NCBI GenBank assembly: GCA_007693585.1
Contig: REDH01000055.1
Coordinates: forward strand, 1-64,000
Reading direction: 5' to 3'
Length of the DNA stretch: 64,000 nucleotides
Source of the DNA: Deltaproteobacteria bacterium
Lineage (GTDB): Bacteria; Myxococcota_A; Bradymonadia; REDH01
Shown here: in pieces, positions 1 through 64,000 of the stretch
Layout: each line of letters starts with the position of its first letter
How positions within the stretch are numbered: the first letter of the stretch is position 1
The notes under the pieces: generated by a model
Told to the model about the DNA's origin: nothing
What the model saw: only the letters and a program-made list of their open reading frames with translations
Databases searched by the model: none
Translations under genes and position numbers: made by a program

Positions 1-750
1 CGGGACAACGGCTCCGGCTCGCCATCCGCCCCCAGCACCCCGTCCACCACCCCGTCACACGTGTCGTCGAGGCCATTGCACCGCTCCTCCGATGCGGGAA
101 ACACCGTCTGCACGCACACCCGTTCCCCGCCGTGGCACTCCCAGATCCCAACCGCACAGGCCCCGCTCTGGCCCGGCACCTCACACGCGCCCCCCACATC
201 CACCGGATCGTCATCCACCGCCCCGCTGCACGAGTTGTCCCGACCGTCACACACCTCGGGCTGCGGCGTCACCTCGCCCACGCACGCGCTCGGCCACTCC
301 CCATCCGTGCACACCTGCACCCCCGCACGGCACTCCCCCACTCCTTCCGTCCCCTCGGGGCCCCCGTAACACGGTCGGGACAACGGCTCCGGCTCGCCAT
401 CCGCCCCCAGCACCCCGTCCACCACCCCGTCACACGTGTCGTCGAGGCCATTGCACCGCTCCTCCGATGCGGGAAACACCGTCTGCACGCACACCCGTTC
501 CCCGCCGTGGCACTCCCAGATCCCAACCGCACAGGCCCCGCTCTGGCCCGGCACCTCACACGCGCCCCCCACATCCACCGGATCGTCATCCACCGCCCCG
601 CTGCACGAGTTGTCCCGACCGTCACACACCTCGGGCTGCGGCGTCACCTCGCCCACGCACGCGCTCGGCCACTCCCCATCCGTGCACACCTGCACCCCCG
701 CACGACACTCCCCCACTCCTTCCGTCCCCTCGGGGCCCCCGTAACACGGT
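1..750. repeat. Two 375-bp tandem repeats, 374/375 identical
   Basis: Positions 1-375 and 376-750 align without gaps and differ at one base (330 versus 705). That base is a synonymous third position of a Cys codon in the minus-strand gene. The unit is 125 codons, so reading frame is kept. A diverged relative of the unit begins at 751. The array may continue beyond the left edge. Confidence 0.95.
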
Positions 751-1577
751 CGGGTCAGTGGCACGACGTCGCCCTCGTCGTCGACCACCTGATCCACGAG
801 CCCGTCACACGTGTCGTCCAGACCGTTGCACAGCTCCTGCGCCCCAGGAGGCCGGCGCGGCTCACAGGTCGTCTCTCCGAAACTGCACACCCAGCGCCCG
901 TCGTCGCACAGCCCCCCAAAGCCCGTCGTGCAGTCGTCCCCGATCCGCACACGCTCCTCCCCCACGAACCCGTAGACCGGGTTGTCGTCGACGAGGCCGT
1001 TGCAGTTGTTGTCCTGGCCATCGCACAGGCTGACGGCGTTCACGTGCACCGTCGGGTCCGTGTCGTCGCAGTCCGGACCCATGCAGTCGGGGCCGATGCC
1101 GTACCCGTCCCCATCCTGATCGAGACAGAAGAAGTCCGGCAGGCAGTAGCGACCCTCGACCCCACCCGTCAGCACGGTACACTCCCACCCCTCCTCGCAG
1201 TCCGCGTCGTTGAGGCAGATCTCCGTGCACACGCCGACATTCTCGCGGCTGTCGAGGATGATGCACGTCATGCGCTCGCAGTCCTCGTCCCGCTCGCACA
1301 GGTCGAAGGTCTCCTCTCCCGCACTCTCCCCCCCGGTGCCGATGTCCGGGCTCCAGTCGCTCGACGCGTCGGTGTCCACGATGGGAGGGGTGCTCGTGCG
1401 GCCCTCGCCGCCCACTCCGTCGGTGCTGCCGGGCGCGTCGGTTCCGTCGGAAGGTCCGCGACTGCTGCCGGTGCCCTCCGCACAGGACGTCGACATCGCC
1501 ACTGCGACGGCGAAGCAGCTCGCAAGGAGCCACGACAGCGACGGGGACGGGAGGGGACGGTCGTGTAGTGAACGCAT
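1..1577 (-). CDS. MopE-like Cys/Asp-rich repeat lipoprotein (C-terminal part beyond window)
   Basis: This reading frame is open from an ATG at 1577 to the left edge, so the C-terminus is missing. The N-terminus has a signal segment ending in MSTSC, a plausible lipobox, followed by a Gly/Ser/Thr-rich linker. Next comes a MopE-type metal-binding motif: DQDGDGYG, then DCDDTDPTVH, then CDGQDNNCNG. Similar CNGLDDTCDG and CDGRDNSCSG units follow, so it is likely a surface-exposed, disulfide-rich, perhaps calcium- or copper-binding protein. From about 750 downward it consists of 125-residue repeats that are almost identical at DNA level. Exact ligand and function are unknown. The opposite strand also has long open frames, but they lack domain sense. 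Confidence 0.85.
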   Translation of the reverse strand, partial: MRSLHDRPLPSPSLSWLLASCFAVAVAMSTSCAEGTGSSRGPSDGTDAPGSTDGVGGEGRTSTPPIVDTDASSDWSPDIGTGGESAGEETFDLCERDEDCERMTCIILDSRENVGVCTEICLNDADCEEGWECTVLTGGVEGRYCLPDFFCLDQDGDGYGIGPDCMGPDCDDTDPTVHVNAVSLCDGQDNNCNGLVDDNPVYGFVGEERVRIGDDCTTGFGGLCDDGRWVCSFGETTCEPRRPPGAQELCNGLDDTCDGLVDQVVDDEGDVVPLTRPCYGGPEGTEGVGECRAGVQVCTDGEWPSACVGEVTPQPEVCDGRDNSCSGAVDDDPVDVGGACEVPGQSGACAVGIWECHGGERVCVQTVFPASEERCNGLDDTCDGVVDGVLGADGEPEPLSRPCYGGPEGTEGVGECRAGVQVCTDGEWPSACVGEVTPQPEVCDGRDNSCSGAVDDDPVDVGGACEVPGQSGACAVGIWECHGGERVCVQTVFPASEERCNGLDDTCDGVVDGVLGADGEPEPLS

Positions 1578-1916
1578 GGGTTCCCTGCTGGGGTATACTC
1601 GAAGCCGCGCTGCATCCGTCGAACACGGCTGAGGGACGAACCACCCTCGGGTCGCCCCGGAGCGTCGTCGACCAGCCAGCTCTCCCCTCCCGACCGGCGA
1701 GCCGACTGACCGTGCGTCACGATGGCATCCTCGTGACGGACGGGAGTCTACGGGGGTACACAGGCGGGTGCAAGCGTCCCGAGTTCGTCCCCGGGAACAC
1801 TCGGCAAGACGCGGCCCCCGCAGCCCGGCGCGGCGACCGGCCCCGAGCGCCCCCCCCAGGGCGCGACCCTGTCGCTTTCGAGAGAAACGCGCTGAAGGGA
1901 CCGCGCGGCCGAGAGC
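1578..1916. other. Intergenic region between gpsA and the MopE-like gene
   Basis: This 339-bp stretch has no convincing gene. It lies downstream of gpsA and upstream of the minus-strand MopE-like gene, so it should hold the promoter of the latter, though I see no clear -35/-10 pair. It contains an inverted repeat at 1715-1738 and a C-rich run near 1850-1860. Confidence 0.5.
1715..1738. repeat. Perfect 8-bp inverted repeat with 8-nt loop
   Basis: CGTCACGA at 1715-1722 is matched by TCGTGACG at 1731-1738. It sits about 180 bp after gpsA and 140 bp before the MopE-like start. There is no T-tract, so it could be an operator or a weak transcription-stop hairpin. Confidence 0.4.
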
Positions 1917-2948
1917 TCAGAAGCCGAAGCTCTCCCGCTTGAGCTCCCGGCCCATGAGATCGACCAGCGCCTGCTGCACGGACTTGTCTTCGTACAGCAC
2001 CTCGTACACGGCACTGCAGATGGGCATCTCGACCCCTTCGCGGATCGCCAGATCGTGGACGGATCGGGCCGTCTTCACCCCTTCCGCCACCATGTTCATC
2101 TCCCCGAGGATCTCGTCGAGGCTCCTGCCCTTGCCGAGCTGCATGCCGACCTGACGATTTCGCGACAGGCCGCCGGTGCAGGTGAGGACCAGGTCGCCCA
2201 TGCCCGCCAGGCCGGCGAGCGTCAGGGGGTTCGCTCCGCGAGCGACCGCCATTCGGCTGATCTCCGCCAGCCCGCGCGAGATGAGCCCGGCCCGGCTGTT
2301 GTGGCCGAACCCCATGCCGTCCGCGGCGCCGGCGGCGATGGCGATCACGTTCTTGAGCGCGCCGCCGATCTCGACCCCCATCACGTCGTTCGAACGGTAC
2401 ACGCGGAAGGTTCGGTGGTTGAACGCACGCTGGACAGCCACGGCCAGCTTCTCGCTCCACGCGGCCACCACCACCGCCGTCGGATGCCGCTGGGCGACCT
2501 CGCGGGCGAAGCTGGGGCCCGAGAGGTACGCAAGATACGGGTGGAACTCGACCGGCAGAACCTCCTCGAGGATCTCGCTGACCGTCAGCAGGGTCTCGTT
2601 CTCGATGCCCTTGGTGGCGCTGACGATGGGCACGTGGCGGGGCAGATACGGCGCGGCCTCCGTCAGCACGCGGCGGGTGACGTGGGACGGCGTGACGGTC
2701 ACGATCATGTCGCGACCGCGGCACGCCTCTTCCAGGTCGCTCGTGGCCCCGAGGTTGTCCGGCAGCCGGATGTCCGAGAGGAACACCGTGTTCTCGTGGC
2801 GCTCGTTGATCGCCGCGGAGACCTCGGGCTCGTGGGCCCAGAGCGTGACCTGGTGGCCCCGATCGGCCAGCAGGAACGCCAGGGCCGTGCCCCACGACCC
2901 GGCGCCGATGACCCCCACGTCGAGACGATCGCTGCTGGCTTCGTTCAT
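1917..2948 (-). CDS. gpsA: NAD(P)-dependent glycerol-3-phosphate dehydrogenase GpsA
   Basis: Cytosolic enzyme that makes sn-glycerol 3-phosphate from dihydroxyacetone phosphate for phospholipid synthesis. The 343-residue product has the Rossmann motif GAGSWGTA at residues 15-22, the SATKGIE segment, and the catalytic-Lys region GALKNVIAIAAG followed by GFGHNSRA. Length is normal for the family. An in-frame upstream extension is open, but the ATG at 2948 is preceded by AAGGAG and matches family N-termini. That ATG overlaps the stop codon of the upstream AAA ATPase (ATGA), indicating translational coupling. Confidence 0.95.
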   Translation of the reverse strand: MNEASSDRLDVGVIGAGSWGTALAFLLADRGHQVTLWAHEPEVSAAINERHENTVFLSDIRLPDNLGATSDLEEACRGRDMIVTVTPSHVTRRVLTEAAPYLPRHVPIVSATKGIENETLLTVSEILEEVLPVEFHPYLAYLSGPSFAREVAQRHPTAVVVAAWSEKLAVAVQRAFNHRTFRVYRSNDVMGVEIGGALKNVIAIAAGAADGMGFGHNSRAGLISRGLAEISRMAVARGANPLTLAGLAGMGDLVLTCTGGLSRNRQVGMQLGKGRSLDEILGEMNMVAEGVKTARSVHDLAIREGVEMPICSAVYEVLYEDKSVQQALVDLMGRELKRESFGF

Positions 2949-4450
2949 GCTTGCTCCTTGCCGTGGTGCGCGGTGAAGAGATCGGCGAGGCGACGATCGC
3001 GGGCGGCGTTTCGGGCCCGCCCCTCGGCCCACGTGCGCAGCGCCTTGATGTCCGTTTCGTACAGGGCGTAGAGGGGCACAAGGTGTCGCGCGGCCTGTTC
3101 CATGTCGCCCTGCGTCAGGTCGCGCCGCGCCGCGAACGCCGCGTGCAGGCCCCCCACCACCACCTGCTCGAGCTCGGCCCCGGAGAAGTGCTCCGTGAGA
3201 CCCACCAGGGCGGGCAGGTCGAACAGCGCCGGATCACGGTCCCGCGCGCGGAGCTGGATCGTCAGGATCTCCGCCCGGTCCGCCGGACCGGGCAGATCCA
3301 CGAAGAACACCTCGTCGAACCTTCCCCGACGCAGCAGCTCGGGGGGCAGATGCTGCACCCGGTTGGCCGTGGCGGTGAAGAAGACCGGAGCGGTCTTCTC
3401 CTGCAGCCAGGTCAGCAGAGACCCCAGCAACCGGGTGGTCGACGCGTCGGCTCCGGCCGACCCGTCCGCCCCGAACCCCTTCTCCAGCTCGTCCACCCAC
3501 AGGACACAGGGAGCCATTGCCTCCGCCGTCCGCAGGATGCGCCGCAGCACGTCGTCGGGCGCACCCGATCCGAGAAAGAGCGAACCCATGTCCATGCGCA
3601 GCAGTGGCAGCCCCCACGTCGCAGCGACCGCCTTGGCCGCCAGCGACTTCCCGCACCCCTGTACCCCGAGCAGGAGCAACCCCCGCGGCACCGGAAGCCC
3701 GAAGTGCCTCGCCTCGTCGTCGAAGGCGCGCCCGCGCTCCAGCACCCACGACTTGAGCTGGTCCAGCCCTCCGACGTCGCGTAGCGTCGACCGCGCCTCC
3801 CAGAACTCGGCGGCCGTGCCCTCGCGCAGCAGCCGCCGCTTCTCGGCGATCACCGCCCCCTCCCAGTCGAAGGTCTCGCGCCGAGCCCGCGCCACGCGCG
3901 CTCGATGACGGGACCGCTCGTACGCCCGGGTGGCTTCCCGGGCCGTGAGACCAAGGGCGGCGGCCACCAACCGGTCCCGATCGAGCGCCGCGAAGGACTC
4001 CTCCGGCAGGTGCCGGTCCAGCAGGACCCGCAACTCGAACCGGTCGGGAAGAGGAACCTCCATGACCGTCCAGTCCTTCTCCAGCTCCGGCGGCCGAACC
4101 ACGACCGGACTCACGAACACCATGCACGCCCCCCGCTTCACCAGCCGGCGCTCCAGCACACGGAGCCGGCGGATGCGCGCGGGATCGTCCAGATACGGAT
4201 GCACATCCAGAAACACATGGATGCCCGCATCGTCCCCCGCCTGCAGCACCCTGAGCGCCTGGTCCAGGGCCTCCGCGACATCTGTGCGCTGATCCTCCGG
4301 ACGCCAGATCTCGAGCGGCCGATCCAGCGCGTCGGACAGCTCCGTCAGCAGGGCGAGGACCCGCTCCTCCTCCCAGGTCGACAGCCACACGAACGGATAG
4401 GGTGCGCTGAGGACGGCGAGGAGCTCTTCCGAGAACGACAGCATCGACAT
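2945..4450 (-). CDS. Ycf46-like AAA ATPase
   Basis: 501-residue ATPase of the Ycf46/YjoB-like AAA group. An N-terminal domain of about 220 residues, starting SMLSFSEELLAVLSAPYPF, precedes the AAA core. The Walker A motif is GVQGCGKS (262-269). Walker B is in CVLWVDELEK (315-324), and the arginine-finger region is ELLRRGRFDE. Family members are thought to act as chaperone-like or regulatory ATPases; the substrate is unknown. It overlaps the start of gpsA by 4 bp, so the two are probably co-translated, though a functional link is not evident. An alternative start is the second Met two codons later. Confidence 0.85.
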   Translation of the reverse strand: MSMLSFSEELLAVLSAPYPFVWLSTWEEERVLALLTELSDALDRPLEIWRPEDQRTDVAEALDQALRVLQAGDDAGIHVFLDVHPYLDDPARIRRLRVLERRLVKRGACMVFVSPVVVRPPELEKDWTVMEVPLPDRFELRVLLDRHLPEESFAALDRDRLVAAALGLTAREATRAYERSRHRARVARARRETFDWEGAVIAEKRRLLREGTAAEFWEARSTLRDVGGLDQLKSWVLERGRAFDDEARHFGLPVPRGLLLLGVQGCGKSLAAKAVAATWGLPLLRMDMGSLFLGSGAPDDVLRRILRTAEAMAPCVLWVDELEKGFGADGSAGADASTTRLLGSLLTWLQEKTAPVFFTATANRVQHLPPELLRRGRFDEVFFVDLPGPADRAEILTIQLRARDRDPALFDLPALVGLTEHFSGAELEQVVVGGLHAAFAARRDLTQGDMEQAARHLVPLYALYETDIKALRTWAEGRARNAARDRRLADLFTAHHGKEQA

Positions 4451-4565
4451 CTCCGCAGGACGGCTTGCGAGAACGGCCCCGGAGACCCGGACCTGCCCCC
4501 GAGGATAGTGCCTCGACGCTCCGTTGACACGCCCCGCATCCCGAAAACGCGCACCGGGTTGGCGG

Positions 4566-5774
4566 CTAGGCTCCGTGTCCGACGCCCCCCGCGCGAACGG
4601 CGAGCGCCCGGGCGTCCTCCGGGCTCATCGGGCGCCCGAGATGATACCCCTGCGCGAGATCGCATCCCAGCTCCCCGAGCAGATCCATGGTCGGCGCATC
4701 CTCGACCCCCTCCGCCGTCGTCGTCAGCCCGAGGCTTCGACCCAGATCGATGATCGAGCGCACCACGGTTCGCGACTCCGCCGAGCCCAGCGCCGTCGCA
4801 ACGAAGGACCGGTCCACCTTCAGCTCGGTGAACGGGAGCCGGACGAGCTGGAGCATGGACGAGTACCCCGTGCCGAAGTCGTCGATCGACAGACCGAAAC
4901 CCCGCAGCCGGAGACGGGTCAACAGGTCCAGCGAGGCCCGCGGATCCTCCATCGCCGCGGTCTCGGTGAGCTCCAGCACCACCCGCGACGGCTTCGTGCC
5001 CGCGTCGCCCAGCACCCCGCTGACCCGATCCAGAAAGGCGGGATCGGACAGCGAGCGCGCCGAGATGTTGACGGCCACATGCAGCGCCGACGGAACACCC
5101 GGGCCCTGCGAATCCACCTCGCCGATCCACCCGCAGGCCAGTCCGAGCACGCGCCGGGTGAGGCGATCGATCAACCCGCTCCGCTCCGCCAGGGACACGA
5201 ACACCGGGGGCGGCACCGGCCCGTGCAGCGGATGCGCCCAGCGCGCCAGCGCCTCGAACCCGTCGAGCGCAACGGAGTCACAACGGAACTTCGGCTGGAG
5301 AGCCACCGTGATCTCCCCGTGCTCCAGCGCAGTGTCCAGGTCCGGAGGCCCGGGTCGCCAGACCGGATGCCGACGCACACTCGTCGCGTCCCGGACACCA
5401 AACGCGTCCGCTTCCGGAAGAAGCCCGAGGACACGCGACGCCGCCAGAGGTTTCTTCAGCACCCCGAGGATGTTCAGCCGGTGGGCGCGTCCCGAGCGTC
5501 TCGCTGCATCCAGAAGCCGTCCGCCCACCTCGCTGCACAGGATGATGGACGCTCGGGAACGGCGGGCGCCGAGCTCGGCGAGGATCTCGATCCCGTCGAT
5601 GTCCCCGACGACGAGCGCGAGGAGGACCACACACGGCGGATCGGTCTCGTACGCCGCCCAGAAGGCCTCCGCGCTCTCGACGTGAACACACCGCAACCCC
5701 GCCTCCTCGATCTCCCGCACCAGGGACACCGTTCCGGGATCATCGTCCAGCACCAGGATCGGGCTGTCGTTCAT
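4566..5774 (-). CDS. REC-EAL protein, probable c-di-GMP phosphodiesterase with degenerate receiver
   Basis: 402-residue cytosolic protein. Residues 1-120 form a response-regulator receiver: acidic cluster LDDDPG at 9-14 and conserved Lys in LKKPL. The phosphoacceptor position is Ala53 (LLALVVGDIDG) instead of Asp. Residues about 150-395 are an EAL domain with FEALARW, ELTETA, DDFGTGYSS, KVDRSF and AEGVED, so all expected metal and substrate motifs are present and hydrolysis of c-di-GMP is likely. The ATG at 5774 has an upstream GCAGGAA. The upstream in-frame extension lacks homology to the family. With no phosphorylatable Asp, the receiver may work by protein binding. Confidence 0.88.
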   Translation of the reverse strand: MNDSPILVLDDDPGTVSLVREIEEAGLRCVHVESAEAFWAAYETDPPCVVLLALVVGDIDGIEILAELGARRSRASIILCSEVGGRLLDAARRSGRAHRLNILGVLKKPLAASRVLGLLPEADAFGVRDATSVRRHPVWRPGPPDLDTALEHGEITVALQPKFRCDSVALDGFEALARWAHPLHGPVPPPVFVSLAERSGLIDRLTRRVLGLACGWIGEVDSQGPGVPSALHVAVNISARSLSDPAFLDRVSGVLGDAGTKPSRVVLELTETAAMEDPRASLDLLTRLRLRGFGLSIDDFGTGYSSMLQLVRLPFTELKVDRSFVATALGSAESRTVVRSIIDLGRSLGLTTTAEGVEDAPTMDLLGELGCDLAQGYHLGRPMSPEDARALAVRAGGVGHGA

Positions 5775-6132
5775 TTCCTGCCCCCATGCACGGCCTGCCG
5801 GATCGGGCTGCACAGGATGCGTTGCGCGTGCAACCAACGATTCCGACGGTATCGCGGACCGAAGAAGGACGCGGCGAATCGAATGCTCGGCTGACCAGTG
5901 AACACGACGGCTTCCTGAGGGCAGGACAACGCGCGGGATGAACCTCGGAGAGAGCGCGGCGCAATCCAGCCCCGACTCCCGCTGCACCCCGGCCCAACGT
6001 CTGCCCTGATGGGGTGACAGCGGTCTCCGGTGGCGTCAACCGGAAACCACCCGATCCAAGAAACGGTCGATTCTTCCGAGCGTGGGTTGTCCTATTCCCT
6101 TGCGGCCGGCGTGGTTCCCGGGCGTCGCCCGA
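5775..6132. other. Intergenic region upstream of the REC-EAL gene
   Basis: This 358-bp stretch lies between the PilB-like stop and the REC-EAL start, both on the minus strand. No gene is supported. A small palindrome GTTGCGCGTGCAAC at 5821-5834 is about 50 bp upstream of the REC-EAL start and could be a regulator site. No clear promoter was identified. Confidence 0.45.
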
Positions 6133-7950
6133 TCACACGCCCTCGCCCAGGACACGCAGGGTCTCCTCGAAGCTGGTGCGTCCCTCGGCGAGTTTCCGGA
6201 TGGCGGACTCCCGGAGGGTCGTCATGCCGTTGGCCACGGCCTCGCGGCGGATCGCCGCGGCGTCCGCATGCTCGGTGATCAGGCGCCGGACCCCTGCGTC
6301 CACCTCCATGATCTCGTAGATCCCGGTCCGGCCGTACAGTCCGGTCCCCCGGCAGCGCGGGCAGCCCGCCCCCCGGAAGACCGGGAGGTCGGGGCTGTCC
6401 TGGGCCAGGTGAATGCCGAGCACGGCGGCCTGCTCGGCCAGCAGCACGGACTCCTCCCGGCACAGCTCGCAGATGGTGCGGAGCAGGCGCTGGGCGACCA
6501 CGCCGACGAGGGTGCTGCCGATGAGGAAGTCGGGGACCCCCAGATCCTGCAGTCGGGTGACGGCGCTCGGCGCGTCGTTGGTATGCAGCGTCGAGAAGAC
6601 GAGGTGCCCGGTGAGCGCAGCCTGAACGGCCATCTGCGCGGTGTCGGCGTCGCGGATCTCGCCCACCATGATGATGTCCGGATCCTGGCGCAGCACACTG
6701 CGCAGCACGTCGGCGAACCCCAGTCCGATCCTCGACTGCACGAGGGTCTGGTTGAACCGCTCGTGCACCATTTCGATGGGATCCTCGATCGTGGTGATGT
6801 TCACTTCGGGGGCCGCGAGCCGGCGAAGGGTCGAGTAGAGGGTCGTGGTCTTGCCGGACCCCGTCGGACCGGTGACGAGCACGAGTCCGTTCGTGCGGTT
6901 GATGAACTGCCGGTAGACCGTGGTCTCGGTGTCCGTCATCCCGAGGTCCTCGATGTCCTGCAGGAGTGAGCGGGGATCGAAGATGCGGATGACGAGCTTC
7001 TCGCCGAAGGCGACCGGCAGCGAGCTGACGCGCAGCTCCATCTCCCCGCCGCTTCGGTCGGTCTTGATGCGACCGTCCTGGGGACGCCTGCGCTCTGCGA
7101 TGTCCATGCGGGCCATGGTCTTGATCCGGGAGACCATCGCGTTGTGCACGATGCGCGGCATGCGGTACACGGTGTGGAGCACCCCGTCGATGCGCAGCCG
7201 GATCTGGGCCTCCTCGCGCCTGGGCTCGATGTGCACATCGCTGGCCCGCTGATCGAAGCTGTAGTGGAGCAGGTACTCGACGGCGTTGACGATGTGCTTG
7301 TCGTTGGCCTCGATCTCCTCGACGCGGCTGAGCTTCACGTACTGCTCGAGGTTGCCGAGGTCGACGCTCCCCTCGATCTCCGCCTCGGCGGCGGTCACCG
7401 AGGAGCGGAAGCCGTAGATGTCCGTGATGATGCGGAGGATGTCGCTCTTCGCCGTCAGGACGATCCCGAAGCCGCGGGGAGCGATGCTGCGCAGGTTCTC
7501 CCGGAGCTGGAGGTCGTACGGGTTGTCCACGGCGAACGTGATCGTGCCGTCGCGGTCCCGGCGCAGCGGAAGGCAGGCATGACGGCGTGCGAAGGCCCGG
7601 GGGAGCGTCTCGCTGATGAAGACCTCGTTGAGCTTCAGTGGATCGATCTTCATCCACGGCAGCTCGGCGAACTCCGCCAGCGCCTGCATGACCCGATCCT
7701 CCGTGATCGGACGCCCCTCGGGGGTCTCGAGCCCCGCGGCGGCCACCACCTCCGCGGCCGAGACCTCGTAGCGCACGAGCCGGCGCATGCGGGCATCCTC
7801 CATGTGCTCGCGCATCAGGCGCTCGCGGAGTTTCGCCTCGCGGGCCAGGAGGTCGGCGGCCTGATCCGGGGCGAGCTGGCCGATCTCCTGGAGCAGCTCG
7901 GCCAGGAAGGCCACCGTCACCTGCGAGGCGGAGCGGGGTGTCTGGGGCAT
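6133..7950 (-). CDS. PilB/GspE-family secretion ATPase
   Basis: 605-residue hexameric traffic ATPase of the type II secretion/type IV pilus assembly family. The N-terminal T2SSE_N-like region covers roughly residues 60-180. The core has Walker A GPTGSGKT (361-368), an Asp box around TTIEDPIE, Walker B IIMVGEIRDADT, and a His box STLHTND. A C-terminal zinc motif is formed by CELC and CPRC. These features are complete, so it should be active in powering pilin or pseudopilin assembly at the inner membrane. No pilus or secretion gene is adjacent, so which machine it serves cannot be told. The ATG at 7950 fits the family length. Confidence 0.92.
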   Translation of the reverse strand: MPQTPRSASQVTVAFLAELLQEIGQLAPDQAADLLAREAKLRERLMREHMEDARMRRLVRYEVSAAEVVAAAGLETPEGRPITEDRVMQALAEFAELPWMKIDPLKLNEVFISETLPRAFARRHACLPLRRDRDGTITFAVDNPYDLQLRENLRSIAPRGFGIVLTAKSDILRIITDIYGFRSSVTAAEAEIEGSVDLGNLEQYVKLSRVEEIEANDKHIVNAVEYLLHYSFDQRASDVHIEPRREEAQIRLRIDGVLHTVYRMPRIVHNAMVSRIKTMARMDIAERRRPQDGRIKTDRSGGEMELRVSSLPVAFGEKLVIRIFDPRSLLQDIEDLGMTDTETTVYRQFINRTNGLVLVTGPTGSGKTTTLYSTLRRLAAPEVNITTIEDPIEMVHERFNQTLVQSRIGLGFADVLRSVLRQDPDIIMVGEIRDADTAQMAVQAALTGHLVFSTLHTNDAPSAVTRLQDLGVPDFLIGSTLVGVVAQRLLRTICELCREESVLLAEQAAVLGIHLAQDSPDLPVFRGAGCPRCRGTGLYGRTGIYEIMEVDAGVRRLITEHADAAAIRREAVANGMTTLRESAIRKLAEGRTSFEETLRVLGEGV

Positions 7951-8134
7951 GGACCACCGGGCGGGACATCGGGAAGCGACCGCCTGCGGGCAGTACGGGC
8001 GGCATCGAGGCTCAGCCTACGCCATTCGTGCCCGGCTGGCCAACCCCGTCCGACGCCGCGTGAACCGCCGTCCCGTGAAGCCGCCGCACGCGGAAGAAGG
8101 CGAGGCGCATGACCCGGGAGAGGCACCGCGGCCA

Positions 8135-9283
8135 TCAGGGGACGTTCGGCGCCCCGAAGGTCTGCTGGCTGCACGTGCGAAACGGCCCGACCCCATTGGG
8201 AATACGGCACCAGGACACGACCGCCTCTCCCCGATCCCACCCGGTGGCGTCGATGAGCACCCCGGCGGCGTTGTAGAGGTTCACCTCGTCGCTTCCGCCC
8301 AGACCGAAGGTGTGGTGATTGTCCTTGTCCCGGACGAGGTAGGCTCCGGCGGGCAGGATCGTGCCGTCCGGGAACACGTAGGGCTCGTTGCCCTCGGGGT
8401 TGTCGTCGATGTAGGACCAGCCGGAGAGATCCACCTCCACCTCCCCGATGTTGAGAAACTCGACCGAGTCCTCCTCGGCGCTGGTCACTTCGTTGATCAC
8501 GACGCAGAAGTCTCCCTCGCAGTCGGGTGCCACCGGCGCTCCGCACTCCGAGGTGTCGAAGCCCATACAATCTTCGTCACATCCCAACTCGCCCTCCCGA
8601 AAGCCGAAGTCCTCGCAGTCGAGGCCTCCGAGGTCCGGGCCGTCACAGACCTCGAAGCCCGTGGCGACCCCGTCGCCGCACACGTCGGGCTCGGCGCTGG
8701 TGTTCAGGGCGCCGAAGGTCTGCTGGCTGCAGCTCTGGAACGCACCGGTGCCGTCCGGCATCCGGCACCAGGACACCTCGGCGGCCCCGGGCGGCCAGGC
8801 CGTGTGATCGACCAGGCGGCCGCTCGCATCGTAGAGGTTCACCTCGTCCTCCCACCCGATGCCGAACTGGTGATCATCCCCCTTCACGAGGACGATGAAC
8901 CGACCCGGCGCGATCACCGTGCCCTGACGGAAGAAGTAGCGCTCGTTCTCGGGGTTGTCGTCGAGCACGGACCAGCCCGACAGATCGACCGGCTCGCTCG
9001 ACTGATTGTAGAACTCGATGAAGTCATCGCCGGCGCTCGTCACCTCGTTGATCACCACCGGAGACACGCCGGTCGGAAGCTCCGACGGCGGAACCCGATC
9101 GCTCGTGCCGTTGCCCGATCCCGGGATCACCGTGCCGGGGGTGTCTCCTCCGGGCTCCGACGAGGAGGACTCCCCGGGCACGAGGCTGCCCTCGTCCGTG
9201 GCGCCCGAGCAGGCGGAGAAGGCGGCGATGAGGGCCACCAGGACGGCGGCCGACCGGAGTGCATTCCCGATGGGTTGCTTCAT
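8135..9283 (-). CDS. Lipoprotein with two lamin-tail domains
   Basis: 382-residue predicted lipoprotein; the signal peptide ends FSAC. After a Ser/Gly/Pro-rich linker come two copies of a lamin-tail (LTD) fold. Each starts VVINEVTSA and contains DLSGWS, DEVNLY, VSWCR and ends CSQQTFGA. They are separated by a Cys-rich segment beginning CGDGVATGFEVCDG, typical of myxobacterial Cys-rich repeats. The domains are clearly an internal duplication. LTD domains are often found in secreted bacterial proteins with possible binding roles; the ligand is unknown. It is probably exported to the outer membrane or cell surface. Confidence 0.85.
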   Translation of the reverse strand: MKQPIGNALRSAAVLVALIAAFSACSGATDEGSLVPGESSSSEPGGDTPGTVIPGSGNGTSDRVPPSELPTGVSPVVINEVTSAGDDFIEFYNQSSEPVDLSGWSVLDDNPENERYFFRQGTVIAPGRFIVLVKGDDHQFGIGWEDEVNLYDASGRLVDHTAWPPGAAEVSWCRMPDGTGAFQSCSQQTFGALNTSAEPDVCGDGVATGFEVCDGPDLGGLDCEDFGFREGELGCDEDCMGFDTSECGAPVAPDCEGDFCVVINEVTSAEEDSVEFLNIGEVEVDLSGWSYIDDNPEGNEPYVFPDGTILPAGAYLVRDKDNHHTFGLGGSDEVNLYNAAGVLIDATGWDRGEAVVSWCRIPNGVGPFRTCSQQTFGAPNVP

Positions 9284-9388
9284 GACATGATCCCTGATGA
9301 TGGAGGCCGCGGGGCCACTCGCGGGCGGCGAGGGGCGACGGCGAAACCGTAGCGAATGTGCCCGTGGCGAGAAAGAAGACGATTCGGC

Positions 9389-10561
9389 TCAGCGGACGGC
9401 GTGACGCCCTCGGGCCGAGAACAGCAGCATCAGACGCGTCTCGTCGTGCGCCTCCGCGGCCCCGGGCAGGGGCGCGGCGCGCTCGGTGGCGCGATCGAAC
9501 TGGACGACGGCATAGAGACGCAGGCGTTCCGCCTCGCGCGGATCAGGCGCGTCGAGGAGATCGGCGAACAGGCCCGCCGTGCCCCGAAATCGCCACGTCT
9601 CATCCCGATCGAGGTCCATGTCGAGGATCTCCGCGCGGCCGACGACCCCACCCCAGCGAGGCACCACCGTGCCTCCGGCCCACAGGCCGGCGCCGAACGT
9701 CTCGCGCGCCGCACGGCCGGCGTAGCCCCAGGCGCGCACCGCCTCCACCCCGGTGCTGACGCGCGGATGGGAGAAGGCGAGCGCGCCGGCGAGGCGATGG
9801 TTGCGGAGCCCCGCCGTGCCGACCGACCCGTCCCGGTAGGCGACGTGGAGGGCGAGGTGAGCATCTCCCGAGCGGGTCTCGAGCACCCGCGGGGCGAGGC
9901 TGAGGAGGGCCGTGGTGTTCTTTCCGCTGTTCTGCTCGACCCGGTTGCGGCCCTCGCCGTTGGTGATGGCGAGGTGCAGACCGACCTGGCCGTCGAGAGC
10001 GTGAACGAGCCCGGCGGCGCCGAGGTCGCTGGTGTCGAAGAAGCTGCCCCGCTCGGCCAGCAGCGGGGCAAGGCCCCGGAACGCGTAGTCGGACTCGACC
10101 GCCTCGACGAAGGGGTCGGGGATCAGGCCCACCCGGGCCTCGCCGGCCAGCGGACCGATCTCCGCGGAGGCGTGCGCCCAGGCGCGCTTCACCCGAAAGA
10201 CCAGCGAGTCGCCGTCGACGCCGAGGACGCTCTCGGAGGTGGCCGACCGGATGGCCTCCGCCGTGAGCTCGAACCCCGCCCAGGGCACCGGGGACAGGGC
10301 GGTCGTGAGCTCTGCGCGCCCCAGCTCGAACTCGCTGAACGAGGACGGACCGGTGATGAGGTGCAGTCCTCCGAAGAGCTCCGCGGCCACCACGAGAACG
10401 GGGGAGTCATCGTCCGGCGCCGGTTCGGTCCGGTCGCCCGCGGAGGCCACCGACAGGCCGGACGGCACGAGGGCGGCGAAGAGGGCGAGGGCGGACACGG
10501 CGGCAGCGTGGGCCGCAGGCGACAGCGCGCGCCGGAGGGTCACGGGGGCTTGGAGGTCCAT
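9389..10561 (-). CDS. Exported protein, possible outer-membrane beta-barrel
   Basis: 390 residues with a long hydrophobic signal segment ending near SVASAGDR. The mature part has alternating hydrophobic/polar strands, many Gly and aromatic residues, and segments such as FELGRAELTTAL and YAVVQFDRAT that look like barrel strands. It resembles porin-like proteins in general character, but I do not recognise a specific family. It precedes the DUF2252 lipoprotein's terminator-side neighbourhood on the same strand: the DUF2252 stop is 42 bp upstream of this start, so the two may form one transcript. Confidence 0.65.
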   Translation of the reverse strand: MDLQAPVTLRRALSPAAHAAAVSALALFAALVPSGLSVASAGDRTEPAPDDDSPVLVVAAELFGGLHLITGPSSFSEFELGRAELTTALSPVPWAGFELTAEAIRSATSESVLGVDGDSLVFRVKRAWAHASAEIGPLAGEARVGLIPDPFVEAVESDYAFRGLAPLLAERGSFFDTSDLGAAGLVHALDGQVGLHLAITNGEGRNRVEQNSGKNTTALLSLAPRVLETRSGDAHLALHVAYRDGSVGTAGLRNHRLAGALAFSHPRVSTGVEAVRAWGYAGRAARETFGAGLWAGGTVVPRWGGVVGRAEILDMDLDRDETWRFRGTAGLFADLLDAPDPREAERLRLYAVVQFDRATERAAPLPGAAEAHDETRLMLLFSARGRHAVR

Positions 10562-10603
10562 GGGAGCATCGCCGGGAAACGGGGGCCGGGGCCACCCGGG
10601 GGA

Positions 10604-12145
10604 TCAGCGGGGCGGGGCGGAGGGGCGAAAACCGAGGAGCGGGCCGTGCTCCTCGAGCAGGACGCGCAGATGCTCGGTGTCGTCGAAGACGAACGGGGCG
10701 TAGCGTACGGCGAAACGCAGCGTCTCGCGCTCGAAGCCCTCGTCGTCGTCCCCGAGCGCGGCGACGATCGCGCCGAGACCGGGGGGCCCGTCGAGCGTGG
10801 GGGCGAGGGCATGACCGCGGGCGAGAATGCGGCCGGTCAGGAAGGCCGCCTCGAGGATGTCCCCGGTCGTCCAACGCCCCCCGCCGGTGCGGCGCAGACG
10901 GTCGATCATCCGCTCCACGTCGAGGTTCTTCTGGTACTTGGTCCGGGACTGCATGTGGAAGCCGAGGTTCCCCTCGTGGGCCCAACCGAGCAGGGGATCG
11001 TTGTCCGGGTGGACGTGGAACGCCCGGGTCATCCAGACCACGCGCTGCGCCGCGTTCTCGAAGCTGCGGCGCGGGTAGAGCGAGTGGCCGGGGTAGCGGG
11101 TCGCCGGCACCGCCTCCTTCATGTCGATGACCCAGTCGTCGTCTGGGCTGTCGGTCGGACCCTCGAGCAGCACGTAGTAGCGGAGGATCGGGTAGGAACC
11201 CACGCCCGCGCCGAGACGGCGGGCGACCCCCTTGACGCGAAACATCTCCGCCGGGAAGGCGTGCGCGTCGTGTAGGGTGTGGCGGTAACGGGCGATCATG
11301 CGCTCCACCATGCGCCGCTCCGCCTCGGAGACCGGTGCGAGGGTGCTGTCGTACACGCCATCCTCGCCCGGAGGACGGATGTCCCCGATGAAGATGCGGC
11401 GCGCTCCGGTGTCGGGATCGAGACGGGTGAAGTCGTCGAGCTCCTCCAGGATGTCCCCGTCGCGGCGCGACCGCCGGATCAGGTCGGCGAAGACCACACC
11501 CACCTCGCCCCCCTCCTCCACGGCGACCGGCTCCTCGCCCCGCTCGAGGGCGCGGATCTCGTGCAGGTAACCGCGCACGGCCGAGCGGGCGAGGCGGATC
11601 CGCGTCGCCTCCTGCGCACCGGCACGCTCCTCGAGCATGCGGCCCGCCACGGACCACCCGACCGCGAGACGCCGGACCTCGAGCCACCAGGGGCCGAACG
11701 CCGCGGTATCGAAGTCGTTGAAGTCCACCAGCAGGGTCCCGTCCCCGGACAGGTACGTGCCGAAGTTCTCCGGGTGCGCATCCCCGGTGGTCAGCACCCG
11801 GCTGCCCGCGAAGGAACCGTACGCGGTGGGAAGGAAGACGGGGCCGGCCGGATCGAGGGCGTCCTCCACGAACAGTCGGGCCGTGCCCCGCAGGAAGAGA
11901 AACGGCGAGGAGACCATCTTGCGGAGCTTTCCGGCGACCAGGGCCGGCTCGCGCTCCAGGAGGATGTGGTTGTCCTCGATCAGGTTGTGGTGCAGCACGC
12001 AGGCCCGTGACGCCTCGTCCCCCGCTCCCGCGCACGCGAAGAGTGCGAGGAGCGCCAGCGCGGCCCCCGAGACGCTCAAGGCGCACCTCCCGGCGCGTCG
12101 GATCCGACGGGGCAGGGCGCGGGGGAACATGGGGGAGGACGCCAC
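10604..12145 (-). CDS. DUF2252-family lipoprotein
   Basis: 513 residues. An Arg-rich start and hydrophobic stretch ends LLALFACAG, a plausible lipobox. The body matches DUF2252: GDAHPENFG, then VDFNDFD, WLEVRRLA, and later DMKEAV and a C-terminal YAPFVFDDTEHL. DUF2252 proteins have a kinase-like fold with the HPENFG/NDFD motifs resembling phosphotransfer loops; substrates are unknown. Export as a lipoprotein is odd for a kinase-like fold, because ATP is absent outside the cytoplasm. The start could also be the Met at 12130. Confidence 0.85.
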   Translation of the reverse strand: MASSPMFPRALPRRIRRAGRCALSVSGAALALLALFACAGAGDEASRACVLHHNLIEDNHILLEREPALVAGKLRKMVSSPFLFLRGTARLFVEDALDPAGPVFLPTAYGSFAGSRVLTTGDAHPENFGTYLSGDGTLLVDFNDFDTAAFGPWWLEVRRLAVGWSVAGRMLEERAGAQEATRIRLARSAVRGYLHEIRALERGEEPVAVEEGGEVGVVFADLIRRSRRDGDILEELDDFTRLDPDTGARRIFIGDIRPPGEDGVYDSTLAPVSEAERRMVERMIARYRHTLHDAHAFPAEMFRVKGVARRLGAGVGSYPILRYYVLLEGPTDSPDDDWVIDMKEAVPATRYPGHSLYPRRSFENAAQRVVWMTRAFHVHPDNDPLLGWAHEGNLGFHMQSRTKYQKNLDVERMIDRLRRTGGGRWTTGDILEAAFLTGRILARGHALAPTLDGPPGLGAIVAALGDDDEGFERETLRFAVRYAPFVFDDTEHLRVLLEEHGPLLGFRPSAPPR

Positions 12146-12260
12146 GGGGACGAGGCCGGGAAGCTGCGGGAAGAACCGGGAGATCCCAGGGTGCGGCGGA
12201 CTGCCGCAGGAGCGCTTGTGACGCGCGTGGATGGCGGCGCTGTGACACGGGCGGGAATTC

Positions 12261-13844
12261 TCATGATCGATCGTTGACGCTGCGGTGTCCTCGGGGGCGG
12301 ACGCGGGTCCCGGGCTGCAGGAGAAGCGCGAGACCGGCGAGCACCAGCAGGAGCAGGATGGGGGGTGCGGCGGCGGTGAAGAAGGCGTCCTCCGTCAGGG
12401 ACCAGATGCGGGTCGACAGGGCACTGTGGCCGATGGGGCTCAGCAGCAGCGTCGCGGGCAGCTCCTTGATCGTGCTGATGAACACCGCGAGCAAGCCCGC
12501 CGCGATGGCCGGACGCAGCCCCGGCAGCAGCACCCGCACCCAGGCCGAAAGCGGCGAGCTTCCAAGCGAGCGAGCCGCCTCGAGGAGCCGGGGATCCTGC
12601 GCCGCGATGCCGTCGTGCAGGGCCCCGAGACCGAGCGGAAGGAAGCGCACGACGTAGGCGAAGAGCAGAAGGGGAAGGGTCTGGTACAGCGGCAGGAGCA
12701 GCGTCGTGCCGAGAAACACGAGGGAGAGGGCGACCACGATCCCCGGCAGGGCGTACCCCATGTGGCTCGCCGCCCACGTCAGCCGGGCGACGGCAGGGTG
12801 ACCGTGACGCTGGAGCAGGGCAGGCGTGACGGCGACCAGGAGGACCAGCAGCGCTGCGAGTGCCCCGGTGCCGAGCGTTCGCAGGGTGACGCCCAGCACA
12901 GCGGGCAGCATCACGCCCTGCGCAAGGCCACGCACGAGCCAGAGGAGCACCGTGACCACGGGGAGCACCACCCCGAATGCCACGACGAGCAACGCGAGAG
13001 CGAACGCAGGCCAGCGCCAGGGACCCAGCGGGACCACCGGCCAGGCGCGGACTCCGCTCCGGGCGAGGAGCGCGGGCCGGTGCTGCCCGGCGATCGCTCG
13101 GCGCACGAGCAGCAGCACGAGTACCACCACCACGAGGAGGAGCCCCAGAGGCACCGCCTCCGCACGATCGAAGAGGGACTGGTAGCGCAGGTAGATGACG
13201 AAGCTCAGGGACTCGAAGCGCAGCAGGGAGACCGCCCCGAAGTCGCCGAGGACATAGAGCGCCACGAGCAGGAAGCCGCCGGCGAGCGCAGGGCGAAGGC
13301 CGGGAAGCACCACCCCGACAAAGGCCCGGGCCGGCGAGGCGCCCAGGGACCTGGCGGCCTCCCAGGTGCGCGGATCGGTCCGGGCGAGCGCCGCCTGCAG
13401 CGGCAGGAGCGCGTAGGGGAAGGCGTACAGCAGCGCCAGCGTCGTGCCGAACCCGCCATAGACCTCGGGGATCGGCCAGCCGGTCCACTGCCGCAACCAG
13501 CCCATGGGCCCGAACACCGCCACGACCACGAACCCGGCCACGTAACTCGGCACCGCAAGGGGGAGATTGAAGAGCAGCCGGAACACACGACGTCCGGGAA
13601 GATCCGTGGCATGGGTCAGCCAGGCGAGGGGCAACGCCAGCAGGACGCACAGCACACCCACCCCGAGCGCGAGCGAGAGCGAGTTCCACAGCACCTCGAG
13701 GGTGTCCGGCGAACGCAGGACGTCGAGGGCCACATCGGGCGCCTCCACCGCGCGGAGCACAAGCCAGCCCAGAGGCACCAGCATCGCCAGCGCCACCACG
13801 AGGGCCACCGCATGGAGGAAGGCTGCACCGAAGCGGAGCGTCAT
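12261..13844 (-). CDS. Iron(III)-type ABC transporter permease, two fused permease units
   Basis: 527-residue inner-membrane protein with about 12 predicted transmembrane segments in two homologous halves, each with a permease-ATPase contact loop (EAARSLGASPARAF and EAARSLGSSPLSAW). This duplicated form is characteristic of FbpB/SfuB-type iron permeases. The ATG at 13844 lies 11 bp after the binding-protein stop, so the two genes are one operon. The larger in-frame extension upstream overlaps the binding-protein gene and is rejected. No ATP-binding subunit is encoded next to it, so energy must come from an ATPase elsewhere. Confidence 0.9.
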   Translation of the reverse strand: MTLRFGAAFLHAVALVVALAMLVPLGWLVLRAVEAPDVALDVLRSPDTLEVLWNSLSLALGVGVLCVLLALPLAWLTHATDLPGRRVFRLLFNLPLAVPSYVAGFVVVAVFGPMGWLRQWTGWPIPEVYGGFGTTLALLYAFPYALLPLQAALARTDPRTWEAARSLGASPARAFVGVVLPGLRPALAGGFLLVALYVLGDFGAVSLLRFESLSFVIYLRYQSLFDRAEAVPLGLLLVVVVLVLLLVRRAIAGQHRPALLARSGVRAWPVVPLGPWRWPAFALALLVVAFGVVLPVVTVLLWLVRGLAQGVMLPAVLGVTLRTLGTGALAALLVLLVAVTPALLQRHGHPAVARLTWAASHMGYALPGIVVALSLVFLGTTLLLPLYQTLPLLLFAYVVRFLPLGLGALHDGIAAQDPRLLEAARSLGSSPLSAWVRVLLPGLRPAIAAGLLAVFISTIKELPATLLLSPIGHSALSTRIWSLTEDAFFTAAAPPILLLLVLAGLALLLQPGTRVRPRGHRSVNDRS

Positions 13845-13855
13845 GCGGCACACGC

Positions 13856-14929
13856 CTAGCGCAGCGCCCCGGCCTCGCGCAGGAGGCGAACCGTGGTCTC
13901 GAGGCTGTGAAGGGAACCGAGGTCGATCTCCGGGGCATCGAGACTCTCGGTGCTGGGTAGACCCTCCGGAGCCGGCATGCCCACGGCGAGGGGGAACTCG
14001 AAGTTCACCGCGGCGAAGTGCGCTTGCGCATCGTGCTCGAGGAGATGGGCGATCAGCCGGTGGGCAGGCTCCGCGCGGGTCGTCCCCGCGCGCACCGCCG
14101 CGGTGCTCGTGCTGAGAAACGCCCCGGCCTCTCCTCCCCGCAGATAGTGGTTGCGCACCGTGATCCGCTCGCCCTGCTCCGCGCGCAGACGGTGGAGGTA
14201 ATAGTGATTCGTCAGGACCGCGTCGACTTCCCCAGCCTGCACCGCGAGCACCGCAGGCGTGTTGGAGGGATAGACCCGGGGCGAGCCTGCGGCGAGCGCC
14301 GCAATCCAGGACGCGGTCTCGTGCTCCCCTCGCTGGGCCACCATGGCCGCGACCGCCGCCTGGAACGATGCGTTCGTCGGCGCCCACCCCAGACGACCAT
14401 GCCACCGGGGATCGCGCAGGTCGTCCAGCGTTCGGGGAAGCTCCGAGGCGTCCACGCGGTCCGGATGATACGTGATCACCCGAGCGCGTCCACTGACGCC
14501 CACCCAACGCCCGGTCGGGCTGCGGAACCGGGGATCGACCCGATCCAGAATCTCCGGCGGAAGGACGTCCAGAATCCCCTCGCGCTCGAGCAGCCCCATC
14601 GTGGCCGCGTCCTGGGCAAGGAAGACGTCCGCAGGACTGCGGCTTCCCTCCTCGAGCAGCGCGGCCGCAAGCTGCGCCGTCTGCGCGTACTGGACCCTGA
14701 CCCGAACACCCGTCTCGGCCTCGAAGCGCTCGAGAACCGGGCCGATCAACGCCTCCGTTCGCCCGCTGTACACCGTGAGCTGCTCTGCCGATGAGACCCC
14801 CGAGTCATCCGCGCGCAGACACCCCTGGACATGCGCCGGCACACACAGGATCAGCAGAAGCCAAAGCACTGGCTTCACCACGAACGGCCCGATGCAGAAG
14901 GGGGAATCCGACGTCCGGAGGGTGGGCAT
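13856..14929 (-). CDS. Iron(III)-type ABC transporter substrate-binding lipoprotein
   Basis: 357-residue periplasmic binding protein of the FbpA/FutA class, starting LTVYSGRTEALIGPVLERFE. Other family landmarks are ADVFLAQDA and the tyrosine pair region LTNHYYLHR, which in FbpA-type proteins coordinates Fe(III). The signal peptide ends VQGC, so it is probably lipid anchored. The start at 14929 was chosen because it leaves a short n-region before the hydrophobic core; earlier in-frame Met codons are possible. A Fur-like box lies about 150 bp upstream, supporting an iron-uptake role. The permease follows directly. Confidence 0.88.
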   Translation of the reverse strand: MPTLRTSDSPFCIGPFVVKPVLWLLLILCVPAHVQGCLRADDSGVSSAEQLTVYSGRTEALIGPVLERFEAETGVRVRVQYAQTAQLAAALLEEGSRSPADVFLAQDAATMGLLEREGILDVLPPEILDRVDPRFRSPTGRWVGVSGRARVITYHPDRVDASELPRTLDDLRDPRWHGRLGWAPTNASFQAAVAAMVAQRGEHETASWIAALAAGSPRVYPSNTPAVLAVQAGEVDAVLTNHYYLHRLRAEQGERITVRNHYLRGGEAGAFLSTSTAAVRAGTTRAEPAHRLIAHLLEHDAQAHFAAVNFEFPLAVGMPAPEGLPSTESLDAPEIDLGSLHSLETTVRLLREAGALR

Positions 14930-15078
14930 GACGATCACGGGGATGGTCCGGGAAACCCCGGACAGGGCAGCGGAACGACCGCATGCGACAGCCGCCCCCA
15001 TCGGAAGACCGTCGAAGGCGGGGCCGAATCGAACCGGAAGGCAGCCTCCGCGACCCCGGTTCGAGGCTTGCCCACAGT

Positions 15079-15099
15079 AATGAAAATCGTTTTCAATGC
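15079..15099. promoter_or_regulatory. Putative Fur box
   Basis: TAATGAAAATCGTTTTCAAT contains the near-palindrome TGAAAAT-C-GTTTTCA (15082-15096), 6 of 7 arm pairs, resembling the Fur consensus 7-1-7 arrangement. It is AT-rich in an otherwise GC-rich region. It lies between the iron-binding-protein gene (start 14929, minus) and the macrodomain gene (start 15286, plus), so it could control either or both. Confidence 0.7.
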
Positions 15100-15285
15100 A
15101 AGGCGGCGACTCCCGGTACTGGATTTTTGTGCCCCGATGAGGGATGGCCCCTCATGCCCGTCCCGCCCGGAACCCGCCTCGGCGACGGAACGGATGCCGC
15201 CGGGAAGCACGAACGGGAGTCCGGACCCGACCACGGCACCGCCCACGGCACCGCCGACCACAGCCCCCCGGGAGAGTACACCGAC

Positions 15286-15846
15286 ATGGAAGTCAAGATC
15301 GGAACCACGCGCATCGTGCTCCAGCAGGGAGACCTCGCGCAGCAGCGGGCAGACGCGCTCGTCAATGCGGCCAACAGCTCGCTCGAGCCGGGCGGCGGGG
15401 TGTGCGGCGCCCTTCACGCGGCTGCAGGCCCGGCGCTTGCCGAGGCCTGCGCCACCCACCGCGCGACGCACGGGCAGTGTGCCGTGGGCGATGCTGTGGC
15501 GACGGTTGCCGGTGACCTCCAGGCACAGCACGTGATCCACGCCGTGGGGCCGGTCTGGCATGACGGCCAGCGGGGCGAGAACATCCTGCTCGAGCGGGTG
15601 TGGCAGCGCACGCTCGCCCGGGCCCGTGAGATCGAGGCCCGCACGATCGCCTTTCCGGCGATCAGCACAGGGGTGTACGGATTCCCCGCGGAGCCCGCCG
15701 CGCTGATCGCGCTGAACGCCATCGTCCGGGACATCCAGACCCACGCCGGTTCGTTCGACGAGGTCCGCATCGTGCTCTTCGACGAGGACTCCCTGCGCGT
15801 CTGGACGACGGCGCTCGAAGAGGTCCAACGCACGATGACCGGCTAG
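15286..15846 (+). CDS. Macrodomain protein, probable ADP-ribose/O-acetyl-ADP-ribose hydrolase
   Basis: 186-residue single macrodomain. Family motifs are QGDLAQQRADALVNAANSS, then GGGVCGALH, and the phosphate-binding loop FPAISTGVYGFP. Such proteins bind ADP-ribose derivatives and often remove ADP-ribose from proteins or hydrolyse O-acetyl-ADP-ribose. The ATG at 15286 gives the standard YmdB-like N-terminus and has GGAGAG about 10 bp upstream; a longer frame with several earlier Met codons adds only low-complexity sequence. It diverges from the iron transporter across a Fur-like site. Confidence 0.9.
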   Translation: MEVKIGTTRIVLQQGDLAQQRADALVNAANSSLEPGGGVCGALHAAAGPALAEACATHRATHGQCAVGDAVATVAGDLQAQHVIHAVGPVWHDGQRGENILLERVWQRTLARAREIEARTIAFPAISTGVYGFPAEPAALIALNAIVRDIQTHAGSFDEVRIVLFDEDSLRVWTTALEEVQRTMTG

Positions 15847-15930
15847 GCCATACGCTCCGGATCCATGACGCGCTGCGGGATGGCATGGGAGATCCCACCG
15901 CCCGGGGACCCGCAGGGAGGGAACAGGGAC

Positions 15931-17280
15931 TCAGGCCGAACCGTCCCCGACGGCGCGTGGCTGACGGGCTTCCCGCAGTGCCCGCAACCGCTCGGTGGCG
16001 ACGGCGACCTTGATCTGGCCTGCAGCGATGAGCTCGGCGGCGACGAGCTCGACCTCGTCCCCCAGGGCGCCCGCCGTGGCCGCGACGGAACGCGCATGGA
16101 GCGCCATGTGCCCCTTCTGGATCCCCGTGGTGCCCAGCGCCTTGATGGCCGCGAGGTTCTGGGCCAGCCCGACGGACCCGAGGACGCAGGCGAGGTCGGC
16201 CGCTCCGCGAACGTCCAGCATCCGGTGCATGGCCTGCACCACGGGGTGCAGCCGGATCGGCCCCCCCACCGTGCCGACCGCCATGGGCATGTCGAGCACT
16301 CCCTCCAGACAGCCATCGGGCAGCAGGGTCCACCGCGCGAGCGGACCGTACGTTCCATCGGATGCAGCAAAGGCATGGGCTCCGGCCTCGATGGCACGCC
16401 AGTCCTGACCCGTGGCGATCGCCACCGCGTCGATGCCGTTCATGATGCCCTTGTTGTGGGTCGCCGCACGGTAGGGATCCTGCTCGGCAAAGACCGACGC
16501 GCGCTCGATCGCGCGGGCGACCTCGTCTCCCGGAAACCCGTGCCACGCGAGCAGGTGGGCGGGAACCCGGCAACTCGCACGCACACGCCGACGGTCATTG
16601 AGATTCGAGAGAATGCGCAGGAACACGCGACCACCGCTGAGCTTCTCGACACGCTCCGCAAGGCCCTCGGCGACGGTGTTGATCAGATTGGCACCCATGG
16701 CGTCGCAGGTGTCCACGTAGACATGCACGACGAGCATTTCCTCGTATCGCGACGCCGACCCCCGCGGACGAAGGTGGCGGACCTCGAGGTCGGTCGCCCC
16801 ACCTCCGCGACGGACCATACCGGGCTCCAGCGCATCCGCCTGCGCCAGCAGCTCCTGCCGGGCGGCGAGGATCCGCTCCCGGGCCACAACCGGGTCCGGC
16901 GAACCGACGACCTGGATCTGTGCCGTCATCACCGACCGGTCAGCACCCGCCTCGAAGCCGCCCGCCTGTCGGACGATGTTCGCGGCGTGGCTGACCGCCG
17001 CCACGATCGACGGTTCCTCCACGGCCATCGGCACGACCCGATCTCGGCCGTTGATCACGAAGTTGAGCCCGATCCCCAGGGGCAGCTCGAACCGGGCCAC
17101 GACATTCTCGATCATCGCCTCGGCAGTCCCGTCCTCGAGCAGCGGCGCGTCTCGCGACAGGAGCGCCGCATCCTCCTCGCTCAGGAAGCCGGCCTCGCGG
17201 AGCGCCTCGAGGCGCGCGGCCCGCGACATCCGGTAGAATCCCGGGATACGCGACGAACGTTCGCTGGAAGAAGTCGGCAT
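15931..17280 (-). CDS. mvaA: Class II HMG-CoA reductase
   Basis: 449 residues. It interconverts HMG-CoA and mevalonate. Class II assignment rests on the catalytic set: Glu in VEEPSIVA (residues 87-94), Lys in HNKGIMNG (275-282), Asp in ATGQDWRA (289-296) and His in KGHMALHAR (389-397), plus TCDAMGANLIN. It lacks the membrane region of class I enzymes. The other mevalonate genes lie 1.1 kb away on the plus strand, so it probably acts biosynthetically. The ATG at 17280 has no strong Shine-Dalgarno; an in-frame ATG at 17301 is an alternative. Confidence 0.94.
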   Translation of the reverse strand: MPTSSSERSSRIPGFYRMSRAARLEALREAGFLSEEDAALLSRDAPLLEDGTAEAMIENVVARFELPLGIGLNFVINGRDRVVPMAVEEPSIVAAVSHAANIVRQAGGFEAGADRSVMTAQIQVVGSPDPVVARERILAARQELLAQADALEPGMVRRGGGATDLEVRHLRPRGSASRYEEMLVVHVYVDTCDAMGANLINTVAEGLAERVEKLSGGRVFLRILSNLNDRRRVRASCRVPAHLLAWHGFPGDEVARAIERASVFAEQDPYRAATHNKGIMNGIDAVAIATGQDWRAIEAGAHAFAASDGTYGPLARWTLLPDGCLEGVLDMPMAVGTVGGPIRLHPVVQAMHRMLDVRGAADLACVLGSVGLAQNLAAIKALGTTGIQKGHMALHARSVAATAGALGDEVELVAAELIAAGQIKVAVATERLRALREARQPRAVGDGSA

Positions 17281-17476
17281 CGTGAGTCGGTGTATGCGCA
17301 TGCGGGACGTCCGTGCGTTCGGGAAGATCCCGCCCTCCAGCAGGCGGAGGACAGGTCCAGGCACGGATGGGATGCCGACGGCGCCCGCCGGGATGCATCC
17401 CTGCGGGGGAGATAAAGACCACGCCGGCGCCGGACGCAAGGCCCGCCAGCAGGACACGTTCCGGTTTCCGACCCGC

Positions 17477-18010
17477 TCAGCGCCCTGCGGACAGCGGCAG
17501 CTCGGGGGGACAGGGGGTCTCGGCCATGCGCAGGACCTCCTCGAACTCCTCGTCGGTGACCGGCACGATGGACAGCCGGTTGCCACGTCGAACAAGCGGC
17601 ATGTCGGCGAGACGCGGGTTGTCCCGCATCTGCGCGAGCGCCACGGGGCGCTCGAGACTGGCGATCCCCTGCACGTCCACCAGCACCCAGCGCGGATCCT
17701 CCTCGGTCGCCTTCTCGTCGAACGCTTCCGATCGCGGGTCCAGCGCGGAGCGATCGGGACGGGGCGCGCTGGCGACCCGAGCCAGACCGGCCACATGAGG
17801 CGGCTTCGTGTTCGAGTGATAGAAGAGGACCGGATCCCCGACCCTCATGTCATCCCGCATGAAGTTGCGCGCCTGATAGTTGCGAACGCCATCCCAGCCC
17901 TCCGTGCGCTCCGGACGCGACATCAGATCGTCGAACGAGAAGACGTCCGGCTCACTCTTCATCAACCAGCACCGCCCGGGACGGCCACTCCTTCCTGTTC
18001 GTTCCGTCAT
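17477..18010 (-). CDS. EVE-domain protein (THYN1-like)
   Basis: 177 residues, a single EVE domain. Landmarks are CWLMKSEPDVFSFDDL, GWDGVRNYQARNFMR, GDPVLFYHSN and a C-terminal RLSIVPVTDEEFEEVL. EVE domains are PUA-related and bind modified bases in DNA or RNA; bacterial ones sometimes occur in modification-dependent defence, but solitary ones like this are widespread. ATG 18010 is preceded by GGAGTGGAG and gives the family N-terminus. It ends 196 bp before the HMG-CoA reductase start, on the same strand. Confidence 0.9.
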   Translation of the reverse strand: MTERTGRSGRPGRCWLMKSEPDVFSFDDLMSRPERTEGWDGVRNYQARNFMRDDMRVGDPVLFYHSNTKPPHVAGLARVASAPRPDRSALDPRSEAFDEKATEEDPRWVLVDVQGIASLERPVALAQMRDNPRLADMPLVRRGNRLSIVPVTDEEFEEVLRMAETPCPPELPLSAGR

Positions 18011-18380
18011 CTCCACTCCGCTTGTTCGTCCCTGCACGGACACCCCTGCAGGGGTGCTTTCCGGGCCTCGGGCGCCTCCCCCGTCGTCACGCCCGCCGGA
18101 CACCTCCACCGCTCCTCCGGCTGCAGCGCCCACTCCCACGGGTGGAGAAGCCTTCCTCCGCACGGCGTCTTATTGATGCGATTGCCGAGGTGCAACATGG
18201 GTCGTTGCCGATGTGCATCGATAGCCACCGGTGAACATCTGCTCCGCACGCCCGGACGACGGGACGATCCGGAGCACGTTCCTGCTTCCCTCCGGCCCCG
18301 ACGCCCCCTATGGATGGCGCGTCCCGGTCACCGACCCGGCCCGTCGGACGGGTCCGCACCGCATCCCTTCGCCACAGCGC
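18011..18380. other. Divergent intergenic region between EVE gene and mevalonate operon
   Basis: This 370-bp stretch must hold promoters for the EVE gene (minus) and the mevalonate kinase operon (plus). A more AT-rich part near 18165-18235 is the likeliest promoter site, but I could not define a convincing -35/-10 pair. A 16-bp perfect palindrome lies at 18041-18056. No gene seen. Confidence 0.5.
18041..18056. repeat. 16-bp perfect palindrome upstream of EVE gene
   Basis: CACCCCTGCAGGGGTG is its own reverse complement. It is 30 bp upstream of the EVE start codon and would suit a dimeric regulator, or form a hairpin in the leader. Confidence 0.45.
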
Positions 18381-19319
18381 ATGAGCACGAGCCCCCGCAC
18401 CACCCTCCGCAGCGCGCCCGGCAAGGTGCTGCTGCTGGGCGAGCACGCGGTCGTCCACGGAGAGCCCGCCCTTGCGGCGGCGCTGGAGCTTGCCGTGGAG
18501 ATCCGGCACGAGCCGGGGAACGCCACGCTCCGTCTTCGGGACAGCGGCGGCGGCCTCGACACGCGACCCGGCCACCCCGACCGGGTGGGCCGCGCCCTGG
18601 AGGCCATCCTGCAGGCCCTGCCCCCGGAGGCCGGGTCGGGGGAGCTCACCGTCCGCTCGTCCATCCCGCCCGGGGCCGGTCTCGGGTCGAGCGGCGCCCT
18701 GTGCGCCGCCCTGGTCCGGGTCCTCGAAGCAGCCCACGACCTGCAGCTCGACCCGATGCAGCGACTGACGGCTGCGCTGGCCGGAGAGCGCGTGTTCCAC
18801 GGCAACGCATCCGGACTCGACCCCGCGGCCTCCCTCTTCGGCGGGCTCATCCGGTTCGTGCGGGGCACCCCCCCGTCCATTCGCCCCGTGACGATCGCGC
18901 GGCCCCTGGACCTCGTCGTGGCCCAGGTCGCGCCGGGCGCCGACACCCGCCGGATGGTGGACGACGTCCAGCGACGGATCGACTCCCTCCCGGCCGGCGG
19001 CCGCGCCATCCTGCGCACCATCGGCATCTGCGTGGATGCGGCCGTGGACTGCATCGGCGGCGGTGATCTCGACGGTCTCGGCCAGGCGATGGACATGAAC
19101 CACGGGCTGCTGACGAGCCTCGGGGTCTCCACGGAAGCACTCGACCACGCCGTGCGCCTCGCCCGGGCCCACGGCGCCGCCGGGGCAAAGCTCACCGGCG
19201 CCGGCGGCGGAGGCTGCATCGTCGCGCTCGCACGGCCCGGCCGACTCCCGGATGTTCGCTCCGCCCTCGCACCCGTCTCGTCCCTGGTCCACACGCTGAC
19301 CCTCCACCCCACCCCGTGA
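18381..19319 (+). CDS. mvk: Mevalonate kinase
   Basis: 312-residue GHMP kinase that phosphorylates mevalonate with ATP. Motifs: N-terminal APGKVLLLGEHAVVHGEPA, ATP loop PPGAGLGSSGAL, and C-terminal KLTGAGGGGC. The HAVVHG form is typical of mevalonate kinase rather than other GHMP members. ATG 18381 gives the family N-terminus; the frame is open upstream but the extension has no similarity. The stop overlaps or abuts the start of the decarboxylase gene, marking the first gene of a three-gene operon. Confidence 0.93.
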   Translation: MSTSPRTTLRSAPGKVLLLGEHAVVHGEPALAAALELAVEIRHEPGNATLRLRDSGGGLDTRPGHPDRVGRALEAILQALPPEAGSGELTVRSSIPPGAGLGSSGALCAALVRVLEAAHDLQLDPMQRLTAALAGERVFHGNASGLDPAASLFGGLIRFVRGTPPSIRPVTIARPLDLVVAQVAPGADTRRMVDDVQRRIDSLPAGGRAILRTIGICVDAAVDCIGGGDLDGLGQAMDMNHGLLTSLGVSTEALDHAVRLARAHGAAGAKLTGAGGGGCIVALARPGRLPDVRSALAPVSSLVHTLTLHPTP

Positions 19320-19324
19320 CCCCC

Positions 19325-20314
19325 ATGCGCGCAACCGCCATCGCCCACCCGAACATCGCCCTCGTGAAGTACTGGGGAAAGCGGGATTCGGTCCGAAATC
19401 TTCCGGCGGCCGGAAGCATCAGCCTCACGCTCGGCCCCCTGCACACGCGCACCGAGGTCGCCTTCACCGGCGCGCAGGGGCCGGACCGGGTCGAGCTCGA
19501 CGGGGAGGAAGCCGAGCCAGGCGCGGCCAGGCGCGTCACGGCAGTCCTCGATCTCCTCCGCCACGGCCGACCGGACCTCGGCGCCGCCCACGTCCGGAGC
19601 CGAAACGACTTCCCGACCGCAGCGGGCCTCGCATCCTCCTCGAGCGGCTTCGCCGCACTCGTCGTCGCCGCCGACGCTGCCGCCAGCCTCGGCCTCTCCC
19701 CTTCCGCCCTGAGCATCCTCGCCCGGCGGGGATCGGGCTCCGCCGCCCGATCCATCTTCGGGGGGTTCGTCCGGATGGAGTCCGGGGTGCGCGACGACGG
19801 GGAGGACGCCTTCGCCCGCCCCCTGGCTCCGGCCGACCACTGGCCACTCTCGGTGTGCATCGCCCTGACCACCGAGGGCGCGAAGAAGGTTCCCTCGACC
19901 CGAGGCATGGACCACACGGCGCAGACGAGCCCCTACCACCACGCCTGGATCGCGGACGTGGACCGGATGCTCCCCGAGGCCGAAGCCATCATCGCCGCAC
20001 GGGACTTCGACGGACTGGCCCGTCTCGCCGAGGCCAGCGCGCTCCGCATGCATGCCAGCGCCCTCGCCGCGGACCCCGGCGTACTCTACTGGAACGGGGC
20101 CACGGTGGAGTGCATGCATGCCGTCCGGCACCTTCGCAGCCAGGGGTGCCCGGCCTTCTTCACGATCGACGCCGGGCCGCACGTGAAGGTCTTCTGCGCG
20201 CCCGCCTCCACAGCCGCGGTCGAGGAGGCCCTGCGCTGCGTCCCCGGCGTCCGCGACGTCCTCCATGCCACACCCGCGGGCGACGCACGGGCGCTCGGCA
20301 CGGAAGACCGATGA
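19325..20314 (+). CDS. mvaD: Diphosphomevalonate decarboxylase
   Basis: 329 residues. It makes isopentenyl diphosphate from 5-diphosphomevalonate. The N-terminal ATAIAHPNIALVKYWGKRD is diagnostic, as is the ASSSSGFAALV phosphate loop and RRGSGSAARS. Asp in FFTIDAGPHVKV matches the family's catalytic region. ATG 19325 matches family starts; a GTG at 19316, overlapping the preceding stop as GTGA, is an alternative. The gene lies between the two kinases of the same pathway, with overlap at the 3' end, so coordinated translation is likely. Confidence 0.95.
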   Translation: MRATAIAHPNIALVKYWGKRDSVRNLPAAGSISLTLGPLHTRTEVAFTGAQGPDRVELDGEEAEPGAARRVTAVLDLLRHGRPDLGAAHVRSRNDFPTAAGLASSSSGFAALVVAADAAASLGLSPSALSILARRGSGSAARSIFGGFVRMESGVRDDGEDAFARPLAPADHWPLSVCIALTTEGAKKVPSTRGMDHTAQTSPYHHAWIADVDRMLPEAEAIIAARDFDGLARLAEASALRMHASALAADPGVLYWNGATVECMHAVRHLRSQGCPAFFTIDAGPHVKVFCAPASTAAVEEALRCVPGVRDVLHATPAGDARALGTEDR

Positions 20315-21312
20315 CCGCCCTGCGCGCCCCGGGCAAGGCCTTCCTGTGCGGCGAGTACGCCGTGCTCGACGGAGCGCCGGCGCTCGTCACCGCCCTCGAT
20401 GCCGGGGTGCGCGTGACGAGACTGCCGGGCGACCGCGGACGGATCCACAGCGACCTCGACCCCGAGCACCCCCTCGACCCGGAGGCCATGACGGACGGCA
20501 CCGACCCGCCACACCTCACCCTCCCGAGGGCGGTCCTGCGCACCCTCGACGAGGCACAGGCCCCGCGCGCCCCGCGCACCGATCTCCTCCTCGAGAGCCG
20601 CCTCACCCGCCGCGACACGAAACTCGGCCTCGGCTCCAGCGGAGCAGCCTGCGCCGCCCTGTGCTGCGCCCTGGTCCACCCGGACGTGAGCGACGACACG
20701 GTCGTCGCGCTCAGCCTCGCCGCCCACGACCGGTTCCAGGGCACCCGCGGCTCCGGGGGCGATGTCCTCGCCTCCCTCCACGGAGGCCTCCTCGCCGTCC
20801 GACACCGCGAAGCGACGCCGCTCCCCGTCCGCCCCACCGTCCGCTTTCTGCCGACCCACATCTCCGCCGACACGCGTCACATGATCCGGGAGCTCCGCCG
20901 CTGGCGACGCCGACACCCCGAGCGCTGGGCGCCGCATGCGCATCTTCTCGACGCCCTCGCGCACGACGCGGTGGACCACGCCATCCGCCGCGACGTCGCC
21001 GCACTCGCAGAGACCCTCGACCGGTACGGCCGGGCAGAAGAGTCCCTGACGGAAGACAGCGGCGTGCCCATCACGACCCCAGCCGTGCTCGCCCGAATGG
21101 GCGCCGCCCGGGCCGCGGGCTGGGCTGCCAAGCCATCCGGAGCCGGCGGAGGAGACCTGGTCGTGGCCATGGCTCCACCCGGCATCCCCTCCGAGCGAGC
21201 GGAGCAGGACCTCCACCAGGCACTCGCCAGAGACGGATTCGACGTCCTGCACGTGCGAGTCGCCGAGCACGGAGCCCTGCACGAACGACGGGCATTCCAC
21301 CGCCGATCCTGA
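20311..21312 (+). CDS. Phosphomevalonate kinase (GHMP type)
   Basis: 333-residue GHMP kinase that should convert phosphomevalonate to diphosphomevalonate. Motifs: ALRAPGKAFLCGEYAVLDGAP, then KLGLGSSGAACAAL, the RGSGGDVLASLHGG segment typical of ERG8/MvaK2-type enzymes, and SGAGGGD near the end. The assignment rests also on context: the upstream genes supply the other two steps. Its ATG overlaps the mvaD stop (ATGA at 20311-20314). With HMG-CoA reductase at 15931-17280, only acetoacetyl-CoA thiolase, HMG-CoA synthase and IPP isomerase are missing locally. Confidence 0.92.
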   Translation: MTALRAPGKAFLCGEYAVLDGAPALVTALDAGVRVTRLPGDRGRIHSDLDPEHPLDPEAMTDGTDPPHLTLPRAVLRTLDEAQAPRAPRTDLLLESRLTRRDTKLGLGSSGAACAALCCALVHPDVSDDTVVALSLAAHDRFQGTRGSGGDVLASLHGGLLAVRHREATPLPVRPTVRFLPTHISADTRHMIRELRRWRRRHPERWAPHAHLLDALAHDAVDHAIRRDVAALAETLDRYGRAEESLTEDSGVPITTPAVLARMGAARAAGWAAKPSGAGGGDLVVAMAPPGIPSERAEQDLHQALARDGFDVLHVRVAEHGALHERRAFHRRS

Positions 21313-21323
21313 AGGCCCGGCGT

Positions 21324-22238
21324 CTACGGCCCCCAGCCCTCCAGGCTGAACCGGTCCGGTTCCGGCTCCGGACAGCCGTCCGACGCACCGCACGCCATCG
21401 TTCGCCGGGCCGGGGTGTCCTCGGGCTCGCCACGCGCCACGAGAAGCCGGCACGCATCGGCTTCCGCGGCGTCATCACACCGCTGCCGCCACGCGTCCAC
21501 CGGCTGCATCTCCCGCGGCAGGACCGCACAGGCCGGCCAACGGGGCGCTTCGGTACACAGCCGGACCAGCAGGCCCTGCTCCTCGGCGTCCGCCTCGTCC
21601 TGCACCACGAGCCAGGCACAGGCCTCGAGCGTACCCTGCCCACAGGATGCGCGCCAGGTCCGGACCCCCTCCTCCACATCGCCCTGAAGCACGTCGAGAA
21701 TCCCCTGCCCGACGCAGGAGGCCAGCTCCCCCGTCGCGCACGCCTCGAACAACCCGGCCCGCGCGCTGTGACGAAGCGAAGCGGCCATCTCCGCACTCTC
21801 CGGCACGAGCACGCCATCCGCATACATCCGCGCCATCTCCAGGCATGCCCATGGGTCGTTCGCGAAGCAGCCCCGCTGATAGAGCTGGATCGCGCGCGCC
21901 GGCGAAGGCTCTGCCTCGAGGACGAGCCGAAGACCGTCCGACACCCGCCCATGGCGAGCCAGATCCCCGAGCAGGCGGCACGCACGCGCATCGCCGGCCT
22001 CGCAGTCCCCGGCCAGTTCGGCCTCGACCTCACCGGCTTCGCGGTAGTGCAGCACCAGGTCCGACGGGACCTCCGCGGTCGGGGCAACCCCGGACGCGGG
22101 ATCTGCCGATGACTCCACCGGATCAGGCGGGGCCGGCCCCTCTGCCACGTCCGTCGACCGAGGACCACACGGTCCGCAGGCCGTCATGGCCATCGCCATC
22201 GCCCCCCATACCCACAGCCGCATCGCGCGCACGCCCAT
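21324..22238 (-). CDS. Cys-rich Sel1-like repeat lipoprotein
   Basis: 304 residues with a signal peptide ending MTACGPC, a lipobox. The mature part has helical repeats resembling Sel1 repeats, such as CEAGDARACRLLGDLAR and CFANDPWACLEMARMYADG, with Cys pairs that suggest disulfides in the periplasm. Sel1-like repeats usually mediate protein contacts; the partner is unknown. ATG 22238 has GGGAGGAG upstream and was preferred to a longer frame. The start lies inside the 3' end of the helicase gene on the same strand, an overlap of 116 bp. Confidence 0.75.
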   Translation of the reverse strand: MGVRAMRLWVWGAMAMAMTACGPCGPRSTDVAEGPAPPDPVESSADPASGVAPTAEVPSDLVLHYREAGEVEAELAGDCEAGDARACRLLGDLARHGRVSDGLRLVLEAEPSPARAIQLYQRGCFANDPWACLEMARMYADGVLVPESAEMAASLRHSARAGLFEACATGELASCVGQGILDVLQGDVEEGVRTWRASCGQGTLEACAWLVVQDEADAEEQGLLVRLCTEAPRWPACAVLPREMQPVDAWRQRCDDAAEADACRLLVARGEPEDTPARRTMACGASDGCPEPEPDRFSLEGWGP

Positions 22239-24282
22239 CGCTCCTCCCGTATCCGAGATTCCCCCCGCACGGCTCGACACTGTCGCCGAACCCTGACCCG
22301 TTGGCAATCCCTCTCGGCCCGCCCCGCGCGTCCAACAGGGACAGCACCCGGAGCGCTGTGCGGACGCGCGGCCCGGACCCGGCGAATTCCCGGACCGGAA
22401 TCACGTCAAGCACCCTCTCGCGCCGGAGCGCGGCCCCGGCGGTCAGTGGACGACGCACATCCTCGAGCACCGCCATCCACAACCGCGCCTCATCCTGCGA
22501 ACCCGCCACCAGGGCCCGCCGCATTCCATCGGCCGCCCAGCGGACGGCGCGAGCCCCGGCGCAAGGCCGCAGGGCCTGCGCGTGCTCCACCGACGACGGC
22601 GAGAGCGGGCGCTCCGTCGCCTCCTCCGCCGCTCGGGACAGCGTTGCAGCGCTCGCCTCCTTGCGCGCGAGCCGCTCGATCGACCGGAGCCGACGCCCCA
22701 GCTCCCCGGACGGCACCCGCCAGACTTCCTCGATATGCGTCGGCCCCACGCCCCGCTGCACCCGGCCGACCCGCTGCTCCATCCGGGCCGGGGTCGCCGG
22801 CAGGTCCCAGTGCAGGACGGCGTCGACGCCAGGCAGGTCGATGCCCTCGCTCCACGCGGCCGTCAGCACGAAGACGTCCACCGGCACGCTGTCCGCGGAT
22901 GCCGATGGCCCATCGGCCGGCCGGGCCGGGTCCACGGCGGCCCCGCTCGATCCGTCCAGCAGGAGCGGGTGTTGCCGGCAGCCCGAGTCCGCCACGGGCA
23001 CCGCCGCAGGGCGCTCCAACGCCACTGCGCCGGGCACGGCACATGCCCACCGCCTCAACGCATCGCGCACCGTCCGGGCCCGGACGGGCGAGCGCATCCC
23101 CGGCAGCGCGCCGCTTCCCGCCGAGAGATACGCCACACGCAGCCGGCCCGGCGGAGAGCGCCAGAGCCCCCGGGCCGTGTCGACGAACTCGGTGAAGACA
23201 ACCACGGGGCGCCCCGAGCGTACGGTGGAGGTGAGCCAGCGGACCGCCGCCTCGTCCGGGAGGGTTCCCCGCGCAGCCCAGGTCGCGCGGACGCGACGCA
23301 GCTCCCTCATGGCCACGGTGCACGCCGCGGCGATGCGCGCCAGCCCGCCCTCCCCATGCACCGCTCCGCGATCCACAGCATGCCCCGGAAGAAGTCCCGG
23401 AAGCCACTCCTGCACCGGGGCGCCGGCGCTGTGCTCGGCGGCGAACAGTCTTCGCCAGTCCGTCGGGGAGAGGTGTCTGCCCTCCTGCGCAGCGGTGCGC
23501 CGGCGCGCCACGAAGCGCTCCAGGCGACCGAGGGTGGCGATCACGGCCCACGGCGAGGATGCGGCGCGGGTGAGCACGACACGCTCCACCAGACGCTCCG
23601 GGCCGTCGAGCGCCCTGGCGAGCAGCGGCACGAGTGTCGCGAGCGCGCCGGAGGCCGCCTCGTCCGCTCCCGCCGGAAGCCGGTGTCGACGGATCTCGAC
23701 CAGCGGGCCGCCGAAGGCCCGGGCTTCCCCGGGCCAGCGGCGCCGAAGCCCCGCCACCGAGCGACGCACGCTCTGACGCCGCAGCCGGTCGAGGGGTGTT
23801 TCGGCGTCACCACCCGGGTCACACAGCCCGAGCAGCGCGGTCGCGTCCTCGACCCGGTTGTGGACGGGGGTTGCCGTGACGAGGAGCACCCGGGCAGCGT
23901 GCGCAATCAGCCGCGAAAGCGTGCGCCATCCGCGGGTGGCGGGATTGCGGAAGTGGTGTGCCTCGTCGACGATCAGCGTGCAGCCCGATGGGATCAGCGG
24001 ACAGCGGCGTCGCAGGATCCCGTGGCTGATCACCCGCGTGGCGGACCACCCCCAGGCCTCCAGTTCGCCCAGCCACTGCTCGCGCAGCGCCGCAGGCGCG
24101 ACGACGACGACGTCCGGAGCCTCGGTGTCGTGACCGACGTAGCCATGCGCAGCATACAGGGCGGTCCGGGTCTTTCCGAACCCGGGTGGATCCGCGAGCA
24201 GCGCCCAGCCGCGTTCGTCGAGGCGGTGCCGAAGCGCTTCGGCACCCGTGCGCTGCCAGGGAGCGAGGGAGACCGCGCTCAT
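22123..24282 (-). CDS. SNF2/DEAH-type helicase paired with a DNA methyltransferase
   Basis: 719-residue superfamily 2 helicase. Walker A is PPGFGKT (32-38), motif II DEAH (106-109), motif III VTATP (135-139), motif V region SEGIDLPGVDAV (478-489) and motif VI QRVGRVQR (503-510). The spacing and the N-terminal APWQRTGAEAL (a Q-motif analogue) point to an SNF2-like translocase rather than a strand-separating helicase. ATG 24282 overlaps the methyltransferase stop by 4 bp (ATGA), so the proteins are co-translated. The last 40 or so residues are Gly-rich, overlap the next gene and look like non-conserved read-through. No nuclease motif seen. Confidence 0.85.
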   Translation of the reverse strand: MSAVSLAPWQRTGAEALRHRLDERGWALLADPPGFGKTRTALYAAHGYVGHDTEAPDVVVVAPAALREQWLGELEAWGWSATRVISHGILRRRCPLIPSGCTLIVDEAHHFRNPATRGWRTLSRLIAHAARVLLVTATPVHNRVEDATALLGLCDPGGDAETPLDRLRRQSVRRSVAGLRRRWPGEARAFGGPLVEIRRHRLPAGADEAASGALATLVPLLARALDGPERLVERVVLTRAASSPWAVIATLGRLERFVARRRTAAQEGRHLSPTDWRRLFAAEHSAGAPVQEWLPGLLPGHAVDRGAVHGEGGLARIAAACTVAMRELRRVRATWAARGTLPDEAAVRWLTSTVRSGRPVVVFTEFVDTARGLWRSPPGRLRVAYLSAGSGALPGMRSPVRARTVRDALRRWACAVPGAVALERPAAVPVADSGCRQHPLLLDGSSGAAVDPARPADGPSASADSVPVDVFVLTAAWSEGIDLPGVDAVLHWDLPATPARMEQRVGRVQRGVGPTHIEEVWRVPSGELGRRLRSIERLARKEASAATLSRAAEEATERPLSPSSVEHAQALRPCAGARAVRWAADGMRRALVAGSQDEARLWMAVLEDVRRPLTAGAALRRERVLDVIPVREFAGSGPRVRTALRVLSLLDARGGPRGIANGSGFGDSVEPCGGNLGYGRSDGRARDAAVGMGGDGDGHDGLRTVWSSVDGRGRGAGPA

Positions 24283-27200
24283 GGCCAGCCGATGCGCTCG
24301 CCGGCCCGGCGCTCCCCGAGGTGAACAAGGAGCCTGTGCGGCGCAGCGGCAAGGGCGAGTGCATCGAGAACGATCGCGTCGATGGCCGCACCCGGGGCGC
24401 CGTCGTCGACGGCCTGGTCGAGGGAGATGACCCACGACGGTGTCCGGACGTCGTCGCCGAGAAGCACCGGTGGAAAGGGAACCGACCCGACCGCGTGGGC
24501 CTGAAAGCGGAAGTGGCCTCCCAGCGCGGGCTCGGCGCGGGCCTGCAGCAGGAGCTGAATCGGCGCACTCGCGAGCCAGGCCGCCCAGCGTCGCGCCCGC
24601 CGCGGGTCGGGAGCGCCCACCCCGTACAGGGTGTTGAGCACGAGCGGCCCCCCGGCGCGGACGGGCTCGAGGACGTGGGGACACAGGGTCGGCCCGATGT
24701 CGGCCCAGACCACCCGGTGACCCAGCAACTCCGGACTCACCCGGAAGACGGACCAGATGGGCGTATCCGGTCGGCTGTCGGCGCGGCGGCGCAGCCGGGC
24801 GGCGTGGGGCTCGAGCCAGGCCATCGCCTCGGCCGACGGCAACGCGAGTGGATCTCCGGTCACGGGATCATGGGCGAAGAGGAGCCGCGACGCGGGGACG
24901 CCGTCGCGGTCCCGTCCGCGCAACACGGGACGACACTCCGAGAGGGGAGGAGCAGGGTCGAGGAAGAGCGCGTTCGCGCCGGTCTTGATCCCCATGCGGA
25001 CGGGCAGGGAGCGGGAGAGGGGAGGCGCAGCGGCCTGAAGTGCTCGGAGGGCCTGCATCTCCTGTCGCCCGAGGAGGGGCCAGGGATCGGACGGGGCACC
25101 GTCGAGTCCCAGGTCCTCGGGATGCACCAGACGGGCGGGAGCGCGGAGCCCGTGGAGGCGGACGGTCCGCTTCACCGCAGGCTCGTTCACGCGAGCGCGC
25201 GGCCGGCGACGGTCGGCCATGAGGATGGCCGGGTACACGGAGGCGTGGAAGAGACCCTGGCCGGTGCGGGAGAGATCCTCGATCTGGACGAGATCGGTGC
25301 GCCGGACGAGCCCCTCTCGGAGGGCCGCTCCATAGGGGGCGCGCAGCAGCTTGGCGGGGATCACGTACGCGAGGGTTCCCCCGGGACGCAACCACTGAAG
25401 CGCCCGCTGCACGAACGCGACGCTCAGGTCGGCCTGAACGCCGAAAGCGGAGCGGTTGCCCGGACGCCCGGCGGGCCGGCCGGATTCATCGCGGCCGCGC
25501 ATCCAGGGATAGAGGTCGAGCACGAGTGCGCGCTCGTGGGGTTCGATGGCCGACAGCCGCACCCACGGGGGGTTCCCCAGAACGAGGTCGAAGCCGCCGG
25601 AGGCGAGAACATCGGCGAAGTCCACCGCCGCGTCGAAGGGCAGGTCCCGCTCGTCACTCCAGCAGTGCCTTCTGTGCTCGGCCTCCTCGATCGCGGTCTC
25701 GATCGCTGCGATCCGATGCCTGACGCCGGCGCTCGGTCCCGGGTGCTCCCCGAACAGACCCGGACACTCGGCAGAGCGGCGAAGCTGGTCGAGCCGCGCC
25801 CGATCGCGCCGCAGCAGTGCGCTCCAGCGGTGGTCATGGAGCGCCCGTGCGAGGGCCCGGCGCTCGGCGACGATTCGGGTGCGCGCCTCGCCTCTGGCCA
25901 GCCCCCATCGACGCTGCACATCCTTCCACTGGGCGACGAGTGCGTCCGGCAGCGGGACGTGCTCGGCGGCGGCGGCGGCGGCGGGGGACCACAGGGCGTT
26001 TCCCTGCCGGATGCGGTGGTCCAGGTTGGGGAGTCCCGGCAGCCGCTCTCCCGGCCCGGTACGGCTGACGAGCAGGAGCCAGAGCCGCAGGGTACACAGG
26101 GTGCTCGCCGTGGCGGAGCGGTCCACCCCGTGGACCACGTCCCGCAGCACCATCGAGATCGCGTGGGCCTCGCTCCGGGGGGTCGGCTCCCCGTCGTCGA
26201 GCGCGTCTCCTGCCGCCTGTGCAGCCAGCCAGAGCAACCGTCCGCACCAGGCAGCGGCGCTGACCAGGAAGGCGCCGGAGCCGCATGCGGGGTCGACGAT
26301 GCGCAGGGCAAGAATCCGGCGCGCGAGCCAGGCTGCGTTCTCTCGGCCGATGACCTCACGCAGCGCGTCGGGGGTTGCGGCCAGCCAGGCCCGCAGGCCC
26401 TCCACGGACGGCTCGGCCCCCGGGAGGCGCAGATGGCGCGCGAGCGCCTCGACGACGAGCTGGTCGACGAGTCCGGGAGGGGTATAGAAGGCGCCGTCGC
26501 GGCTGCGGTCCGGCCGCTCCATCCACGCCTCGAAGACCTGGCCGAGCATCTCCGGGTCGATGCACCGTCCGTCCCCCGCTTCTCGGGCGGTGAAGCGGTA
26601 GCGTCCGAGGAGGTCGAGGAACAGGCGGCGGAGCGGCTCGTCTGGGACATCGACGGGCACGTCGACGAGGGTGCCCGGATCGAAGAGCGCGCCACCGAGG
26701 ACGGGGAGCGTCGCGAGCCTGGCGGGCCGATCGTCTCCGAGGCCAGCGAGGGCGCGACACAGGGGCACCCATCGGCGTCGCCACAGTTGGTCGACCCCGC
26801 TTTCGAGCAGCCAGCTTCGCAGAAGCTCCGGGTGTTCACCCAGCGCGCCCCGCTCCTGCAGGAAGAGCAGCAGCAGCAGTCGGCTCACCAGCTCGAGCGC
26901 ATGACGATGACGCAGGCCGTCGTCGCTCCTTCCCGGTTCGTCCTCCCCTTGTCGACGGCAGTGGCCATGCGCTTCGCCCTGTCCGCCTTCCGACCAGGTC
27001 ATGCTCTTCTCGATCTCCCGCAGGTGCCCGCCAACCTCGCGCAGGAACCTCCGGGTCAGGTCACTGCGACCCAGGACCGTCCAGGCGTTCATCGCAGCCG
27101 CACGGATGCGGCCGGCCGGTGTTTCACGTGAAACATCCGTCCACGTCGGTGGAGAGGCGAGGAGCGTGGACTGATCCGGCTGGAGATCCCGCGGCGTTCC

Positions 27201-27563
27201 GCGCCACACCCGCCCACTTCCATCCCCCTGGATCGCCGTCCCCACCACCACCTCCGATGCATGGCGACACCACCCGACGAGGTACGCCATCGCCCCCGGC
27301 GCCTCCGCAGCCATGCGCTGAAGAAGATGCTCGAGCGCGTGCGCCGACGGCGCGCGATCCCACTCCGTGTACATCGCGTTCACCGGCCCCCGGGGTTCGA
27401 GCACGAAGACACGCGCGCCCAGAAGACTGCGCGCCGTGTGCGCCACCAGGGTCGGGGCCGAAGACACCTCCACCCACAACGCATCCTCCCCGAGCCACCC
27501 CTGCAACCAGCCCCGCGCATCGAACCCCCCTGTCTCGCCGCGCGTCTGCGTCCGCTGCCCCAT
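24279..27563 (-). CDS. Large Eco57I-type N6-adenine DNA methyltransferase
   Basis: 1094 residues. The helical N-terminal region includes RLLLLLFLQERG. A GAFYTPPGLVDQLV segment follows, then SAM motif I DPACGSGAF (424-432) and catalytic motif IV NPPW (664-667), both standard for adenine-N6 methylation. The C-terminal third is probably a target-recognition region (GIKTGANALFLDPAPP, then a Pro- and Arg-rich stretch). Such size and order occur in type IIG/IIL enzymes, PglX of BREX and DrmMI of class 1 DISARM. I see no PD-(D/E)xK nuclease motif. ATG 27563 has GGAGG with good spacing. The helicase follows with a 4-bp overlap. Confidence 0.85.
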   Translation of the reverse strand: MGQRTQTRGETGGFDARGWLQGWLGEDALWVEVSSAPTLVAHTARSLLGARVFVLEPRGPVNAMYTEWDRAPSAHALEHLLQRMAAEAPGAMAYLVGWCRHASEVVVGTAIQGDGSGRVWRGTPRDLQPDQSTLLASPPTWTDVSRETPAGRIRAAAMNAWTVLGRSDLTRRFLREVGGHLREIEKSMTWSEGGQGEAHGHCRRQGEDEPGRSDDGLRHRHALELVSRLLLLLFLQERGALGEHPELLRSWLLESGVDQLWRRRWVPLCRALAGLGDDRPARLATLPVLGGALFDPGTLVDVPVDVPDEPLRRLFLDLLGRYRFTAREAGDGRCIDPEMLGQVFEAWMERPDRSRDGAFYTPPGLVDQLVVEALARHLRLPGAEPSVEGLRAWLAATPDALREVIGRENAAWLARRILALRIVDPACGSGAFLVSAAAWCGRLLWLAAQAAGDALDDGEPTPRSEAHAISMVLRDVVHGVDRSATASTLCTLRLWLLLVSRTGPGERLPGLPNLDHRIRQGNALWSPAAAAAAEHVPLPDALVAQWKDVQRRWGLARGEARTRIVAERRALARALHDHRWSALLRRDRARLDQLRRSAECPGLFGEHPGPSAGVRHRIAAIETAIEEAEHRRHCWSDERDLPFDAAVDFADVLASGGFDLVLGNPPWVRLSAIEPHERALVLDLYPWMRGRDESGRPAGRPGNRSAFGVQADLSVAFVQRALQWLRPGGTLAYVIPAKLLRAPYGAALREGLVRRTDLVQIEDLSRTGQGLFHASVYPAILMADRRRPRARVNEPAVKRTVRLHGLRAPARLVHPEDLGLDGAPSDPWPLLGRQEMQALRALQAAAPPLSRSLPVRMGIKTGANALFLDPAPPLSECRPVLRGRDRDGVPASRLLFAHDPVTGDPLALPSAEAMAWLEPHAARLRRRADSRPDTPIWSVFRVSPELLGHRVVWADIGPTLCPHVLEPVRAGGPLVLNTLYGVGAPDPRRARRWAAWLASAPIQLLLQARAEPALGGHFRFQAHAVGSVPFPPVLLGDDVRTPSWVISLDQAVDDGAPGAAIDAIVLDALALAAAPHRLLVHLGERRAGERIGWP

Positions 27564-27716
27564 GTCGACCACCTCCCTCTCCACCGGGAAATCCGGCGAG
27601 GCCACCGGACGTCGGTGCCACCGCCACGCACCGAATCGTCCCGATGCGCGCCCCATTGCACCCGGCCCGACGACCCCGTCGTCGCCCTCGCACACGGGCG
27701 AGCCGCCCCCCCGCGC

Positions 27717-29090
27717 TCAGCGGGCGCCGCTCCCACCGGGAAGATCCGACCGGGCGGGATCCTCCACCACGGGATCCAGCGCCACCGAGACCGGCCCCCC
27801 CTCCACATCAAGGTACCGCACCAGCTCGGAGAGCCGCGGACGGCCATCGTGATCGCGCAGAAGAACCGGGCGCTGCATGCGCCCCCACGGACACACCCGC
27901 CCCACCCCGAGACGGGCCAGCAGCGGCAGGAGCTGCGCCCGACAGGACGGTCCAGACACCAGCCCACAGGTGGACATCCGCCCCCGCCACGGCCTCAACG
28001 CCCGCTCGAGCTCCGCCGAGGTCTCCCAGGGCACGAGGTGCAGCAACCGGGCCGGCGGCGCCAGATGCGCCTCGCACGTCTCGTGCAGGATCACCGTGAA
28101 CGACGCACCCGTCCGCGCACAACCGAGAAACTCGCTCGCACCGCGTAGCTGCATCACCGCCGACGCCGTCTCCGGTGCGAGCACGCCCCGCGGCAGCCGC
28201 TGCTCCCAGGCCGGAAACCCCTCCGTCGCCAGCGCATCCGCCAGGTCCTCGAGCGCCACCGCCGCACCCCGATGCACGAAGACCGTCTGTGGACTCATGC
28301 AGCCACGCTGATCCAGAAGGCTCGCATCCAGCGCCAGCGCTCGCGCAAGACGCCCCACAGCACTCCCCACCCCCTCCTCCGCCGGACCCAGCACCGCGAA
28401 CGACACCCGACTGCCATGCCCGCGAAAACGCGTCCCACTCCCCGGACACAGCCGACGCACCGCCTCCACCGAGGCGTCCGACCCCCACGCCACCACCGCG
28501 TCCGCACGCGCGAACACCTCCCGCGTCACCGCATCCTCCCCCGACGGCCAGTGCAGGACCTCCACCGCATCCGCCAGCTCCGGCGCACACACCGCCAGCG
28601 GCTCCACCAGCGCGCGCACCCCATCCTCCGCCCCGAACCCCGGACGCAGCAGCACCGCAGCCCCGATCAGCAGCGCCTCCACCACCCCCTCCAGCACCAG
28701 CGCCGGAACCGTCCCCGGCAGCACCTGCACCACCAGCTCGGGAGGCACCAGTGCACGCTCCACCGCATGCTCCGCCGTCGCCAGCGACTCCAGCGGGCGC
28801 TCCAGCCCCCGCCCCAGCTCCAGCCGTACCCACTGCCGAAGGCCCGACGCCGAGAGCTGGCGCGCCAGATGCGCCACCGTCACCGCCACCATCCGGGGAT
28901 GCAGCCCGCAGGACCGCGCCACCCGACCCACCCGATCCACCCGCTCGGCGTCCGCCATCGGCGCCGACCAGTAGGCGCCGAACGCCGCAAGCCCCTCCAC
29001 ACGCTGCTCGAGCGACCGCGCGCGAAGACCCGCTGCCCGGGAGCGAAGGACCTCCGCACACGACACCGCTCTTCCGATACCCTCCCTCAT
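27717..29090 (-). CDS. luxC: LuxC-like acyl-CoA/acyl-protein reductase
   Basis: 457 residues. LuxC reduces fatty acyl groups to long-chain aldehydes with NADPH. It has the aldehyde-dehydrogenase-like layout with the acyl-accepting Cys in DQRGCMSPQT. The N-terminus helices resemble the family. ATG 29090 follows GGGGGAG and overlaps the luxE stop by 4 bp (ATGA), so LuxE and LuxC are made together. No luxA, luxB or luxD is present, so this supplies aldehyde or alcohol for something other than light. Confidence 0.88.
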   Translation of the reverse strand: MREGIGRAVSCAEVLRSRAAGLRARSLEQRVEGLAAFGAYWSAPMADAERVDRVGRVARSCGLHPRMVAVTVAHLARQLSASGLRQWVRLELGRGLERPLESLATAEHAVERALVPPELVVQVLPGTVPALVLEGVVEALLIGAAVLLRPGFGAEDGVRALVEPLAVCAPELADAVEVLHWPSGEDAVTREVFARADAVVAWGSDASVEAVRRLCPGSGTRFRGHGSRVSFAVLGPAEEGVGSAVGRLARALALDASLLDQRGCMSPQTVFVHRGAAVALEDLADALATEGFPAWEQRLPRGVLAPETASAVMQLRGASEFLGCARTGASFTVILHETCEAHLAPPARLLHLVPWETSAELERALRPWRGRMSTCGLVSGPSCRAQLLPLLARLGVGRVCPWGRMQRPVLLRDHDGRPRLSELVRYLDVEGGPVSVALDPVVEDPARSDLPGGSGAR

Positions 29091-30154
29091 GACTCCCCCG
29101 CCGGACGCTCCAGCTCCTCCACCGCCAGCGAACACCCCCGGGGCATCGCCCCCTCCCGACGACCACACAGGAACAACCGCCCATCCCGCAAATACCCCCG
29201 ATCCGAGGTCTGCACCGCGACCACCGTCTCGACATTCGCCAGGTCCACCATCCGCACCAGACCCTCCTCCCCCTCGCCACACGGCTCCAGGGTCTCCGGA
29301 TCCACCACCGAGACCCGAGCCCATCCCGGCGCCTGAAGCCCGCGGCTCTGCGGCGTGAAGGACGCGTCCACGGCCTCCGACGACCACAGCTGGCTCGACC
29401 ACTCCGTCATGCCGTACTCCACATGCTGGCGAACCGCCGACACACCGGTGACCTCGACCAGCGCCTCACGCAGGACCGCCGCATCCACCACCCGACGGCG
29501 ACCCTTGAACCCCCCGGTGGACACGATCCGACTCCCCGGCGGCAGCCGCTCCAGGAACCCCGACTCCAGCGCGTCCGCCAGCGCGAACGTCGTCGCCAGC
29601 AGCAACACCGGCCGCCCACACCGTCGGGCCAGCCCGAGCCCCTCGCGCAACGCCTCCGGACGCACGCCCTCCGGGCCGAGCGCCCACGGAGCCCGGGGCG
29701 GAGCCAACCGCTCGCGAAAGCGCGTCACCATGTGGGTCAGTGAGCTGTCCCCGGCCGCCCCCGGATCGAAGACCAGCGGGAGGATCACCGGCCGCTCCTC
29801 CCGAAGCGGCAGCATCCGGCAGGCATGCCGCCAGGCCGATGCGTCATACGCCGCGAGCGAGAGGCGAACGTGCTCGCCGCGACGACCGGACGTCGTGCCG
29901 CTCGTCCGAAAGACCGCGACCGGCTCACTCTCCCCGCTGACCAGACGGGCGCGACGAAACGTCTCCGTGGGCACGGCGGGGATCGACGCCGCATCGAACG
30001 GGCCGTCGGGATCGAAACCGCGACGCGCCCAGAAACGCGCGAGGCCCGGCACGTGCCGGGCCTGATAGCGAACCACCGCACCGAGCACCGTCTCGAAAGA
30101 CTCCCCCCCGGTGATCACCCCGATCACCCGCTGCTCCAGCGCTGGCCATTCCAC
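29087..30154 (-). CDS. luxE: LuxE-like acyl-protein synthetase
   Basis: 355 residues. LuxE activates fatty acids as acyl-AMP and passes them to a Cys near its C-terminus, then to LuxC. The adenylation motif is [14 protein letters not shown]. Other landmarks are [13 protein letters not shown] and the C-terminal [12 protein letters not shown], whose Cys matches the acyl-carrying residue. The GTG at 30154 was chosen over the longer open frame because AAGGAGGGAGG lies 8 bp upstream and the length equals the family's. First gene of the luxE-luxC unit, opposite to ssb. Confidence 0.9.
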
Positions 30155-30199
30155 TGCGACCTCCCTCCTTCGCCGGCACGACCCCCGGCGGAGCCCCGC

Positions 30200-30228
30200 A
30201 GGGTAGCCGCGGCGCAGAAAATCTGCAA
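30200..30228 (-). promoter_or_regulatory. Putative luxE promoter with overlapping palindrome
   Basis: Reading the minus strand, TTGCAG (30228-30223) and TACCCT (30205-30200) are separated by 17 bp, upstream of the luxE GTG at 30154. The palindrome GCAGAAAATCTGC at 30214-30226 overlaps the -35 side and could be an operator. The -10 match is weak. Confidence 0.35.
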
Positions 30229-30361
30229 CGCTGGGACCGGCACGCCGATACGGGACCGGGCCCCGGGCCGTGGTGACGCCGGCCACCAACCCCGCCCCAG
30301 CCCACAAAGGACCCCCGGGTGGCCAGACCATCCGCCCCACACCGCACAGGAGAAGTATCCC

Positions 30362-30811
30362 ATGGCATCCGTCAACAAGGTCATCCTCGTAGGCAACCTC
30401 GGCCGCGATCCCGAACTCCGACAGACCAACTCCGGTCAGTCCGTGTGCGAGTTCTCCCTCGCCACGAGCGAGCGATACACCGACGGCGGCGGCAACCGCC
30501 AGGAACGCACCGAGTGGCATCGGATCATCGTCTGGGGCCGCCAGGGCGAGAACGCCGCCAAGTACCTCTCCAAGGGCCGTCAGGTCTACATCGAGGGCCG
30601 GATCCAGTACCGCGACTGGGAAGACAAGGACGGCAACAAGCGAACGACCACCGAGGTCGTCGCGCAGACCGTCCAGTTCCTCAGCGGTGATGGCGGCGGC
30701 CGCAGCACCGGACGACAGGGGCCGCCGCCCCCGGACGACACGGACGCTCCGGCCTTCGACTCCCCCGGGAGCAGCTCCGGCTCCTTCGAGGACGACGAGA
30801 TCCCGTTCTGA
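30362..30811 (+). CDS. ssb: Single-stranded DNA-binding protein
   Basis: 149-residue SSB. The OB fold starts [20 protein letters not shown] and includes [16 protein letters not shown] and [17 protein letters not shown] Gly/Pro/Ser-rich tail ends in the acidic tip EDDEIPF, the protein-interaction motif. It coats ssDNA during replication, repair and recombination. The ATG is preceded by AGGAGA. It is monocistronic and diverges from luxE; a hairpin follows. Confidence 0.97.
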
Positions 30812-30829
30812 GGCGCCCCCGAACGCACG

Positions 30830-30863
30830 AACGCCCCGACGTCACACGCGACGCCGGGGCGTT
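30830..30863. terminator. Hairpin between convergent ssb and etfA
   Basis: AACGCCCCG (30830-30838) pairs with CGGGGCGTT (30855-30863), a perfect 9-bp stem with further pairing in the loop. It is 19 bp after the ssb stop and 36 bp after the etfA stop on the other strand, so it can serve both as a terminator. The U-tract is poor (TTGTCGTT). Confidence 0.65.
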
Positions 30864-30899
30864 GTCGTTCCAGCGGGGGCGAAGGCCTCGCCAGGGAAA

Positions 30900-31856
30900 T
30901 CAGAGCTTGCTCGTCAGCTCCGGAACCGCCTTGAACGCATCCTCGACCAGACCGAAATCCGACACCTGGAAGATCGGCGCCTCGGGATCCTTGTTGATGG
31001 CCACGATCACCTTCGAAGCCTTCATGCCCGCGAGGTGCTGGATCGCGCCCGAGATCGCCACCCCGATGTAGAGGTTCGGCGCGATGATCTTGCCGGTCTG
31101 GCCAATCTGCCAGTCGTTGGGGGCATAGCCCGAATCCACGGCCGCGCGGCTCGCACCGACCGCCGCGCCAAGCTTGTCCGCGAGCTCCTCGAGCATTCCG
31201 AAGGCCTCGCCGCTCTTCAGGCCGCGGCCTCCCGCGATGACCACGTCCGCATCCGTCAGGGGCGGACGATCCGTCTTCACCTGGTCGAACGAGACGAAGG
31301 CGGCGTTGGTCGCCGCTCCGCTCGAGACGGAGATCGTCTCCACCGAGACGGCCGCTCCCTCCGCCGGCGCCTCGAACGCCGTCGTGCGCACGGTGACCGC
31401 CGTGATGTCCGTGTGGCTCGTCACCCGCGCGATGAGGTTGCCCGACCAGATGGGGCGCTTGTACACCACGTCCCCGTCCACCTCGGCCACGTCGATCGCG
31501 TCGGAAACGAATCCCGCGTCCAGCAGCGCCGCCACCCGCGGAAGGAAGTCCTTGCCCGTCGTCGTCGACGGGGCACAGACCACCGTCGCCCCCACGCTCT
31601 TCGCAACCTCGACCACCGCCGGCGCATAATTCTCCGCCAGATAGTCGGCGTACTGCGCGCCATCGACGTACAGCACCCGGCTCGCGCCGAAACGCGAGGC
31701 GGCCTCCGCCGCACCCGACGCACCCGATCCCAGGACAAGGACCACCACCTCGCCCCCGGTCGCCGCCGCCGCCTGCTTCGCGAACCCGATCGTCGGAAGG
31801 GTCGCGCTCTTGAGCTCCCCACCGAGCTGCTCTGCCACAACGAGAATCGTACTCAT
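30900..31856 (-). CDS. etfA: Electron transfer flavoprotein alpha subunit
   Basis: 318 residues. With EtfB it carries electrons from acyl-CoA and other dehydrogenases to the quinone pool. The C-terminal FAD domain shows [15 protein letters not shown], then [23 protein letters not shown] (in parts), and [21 protein letters not shown]. The start at 31856 has AAGGAGGC upstream and matches the family N-terminus STILVVAEQ. It follows etfB after a 68-bp gap on the same strand. Confidence 0.97.
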
Positions 31857-31924
31857 GTCTTCTGCCTCCTTGAGCGCAGGGCGCCGGGCCCGAAGGCCGG
31901 CCGCCGTGCGCACTCCGTGATTGC

Positions 31925-32686
31925 TCAGAGAACCTTGGCCTTGTTCTTCAGTCGATCGATGAGGGCATCCACGCTGTCCACGATCTCGCCCGCCTCCCGC
32001 TGAGGAGGGAGCTCGTACCCGAGAATCTCGATCGCCGGCTCGTCCAGATCGATGTCCGCATCGAGATCGTCCGGATCGATCACCTCGAGCGGCTTCTTCT
32101 TGGCCTTCATGATCCCGGGAAGCGATGCGTATCGGGGCTCGTTGAGCCGGAGATCCGCGGTCACCACCGCCGGCAACGTGAGCTTCACGTCACTCGTGCC
32201 GCCATCGACCTCGCGACCGACCGTGACCGTGTCCCCATCCACCTCGCACTTGAACGCGAACGTGCCCTGCGCAAACCCCGTGAGCGCAGCCAGCATCTGC
32301 CCCACCGCATTGCTCTCGGAGTCCACCGCGAGCTTGCCCATCAGCACCATGCCCGGTTCCTCGCGCTCGACCACCTTCGCCAGCAGCTTCGCCTTCGTCA
32401 GCGAGTCCAGACGATCGGCCTCGTCGGTCTCGACCAGGATGCCCCGGTCCGCACCCATCGCCAGCGCCGTCCGGATCTCCTTCTGCGCATCGCCGCTGCC
32501 GATGCACACCACAACGATCTCCGAGGCCGCGCCGGACTCCTTGAGCCGGACCGCCTCCTCCACGCTGTACTCGTCGAAGTAGTTGAGCTTGTAGTCGAGA
32601 ATGCTCGGATCGAGCTGGGCATCCCCGGTGAGCTTCACCTTGACCTCCGGGTCCACGACCCGCTTCACCATTGCCAGAATCTTCAT
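31925..32686 (-). CDS. etfB: Electron transfer flavoprotein beta subunit
   Basis: 253 residues. It binds AMP and pairs with EtfA. N-terminus MKILAMVKRVVDPEVKVKL; other landmarks are NYFDEYSVEEAVRLKE, ALAMGADRGILVET and ALTGFAQGTFA. Normal length. It lies 73 bp downstream of the TetR gene, with no obvious terminator between, so tetR-etfB-etfA looks like one operon, probably tied to fatty-acid oxidation. Confidence 0.97.
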   Translation of the reverse strand: MKILAMVKRVVDPEVKVKLTGDAQLDPSILDYKLNYFDEYSVEEAVRLKESGAASEIVVVCIGSGDAQKEIRTALAMGADRGILVETDEADRLDSLTKAKLLAKVVEREEPGMVLMGKLAVDSESNAVGQMLAALTGFAQGTFAFKCEVDGDTVTVGREVDGGTSDVKLTLPAVVTADLRLNEPRYASLPGIMKAKKKPLEVIDPDDLDADIDLDEPAIEILGYELPPQREAGEIVDSVDALIDRLKNKAKVL

Positions 32687-32759
32687 CGTTCAGCCTCCTT
32701 GCGCTGGAGAATGTCACTGTCCCCACCCGAACGGCGGGAACGATGGCTCATGCCATCCC

Positions 32760-33401
32760 TCAAGGGGCCACCACCGGGCCCCGGGGCATCGTGCCGGGCC
32801 GTGGCCCGGACGCCATGCCGTGAAAGAAGAGGTCACAGAGCGTCTCCGCCACCTCCCGAAAGTCGATGCTTCGCGTCGTCGACGCGAGCGTCAGCGTCAG
32901 AAGGACCTCGTCGAGCGCCCCGAAGATCGCCCGCACGATCAGCCGGCTGTCCATTCCCGAACGGATCAGCCCCTCGCGCTGCCCCTCCTCCACCAGGTCC
33001 CGGAGCACCGTCAGGTACTCCTGAAACCGCGGATTCTCATACTCCCGCACGAACTTCGCGCTCTGGCGGAGCTCCACCGTGATGAACTCCGCCAGCAGCG
33101 GACTCTCCACCGCCATGCTCAGGTGACGCTCGATCATCCGGCGCAATCGCACGAGCGCGTCGCCCCCCGTCGCCTCCAGATCCGCCCGCAACGCCGCGAT
33201 GATCTCCTCCATCCGCTCCTCGAAGAGCGAGATGAGAAGATCGTCCTTGTTCTGAAAATACAGGTAGATGGTCCCATCGGCCACGCCGGCGGCGCGGGCC
33301 ACATCCGCAACACGGGCGTTGTAGAAGCCCTGCTCCGCGAACACCTTCAGCGCCGCATCCAGGATGCGCACACGCTTCTCGGGGGCCTTCGCCTTCGCCA
33401 C
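32760..33401 (-). CDS. TetR-family regulator, probably of fatty-acid/ETF genes
   Basis: 213 residues. The N-terminal helix-turn-helix is AALKVFAEQGFYNARVADVARAAGVADGTIYLYFQNKDDLL (in segments FAEQGFYNARVADVAR and GVADGTIYLYF). The C-terminal ligand domain resembles FadR-like TetR repressors that sense acyl-CoA. The GTG at 33401 follows GGAGGCGAC and gives the usual length; the upstream frame is non-homologous. It is the first gene of the unit with etfB and etfA. Two matching palindromes lie upstream, one inside a probable promoter, so autoregulation and control of the etf genes are likely. Confidence 0.88.
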   Translation of the reverse strand: MAKAKAPEKRVRILDAALKVFAEQGFYNARVADVARAAGVADGTIYLYFQNKDDLLISLFEERMEEIIAALRADLEATGGDALVRLRRMIERHLSMAVESPLLAEFITVELRQSAKFVREYENPRFQEYLTVLRDLVEEGQREGLIRSGMDSRLIVRAIFGALDEVLLTLTLASTTRSIDFREVAETLCDLFFHGMASGPRPGTMPRGPVVAP

Positions 33402-33594
33402 GTCGCCTCCACGTCCAGACCCGTCGTTCCCCTCCGAACCCCTCGACCACAACACCCCTCGACCACAACCCCTTCGCCGCAGCCCGCCCCGACAACCCCT
33501 CACCACTCCCGAAGCCCCCCCGGACCGACAGCAGGCTCGCACCCGTTCCCCAGCCGAACCGACGACCCCGTGCACCGAAAAACGGCACCCTCCG

Positions 33595-33623
33595 GCGATA
33601 ATGAACCGCCATTCAGTTGTCAA
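33595..33623 (-). promoter_or_regulatory. Putative tetR-etfBA promoter
   Basis: On the minus strand TTGACA (33623-33618) is followed after 17 bp by TATCGC (33600-33595). The spacer contains a palindromic operator copy (33602-33615), a classic repression layout. It lies about 200 bp before the tetR GTG, implying a long leader. Confidence 0.5.
33602..33615. promoter_or_regulatory. Palindromic operator, copy 2 (TetR type)
   Basis: On the minus strand it reads TGAATGGCGGTTCA. It matches the other copy at 33633-33646 in 12 of 14 positions and overlaps the -35/-10 spacer of the putative promoter. Confidence 0.6.
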
Positions 33624-33632
33624 GCGCCTCAC

Positions 33633-33646
33633 TGAATCGTCATTCA
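33633..33646. promoter_or_regulatory. Palindromic operator, copy 1 (TetR type)
   Basis: On the minus strand TGAATGACGATTCA, extended to a perfect 7-bp arm palindrome ACTGAAT-N4-ATTCAGT over 33631-33648. The half site TGAAT(G) resembles operators reported for FadR-type TetR regulators. It overlaps the stop codon of aroC. Confidence 0.6.
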
Positions 33647-34744
33647 GTCCGCCGCCGGCACCCGCACCCCCAGGCCACCCAGCACCGCATCCACCGCCAC
33701 GAGAGCGGCCATCGCCTCCACGATCGGCACCGCGCGAGGAAGAACGCAGGGATCGTGCCGCCCCCGGGCCGCGAAGGTCACCGACTCCCCCGACCGGTTC
33801 ACCGTCTCCTGCGAACGGAAGATCGTCGCCACCGGCTTGAAGGCCACGCGGAACGTCACGGGCTCGCCCGTCGTGATCCCCCCCTGCACCCCCCCCGAGT
33901 GGTTCGTCCGCGTCCGGACCCGATCCCCATCATGCCAGAAGGGGTCGTTGTGCGCGGAACCCCGCATGCGCGTCCCCGCAAAGCCGCTCCCCACCTCGAA
34001 GCCCTTGGCCGCCGGCAGGCTCATCATCCCCCGCGCAAGCTCCGCCTCGAACCGGTCGAAGACCGGCGCCCCGAGCCCGGCGGGAAGCCCCCGAATCACC
34101 CCCGACACCATCCCCCCGATCGAGTCCTTCTCCCTGCGCACCGAACGGATCAGCTCCTCCATCCGCTCCGCCGACTCCGGCTCCGGACACCGCACGTCAT
34201 TCCGATCCACCGCCTCGCGCGCCACCGAGAGCGGATCGATCCCGGCGGCCTCCACATCCCCGACCGCAGACACCCAGCACACCACCGACGCCCCGGGACA
34301 CAGCGACGCAAGCACCCGCTCCGCGATGGCGCCGGCCGCCACGCGCGCCACGGTCTCCCGCGCGCTCGACCGCCCTCCGCCACGCCAGTCCCGATGGCCA
34401 TACCGGGCCTCGTAGGTGAAGTCCGCGTGGGACGGGCGATAGAGCTCCCGCAGATCCTCGTACTTCGACGAATCGACATCCCCGTTCTCGAACGTGAACG
34501 CCACCGGCGCACCGGTGGTCCGGCCGTCGAAGACCCCCGCCAGCAGCCGAACCCGGTCCGCCTCGCGCCGCGGGGTCACGAGCCGGCTCTGCCCCGGGCG
34601 GCGCCGGTCGAGCTGCGGCTGCAGATCGGCCTCCGACAGCGCCAGCCCCGCCGGAACCCCATCCACGACCCCACCGAGCGCCACCCCGTGGCTCTCCCCG
34701 AACGTCGTCACGCGAAACCGATGCCCGAACGTGTTGCCTGCCAT
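33644..34744 (-). CDS. aroC: Chorismate synthase
   Basis: 366 residues. It converts EPSP to chorismate with reduced FMN in aromatic amino-acid synthesis. Family signatures: GESHGVALGGVVDGVPAG, then RSSARETVARVAAGA, and the third signature GFEVGSGF plus GGVQGGITTGEPV. Length is normal. The start is the ATG at 34744; pyrC ends 68 bp upstream. Its 3' end contains one of the TetR-type operator palindromes. Confidence 0.97.
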   Translation of the reverse strand: MAGNTFGHRFRVTTFGESHGVALGGVVDGVPAGLALSEADLQPQLDRRRPGQSRLVTPRREADRVRLLAGVFDGRTTGAPVAFTFENGDVDSSKYEDLRELYRPSHADFTYEARYGHRDWRGGGRSSARETVARVAAGAIAERVLASLCPGASVVCWVSAVGDVEAAGIDPLSVAREAVDRNDVRCPEPESAERMEELIRSVRREKDSIGGMVSGVIRGLPAGLGAPVFDRFEAELARGMMSLPAAKGFEVGSGFAGTRMRGSAHNDPFWHDGDRVRTRTNHSGGVQGGITTGEPVTFRVAFKPVATIFRSQETVNRSGESVTFAARGRHDPCVLPRAVPIVEAMAALVAVDAVLGGLGVRVPAAD

Positions 34745-34812
34745 GCTCCGTCACCTCCCGTGGGGACCCTCCCACCCACCGATTGCCGTCCCCCCGGACT
34801 CCCTGCGTCGCG

Positions 34813-36147
34813 TCACGCGAAGGGCGAGGACAGGTCCCCGCGCCGCCGCGGCGTGAACAGGGTCTCCTCTCCCCGGACCGACGGGTCGAACACCCCGTCC
34901 CGCCAGACCTCGCGCCCCATCACCCACGTCCGCACCGGCCAGCCGCGCAGGGTCTCCCCATGCCACGGGCTCCACTTCGTCTTCGTGACCTGCTCCTCAT
35001 CGCGAATCGTGCGCTCGCGCCCGAGGTCGACCAGCACGAGATCCGCGTCGAACCCCTCCCGAATGTACCCCTTGTTCCGGATCCCCCACACCTGCGCCGG
35101 CCGCTCGCACATCCACGTCACCACCTGCGCCAGGGAGAAGCGACCCCGGTTCACCTCGTGGAGCATCAGGGCCAGGCTGTTCTCCACCGCCGGCAGGCCG
35201 CTCGGCGAAGCCGGCCACGGCCGGGCCTTCTCCTCGAGCGTGTGGGGGGCGTGGTCCGTCGCCACGAGATCGATGGTCCCGTCCAGCAGCGCCCCCCACA
35301 GCGCCTCGTTGTCCGATCGCTCCTTCACCGAAGGGTTCATCTGGATGCGCGTCCCCAGACGGGCGTAGTCCCCCACGTGGAAGAACAGGTGGTGAAGGCA
35401 CACCTCGGAGGTGACCCATGGCGGGGCCGCCCGCAGGATCTCCAGCTCCGCCGCCGTCGAGACATGAAGCACGTGGAACGGGTGCGTGTGGGCCTCGGCC
35501 AGCGCCACCGCCCGCCGGGTGGCCACCACGGCGGCCTCCACATCCCGCAAACGGCTGTGGTCCCGCACGTCGTCGCTCTCGCCGATCCGCTCACGGTTGC
35601 GGCGGATCGTCGCCTCGTCCTCGCAGTGCGCCGTGATCGGGAGGGTCGCTTCCGCGAAGATCCGCTCCAGGGCCGCCTGCTCGTCCACCAGGAGATCCCC
35701 GGTCGACGACCCGATGAAGATCTTGATCCCCGGCGTGCGGTGCGCGTGCCGGAGCTCCTCGATGTTCTCCGGGGTCGCACCGATGTAGAACCCGTAGTTG
35801 ACCACCGACTTCGCCCGGCCCAGCGCCAGCTTCTCCTCGAGGCGCGCCTGACTCGTCGTCGTCGGGTTCGTGTTCGGCATCTCGAGGAAGGTCGTCACCC
35901 CGCCGGCGGCAGCAGCGCGGCTCCCCGTATGCAGGTCCTCCTTCCACGGCATGCCCGGGTCCCGGAAATGCACCTGATCGTCGATCACCCCGGGCATCAG
36001 CGTCATGCCCCGGGCGTCCACCTCGTGATCGGCGGTCGAGCTCGCGGCGGGATCGATCGCCGCGATCCGCCCGTCGGCGACAAGAACGTCGACGTCGGCC
36101 GGCCCCTCGGGAAGCATCACCGTGGCGTGTCGGATTCTCGTGCTCAT
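34813..36147 (-). CDS. pyrC: Dihydroorotase (class I-like)
   Basis: 444 residues. It cyclises carbamoyl aspartate to dihydroorotate in pyrimidine synthesis. The amidohydrolase motif reads [14 protein letters not shown] (residues 52-65), i.e. Gln58 replaces the first His of HxH. Other metal and catalytic motifs are present: AHCED, HVLHVST and ATDHAPHT. The DQVHFR form is known, as I recall, from some dihydroorotase subfamilies (for example Bacteroidetes), so it need not be inactive. The GxIKIF segment takes the carbamylated-Lys place. ATG 36147 overlaps the stop of the preceding repeat protein (ATGA). Confidence 0.9.
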
Positions 36148-37271
36148 GCGCTCTCCCCTCTCGCCTCGCGAATCCGCGCGGCCTCGTCCTCCAGCAGGTC
36201 CCGAAGATCCCGGCACAGCGACCACTGCGCCTGCAGCGCGTCCGTCTCGAACCGCCGCCCGAGTCGCCCGAGCTGCATCTCCACGTCCATCATCCGGTCG
36301 CACAGACCGTCGATCAGCCCCTGGTCACGCGTCTTGCGGGCCTGCCCGGCGAACTCCCGGTCCCACACCGCCATCACCGCCTGCACCTCGGCGGCGAGCG
36401 CCTCGAGGAGCTGCTCGAGCGCCGTCGTCTCCCGCGCCTGGCGAACCGCCGCCAGCTCCTGCTCGTAAAGCCCGAGCCGCTCCTCGACGATGTCGAGGTT
36501 GCGCGCCTGCATCGTCACGCGATCGGCCGCCGACGGCGCCGGCAGCCGCCGCATCCGGTCACGCACCTCCCGCAGCCCGCGGACCAGCGCCTCCAGGCGT
36601 TCGGGCCGCCGGCTCAGGCGCGGCAGCCCGGCGAACTGGCGGTCCCACACCCCGAACAGCACGTTCGCCCTCCCCCCGAGCACCCCGGCCTGATCATCGG
36701 GCCCGAGGGCGTCGCGGGCCCGCTCGATCTCCTCCACCTCGGCCCCGTACGCCTTCAGCCGCTCGCGGACGATCCCGAGGTTCTCGGCGTTGAGCGCACC
36801 CTCCGCGGCCGCCATCCGGCGCTCGACATCGCGCAGCCCGGCGAGCAGCTCCTCCAGCCGCTCCATGTCCCGTGTGGTGCGGGCCTGTCCGGCGAAGTGC
36901 CGCCCGTAGACCGCGAACCAGTGGTTGGCCTCGCGGGCGAGCGCCGCGGCCTCGATCCCCGCCACCCCCGCCTCGGCCTGCGCCCGGGTCACCGCCTCGG
37001 CCTCGGACGCGTACAGCGACTCGCGCTCGCGCAGCTCCGCCACCACCGACGACGACGCGCCGTGCGCCGCTTCGGCACGCTCGCGCAGGACCGTCGCCTC
37101 GCGCGCCATGCGCCGGATGGTGTCCCGATCGCGGGTCAGCCGCGACCGGCCCGCAAACCGGGCACCGTACTGGCCATGCAACCGCTCCGAAGCCGCTCGA
37201 AGCTCGCGTTCCGTATCGTCCATCTCGCTCTCCCTGGGCAGATCGACCGCCCGGTGAAGGTCCTCTTCCAT
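36144..37271 (-). CDS. Unrecognised helical repeat protein with FAG motifs
   Basis: 375 residues, highly charged (Arg, Glu, Ala), largely helical and coiled-coil-like, no signal peptide or membrane segment. I do not recognise the family. It has a clear internal repeat: a [YW]-x-x-x-F-A-G-x-x-R-x-[TS]-R motif at residues 35-47, 122-134, 209-221 and 303-315, spaced 87, 87 and 94. A second motif, NL-I-ERL, recurs at 164 and 258. It is translationally coupled to pyrC by a 4-bp overlap and starts 5 bp after the metallopeptidase stop. The Met at 37223 (with AGGGAGAG) is an alternative start. Confidence 0.75.
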
Positions 37272-37276
37272 GCCCC

Positions 37277-38896
37277 TCAGGGCGATACGCGCCCGGCGAA
37301 CTCCCGAAGGAAGTGACGCGGTTCGAGCGCCTCCCCCGTCGCCTCCTCCACGAGACGCTCCCAGGGGAGCCGGGCACCAGGGCGAAACACCCGCGCGATC
37401 AGCAACTCACCGGCCGCCAGGTTGTCCGAGAGCGTGCGCTCCCCGCTCTCCTCGAGGAGGACCGCCCGCAACTGCGACGCCAGCAGCTCCCCCAGCAGAT
37501 AGTTCGGGTAGTAGACCGGCGCCAGCGCCAGGTGGATCTTCGCGGCCCAGTCCTCGCGCCCTGCGCGGTCGGGGGGCACCTCCACCAGCTGGTATCGCTG
37601 CTTCAGCGCATACCAGGTCTCGGCCAGATCGCCGGCCTGCGGGTCCGCATACAGCGCCCGCTCGAAATGGACCATCACCAGCACCCAGCGCGCGAAGAGC
37701 AGCATCTCGAAGGCCTGCTCCCGCCGCAACGCCGCCGCCAGGGGCGTCACCTCGTCGGCGGGGGCCCCCGCGAACTCCACCAGGAACTCGGGATCCATCG
37801 CCTGTCGCCCCAGCCACATGGCCACCGCCTCGGTCACCAGGGTGTGCGCCGGCTCCCGCAGCAGCCACGGCAGCCCCGGATCCAGGTAGCGCTCGTACAC
37901 CGCGTGCCCGCCCTCGTGGAGCATCGTCATGGCCCAGGTCCGACCCCGCCGATTGTTCGACAGGATCCGCACGTCCCCCGACCGATCCAGGTGGACGCAG
38001 AACGCGTGCTGGCTCTTCCCCGCGCGCGGCTCGAGGTCCGAGGACGCCATCACCGGACGCAGGTTCATGCCCAGACCGTCGAGGAACCGGGTCGCCAGAT
38101 CGGCCGGATCGCGGCCCGCCAACCACGACTCCAGCGCCTCGCCCACATCCTCGAGGCCCGGCGAGCGCTGGAAGAAGGGGTCCGCACCGGCCCACACCCC
38201 GAGCTCGTCCTCCGCCACCCCGAACCGGTCGGCCAGCCGACCGTCGAGCCGGGCCTTGCGCACCCGGTACGGTTCCCGTGTGTCGCGCTCGATCCGGCCG
38301 AGCAGCCCCATCAGCCAGCCCTCGTCGAGCCCCTGATGGGCCAGCCCCATCGCGAACCCGTCCCGATGACCCTGCGCCCGCGCCAGCTCGTTGCGCAGCC
38401 CCGCCAGGCGTCGCACCGCCTCCGCCACCGCGTCCCCCACCTGCATCGACGCCTCCCACGCCTCACGACGACGGGCCACGTCCCGCTCGCCCTCGAACAC
38501 CGCCTCGATCGCCGGCCCCGACAGCTCCTCCCCCGAACCATCCCGCCCCCGGAACCCATGGTAACGCGCCTGCAGCGCCACCTCCTCCCGCACGATCTCC
38601 CGCCGGAGCTCCCCCGGACCCGCACACCGCGCCTGCTCCCGCGCCACCCGCTCGAGCTGCCGACGCAGCAGGCTCCCCGCCTCCAGCTCCTCCATCCATC
38701 CGCGGACCCGCGCCGCCTCCTCCGGGCGCCCGTAGAGGTCATCGATGGCCAGGGCGGAGGCCTCCGCCACCCGCGCTGCCTCCTCGACTCCCTCCCCCGT
38801 CGCCAGGTCCCACCAGGCCCGCCGCTGCGCAAGCTCGTGCCCGCGCACCGCCTCCGCCAGCGCCTCCACGTACCGCGCCGCCTCCTGCTCCACCAT
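37277..38896 (-). CDS. Gluzincin metallopeptidase, M2/M3-like
   Basis: 539 residues, almost entirely helical. The zinc site is HEGGH (MTMLHEGGHAVYERY) with the third ligand Glu in TEAVAM about 30 residues on. The surrounding FCVHLDRSGDVRILSNN and CEAM-free tail YYPNYLLGELLASQL resemble the M3/M2 and carboxypeptidase Taq (M32) superfamily. No signal peptide, so probably a cytosolic peptidase. ATG 38896 follows GGGAGGTG. The gene is first in a string with the repeat protein and pyrC; whether it works on a common substrate is not evident. Confidence 0.8.
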   Translation of the reverse strand: MVEQEAARYVEALAEAVRGHELAQRRAWWDLATGEGVEEAARVAEASALAIDDLYGRPEEAARVRGWMEELEAGSLLRRQLERVAREQARCAGPGELRREIVREEVALQARYHGFRGRDGSGEELSGPAIEAVFEGERDVARRREAWEASMQVGDAVAEAVRRLAGLRNELARAQGHRDGFAMGLAHQGLDEGWLMGLLGRIERDTREPYRVRKARLDGRLADRFGVAEDELGVWAGADPFFQRSPGLEDVGEALESWLAGRDPADLATRFLDGLGMNLRPVMASSDLEPRAGKSQHAFCVHLDRSGDVRILSNNRRGRTWAMTMLHEGGHAVYERYLDPGLPWLLREPAHTLVTEAVAMWLGRQAMDPEFLVEFAGAPADEVTPLAAALRREQAFEMLLFARWVLVMVHFERALYADPQAGDLAETWYALKQRYQLVEVPPDRAGREDWAAKIHLALAPVYYPNYLLGELLASQLRAVLLEESGERTLSDNLAAGELLIARVFRPGARLPWERLVEEATGEALEPRHFLREFAGRVSP

Positions 38897-39045
38897 CCCG
38901 ACACCTCCCGGCTCCCGAACCTCCCGCTCCGCGGTGCGGGACGTGTCGCCCCGCACCGCCCCTGTCAACCATGGTGGATTTCCCACGCCAACCATCCTAT
39001 CCCCTCCCCCGGGCCTTCCCTACCCCTGCACCCGCGGACCCGCCC

Positions 39046-39816
39046 ATGGAACACCTCGACCAGCTCCTCCAGAGACCCATCGAGGAAGCGCGCTTCGCCG
39101 CCTTCGACCTCGAGACCACCAGCACCGACACCCGCGTCGCCCGCATCATCGAGATCGGCGTCGCCGTCTTCGAGAACGGCAGGGTCGTCGACCGCTGGCA
39201 GCAGCTCGTCGACCCCGAGGAGACCCTCGACCCGAAGATCACCGAGCTCACCGGAATCTCCGAGGACGACCTGCGCGGACAGCCCGTCCTGCGCGACGTC
39301 CTCGACACGCTCCTCGATCTGCTCGCCCCCCAGCCCCTGCTCGCCTACAACCACGCCTACGACCTCGGCGTGCTCCAGGCCGAACTCGCCCGCTGCGGAC
39401 GCACCGCCGAGTTCCCCCCGTGCCTCGACCCCCTGCCCTTCTGCTGGCGCTACCTCCGCAAGGCCGGCCGCACACGCAACGCCCGCCTCGGGACCGTCTG
39501 CGAACACCTCGGCATCCCCCTCGAGGACGCCCACCGCGCCGACCACGACGCCGAAGCCGCCGGACGCGTCCTCCTCGCCCTCCCCGGCATCGCCGAACTC
39601 CCGCCCACCCTCCGGGACTTCCTCGGCCTGCAGGCCGCGCTCCACCAGGCCATGGAGGAGGAGTTCGCCCGCTTCCGCGACCGCGACGGCAAGCGCAGCG
39701 AAGTGTCCCTCAACCCCGACGAGGTCGTCATCGAACTCGGCGCCGCCTTCCTCTACGGTGACGAGCATGACCCCATCCGCGCGCTCTACCGCCGCGTCCC
39801 CGACCTGCGCGGCTGA
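39046..39816 (+). CDS. DEDDh 3'-5' exonuclease (DnaQ-like)
   Basis: 256 residues. An exonuclease of the Pol III epsilon family. Exo I is FDLETT, Exo II has YNHAYDLGVL, and Exo III is HRADHDAEAAGRV, giving the DEDDh set. The C-terminal part, with LNPDEVVIELGAAFLYG, is not part of the standard epsilon. ATG 39046 is preferred because an earlier in-frame Met lacks an SD. Without a polymerase-contact motif it may be a stand-alone repair nuclease rather than the replicative proofreader. Confidence 0.88.
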   Translation: MEHLDQLLQRPIEEARFAAFDLETTSTDTRVARIIEIGVAVFENGRVVDRWQQLVDPEETLDPKITELTGISEDDLRGQPVLRDVLDTLLDLLAPQPLLAYNHAYDLGVLQAELARCGRTAEFPPCLDPLPFCWRYLRKAGRTRNARLGTVCEHLGIPLEDAHRADHDAEAAGRVLLALPGIAELPPTLRDFLGLQAALHQAMEEEFARFRDRDGKRSEVSLNPDEVVIELGAAFLYGDEHDPIRALYRRVPDLRG

Positions 39817-39861
39817 ACCGCTCCCCGCACCGGCCGCCTCCGGGGCGCCATCACGCTCCGA

Positions 39862-42648
39862 CTACCCCCGGGCCGCCATGCGGAGCTGCCGACCCTCCAC
39901 CCACGCCTCCGCACCGTCCGCATAGCGCACCTGAAACCGCCCCCCCGCGTCCGGTCCCCGCACGATCTCCGCCGCGCGCCACTGCCCGTCGGGCCTCTGG
40001 ACCTCCACGGCCAGCGCCGAACTCCCCGGCGTCGCGGAGGACTCGCCCCCCGACACCGCGCGCCGGGGTCGTGGCGGCGCAACGATCTCCGGACGCGAAG
40101 CACGGGACCCGTCCGACCCCGCCGAAGCCCCGACCGCCGCAGGCTCGCCCCCCGACACCACCCCCGGGGGCGCCGACACCACCGGCTCGGCCACCGGAAT
40201 GCTCGTCGCCCCGGCCGGCACCGCCACCGGGATGATCCCCGTCAACGCCCGGGTCCGCGTGGCCCGCGGCACCTCCACGATCGCCGCCTCGAACTCCAAC
40301 AGCGGCATCCGCGCGAAACCGAACGTGCGCGCGAGCACGACCTCGGGGAAAGCCTCCCGACGGCTGTTGTACCGCTCCACCGCGTCGTTCAGGCCGCTCC
40401 GCGTCAGCGCGATGTCGTTCTCGAGCGCGGTCAGCAGCTCCTCGAGCTCGCGAAACAGCCCGTCCGACCCGAGCGAAGGGTAGGCTTCGCGCAGGGCCCG
40501 GAGCTGCGGACCGAGCGCCTGCACCCGGGTACGGGATGCCTCCTCCTCCACCCGCGAGGCCGTCCGCAGCTCGGCGACACGCTCGAGCAGGGACGCCTCG
40601 TGCGCGGCGAACCCGCGCACCACCGGGAGCACAGACTGCACGAGGTCGTGTCGCTTCTTGAGGGCCACGTCGATGTTCGCGCGGTTGCGCTCCACCCGCT
40701 GACGCAGGAACACCAGATCGTTGTACATCAGGACCACATGCAGGATCGCCAGGTAGACCGGTCCCACCAGCGCCGCCATCAGATAGTCCGTCGCGGCGAA
40801 GCTGCCCGCGATGCCGAATCCGAGCAGCGCCGCGAGCACGAACGCGTTGATGCCGAGGTTCAGCAGGAACTGCGCCACGCGCGCCTTCCGGATCATCACC
40901 TCCCGCTCCGAGAGGTTCGAGACGATGTAGGGATCCGTCTCGTCCCCGCGCACGATGCACAGGCGATCCCCGCTGGTCTCGTCGATCTCCGCCGTGCCGA
41001 GCACGTAGAGCGCATCCCCCGGGCGAATGGCACGCTCGGTATAGGTGCGCCGCCCGCCCCCCGAGCGGCACGTATGCGACGTGTAGTACTCGCAACCCAG
41101 CGGATAGATCCGGATGCGCCCCGAGCTGTCGATGCTCTCGAACGGCGCCCAGGTCCGTTCGTCGTGGATCGTCACCCAGGAACTGTTCTTGCCCGAACCG
41201 CGCTTCTCCTGCACGACGTAATGATACCACAGACACGGGAGACGGGAGACCGGACCGTTGAAGGTGTGCCCCCCCTCGCCCCCGCCCGGAACCTCCCCGG
41301 TGGCCGAGGTGCACGGCGCCGCTGATCCGCCGATCTCCACCAGACCGAAGCTGACCCCGGCCGCCGGCGTCGTCGGAAGATTCTCGATCAGGCGCTTCAC
41401 GCGCACCCGACGAATGCCGAACAGCCCGAAGAGGAAGGCGCCCACGAGCCCCACCACCAGGAAGATCACCGCCCAGACGGACCGGAGACGCGCCGGCTCC
41501 CAGGCCGCGTCCAGCTCCTCCGCCCGGGCGCGCTCGTCCCCATCGAGCGCGAGCGGCTGCAGGGGCGGTACGCTCGCCATCCGGGCCACCAGACGCTCGG
41601 GGAACCGCCCCCGCTGCTCGAGGCTGCGCTCGACCGCCCGGGCCACGTCGATACGCGCCCGCGACAGATGGAACGCCGTCGACGCCGGGAGCCGGTCCAC
41701 ACCCTCGCGCTCGAGGGTCGCCTCCCCCGCCAGGCCCTGCGCCAACCACATGGCCGCCGCCGCCTCCCGAAGGCGCTCGGCGCGATGCGCAGCGTCCACG
41801 AGATCATCGCGCACCATCGCGTAGCCCTGCGCCAGAAGGGCCGAACCGAGCACGATGGAGACCAGCACCACGTAAGCCCGGGTGTCATGCCACCGGAACA
41901 GCCCGAAGAGGAAGAACACCGCGAGACTCAACAGCGTCGTGCCGAGCCAGCTCAGCAGCACGCTCGACAGGGCCATGGACTCGCGCGCCTCCTGCTCGCC
42001 GAGGCGCGAGATGATGGGGCGGTACTGCCCCTCCGCGTCGAACCGGATCGTCGCCGCGCGATCGAGCGTCGAAGGCACCTCCGCCCAGCCGAAGACGAAC
42101 GCCTCGTCTCCCGGATGCAGACGGTACTCCGTGTAGCGCATGTTGCCCGACCGTCGGCGGTGCGAAGACCGCCAGCGAAGATCTGCCCGCAGCGGTTCGC
42201 TCACCCGGATCGCACCGCTGCCGTCATCCACCAGGAACGGGTTCATCCGCCGCTCGTCGCGGACCGTCACCCAGCGCGTGTTCCCCTCGGAGTCCCGCTC
42301 CTCCCGCTCGACATGGTAGCGGTATCCGATGCACGCCGTCCCCGTGTCCGGGGACTGCAACAGGCCGGCCGGACCGGCGAGGGCCGTTCCGGTGATGTTG
42401 ATCTCGCCGGGAAGCGGGGCCCCGGTCGCGCTCTGCGGCACGCGCTCCAGGCGCCGCATGTCGCGGACCTCCTCGAACCCGCACTGCGCCGCCATCCCGC
42501 CCAGCAGCAGGCACAGACCAATGAGCAGCGCCTGGCCCACGGCGAGGAGCACGCGCACCCACAACCTGCGGCCCCGGCCGTCGGAACGGCTCGCGTCCTC
42601 CGGGGCCACCGGCGCACCCGACGCCTCGCCTGGAACGGTCTCGGCCAT
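39862..42648 (-). CDS. GIDE-GIDE-LemA-Tudor-like membrane fusion protein
   Basis: 928-residue multi-pass protein with an unusual architecture. A transmembrane segment at 31-51 is followed by a GIDE-like domain at about 70-205 (CIGYRYHVEREER, VRDERR, RLHPGDEAFVFG). Further transmembrane segments lie at 229-250, 258-276 and 391-411. A second GIDE-like domain spans about 430-580 (PCLWYHYVVQEKRG, TIHDERTWAPF, RPGDALYVLG), then segments at 594-615 and 622-643, and a LemA-like domain at 640-800 (YNDLVFLRQRVERNR, ending VERYNSRREAFPEVVLARTFGF). A Pro/Ser linker leads to a Tudor-like tail (880-923). Likely a membrane scaffold; function unknown. ATG 42648 follows GGGGAGCG. Confidence 0.8.
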   Translation of the reverse strand: MAETVPGEASGAPVAPEDASRSDGRGRRLWVRVLLAVGQALLIGLCLLLGGMAAQCGFEEVRDMRRLERVPQSATGAPLPGEINITGTALAGPAGLLQSPDTGTACIGYRYHVEREERDSEGNTRWVTVRDERRMNPFLVDDGSGAIRVSEPLRADLRWRSSHRRRSGNMRYTEYRLHPGDEAFVFGWAEVPSTLDRAATIRFDAEGQYRPIISRLGEQEARESMALSSVLLSWLGTTLLSLAVFFLFGLFRWHDTRAYVVLVSIVLGSALLAQGYAMVRDDLVDAAHRAERLREAAAAMWLAQGLAGEATLEREGVDRLPASTAFHLSRARIDVARAVERSLEQRGRFPERLVARMASVPPLQPLALDGDERARAEELDAAWEPARLRSVWAVIFLVVGLVGAFLFGLFGIRRVRVKRLIENLPTTPAAGVSFGLVEIGGSAAPCTSATGEVPGGGEGGHTFNGPVSRLPCLWYHYVVQEKRGSGKNSSWVTIHDERTWAPFESIDSSGRIRIYPLGCEYYTSHTCRSGGGRRTYTERAIRPGDALYVLGTAEIDETSGDRLCIVRGDETDPYIVSNLSEREVMIRKARVAQFLLNLGINAFVLAALLGFGIAGSFAATDYLMAALVGPVYLAILHVVLMYNDLVFLRQRVERNRANIDVALKKRHDLVQSVLPVVRGFAAHEASLLERVAELRTASRVEEEASRTRVQALGPQLRALREAYPSLGSDGLFRELEELLTALENDIALTRSGLNDAVERYNSRREAFPEVVLARTFGFARMPLLEFEAAIVEVPRATRTRALTGIIPVAVPAGATSIPVAEPVVSAPPGVVSGGEPAAVGASAGSDGSRASRPEIVAPPRPRRAVSGGESSATPGSSALAVEVQRPDGQWRAAEIVRGPDAGGRFQVRYADGAEAWVEGRQLRMAARG

Positions 42649-42687
42649 ACTCGCTCCCCGGGGGCCACACCCCCGTGCACCCACGTC

Positions 42688-44271
42688 TCAGAGTCCGTAG
42701 GTCGTGCTCACCCCGGGCCCGAAGGGCAAGCCCAGCGTGATCCACAGCACGAGCATCACCACCCAGCCCAGGAAGAGGGCGATGGAGTAGGGCACCATCG
42801 CCGTCAGGATGGTGCCGATGCCCGCCTCCCGATCATACTTCTTCGCGAACACGATGATGATGGGCAGGTAGGGCATCAGCGGCGTGATGATGTTCGTCAC
42901 CGAGTCCCCGATGCGATACGCGGCCTGAACGGCCTCCGGACTGAGGTTCATCTGCATCATCATCGGGACGAAGATCGGCGCCATGAACGCCCACTTCGCC
43001 GAGGCGCTGCCGACGAAGATGTTCATGGTGGCGGAGACGACGAGGAAGGCGAGCAGCAGCGGGATCCCCGTGAAGCCGATGCTCGACAGCACCTCGGCCC
43101 CCCGGACGGCGGTGACCGCACCGAGGTTCGTCCAGTTGAAGTAGGCCACGAACTGGCCGGCGATGAACGCGAGCACGATGTAGGCCCCCATCGTCGCCAT
43201 CGAGTCGGAGGCGAGCTCGGCCACGTCCTTGTCGTTGCGGATCGTGCCCGTGATCGCCCCGTACACGATGCCCGGGATGATGAAGAGAATGGTGATGAGG
43301 ATCTCGATGGACTCGAAGAACGGCGCGAGCACGTCCACCGCCGGCTGCGTCGGCTCGATCACGTCCCGCAGCGGGCTTCCCGGGTGGATCGCGAGCAGGC
43401 TGATCAGGCCCGTGAGGACCGCCGCCACGAGGGTGCTCACCCCGAACGCCCGCTTCTCGCGCGACGTGGGCTGGGACGGCGGCTCGAGCGCGCTGGACGC
43501 CCGGGACCGATCCCACGGCCCCAGCATCGGTTCCACGATCCGCGTGGTCACCAGCGTACCGATGATCGTCACCAGAAACACCGAGGCCACCATGAAATAC
43601 CAGTTCGCCGTGGCGTTCACGCTGTACGTCGGATCGATGGTCTGCGCCGCCTGGTGGGTCAGCCGCGCGAGCATCGGATCGAGTCCCGTGATGAAGAGGT
43701 TCGCGCTGAACCCGCCGCTCACCCCCGCGTAGGCCGCAGCGAGCCCCGCGATCGGATGGCGACCGATGCCGGCGAAGAGCAACGCGCCCAGGGGTGTCAG
43801 CACCACGTACCCCGCGTCGGCCACCATCGAACTCATCACGCTCGCGAACACCAGCGCAGCCGTGATCGCCGACGGCGGAACCGATCCCACGATCAACCGC
43901 AGGCCCATCGTGATGAATCCGGTCCGTTCGGCCACCCCGATGCCGATCATCACCGTCAGCACCGGCCCGAGCGGAGCGAACTCGATGAAGTTGTCCACCG
44001 CGCTCAGGAACATCCACCGAACCCCCTCCCAGCTCAGGAGGCTCTGCACCACCATGGTCTGGCTCTCGCCCGTGCGCTGGACCACGTCCGCCGATGCGCC
44101 GGCGAAGACCACCGACACGAACACCACGCCCGCGGTCAGCAGGAAGAAGAGCGTCAGCGGGTCCGGAAGGCGGTTCCCCACCGCCTCCACCCGGGTGAGG
44201 AGTGCCACCAGTCGGCTGGGAGGAGGCGAGCCGCCAGGAGGCGGCGGGCTGGGCGACGCGTCTGCGCTCAT
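42688..44271 (-). CDS. AbgT-family transporter
   Basis: 527 residues with about 11-13 membrane segments. Landmarks are RVEAVGNRLPDP at the start, SSMVADAGYVVLTPLGALLF, SGGFSANLFITGLDP, GSASAKWAFMAPIFVPMM and TNIITPLMPYLPII. AbgT proteins import p-aminobenzoyl-glutamate or, in some cases, export sulfonamides; which applies here cannot be read from sequence. The start at 44271 was chosen because the longer frame adds an Arg-rich tail. It lies 39 bp upstream of the GIDE-LemA start. Confidence 0.92.
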   Translation of the reverse strand: MSADASPSPPPPGGSPPPSRLVALLTRVEAVGNRLPDPLTLFFLLTAGVVFVSVVFAGASADVVQRTGESQTMVVQSLLSWEGVRWMFLSAVDNFIEFAPLGPVLTVMIGIGVAERTGFITMGLRLIVGSVPPSAITAALVFASVMSSMVADAGYVVLTPLGALLFAGIGRHPIAGLAAAYAGVSGGFSANLFITGLDPMLARLTHQAAQTIDPTYSVNATANWYFMVASVFLVTIIGTLVTTRIVEPMLGPWDRSRASSALEPPSQPTSREKRAFGVSTLVAAVLTGLISLLAIHPGSPLRDVIEPTQPAVDVLAPFFESIEILITILFIIPGIVYGAITGTIRNDKDVAELASDSMATMGAYIVLAFIAGQFVAYFNWTNLGAVTAVRGAEVLSSIGFTGIPLLLAFLVVSATMNIFVGSASAKWAFMAPIFVPMMMQMNLSPEAVQAAYRIGDSVTNIITPLMPYLPIIIVFAKKYDREAGIGTILTAMVPYSIALFLGWVVMLVLWITLGLPFGPGVSTTYGL

Positions 44272-44365
44272 GGGACCTCGGGCTCGTCGGGGGGAAACGG
44301 ACGTGCGCACGGCCGACATCGACCGCTGCCGACGTCCGGTCCGAACCGACGGCAGCTTTCCCGAT

Positions 44366-45001
44366 TCAACCCCGGCTGTCGAGAGCCCTTCGAATCCGGT
44401 CGGTCACCTCGTCCAGCCCACCGACGCCATCCACGCGAAGGAGAAGCCCCCGCTCCTCGTAGTACGGCACGATCGGCGCCGTCTCCGCATGGTACTTCTC
44501 GAGCCGCGCCCGGCAGGCCTCCTCCGTGTCGTCCCGGCGCTGAACCAGCCGCCCTTCCACCGATGCCGGCGGAGGATTGAACGTCAGATGATAGATCGCC
44601 CCCGTCTCCGGATCCGACCGGCGACCCGTGATCCGTTCGACGATCAGCGCGTCCGGCACCTCGATCAGCAGCACCACGTCGAGCTGCTTCCCCGCAGCCT
44701 GCATCGCCGCGTCCAGCGCCTCGGCCTGCGGCCGCGTGCGCGGAAACCCGTCGAGCATGAACCCCGCCGACGCATCCGGACGGGCGATCCGCTCGAGCAC
44801 CAGGTCGATGACCAGGCTGTCGGGCACGAGCGCGCCAGCCTGCATGTATTCGTCCGCACGCCGCCCGAGCTCGGTCCCGTCCTTCACCGCCGCACGGAGC
44901 ATGTCCCCGCTCGAGATGTGCACGATCGACAGGGCGTCGACCAGCCTGGCGGCCTGGGTGCCCTTGCCCGCTCCGGGGGGACCAACGAGAATCATTCGCA
45001 T
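44366..45001 (-). CDS. adk: Adenylate kinase
   Basis: 211 residues. It keeps ATP, ADP and AMP in balance. The P-loop is GPPGAGKGTQA, the NMP-binding region HISSGDMLRAA, FMLDGFPRTRPQAEAL, and the lid arginine region GRRSDPETGAIYHLTFNPPP. The lid has no Cys cluster, so it is the zinc-free form. The start at 45001 (MRMIL) matches family N-termini; an ATG at 45019 is also possible. The gene ends 94 bp upstream of the AbgT gene. Confidence 0.96.
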   Translation of the reverse strand: MRMILVGPPGAGKGTQAARLVDALSIVHISSGDMLRAAVKDGTELGRRADEYMQAGALVPDSLVIDLVLERIARPDASAGFMLDGFPRTRPQAEALDAAMQAAGKQLDVVLLIEVPDALIVERITGRRSDPETGAIYHLTFNPPPASVEGRLVQRRDDTEEACRARLEKYHAETAPIVPYYEERGLLLRVDGVGGLDEVTDRIRRALDSRG

Positions 45002-45391
45002 CGCGTCTGCCTGAGTCATGGTCTGGGAAGACGACCGCCGGGGACCGACAGGACCCCCGGCTCGTCGGCCACCGCCCTTACCCATCCGCGGACCGTCCCG
45101 CAACGCCCATGCGGCGACGACGATGGTCCGGAACTCCCGGGCGACCCGGTGCGAAGGGCCCGCAAGCACGACACGCAGGCGACTGGATCGACGCCCGCGC
45201 CGCCCACGCCGCTCGAACGCGTGTCACGAAGAACCACCGACCGTGACATGCGGGCGACTACAGCACCCGGGGCCACCGATTGGAAACCGGGAAGACGCCA
45301 CACCGAAGCCTCCCGGGGAAAGGACCTTCCGCGCGCAACGACGGCCCCGGGGCCGCAACCGCTCCGGCACCGAACTTCCGGAGCAGCAACC
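45002..45391. other. Intergenic region between comEA-like gene and adk
   Basis: 390 bp with no supported gene; short frames on both strands look like GC-driven noise. It should hold the adk promoter (minus strand), but none is clear. It contains the perfect palindrome CGGCCCCGGGGCCG at 45342-45355 and a hairpin at 45361-45384. Confidence 0.45.
45361..45384 (-). terminator. Hairpin after the ComEA-like gene
   Basis: GCTCCGG (45361-45367) pairs with CCGGAGC (45378-45384). It starts 8 bp after the comEA-like stop, reading the minus strand. No U-tract follows, so termination may be Rho-assisted. Confidence 0.45.
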
Positions 45392-46045
45392 TCAGTGCGC
45401 GACGACCACCCAGGGCCGCAGCCGCTCCAGCGTGGCCGGTCCGATGCCCCGGACCCGAAGAAGATCCTCCTCCCGTGCGTACGGACGCCCCTCCACGATG
45501 CGCTGCGCGATGGCCGGCCCCACCCCCGGAAGCCGCTGAAGCTGACGAGAGGACGCCACGTTCAGGTCCACCGGACGACTCGGCGGACGCGACGACGTGC
45601 GGCGCGACGACGCGCGCGGGGACGAGTTGGCCACCTCACTCTCCGCCTGCCCGGACCGCGTTTCCACGAGCGCCTCGGAACCGGAAGCTTCCTCGATCGA
45701 CTGCCGGGCCGCGACCAGGGCAGCGCCCACCCCCTCGGCCGCCGCCTCCGTCACGAAGAGCCGCCACTCGCGTTCGGCACGCACGTCCAGCGGCTCCAGC
45801 TCGATCTCCACCGGCGGCGGCGAGCCCCACTGAAGCTGAACCACCACCCCGATCACCCCCGCCACGAGGGCGGCCCACTCCGCCCGCACGATCCACCGAA
45901 TCCGCCTCTCCCGAACACACTCCATCCCCGACGACACCCGCTCTACCGCCTCGGAACGTCGCGTTCCTTCCGAGTTCTCCCGCTGCTTCGCTGAACTCCC
46001 GGAGCGCCTCGGCGCGTTCCCCGTACGCACTGCATTCACAGCCAT
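45392..46045 (-). CDS. ComEA-like helix-hairpin-helix DNA-binding membrane protein
   Basis: 217 residues. A positively charged start precedes one membrane segment (AEWAALVAGVIGVVVQLQW). After a periplasmic linker rich in Ser/Arg, the C-terminal 60 residues are a double HhH of the ComEA type: LNVASSRQLQRLPGVGPAIAQRIVEGR and RVRGIGPATLERLRP (in segments). Such proteins bind DNA in the periplasm for uptake in transformation. ATG 46045 has GAGGGAGGA upstream. No other competence gene is near except the distant PilB-like ATPase, so a role in transformation is only possible. Confidence 0.8.
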   Translation of the reverse strand: MAVNAVRTGNAPRRSGSSAKQRENSEGTRRSEAVERVSSGMECVRERRIRWIVRAEWAALVAGVIGVVVQLQWGSPPPVEIELEPLDVRAEREWRLFVTEAAAEGVGAALVAARQSIEEASGSEALVETRSGQAESEVANSSPRASSRRTSSRPPSRPVDLNVASSRQLQRLPGVGPAIAQRIVEGRPYAREEDLLRVRGIGPATLERLRPWVVVAH

Positions 46046-46183
46046 GTCCGGGTCCTCCCTCATGATGACTGCACACCTCGGCCTGTCCGCAGCAGCACGA
46101 CTCGGCCACGGAAGGCGACCACTGCCGACATCGTCCGAACGCAGCCCGCGTTGCACAGCCATGTGCGCAACCCGCAACGCCGG

Positions 46184-46849
46184 TCAGCTCGTCGGCTCTC
46201 CCTCGTGCACGGCGCGCTCCCCGTCCTCGATTCTCTCGCCCGCCGCGCTCGCTTCGCTCTCCGGATCGTCGTCTTCGGCGTTGCGCTTGAGGTCGTGGAG
46301 CATCTCCTCCATGAACGGTTCGATGAACTCGAGGTTGGCGAACGGCCCGAAGAGGTGAATCCGGTCGTGGTGATCCTCGACCTCGATGGGGATGGACACG
46401 GACACCCGCCCCTTCTCCATGCGATCGATGCCGAACGTGTGACTCGATATCCGGCTTCGCGGAATGGCGAGACCGGTGCGCGAACGGCCGAGAAGCACCT
46501 CGTGGTCGGTCAGGCCGATGTAGTGGCGGTGGGCGAAGAGGGTCCAGCGGCTGATCGTCCAGGTGCACCAGCTTGTGAAGGCCATCAGCACCGTGAACCC
46601 GGCCCAGTGGATGGGCAGGACCAGTCCGCTGCGGCGCCACAGGAGCGCCGCAGCGAGAACGGCGAAGAACGAGAGGATGCCGAGGAAGATGAACCCGGGA
46701 CGGTTGATCCGGTAGCGGAACGTGCGGACCCCGCCCTGGCGGAGCCACCCCAGGATGGCCTCCTCGCCCTCCAGGAAGCGGATCGCCTCGGGCGGCCTGG
46801 GGGTCGTGGGTTCCGGGCTGGACGGGCGGCGGATCTTCCTTCGACTCAT
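46184..46849 (-). CDS. Conserved membrane protein with PH-like domain
   Basis: 221 residues. Two adjacent membrane segments (FIFLGILSFFAVLAAALLW and WAGFTVLMAFTSWCTW) follow a 50-residue cytosolic start. Then comes a beta-rich part (LTDHEVLLGRSRTGLAIPRSRI in pieces) resembling bacterial PH domains of the YdbS type, and an acidic tail. Function unknown. The start overlaps the recF stop (ATGA), placing it in the dnaN-recF transcript, perhaps by chance. Confidence 0.7.
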   Translation of the reverse strand: MSRRKIRRPSSPEPTTPRPPEAIRFLEGEEAILGWLRQGGVRTFRYRINRPGFIFLGILSFFAVLAAALLWRRSGLVLPIHWAGFTVLMAFTSWCTWTISRWTLFAHRHYIGLTDHEVLLGRSRTGLAIPRSRISSHTFGIDRMEKGRVSVSIPIEVEDHHDRIHLFGPFANLEFIEPFMEEMLHDLKRNAEDDDPESEASAAGERIEDGERAVHEGEPTS

Positions 46850-47997
46850 GAATGCGCCTCGTTCGTCGGGTCCGAGGGGTTGTCGTGCAACTGCTCGTCG
46901 TACAGCCGCCCGTCGCGCAGGGCCCAGTGGGCGGCTGGTTCGTCGAGCGGTACCCAGGCCGGATCGGTGGTGGTGATGAACACCTGGCCGCGTTCCCTGC
47001 GCAGTTCCTCGAAGAATCGTTCGTTCCGGCGAGCGTCGAACTCGCTCGTGACGTCATCGAGCAGCAGGATGGGCGGATGCCCGTGTTGTTCGGTGAGCAA
47101 CCTGATCTCGGCGATGCGAAAGGCAAGGATGAGCGCCCGGTGCTGTCCCTGGGACGCATGGGTGCGGGCGTCGCATCCGTCGATCGTTGCCTGCAGATCG
47201 TCCCGGTGCGGTCCCACGGTGGTGAACCCGCGTGCCAGATCCCGGCGGCGCGACCCTGCGAGGGCCTCGCGCAGGTGCGCCTCGAGATCCCCGGGCGAGG
47301 ATGCTCCGGGGGACGGGAGCTCGGGTTCGGCGACGTAGGCGATGTCGACCTGCCGGTGGGGATCGAAGATGCCGGCGAAGGCCTGGGCCATTCGTCCGCG
47401 GAGGATGTCGACCCAGTGGAGGCGGCGGGCGATGACTTGTGCTCCGGTCCGGGCGACCTGCACATCGAAGACCTCGAGCAGGGCCGGGTCCGGTCGCTCG
47501 TCCTTGAGGACGGCGTTTCGCTGCCGCAGGGCCGATTCGTAGGCGGCCACCTCTTCGGCCCACACGGGAGATGCATTGAAGATGAACCGATCGAGCAGCA
47601 GTCGACGACCGGATGGGCTTCCCCTGAACATCCCCACATCCTCGGGTGTGAACACCACGGTGTTCAGGGTTCCGAAGAAGTCGCTCAGCCGCCGCACGGG
47701 GCTTTCATTGACCTTCACCCGACGTGCTCGGGGATGAATCGTGACCTCGAGAGTCCGACGGCGCCCGGCCCGATCGATCGCACCGAGCAGCTTCGCCTCC
47801 TCGATACCATCCTGAAGGAGCTCGCGATTGCGAAACGATCGGAAGGAGCGAAGCGTGGACAGGAAGTGGATCGCCTCGAGCAGGTTGGTCTTCCCATGTC
47901 CGTTCGGACCATGGAGGACATTGAACCCGGCCGAGGGGGTCCAGTCGACGTCGGTGAGGTTGCGAAAGCCCTGGATGCGGAGGTGCTGGAGTTGCAC
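46846..47997 (-). CDS. recF: DNA replication/repair ATPase RecF
   Basis: 383 residues. RecF is an SMC-like ATPase that helps load RecA at ssDNA gaps. Walker A is HGPNGHGKTNLLEAI, the signature and Walker B region LLLDDVTSEFDARR, and N-terminal LQHLRIQGFRNL. The GTG at 47997 is 5 bp after the dnaN stop and gives the usual length; the longer open frame runs back through dnaN in another phase. dnaN-recF-PH-like genes form a tight unit. Confidence 0.96.
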   Translation of the reverse strand: MQLQHLRIQGFRNLTDVDWTPSAGFNVLHGPNGHGKTNLLEAIHFLSTLRSFRSFRNRELLQDGIEEAKLLGAIDRAGRRRTLEVTIHPRARRVKVNESPVRRLSDFFGTLNTVVFTPEDVGMFRGSPSGRRLLLDRFIFNASPVWAEEVAAYESALRQRNAVLKDERPDPALLEVFDVQVARTGAQVIARRLHWVDILRGRMAQAFAGIFDPHRQVDIAYVAEPELPSPGASSPGDLEAHLREALAGSRRRDLARGFTTVGPHRDDLQATIDGCDARTHASQGQHRALILAFRIAEIRLLTEQHGHPPILLLDDVTSEFDARRNERFFEELRRERGQVFITTTDPAWVPLDEPAAHWALRDGRLYDEQLHDNPSDPTNEAHS

Positions 47998-48002
47998 TGC
48001 GG

Positions 48003-49136
48003 TCAGATACGCATCGGCATGACGATGAACAGGGCGTCGTCGCCATCGTCGCCTTCGAGCTCTCGAAGGATGGTCGGCGACAGGGTGTCGACGACCTCCA
48101 TGGAGACCTCCTCTCCGGCGATGGTGTTCAGGACATCCAGGAGGTACCGGTAGTTGAATCCGGCCTTGACCGGTGCTCCGTTGTACTGGATGGCAACCCG
48201 CTCCTCGCACTCGCCCTTGTCGGGATCCTGCGCCCGGATGATGCAGGTCTCGTCCTCGAACTCGAGCCGCAGGCTGTACGTCTTGGTGTTCGAGAAGAGC
48301 GACACGAATCGGATGCGATCGACAAGCTCGGCTCGTTGCACCGTGGCGCGACGCTCTTCGCGCTCCTCGGGGATGACCTGCTGGAAGTTCGGGAAGGTCC
48401 CGTCGATCAGCCGAATGATGAGGTGGGTAGCCCCGAAGCGGAAGCACGCGCTGTTTCCCGACAGGCCCAGAGACACCGTCGCCAGGGTTCGATCGACCGA
48501 GCGCTGGAGCTCGGACAGGCCCTTGCGCGGGACGATAATCCCCTCGACCAGCGCCGGTGGTGGCTCCACATCCGCCGGCAGGGCCCGCGTTCGAACCCGG
48601 CTGAGCCGATGTCCGTCGGTCGACACCATCAGGGCCGACCCTTCGCCTTCCAGACGCAGGAGGGCTCCGGTGAGGTTCGGTCGACCCTCGTCCGTGGACA
48701 CGGAGAAGAGGGTTCGCTCGACCATGTGCATCAGCTTCCGGGTGTCGACATCGACCCAGTCGAGGCTGTCGACGGCGGGAAGGGTCGGAAATTCATCCGG
48801 ATCCATGCCCACGAGCCTGGCCCTCACCGAACCCGCGGTCAGGTGAACCCAGCCGTTCTCCTCGCGCTCGAGGGTCAGGGTGGGGCTCTTGATGTTCTTC
48901 ACGGCATCGTAGAGGTCGCGGCCGCGAATCGCCACTCGACCCGGAACGGACACCTCGCACCCGATGCTGGTGCGGATGCTGATGTCGTAGTCGGTCGCCT
49001 TCAGCGTCAGCGTTCCCTCGTCATCGACCTCGAGCAGCGCGTTGTGCAGGACGGGCTGGGTGCTCTTCGACGGAATCACACCGGTGATCTTGAACAGCTC
49101 GCGAGACAGGGCGCTGGTCTCCACCGTGATCTTCAT
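48003..49136 (-). CDS. dnaN: DNA polymerase III beta clamp
   Basis: 377 residues. The sliding clamp that tethers the polymerase. The N-terminus KITVETSALSRELFKITGVIPSKS is typical; other landmarks are ATDYDISIR, STDGHRLSR and the C-terminal VMPMRI. Three repeated beta-alpha domains fit the length. ATG 49136 follows AAGGAG. recF follows after 5 bp. dnaA lies 8.7 kb away with intervening genes on the opposite strand, an atypical layout. Confidence 0.98.
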   Translation of the reverse strand: MKITVETSALSRELFKITGVIPSKSTQPVLHNALLEVDDEGTLTLKATDYDISIRTSIGCEVSVPGRVAIRGRDLYDAVKNIKSPTLTLEREENGWVHLTAGSVRARLVGMDPDEFPTLPAVDSLDWVDVDTRKLMHMVERTLFSVSTDEGRPNLTGALLRLEGEGSALMVSTDGHRLSRVRTRALPADVEPPPALVEGIIVPRKGLSELQRSVDRTLATVSLGLSGNSACFRFGATHLIIRLIDGTFPNFQQVIPEEREERRATVQRAELVDRIRFVSLFSNTKTYSLRLEFEDETCIIRAQDPDKGECEERVAIQYNGAPVKAGFNYRYLLDVLNTIAGEEVSMEVVDTLSPTILRELEGDDGDDALFIVMPMRI

Positions 49137-49695
49137 CGGACTCCTTCGGGGAAGGGGACTGCGGAGAGGATGGGCATGGGGTGCAACGGATCGACTCACC
49201 CGAAGACGACATCGTGCTGGATCGGATCGGGAGAACGCTCCGGTCACCACCGACGTGGCGACCACCCTTAGTCCATCCCCGACGGACCGACAAGCGCCGC
49301 TCCGCATGTCATGGCCGGTCACGGGGCGCGCGCAACAAGGGGGGAGGAAAGGGATCCGAATCATCCGGATCCGGACTTCGTCCTCCTCCTCCCCGGTACT
49401 GTGTACATGTGGATGCGCGGCGGAGTGGCTTGTCACCCAAAGGGAATTACGGGTGGCATGGCAGTGGATGATCCGTGGAGTAGTCCGTGGACCGGCAGGG
49501 GACACCTGTGGGCGCTGCGCGTCCTGCACAGCGGTCCACAGGAGTGGGGCAGGAACAGCCCCACAGGGTGTGGACAGAAAGCGGCAGGGTTGTGAACGAC
49601 AGGTGAACGACACACTCCAGGTCCTGTGCAGGGGCTCACCGGATCCAAAAGCCACTTCTTCTTCCCGATGCAGTCCGCGCGCCGGAGTCTCGACC
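49137..49695. other. Divergent intergenic region upstream of dnaN with DnaA-box-like sites
   Basis: 559 bp with no supported gene between dnaN (minus) and the Na/Pi transporter (plus). Several imperfect DnaA-box cores occur: TGTGGATG at 49408, TCCACA at 49535, TGTGGACAG at 49569. A direct repeat GTGAACGACA occurs twice near 49592 and 49603. A purine/pyrimidine-rich part with inverted GGATCCG/CGGATCC lies near 49352-49372. It may contain the dnaN promoter, DnaA regulation sites or a remnant origin. Confidence 0.4.
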
Positions 49696-51294
49696 ATGCT
49701 TCCCACCCTTCTCGGCGGAATCGGCCTGTTCCTGCTCGGCATGCTGTTGCTCACCGACGGGCTTCAGGCTGCCGCGGGCGATGCGCTCCGCAGGCTGCTG
49801 GCCCGGTTCACCCGAGGACCCCTGGCCGCGGTGGGTACGGGGATGGCCTTCACGGCGATCGTGCAGTCGTCGAGCATCACGACGCTGGCCACCATCGGCT
49901 TCGTGAGCGCTGGCCTCATGACCTTCACGCAGTCGATCGGAGTGATCTTCGGTGCCAACCTGGGGACGACCGTCACCTCGTGGCTGGTCAGCACCATCGG
50001 GCTCAACGTGAAGCTCGACGCGTTCGCCCTGCCCGTCGTGGGGATCGGGGCCCTCCTTCGCATGTTCAGTCGAGGCCGTCTTTCCCATCTTGGGACCGTG
50101 CTGGCAGGATTCGGGCTCCTCTTCATCGGGATCGAGACGCTCCAGGCGGCCATGGCGGACGTCGGGGACACCATCGCCCTCGACCGGTTCATCCGCGATG
50201 GCGTCCTCGGTCGCCTGCTGCTGGTCCTCTTCGGCATCGTCATGACGATCGTCATGCAGTCTTCCAGCGCCGCGGTGGCGACTACCCTGACGGCCCTTCA
50301 CGCCGGAGCCATCGGGCTCGGGGATGCGGCCGCCGTGGTGGTCGGCCAGAACGTCGGGACCACGGCCAAGGCCGCGCTCGGCGCGCTCGGTGCATCGCTG
50401 GCCGCGCGCCGGACCGCCCTCGCCCACATCATCTTCAACCTGGTCACGGGGGTGCTCGCCTTCCTGATCCTGCCCCTCTTCGTCTTCGGTGTGGATGTTC
50501 TCGCGGATCGGCTCGGCAACCCCAGCGATGCGGTGAGCCTCGCTGCCTTCCACACGGCGTTCAACCTGCTGGGTGTGGCGCTGTTCCTGCCCTTCATCGG
50601 ACGCTTCGCAGCCCTGATCGAGCGCATCCTTCCCGATCGCGTCGAGCCGTTGCTCTGGCGGCTGGCCGATGTGCGCGAGGCCGCGCCGGAGATCGGTCTG
50701 CAGGCCGCGCGCCTCACCCTCGTCGATGTCCGCCTGCAGATCGTGGCCCTGATCGGACGATGGCGGGGAGGCGAGTTCGACGCCCGCAGCCTCTCCGATC
50801 ACGTCCATCCCGTGTTCACGGCGCTGAGCGGGGTCCGCACCTTTCTCGGAACCCTGACCGTCCCCGAGACGCGGAAGGACGAGGTGCTCCGCCTCGAGCG
50901 CACCTTCCATGCTCTCGAGCACCTCGGTCGGCTGGCCGATGCGCTGGGCGAGCAGCAGCATGCCGACCTGGCCGCCCGAAGTGACACCCTGCGGGCCCTC
51001 GTCGAGTCCCTCGACGAGTTGCTCCGGCGCACCGAAGCGGGCGATGCCGACGCGGTGGGCGCAGTTTCGACCCGGATCGCCGAGCTTCGCAAGGCCCTGC
51101 GCGAGGACCTCCTTCGGACCGCATCGCGCGGCGCGGTGTCGATCGACGCGGCGGAGCTGAGGCTGAGCACGAGCCGGTGGGTTGACCGGGTCGGCTACCA
51201 CATCTGGCGATCCCTCGTGCATCTCCATGACGATCCGGACGCCTCCACCCCGGAGGACACTGCGCAGCGTGATCCCGACGAACGGTCGCCCTGA
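49696..51294 (+). CDS. Na+/Pi cotransporter family protein with PhoU-like tail
   Basis: 532 residues. Two QSSS motifs (AIVQSSSITT and IVMQSSSAAV), each followed by a GxNxGTT repeat (GANLGTTVTS and GQNVGTTAKA), define the NptA/YjbB family of sodium-dependent phosphate transporters. About 8-9 membrane segments span residues 1-310. The C-terminal 220 residues are helical and PhoU-like. It probably moves phosphate across the inner membrane. ATG 49696 gives the family start (LLGGIGLFLLGMLLL). It lies between dnaN and dnaA on the opposite strand. Confidence 0.92.
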   Translation: MLPTLLGGIGLFLLGMLLLTDGLQAAAGDALRRLLARFTRGPLAAVGTGMAFTAIVQSSSITTLATIGFVSAGLMTFTQSIGVIFGANLGTTVTSWLVSTIGLNVKLDAFALPVVGIGALLRMFSRGRLSHLGTVLAGFGLLFIGIETLQAAMADVGDTIALDRFIRDGVLGRLLLVLFGIVMTIVMQSSSAAVATTLTALHAGAIGLGDAAAVVVGQNVGTTAKAALGALGASLAARRTALAHIIFNLVTGVLAFLILPLFVFGVDVLADRLGNPSDAVSLAAFHTAFNLLGVALFLPFIGRFAALIERILPDRVEPLLWRLADVREAAPEIGLQAARLTLVDVRLQIVALIGRWRGGEFDARSLSDHVHPVFTALSGVRTFLGTLTVPETRKDEVLRLERTFHALEHLGRLADALGEQQHADLAARSDTLRALVESLDELLRRTEAGDADAVGAVSTRIAELRKALREDLLRTASRGAVSIDAAELRLSTSRWVDRVGYHIWRSLVHLHDDPDASTPEDTAQRDPDERSP

Positions 51295-51430
51295 CGCAGC
51301 GCAGCATCGGGCCTGCTTGAAGGTTCATGGCGGGGAACGCAGCCATCGGCAGGTCGTGTGGGCGTCACCCCGTCGACATCGGGCTCGCGCCCGGCCTTCC
51401 CCCCGCCTCCCGAATCCCCGGATTGCACGC

Positions 51431-53578
51431 ATGTTCCGCCCTCGTGTCCCCTGTCACGTCCTCGCCACTCCGTTCTTCGTCCTCGCCCTCGCTCACGCGG
51501 GATGCGTGGGGGATGAACGGCCGGATCCGACCTTTGCGGACTCCAGTGCGTCCTCTGCCGAATCGTCCGGGGTCGAGCCGTCCGATGTCGGGTCGTCCTC
51601 GGATCCCGGAGTGACCGGGAGCATGTCCGAAGACGAGAGTCCCGATTGCGATCCGATCCATCGCGGAGCCTGCGCGTTGCCCTGGCCATCGAACCTTTAC
51701 CTGGCGAGCGCACCGGAGCGGACCACCGGGGTCGAGCTTCGGTTCGGGGAGACCACGCTCCCGGCGAACCGGAACGGGGTTCATGTCAGCCCGGATCCCT
51801 ACCGGCGCATGGATGGCTATGGTCTCGGCAGCGCGATCATCCTGTTCTGGCCGGACCTCGACCATGAGGCCAGCGATCTTCCCCGGCAGGATGACCTCGG
51901 TGCGTCGATCGCCGAGGATGCCCCGGTGGTGCTGCTGCGGGTGGACCAGGACGGGACCCTGGAACGGGTTCCATACTTCGCGGAGATCGACGTGCACCCG
52001 GCGACGTCCGGGAGCCAGCGTTCGCTCTACATCCGGCCGGCGGTGATCCTCGAGGAAGGAACGCGCTACGTGGTCGGGGTGCGCAACCTGGTCGACACCG
52101 CCGGGGATCCGATCACCCCGGAGCCTGCCTTCGTGGCCTTGCGCGACGGAGAGACCGCAAACGATCCCCAGCTCTCGGATCGCCAGGAGCGGTTCACCGA
52201 TCTGCTGGACATCCTCGAGGACTACGGCGTCGATCGCGGGGAGTGGATCGTGGCCTGGGACTTCGTGACGGCGAGCAGCGACGGGCTGCACGGGTACATG
52301 CTCTCGATGCGGGACAGGGCCTTCGATCTCATGCCGGAAGGAGCCGAGCTCGAGATTCTCGAGCTGATCCCGGAGCCGAACGCAGACGAGTTCATGCGGG
52401 TCGAGCTCCGGTACCGCACGCCCCGGTTCACGCGCCAGGCGGCGCTCAGTCCCGGCAGCAGCCAGACCTGGTACGTGCTCAACCTCGGCGAGGACGGTCG
52501 GCCGACCGAGGTCCGCGAGAGTGGCGAGTTCCAGTTCTCCGAAGGGACGGTCTACACCCTGATCCCACGGTCCGTTCTCGACGGCGAGCCGCACGGGCTG
52601 ATGCTCTACGGGCACGGTCTCCTCGGCTCGGGCAGCCAGACCTACGGGGGCTACAACCGCAGGATCGCCAACGACCACCGGTTCATCTACTTCGGCATCG
52701 ACATGCTCGGCATGTCGTCCGGTGATGTCGCGGCGGTGCTTCGGCTGCTCCCCGAGCTGTCCCAGTTCCCCTGGCTGGCCGATCGTCTCCATCAGGGGGT
52801 CATCGACAGCGTGCTCGTCGCCCGCGGGATGGCGACACGCTTCGACGCGCTGCTTCGGACGGCCCTCGAGAACTCGGACCTGTTCGAGACCCCGGAGGAC
52901 GTGCCGGCGGTGAACATCAACAGCGATGAGCTGGTGTACTCCGGCATCAGCCAGGGAGGCATCTTCGGCGTGACCGTTGTGGCCGTCAGCCCAGACATCC
53001 GGCACGGACACATGGGTGTGCCCGGAAACAATTACTCCACCCTGCTGCATCGCTCGAGCAACTTCACGACCTACCTGATCCCGATGCAGAGCAGCTACCG
53101 GAACGCCGTCGACCGCGCGATCCTGCTCTCCACGATCCAGCTCCTGTGGGACGGCAGCGATCCCGTGAGCTACATGCACCGGGCGAGCGGTCGCCCGTTC
53201 CCCGGGCAGGAAGCGTCGCGCATCCTGCTGGCGCCCGTTCGCGGCGACTATCAGGTCGAGGTCCAGACGAACGAGTTCGCCGTCCGCAGCGGTTTCGGCA
53301 TCGACCTGCTCGAGAACTACGACGTGGACCGCACGCCCTGGGGCATCACGCCGGTCTCCTATCCCCACGAAGGATCCGGCGTCGTCCTGTGGAACTACGG
53401 CAACCCCTGGCCTCCCGCCAGCGCGAACGCGCCGCCCCAGGATGACCTCGGCGATCCCCACGGCGCCCCACGCTTCGATCCCGAACACGGTCGGCAGCTG
53501 GCGCACTTCCTGCGCACCGGCGAGATCATCGACGTCTGCGAGGGCGCCCCATGCCTGCGGGGCGCAGCCCTCGACTGA
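51431..53578 (+). CDS. Secreted lipoprotein with alpha/beta-hydrolase-like features
   Basis: 715 residues with a signal peptide ending HAGC, followed by a Ser/Asp-rich linker typical of surface lipoproteins. A possible nucleophile elbow is SGISQGGIFG, with an oxyanion-type LMLYGHGLLGSG about 140 residues before it. These suggest an esterase/lipase-like or related fold, but family membership is uncertain and the acid and His residues cannot be assigned. N-terminal ALPWPSNLYL is found in similar uncharacterised myxobacterial proteins, as far as I recall. No SD was obvious; ATG 51431 fits the signal peptide. Confidence 0.7.
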   Translation: MFRPRVPCHVLATPFFVLALAHAGCVGDERPDPTFADSSASSAESSGVEPSDVGSSSDPGVTGSMSEDESPDCDPIHRGACALPWPSNLYLASAPERTTGVELRFGETTLPANRNGVHVSPDPYRRMDGYGLGSAIILFWPDLDHEASDLPRQDDLGASIAEDAPVVLLRVDQDGTLERVPYFAEIDVHPATSGSQRSLYIRPAVILEEGTRYVVGVRNLVDTAGDPITPEPAFVALRDGETANDPQLSDRQERFTDLLDILEDYGVDRGEWIVAWDFVTASSDGLHGYMLSMRDRAFDLMPEGAELEILELIPEPNADEFMRVELRYRTPRFTRQAALSPGSSQTWYVLNLGEDGRPTEVRESGEFQFSEGTVYTLIPRSVLDGEPHGLMLYGHGLLGSGSQTYGGYNRRIANDHRFIYFGIDMLGMSSGDVAAVLRLLPELSQFPWLADRLHQGVIDSVLVARGMATRFDALLRTALENSDLFETPEDVPAVNINSDELVYSGISQGGIFGVTVVAVSPDIRHGHMGVPGNNYSTLLHRSSNFTTYLIPMQSSYRNAVDRAILLSTIQLLWDGSDPVSYMHRASGRPFPGQEASRILLAPVRGDYQVEVQTNEFAVRSGFGIDLLENYDVDRTPWGITPVSYPHEGSGVVLWNYGNPWPPASANAPPQDDLGDPHGAPRFDPEHGRQLAHFLRTGEIIDVCEGAPCLRGAALD

Positions 53579-53765
53579 AGCCCGGAAACGCGTCGCGCAA
53601 GGGATTGTCCGGCCTCCGAAAGCAGGCGCACTCCGTGCTCCTTGACGGCCCCGGTCCTGTGGTGCCATCCTGTGGAGGGTCATCCAGCTCAGGAGAGTGT
53701 GCGTCCGGGACGGGACGGGCGTGCGCCATCAATGCTCCCGTCGCCCCATATTGTGGAGAGAAGTC

Positions 53766-54074
53766 ATGACCTATCAGGATGTTATCGCGGCCCTCGAATC
53801 GGCCATCGCAGCAAACCCCTCGGAGTTTCTCGCGTTCGATGCGGTGATCGGACTCGAGATTGAAGATGAGAATCAAGGGTTTGTCTACTACAAGGGAGAT
53901 CTCGACTCCAAGGCGAAGGCGCCCTACATCACGTCGGCGTCGTCCATGCCCACGGATGCCGCGCTGACCGTTCAGGTGAAGGACAAGGACTTCGTGGACC
54001 TCTACGAGAACAAGCTGCTCCCCATCGCCGCGATTTCCAGCGGAAAGCTGAAGATCGTCTCCACCTGTTCCTGA
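53766..54074 (+). CDS. Small SCP2-like sterol/lipid-binding protein
   Basis: 102 residues. The C-terminal half, LTVQVKDKDFVDLYENKLLPIAAISSGKLKIVS (in pieces VQVKDKDFVDL and SSGKLKI), fits the SCP2 sterol-carrier pattern. The start MTYQDVIAALESAIAANP lies 7 bp after GGAGAG. Such domains bind fatty acyl-CoA, sterols or other lipids in the cytoplasm. The product ends 21 bp before the large kinase gene, so they may form an operon. Composition is less GC-rich than its neighbours. Confidence 0.65.
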   Translation: MTYQDVIAALESAIAANPSEFLAFDAVIGLEIEDENQGFVYYKGDLDSKAKAPYITSASSMPTDAALTVQVKDKDFVDLYENKLLPIAAISSGKLKIVSTCS

Positions 54075-54095
54075 CACGACGAGAAGAACCGGCCG

Positions 54096-57000
54096 GTGCC
54101 GGTGTGCTCGGGACTGGACGATGGCGCGTCGCGTGCGCTACCGTCCAGCGCGTGGCCGTCCTCGCGTCTCGTGTCCCTCGTGCAGATCTCCCTCGGACCC
54201 TTCATCCTCCAACAGCCCATCGCCACGGGAGGCATGGGGTCCGTGTGGTCGGGTCGTCACGCCACCGAAGATATCCCGGTCGCCGTCAAGGTCATCACGG
54301 GCCACCGGGCACGGCTGCGGAGATTCCGCGAGGACTTCGAGCGTGAGGTCCGCTCGCTCGCACGCCTCGAACATCCGAACATCACCTGGATTCACGAGTA
54401 CGGCGTGATCGACTCGCGGGCCGAGCGTGCCTCCGACGGACACCTCGTGGCCGACTCTCCCTATCTGGTGATGGAACATGTCGGTGGGGGCTCGCTGCAC
54501 CGACACCTCGGTCGCATGGCGTGGAATGACGTGCTCGACATCACCCGGGCCGTCCTGTCGGCACTGGCCCACGCTCACGCGCGAGGAGTGATCCACCGGG
54601 ACATCAAGCCGGGCAACGTGCTCCTGGCTGGCCCGGAGGACCTTCGGCCCGCAACCAAGCTCGCCGACTTCGGCATCGCGCATGCTGCGGATGCCCACAC
54701 GCGGAGCCGCGATGACGCCCCCAGCCCGGCCACCCGCGAGGAACCCGCAGGCACTCCCTGGTACATGGCGCCCGAGCAGTTCGCCGGCCGCTGGCGAGAG
54801 TACGGTCCCTGGACCGACCTCTATGCCCTGGGCATCCTGTTGTGGGAGCTGACCACCGGATCGCTCCCGTTTCGGGGAGACGCCTTCGTGGAGGTTGCCA
54901 TGCAGCACATGGAGGCCCCCCTGCCCGCGTACCATCCGGTCTGTTCCGTTCCGTCCGGCTGGGAGGGGTGGCTCAGGGCCCTCCTCGACAAGCAACCGAT
55001 GGCGCGGTTCCGCAGGGCGGCCGACGCGCTCGCTGCGCTCGATCAGGTTCTGGAGGATGGTGGTGTGCGGCACGACACGGTTGTCGACATGGCGGTCCAA
55101 GGCCATCCGGGGCTTGGCTCGCCAAGGCCGGTGTCGATCGATCCGGATCCGACGGTGCGCTCCGCACCGTCGATCTCCTCTTCCGGCCCGCTCGGCGCTT
55201 CGGCCCATGCGCCGACCCTTCCCCCGCGTGATCACGGGACCCTCCCCGAGCAGGGGCCGGCCACTGCCGGCCAGATCCGGGCAACGTCGGTCCGCCCGCC
55301 GTTTCGGGACTGGAGAGACCTGTCGGCGGCCTCGAGCGCGGGCATCCTGCGCGGGTGCGGCTTGCAGCTTCTGGGCATGCGCCAGCTGGGCACCGTGGAT
55401 CGGTTCGCGGAGCGCGATCGCCTCTGGGCCATGCTCGGCGAGGTCACCCATCTCCGGAGCCCCAGAGTCGCCGTGGTGTCCGGGCCGGTCGGGACGGGCA
55501 AGAGTCATCTGACCCGCTGGCTGACCGAGACGGGGATGCAGGGGGGATACCTCACCGGGCTCCGCGCTGCACACCTCCAGGCCCAGTCGGCCGGACGTCC
55601 GATGGCCCGGATGCTCGCCGAGCACTTGCGATGCGTCGGGCTGGACGAGTTGCGCGCACACCGCCAGATCGAGCGCCGCCTGGGTGCACAGGGGACGCCC
55701 AATCCGAACGAGGTCAGGGCGCTCGTGGCCTACCTCCGGGAGGGTGGAGAGCTGTCCGCCGGAGAAGGGGAGGAAGTCCCGACCGCCTGGCAGTTCAGCG
55801 GCCCGGACGAGCGATATGCCCTCCTCTATCGGACGCTCCACCGCGCCATGCGCGAACGGCCGGTGCTGCTCGTGCTCGAGGACTGCGAGCACGCTCCGGA
55901 GACCATCGACCTGGCTGGACGACTCGTCGAAGACGCCCTCCCGGGAGACTTTCCCCTCGCCATTGTTCTCACCGTGGGGTCCGAGGCGGTGGCATCGGAC
56001 CGTGATCTCGCTGCCGCCATCGGAAGTCTGGTCGGACGCGTCGACGCCCTGCGGCTCGACCTTGGCCCGCTTCCCGAACCGGATCTGCGCGAGCTCTTCT
56101 CCGGTTCCCTCGGTCTCGACGGCCGCGTGGTCGATCAGCTCGTGGACCGTACCGCCGGCAATCCCCTGTTCGCCGTCCAGCTCGTCGGCGATCTGGTGCA
56201 GCGCGAGCTGCTGCGCTTTGCGGGCGGACGATTCCAGCTCCGTCCAGGGACCACGCTCACGCTCCCGGAAAACCTGTTCGAACTCGCCCGGGCGCGGCTC
56301 GAGGACATCGTGCAGCTCTTCGGAAACCAGGGCCTGCAGTGGCTCGAACTGGCCGCCACCCTCGGGGATCATGTCCGGTTCGGCGAGTGGCTCCGCATCG
56401 CCTGCATGGACAGTCCCCCCGGTTCGGATCCGGAAGCTGCGCTCAGGGCCATCGTCGACTGGCTCCTTCGCAGTCGACTCGCCGAAACCAGGCAGGAAGG
56501 CTGGGTGTTCAGCCACGCGATCTTTCGCGAGAGCCTGCTGGGGAACGCCCGGCGCGAGCGGCGCCTCGTTCGACACCACGAGTGCTGCCTTCGGCTCTTC
56601 GATGGTCGCATCGACAGTCCGGTGCTCCAGGAACGCAAGGGAAGACATGAACAGGGTGCCGGCCGTCTCGACGCCGCGGTCATCAGCCTCGTCGAGGCGG
56701 CGGACGGCTTCACGACGCGGCGCCAGCTGGACAACGCCCACCGACTCGTCTTCGAGTCCGAGGGGATTCTCAACAGCCTGGGCGCCCCGGATGACGACAT
56801 CCGCCGACTCCCGGGCTGGATCATCCTCAGTCACATCCACATGGCCCGCTGGGAGATGAAGCCGGCGCTCCAGTGGGCACAGCGTGCCGAGCGGCGGGCG
56901 CGCGCCGCGGGCCGTCTCGAGCTCGCGTTCGAGGCCGCCTTCGTGGCCGTCTCCACGCAACGCCATCTCGGGCCGGTTCCCGGAGAAATCGATCGGGTGC

Positions 57001-57830
57001 TCGCGCTCGTCAGGGAAGCTGCCGAACACGGGAGTGAGGACGATGAACTCAATGCCCTCCGTCGCACCATCTCTCTCCTCAGGGAGCGCGACCGGATCGA
57101 GGAGGCCATGGCGCTGATCCCGAGGGCCGAGGAACTGGTGGAACGCGCATCTCCCTATCGGGAGGCACAGGTCCAGTACACCCTCGGCATCCTGTTCTCC
57201 GAGATCGGTGACATCGATCGGGCCGAGCGGGCGTACGTGCGCAGTCGGGAACTCTACCTGTCTCTCGGCCTTCGCTATCAGGACGTGATGGTCCTCGCCT
57301 CGCTGGCCAACCTTCAGCGCGAGCGAGGCAACCTGAAGCGCTGCGAGCGGATGCTGCGAGAGGTGGTGACCGCACAGGAAGAGTTGTTCGTGAAGGGCTC
57401 CGTCGTCCCCCGGTTCAACCTCGTGTACACGCTCTGTCTGCTCGAGCGCTTCGATGACGCCACCTCCCTCGCGGAGGAAACCATGTCGATGCTGCATCAG
57501 GGTTTCTCGACCAGGGTGCGGACCGTCTGCGAGACCTTCCGGATCTTCGCGCTCGCCGGAAGTGGCGACATTCCCGCGGTTCGGAAGGGCATCGGTGCGA
57601 TCGAGGGATTGCTCGGCGATTCTGGCGTCGTTCATCGCGAGGCTGCCGAGGCCCTCTCACGCGCCTCCGAACATCTGGAGCGGCACCGGGAGTACCGACT
57701 CGCCCTGCGGACCCTCATCCTTGCAGAGGAACAGTGGTCATGTCTGGACGAAGCAGCCGAGATGGACGACTGCCGCGCTCGGCGAACCCGTCTGGAGGCG
57801 CGGGCGCACGCATCCGACGGACCGAGTTGA
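54096..57830 (+). CDS. Ser/Thr protein kinase fused to AAA-type ATPase and TPR region
   Basis: 1244 residues. A Hanks-type kinase occupies about 32-320: glycine loop IATGGMGSVW (42-51), Lys65 in VAVKVI, HRDIKPGN (167-174), DFG (191-193) and APE (225-227), so it should be active. A signalling ATPase follows, with Walker A GPVGTGKS (463-470), as in MalT/PknK-type STAND proteins. The rest is helical, TPR-like. Such proteins sense signals and phosphorylate partners; the target is unknown. The GTG at 54096 is possible; other GTG starts at 54171 or 54180 would also keep the kinase. Directly downstream of the SCP2-like gene. Confidence 0.88.
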   Translation: MPVCSGLDDGASRALPSSAWPSSRLVSLVQISLGPFILQQPIATGGMGSVWSGRHATEDIPVAVKVITGHRARLRRFREDFEREVRSLARLEHPNITWIHEYGVIDSRAERASDGHLVADSPYLVMEHVGGGSLHRHLGRMAWNDVLDITRAVLSALAHAHARGVIHRDIKPGNVLLAGPEDLRPATKLADFGIAHAADAHTRSRDDAPSPATREEPAGTPWYMAPEQFAGRWREYGPWTDLYALGILLWELTTGSLPFRGDAFVEVAMQHMEAPLPAYHPVCSVPSGWEGWLRALLDKQPMARFRRAADALAALDQVLEDGGVRHDTVVDMAVQGHPGLGSPRPVSIDPDPTVRSAPSISSSGPLGASAHAPTLPPRDHGTLPEQGPATAGQIRATSVRPPFRDWRDLSAASSAGILRGCGLQLLGMRQLGTVDRFAERDRLWAMLGEVTHLRSPRVAVVSGPVGTGKSHLTRWLTETGMQGGYLTGLRAAHLQAQSAGRPMARMLAEHLRCVGLDELRAHRQIERRLGAQGTPNPNEVRALVAYLREGGELSAGEGEEVPTAWQFSGPDERYALLYRTLHRAMRERPVLLVLEDCEHAPETIDLAGRLVEDALPGDFPLAIVLTVGSEAVASDRDLAAAIGSLVGRVDALRLDLGPLPEPDLRELFSGSLGLDGRVVDQLVDRTAGNPLFAVQLVGDLVQRELLRFAGGRFQLRPGTTLTLPENLFELARARLEDIVQLFGNQGLQWLELAATLGDHVRFGEWLRIACMDSPPGSDPEAALRAIVDWLLRSRLAETRQEGWVFSHAIFRESLLGNARRERRLVRHHECCLRLFDGRIDSPVLQERKGRHEQGAGRLDAAVISLVEAADGFTTRRQLDNAHRLVFESEGILNSLGAPDDDIRRLPGWIILSHIHMARWEMKPALQWAQRAERRARAAGRLELAFEAAFVAVSTQRHLGPVPGEIDRVLALVREAAEHGSEDDELNALRRTISLLRERDRIEEAMALIPRAEELVERASPYREAQVQYTLGILFSEIGDIDRAERAYVRSRELYLSLGLRYQDVMVLASLANLQRERGNLKRCERMLREVVTAQEELFVKGSVVPRFNLVYTLCLLERFDDATSLAEETMSMLHQGFSTRVRTVCETFRIFALAGSGDIPAVRKGIGAIEGLLGDSGVVHREAAEALSRASEHLERHREYRLALRTLILAEEQWSCLDEAAEMDDCRARRTRLEARAHASDGPS

Positions 57831-57885
57831 TCCGCCTTCCGCGCCGTGTGGATCGGTCCGGGGAAGGGAAGCGCGAAGAAGGGAG

Positions 57886-59319
57886 TCAGCGGAGGCCGAG
57901 TCGACGCTCGATCGCATCGATGCGCTGGGTGAGGCCGCTGTCGCTGGCGAGCTTCTCGTCGATGCTTCGGCAGGCGGAGAGCACGGTGGTGTGGTCCCGG
58001 TTGCCGAAGAAACGCCCGAGCTCCGGGTACGAGATGTGGGTGTGCTTTCGTGCGAGGAACATCGCGACCTTGCGCGGGACAGCCACCCTTGCGGTCCGGC
58101 GCCGTCCGGTGATGTCCCGCGGGGTGATGCCGAAGATCTCTGCCGTGCAGCGCAGGATCGCTTCCGGTGTGAGGGTACGGGGCTCCTCCCGGAGCATGGG
58201 CGCGAGCTGGTCCCGTGCGCGCTCGATCGTCATCCGCTCCCCGCGGAGTCGGCTCCATGTGCCCACCCGGTGAAGGGCACCGTGGAGGTCGCGCACGTTG
58301 GATCGGACGTGACGTGCGATGAAGTCGATGACCTCGTCCGTGACCTCGAACCCGTGCTGTCGGGCGCGCGACCGGAGGATGGCGATACGGGTCTCGAGCT
58401 CCGGGGGCTGGATGTCGGTGATCAACCCCATGGTGAGACGGCTCTTGAGACGCTCCTCGAGTTCCGGCATCTCCTGGGGGAACCGGTCGCTCGTGAGCAC
58501 GATCTGGCGGCCGTACTGGTGGAGTGCGTTGAACGTGTGGAAGAACTCCTGCTGGGTTCTCTCCTTGCTCGCAATGAACTGGATATCGTCGATGAGGAGC
58601 AGGTCGACGCCCTGTCGGTTGCGCTGGCGGAAGCGGTCGACATCCTTGTTCACGAACGACTGGATCAGCTCGTTCGTGAATGTCTCGGCAGACAGGTATC
58701 GGACGGTGGCTTCCGGGCGTCGCTTCAGAAAGGCGACGCCGACCGCGTTCATGAGATGGGTCTTGCCGAGCCCGACCCCGCCATAGATGAACAGCGGGTT
58801 GTGCAGTCGCCCCGGGCTGTCCGCCACGGCACGGGCCGCTTCGTAGGCGAAGGCGTTCGACGTGCCCACCACGAAGTGATCGAAGGAGTCGTCGAGTTGC
58901 AGGCCGCACGCCACGGCGCGATCCTGCCACCGCGGAGCCGGTCGGGCGGGAACACGGGCATCCAGGGCGGCGATCGGCTCGGCGGGACAAGGGGACATGT
59001 CGCCGTCGAACAGACCCATCTGCCTCGGTGGATCGGGCACGATCGCGGGCCCGCGGACCTCCAGCGCCCCGTCCCGTGACGCCGGAGACCAGTCGATCAT
59101 CACCTGCACGCCCGACCCCTGCACAGCGCTCGCACAGCGTGCGATCAACGCCCGATAGTTCTTCTCGAGGATCAGCGCCTGCATCTCGTCGCCCGCAGTC
59201 AGGTGCAGCGTTCCATCCGGTGCCGGCTGGCTGGCGAGGCCGGCGAAGTGATCGCGGAAGAAGGCATCGCCGACCTCGCGGCGCAGGACCTGCTGTGTCT
59301 CGTTCCAGAGTGCGGACAT
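57886..59319 (-). CDS. dnaA: Chromosomal replication initiator DnaA
   Basis: 477 residues. Binds DnaA boxes and opens oriC. The AAA+ core has YGGVGLGKTHLMNAVG, then DLLLIDDIQFIASKE, and the C-terminal DnaA-box-binding helix-turn-helix with RFFGNRDHTTVLSACRSI (in pieces GNRDHTTVL). A 60-residue low-conservation linker is at about 90-140. Start ATG 59319. The gene ends 55 bp from the kinase gene, convergent. It has a putative promoter and DnaA-box cluster upstream. Confidence 0.98.
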   Translation of the reverse strand: MSALWNETQQVLRREVGDAFFRDHFAGLASQPAPDGTLHLTAGDEMQALILEKNYRALIARCASAVQGSGVQVMIDWSPASRDGALEVRGPAIVPDPPRQMGLFDGDMSPCPAEPIAALDARVPARPAPRWQDRAVACGLQLDDSFDHFVVGTSNAFAYEAARAVADSPGRLHNPLFIYGGVGLGKTHLMNAVGVAFLKRRPEATVRYLSAETFTNELIQSFVNKDVDRFRQRNRQGVDLLLIDDIQFIASKERTQQEFFHTFNALHQYGRQIVLTSDRFPQEMPELEERLKSRLTMGLITDIQPPELETRIAILRSRARQHGFEVTDEVIDFIARHVRSNVRDLHGALHRVGTWSRLRGERMTIERARDQLAPMLREEPRTLTPEAILRCTAEIFGITPRDITGRRRTARVAVPRKVAMFLARKHTHISYPELGRFFGNRDHTTVLSACRSIDEKLASDSGLTQRIDAIERRLGLR

Positions 59320-59345
59320 GGGTGTGGCGTGCTCGTCGTGGAGGG

Positions 59346-59378
59346 GGCGTTCGAGTGGCGTTCGAGTGGCGTTCGAGA
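59346..59378. repeat. Three 11-bp tandem repeats in the dnaA leader
   Basis: GGCGTTCGAGT, GGCGTTCGAGT and GGCGTTCGAGA occur head-to-tail, 27-59 bp upstream of the dnaA start. Possibly expandable by slippage, or a binding array. Confidence 0.85.
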
Positions 59379-59464
59379 TGGTGGTCGATTCGGTGGCGTC
59401 GCGTCATGCCGTCGCCCCTCGGAGGTAACAGAGGCGCCTTCGGGATCGCAATGGTTTTCCGCAC

Positions 59465-59492
59465 CCTATACACATGACCAGATGTGCTCCAA
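59465..59492 (-). promoter_or_regulatory. Putative dnaA promoter
   Basis: On the minus strand TTGGAG (59492-59487) and TATAGG (59470-59465) are separated by 16 bp, giving a dnaA leader of roughly 140 nt. It lies just below the DnaA-box cluster, allowing autorepression. Confidence 0.4.
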
Positions 59493-59519
59493 GTCACTGG
59501 AAATAAACGTGCACGAAAG

Positions 59520-59632
59520 TTATCCCCACACCCGGCGCCCCGCCCTGTGGATAACGTGATCCCCGGGGATCACGGGTGCCTTCGGGCGGTTGCCCGGTCT
59601 GTCGTCGACCGGGCCGGCGGGAGCTATCCACA
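59520..59632. promoter_or_regulatory. DnaA-box cluster (candidate oriC)
   Basis: A perfect box TGTGGATAA at 59546-59554 (reverse of TTATCCACA) is flanked by one-mismatch boxes TTATCCCCA at 59520-59528 and CTATCCACA at 59624-59632. They lie within 113 bp next to dnaA and beside an AT-richer stretch, a typical origin arrangement. Confidence 0.7.
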
Positions 59633-59815
59633 CCGATCGAATTCACCCAGCCGGGTGCACCGGCGTCCGAACTGCCCCGGAGGTTCGGGACGGTCGGATC
59701 CCGGTGCTTGCCTCGTCGGCCCGAGACGGCTACGCACGCGGCCTCGGCGAGCGCTCCCGCAGCATGTGCGGTGCAGGCGAAGCCCGCCTTTTCGTGCGTG
59801 TGCACCGCGACGACC

Positions 59816-60871
59816 ATGAAGCCGCCACGAACCGCGTCGGACAGCACTCGGGTGCCGTGGGGGACCCCGACCCTGCTCGCGCCCATGGAGGGGGTTGGAC
59901 ACCCGGACTTCCGGCACCTGATGGCGGAACGGGGAGGGATTGGGATGGTCTGCACGGAGTTCGTGCGGATCAGCCGTGCGCCACTGAGCGTCCGAGCCGT
60001 GCGGAGAGAGGTGGTCCGGTCCCCCGGCGTTCCGCTCTGTGTCCAGGTGATGGGCAACGAGGCCGACAAGATGGCGGAAGCTGCCGCCGTGGTCATGGAC
60101 GCAGGCGCGGACGCGGTGGACCTGAATCTGGGATGCCCGGCTCCGCGGGTGGTCAGACACGGAGTGGGGAGTGCGATGCTCCGTGATCCCCTTCTCCTGC
60201 GGCACGTCGTGGGTACGATGCGCTCGGCGGTCCGCGGTCCATTCAGCGCGAAGATTCGCGCCGGATTCGACGACGCGTCCGATGTCCATCGCAACGCGTC
60301 GATCCTGGTCGACTGTGGTGTCGACTGGATCACGGTGCACCCACGTCGTCGGTCGGACCACTACCGCGGTGTGGCGGACTGGCGAATCATCGCTTCTCTG
60401 GCACGCTCCTTCGATGTTCCGGTGGTGGGCAACGGAGACGCCTGGTCCGCCCGGGATGCCCTGCGCATGATGGAGGAGACAGGGTGCGTGGCGGTGATGA
60501 TCGGTCGACCTGCGTTGAGGAACCCGTGGATCTTCCAGCAGGTGGAGGCCCTTCTCGCCGGTCGGTCGCCCGTGGAGCCCACGGGAGCGGATGTCGTGGG
60601 GCACCTGGAGCTCGTGGCGCGCCGCTATCGCGAAACCTGGTCGCGCGAGCCGCAGGCCCCGCTGGGCAAGCTGAAGGAGCTGGTGGGCTGGCTGGGACGT
60701 GCGGTTCCAGATGGAGGAGCCCTGCGGAAGGCGTCGCTGCGCGAGGGATCCATCGAGGGGATCCTCGACCGCTGGAGACTGGAGGTGGGGCACAGATCCC
60801 CGAGGGAGCTGGACCTGTTGGCGGATGGTCACCTGGGTCTCGAGCGCAGCGGCACCACGCTCGCGGGTTGA
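59816..60871 (+). CDS. tRNA-dihydrouridine synthase
   Basis: 351 residues of the Dus family (DusB-like). It reduces specific uridines in tRNA with FMN. The FMN TIM-barrel starts TPTLLAPMEGVGHPDFR; the catalytic Cys is in DLNLGCPAPRV, and the Lys/His/Arg segment is KIRAGFDDASD then ITVHPRRRSDHYRG and VVGNGDAWS. The ATG at 59816 fits the family length, without a clear SD; a GTG at about 59849 would also retain the domain. It diverges from dnaA across the origin region. Confidence 0.92.
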   Translation: MKPPRTASDSTRVPWGTPTLLAPMEGVGHPDFRHLMAERGGIGMVCTEFVRISRAPLSVRAVRREVVRSPGVPLCVQVMGNEADKMAEAAAVVMDAGADAVDLNLGCPAPRVVRHGVGSAMLRDPLLLRHVVGTMRSAVRGPFSAKIRAGFDDASDVHRNASILVDCGVDWITVHPRRRSDHYRGVADWRIIASLARSFDVPVVGNGDAWSARDALRMMEETGCVAVMIGRPALRNPWIFQQVEALLAGRSPVEPTGADVVGHLELVARRYRETWSREPQAPLGKLKELVGWLGRAVPDGGALRKASLREGSIEGILDRWRLEVGHRSPRELDLLADGHLGLERSGTTLAG

Positions 60872-60936
60872 CCCGGACGGTAAACGCGTCTCAAGTTGCC
60901 TGAACAGAATGGATATTCAAGAAAGTGGCCGCTTGC

Positions 60937-60964
60937 TTGACAGCCCGATCCCGGTGCCTATTCC
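60937..60964 (+). promoter_or_regulatory. Putative groESL promoter
   Basis: TTGACA (60937-60942) is followed after 16 bp by TATTCC (60959-60964). The preceding CTTGACAGCCCGAT also faintly resembles a heat-shock sigma factor site. No CIRCE element (TTAGCACTC inverted repeat) is present in 60872-61089. Confidence 0.5.
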
Positions 60965-61089
60965 TTCCGGCGTCGCGGCACCGAGCCGGAACTCCTTCCG
61001 CTTCGTTGCCGGCCCGACCGCATGGCGGACCCGGCAGCGGACGCCCAACGCAACCCAACCCAACCCGGTTCCCACAGGTGGAGGCACAC

Positions 61090-61374
61090 ATGAACGTCAA
61101 GCCCCTCAACGATCGAGTCCTCGTCAAGCGTACCGAGAGCGAGGAGAAGTCCGCTGGAGGCATCATCATCCCCGACACGGCCAAGGAGAAGCCGCAGGAG
61201 GGCGTGGTCGTGGCCGTGGGGCCCGGCAAGCTCGAGAAGGGAGAGCGGACGCCGCTCCAGGTGCAGGCGGGTGAGAAGGTGCTCTTCGGCAAGTACGCCG
61301 GAACGGACGTGAACATCGATGGCGAGGAGCACATCCTGCTCCGCGAGGACGAGATCTTCGCGATCCTCGACTGA
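61090..61374 (+). CDS. groES: Co-chaperonin GroES
   Basis: 94 residues. The heptameric lid of the GroEL chamber. N-terminus [13 protein letters not shown], mobile loop [23 protein letters not shown] (in pieces [11 protein letters not shown]), and C-terminal [11 protein letters not shown]. The ATG is preceded by GGTGGAGG. groEL follows after 97 bp. Confidence 0.98.
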
Positions 61375-61468
61375 GTCGGGGGTGCCGGGGATCCGGTACT
61401 TCGCACCCATTCCTGACGCCCCCACCGGAAGCACGTCCGCCGGGGCGCACCACAAGCTGTCGAGGTAA

Positions 61469-63097
<1,629 letters not shown>

Positions 63098-63160
63098 GCC
63101 CGCCAGCGCGGGTACAGCGCTCCCGTCGTCCGGAGGTCCGAGACGAGGCGAGTTCCCGAA

Positions 63161-63188
63161 GAACGGGGCTGCACCGGCGGCCCCGTTC
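63161..63188 (+). terminator. Hairpin terminator after groEL
   Basis: GAACGGGGC (63161-63169) pairs perfectly with GCCCCGTTC (63180-63188), a 9-bp GC stem with 10-nt loop. It is followed by GTCGTTTCC, a poor U-tract. It separates groESL from murA. Confidence 0.65.
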
Positions 63189-63234
63189 GTCGTTTCCGGC
63201 TCCTGCCGGGGCGAGGTCCGGGCGTCGGGTGCGC

Positions 63235-63263
63235 TTGACAGCCGATCGCCGGCGTTCGACAAC
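63235..63263 (+). promoter_or_regulatory. Weak putative murA promoter
   Basis: TTGACA at 63235-63240 with a poor -10 candidate GACAAC 17 bp later. The flanking GCTTGACAGCC is shared with the groES promoter. About 100 bp before the murA start. Confidence 0.3.
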
Positions 63264-63359
63264 GGCCCGCGCCGGGCCCGTCGCCTGCGGGTGGGGGGAG
63301 TTCCCTATCGAATCCTGTGCCCTCGCTTGCCGAAGCAGCCAGGGTTCCGCGGAGGATCC

Positions 63360-64000
63360 ATGGAAAAGTTCGTCATCGAAGGGGGGGCGACGCTCTCCGG
63401 AGAGGTTCGCCCGGGTGGTTCGAAGAACGAGGTGCTCCCGGTGCTGGCGGCCACGCTGCTGACGGAGCAGACGGTCACGCTGCAGAACGTACCGCGCATC
63501 GAGGATGTGCTGGTGCTGATCGACATCCTCGTCGAGCTTGGGGCCACTGCGAACTGGACGGACGACAACGCGCTCGAGATCAACACCTCCGGGGTGCGGG
63601 GTGGAGAGGTTCCCCGCGAGCAGTCGCGGCGACTTCGGGCATCGATCCTGCTCGCCGGCCCGCTGCTCGCGCGCTTCGGGCACGTGAAGCTCCCGCCTCC
63701 GGGTGGGGACGTGATCGGTCGCCGGCGGCTGGACACGCACTTCCTCGGGCTGTCGGCACTCGGCGCCAGCGTCGATGTGGATGGGGACTTCGAGCTGCGG
63801 GCCGAGCGGCTCCACGGTACGGACATCTTCCTGGACGAGCCGTCGGTCACGGGGACGGAGAACATCCTGATGGCCGCGGTGCTGGCGCGTGGACGCACCA
63901 CCCTTCGCAACGCCGCGTGCGAGCCGCATGTGCAGGGCCTCTGTCACATGCTGAACACCCTCGGGGCGCGCATCGAGGGCATCGGCTCGAACACCCTCGT
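63360..64000 (+). CDS. murA: UDP-N-acetylglucosamine enolpyruvyl transferase MurA, C-terminal part beyond window
   Basis: The first 213 residues of MurA, cut by the right edge. First step of peptidoglycan synthesis: transfers enolpyruvate to UDP-GlcNAc. [16 protein letters not shown] holds the conserved Lys22-Asn23, and [21 protein letters not shown] marks the active-site loop (in pieces [14 protein letters not shown]). The loop residue equivalent to E. coli Cys115 is Asp117 (codon at 63708-63710), the change that makes mycobacterial and chlamydial MurA insensitive to fosfomycin. ATG 63360 is preceded by GGAGGATCC. Confidence 0.95.

Follow-up and report, generated by a model that had tools for sequence, protein, structure and literature searches.

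Adenine methyltransferases (MTases) encoded together with SNF2-type motors are usually filed as anti-phage systems. SNF2 proteins translocate along double-stranded DNA using ATP, and class 1 DISARM (DrmMI and DrmD together with DrmA, DrmB and DrmC) joins an SNF2-like helicase of this kind with an Eco57I-like MTase. Another such arrangement, detected by the PADLOC model C3a139 with REase_MTase_IIG models, pairs an Eco57I/type IIG-like MTase with an SNF2 protein of about 1070–1190 amino acids bearing an N-terminal PLDc_2 nuclease of the HKD (PLD) type; here the SNF2 gene usually comes first and the distribution is patchy. In BREX-related (BR) systems, an N6-MTase and an SNF2 helicase are accompanied by a DUF499 ATPase and a nuclease (PMC12839542). 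Orphan adenine MTases can be part of the core genome, as is CamA, which every sequenced genome of its species has (PMC8187626).

Here we describe an MTase-SNF2 pair in a window of 64,000 nucleotides (the whole stretch of DNA that was analysed) from a member of the Bradymonadia, a class of Myxococcota that includes facultative predators (PMC11509652; PMC7188933). The features at the locus are:

24279 to 27563, minus strand: Eco57I-type (gamma-class) N6-adenine DNA methyltransferase of 1094 amino acids (Pfam Eco57I; motifs DPACGSGAF and NPPW)
22123 to 24282, minus strand: SNF2-family double-stranded DNA translocase of 719 amino acids, without an N-terminal HKD domain (Pfam SNF2-rel_dom and Helicase_C)
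24279 to 24282, minus strand: 4-bp ATGA stop/start overlap of the two genes, indicating translational coupling
21324 to 22238, minus strand: lipoprotein-like gene that begins within the 3' end of the SNF2 reading frame (overlap of about 116 nt)

The sequence-only reading of this locus, that an MTase and an SNF2 protein of these lengths overlap by 4 bp, was borne out, and the catalytic motifs of both are intact. The Pfam matches were to Eco57I (2.5e-16) for the MTase and to SNF2-rel_dom (1.5e-12) and Helicase_C (6e-9) for the SNF2 protein, which carries GFGKT (Walker A), DEAH, TATP and QRVGRVQR. Both reading frames are tracked by the GC-by-codon-position pattern, which weakens only over the final ~100 nt of the SNF2 gene, where the lipoprotein-like gene overlaps it, and the stretch following SNF2 motif VI measures 217 amino acids in the window copy against a family range of 160–377. 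Conservation of the active sites extends to the homologues described below: NPPW, YTP and a loose motif I were found in 39 of 39 MTases (37 with the strict motif I), and G.GKT, DEA, TATP and QRxGRxxR in 31 of 31 SNF2 proteins. Two homologues have one in-frame TAG each, the MTase of genome G036 (locus L066, 5025–8126) and the SNF2 protein of G030 (L035, 9478–13308), representing either an assembly error or a real stop. Other Pfam matches among 35 MTases were to TaqI_C (10), MmeI_hel (18) and DUF7814 (29), and the C-terminal part of the MTase is predicted to be a recognition domain. AF2 models (mean pLDDT 78 for the MTase and 68 for the SNF2 protein) support an MTase fold for the former and a two-lobe SNF2 core for the latter. 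Foldseek placed CamA as the best neighbour of the MTase model, along with BrxX/PglX, M.BseCI and MmeI, and Chd1, SNF2h and FANCM near the SNF2 model, with ZorD lower down.

The pair lies between mevalonate-pathway genes and LuxC/LuxE/ETF genes, and its surroundings in the window are metabolic territory. Downstream of the SNF2 gene, the lipoprotein-like gene is followed by genes for mevalonate kinase, diphosphomevalonate decarboxylase and a phosphomevalonate-kinase-like GHMP protein on the other (plus) strand; this cluster (14983–21312) also includes HMG-CoA reductase on the minus strand, and a macro-domain protein adjoins it. An open reading frame at 20086–21453 on the minus strand was rejected as an operon member, as the region is that of the phosphomevalonate-kinase-like gene on the plus strand. 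Upstream of the MTase, the minus strand from 27717 to 32686 encodes a LuxC acyl-CoA reductase, a LuxE-like protein and, further upstream, electron-transfer flavoproteins. None of the eight window neighbours scanned matched a PADLOC defence model.

Of 57 Bradymonadia genomes searched, 39 have the MTase: 39 of the 41 in five families (f1–f5), at one copy per genome, but none in families f6 and f7 (16 genomes), so that it is not indispensable to the class as a whole. Extending a profile search to the 284 genomes of the phylum returned high scores in the same 39 only, along with three distant matches at 258–286 bits. Among the carriers of the pair are cultured predators, putatively Bradymonas sediminis FA350 (G007) and Persicimonas caeni YN101 (G019). 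One of the two f1–f5 genomes that lack the MTase, G020, carries a fragment of an SNF2 gene at the end of a contig. Family alignments performed better than the window SNF2 protein, which, used as a single sequence against the genome contigs, retrieved only one unrelated SNF2 protein because the window copy is divergent.

The sequence-only reading had called for a survey of the two-gene order and of defence islands. The order proved to be kept: among the 33 loci with at least 1 kb of contig past the MTase, 32 have the SNF2 gene directly downstream on the same strand, most commonly with an overlap of 1 or 4 bp, and the sole exception (L037, 3015–5195 and 7728–10766) has the two genes divergent and 2.4 kb apart. 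In six further loci the contig ends too soon past the MTase; three of these genomes (G017, G038 and G005) have an SNF2 match on another contig, and G025 and G037, whose contigs end near the MTase, gave no clear SNF2 match elsewhere. No defence island was seen around the pair: in the window its neighbours are metabolic, and the flanks change between families. All-against-all comparison of the open reading frames in the fetched flanks showed the pair alone to be common to the families, other neighbours being shared within a family or genus only, and revealed no third gene conserved across loci; a third large cluster was read as antisense reading frames inside the MTase itself. In the B. sediminis and P. 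caeni genomes, the neighbours that Pfam could name, among them Alr/Mur ligase, AMP-binding, Sel1, histidine kinase and M50 peptidase, include no defence genes.

Several lines of evidence indicate that the pair has descended with its hosts. In the MTase tree each family forms a clade, with four changes where four is the minimum. Tree distances correlate with those of RpoB at r = 0.93 for both the MTase (30 genomes) and the SNF2 protein (24 genomes), and MTase distances correlate with SNF2 distances at r = 0.94; in a permutation test, 0 of 2000 permutations reached the observed values. Within f2 alone, the correlations are 0.88 (MTase-RpoB), 0.78 (SNF2-RpoB) and 0.94 (MTase-SNF2). The recognition domain of the MTase diverges with distance, so that its target may not be conserved; its identity tracks that of the catalytic domain (r = 0.89), and this comparison contained no outliers of the kind that domain swaps would produce. 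The pair is under purifying selection between close relatives (dN/dS 0.13–0.28) and is single-copy, near-universal and vertically inherited in f1–f5. Type I HsdR and the HKD-nuclease-SNF2 protein (C3a139), unlike the pair, are patchy in these families, occurring in 15 and 5, respectively, of 39 genomes sampled, of which 37 have the MTase of the pair.

We propose, with about even confidence, that the pair is a nuclease-less relative of an ATP-dependent restriction-modification (R-M) pair that became vertically fixed as a core methylation-translocation module, with marking of the host genome as its likeliest role. The MTase and SNF2 protein would act as one functional unit, produced in a coupled manner and probably forming a complex on DNA, in which the MTase would recognize a defined site and methylate adenine, while the SNF2 motor would move along DNA or clear bound proteins away to make sites accessible, or would read the methylation state. 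The resulting marks on the host genome could serve an epigenetic or chromosome-maintenance role comparable to that of orphan MTases such as CamA. Given the lack of a detectable nuclease and the vertical fixation, marking or maintaining the host chromosome is the likeliest benefit, and a housekeeping role of the pair is what we infer.

A different function that we think unlikely, yet a serious rival given how fast both proteins evolve and that defence proteins are the closest relatives known for them, is a clade-wide defence that does not cut, with the MTase marking self and the SNF2 motor blocking replication or transcription of unmodified incoming DNA without cleavage. The same idea has been proposed for BREX, the class contains predators (PMC7188933; PMC11509652), which constantly meet foreign DNA and might retain the pair for that purpose, and the nearest homologues in the defence-model libraries are type IIG, DrmMI and PglX for the MTase and DrmD, DpdE and HKD+Snf2 for its partner. 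Mean tree distances of MTase and SNF2 exceed those of RpoB three- to fourfold, and this faster evolution also fits an arms race. A defence function is, however, difficult to reconcile with vertical, single-copy and near-universal inheritance, with the lack of recognition-domain swapping and of a defence island, and with the patchiness of other R-M families in the same genomes. Somewhat more doubtful is the idea of a methylation-coupled DNA remodeller, in which a permanent MTase-SNF2 machine, descended from a restriction system or akin to one but lacking the nuclease, would write N6-methyladenine chromosome-wide while the motor remodels or clears protein-bound DNA, providing a clade-wide inherited epigenetic layer.

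Relatives of the pair outside the Bradymonadia were sampled, beyond the phylum, in plasmid, phage and IMG/VR collections. Outside the clade, related MTases adjoin SNF2 proteins of about 1070–1190 amino acids, and an N-terminal PLDc_2 domain was present in 11 of 11 of these partners scanned (three from genomes and eight from IMG/VR contigs), whereas Pfam found it in 0 of 31 SNF2 proteins of the Bradymonadia family; an HxKx4D regular expression missed the HKD domain of the outside proteins, which the Pfam PLDc_2 model detected. Plasmid and phage collections contained only distant homologues, the best plasmid matches having 24–30% identity. On one plasmid, from Deinococcus radiophilus (L190), a related MTase gene precedes genes for a DUF262 protein and a helicase, with several toxin-antitoxin pairs nearby. 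In a combined, unrooted MTase tree, the Bradymonadia family and one IMG/VR contig (L156) form a clade apart from all HKD-associated MTases. This contig is the sole clade member found outside Bradymonadia genomes in the collections sampled; its locus (5239–9739) is MTase-first, and its SNF2 protein, which is cut by the contig end, has no PLDc_2. The ancestor may have been a two-gene R-M-like system with an HKD nuclease on the SNF2 protein, which would have been lost in the Bradymonadia lineage; as the tree has no root, loss rather than gain is an inference.

The fused HKD nuclease of these relatives raises the question of whether the pair might instead be an R-M system with its nuclease gene at another place in the genome, the enzyme acting in trans, or with a nuclease hidden in a degenerate terminal domain. 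The sequence-only reading had seen no nuclease motif, and neither Pfam nor PADLOC found a nuclease domain in either window protein; nor did Pfam in the consistent set of family members, a single weak Cas3-like_C_2 match in one SNF2 protein being to the helicase-C region. In the structure predictions, which had been suggested as a way to find a hidden nuclease, MTase residues ~1–150 and SNF2 residues 563–719 are poorly modelled, and an enzymatic domain there might have escaped detection. Pfam detected no type IIG-style PD-(D/E)XK nuclease on the MTase, and the N-termini in f2, a region of low model confidence, have no conserved acidic/Lys motif; no conserved acidic/Lys/His pattern of a nuclease-like kind occurs in the MTase N-terminus or the SNF2 C-terminus even within this one family, where W, R, G, L and P make up most of the conserved positions. 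In the host genome, the PLD-type matches come from two stretches of one open reading frame, which lies on another contig. Together with the lack of a conserved third gene in the flanks, these results make a concealed or separately encoded nuclease improbable.

The sequence-only suggestion of a stripped-down DISARM-like or BREX-like system fared worst. Partial matches exist, and to that extent the model searches agreed with it: the PADLOC DrmMI model matched part of the MTase only (3e-21), with IIG models scoring about equally, and the DrmD model matched part of the SNF2 protein (2e-15). With the NCBIfam DrmD model, however, the score was 74.5 bits where the cut-off is 610, PglX models gave at most 30 bits against cut-offs of 400–900, and the score was likewise far under the cut-off for DpdE. 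That the pair is a class 1 DISARM (drmMI-drmD) or BREX remnant is highly improbable, as the likeness is the generic SNF2/Eco57I similarity for which other families score about as well or better, no DrmA-, DrmB- or DrmC-like match occurred among the window neighbours scanned (their absence having been noted from the outset), the two matches to an MZB domain that the host genome contains lie on contigs other than that of the pair, and metabolic surroundings, core vertical inheritance, intact motifs and conservation across families also speak against the degraded remnant of a larger island. The alternative of a stand-alone modification-translocase system agrees with the conserved two-gene unit and the lack of a detected nuclease.

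Literature searches found no description of an MTase-SNF2 pair without a nuclease as seen here. What is new is an apparently nuclease-free, core and vertically inherited pair of this kind; related HKD-bearing pairs are already known. The pair resembles a built-in machine for marking the genome more than it does a typical mobile defence system, and automated defence annotation may mislabel such genes. Vertical fixation across five families suggests that a restriction-type module can join the core genome, and it raises the question of what role an SNF2 motor plays for a DNA methyltransferase when nothing gets cut.

Sequence comparison of both proteins suggests that the nearest relatives of the pair are the HKD-SNF2 + Eco57I MTase pairs rather than DISARM. 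As in those pairs, the Bradymonadia SNF2 gene adjoins a gene for an Eco57I MTase of ~1100 amino acids and related sequence; it differs from them in that no nuclease was found, the MTase comes first and the distribution is clade-wide. Class 1 DISARM shares the combination of enzymes, but no DrmA/B/C-like gene was found near the pair, which is set apart further by its DrmD score and its core inheritance. BREX provides, in BrxX (PglX), one of the nearest solved structures to the MTase model; it has PglZ and BrxC, whereas the Bradymonadia MTase has no conserved partner beyond SNF2. The best structural match, CamA, has no nuclease partner, and like a core orphan MTase the Bradymonadia enzyme is near-universal, single-copy and vertical in its lineage; CamA, however, stands alone and in one species, while the Bradymonadia MTase has an SNF2 motor as its partner and spans five families.
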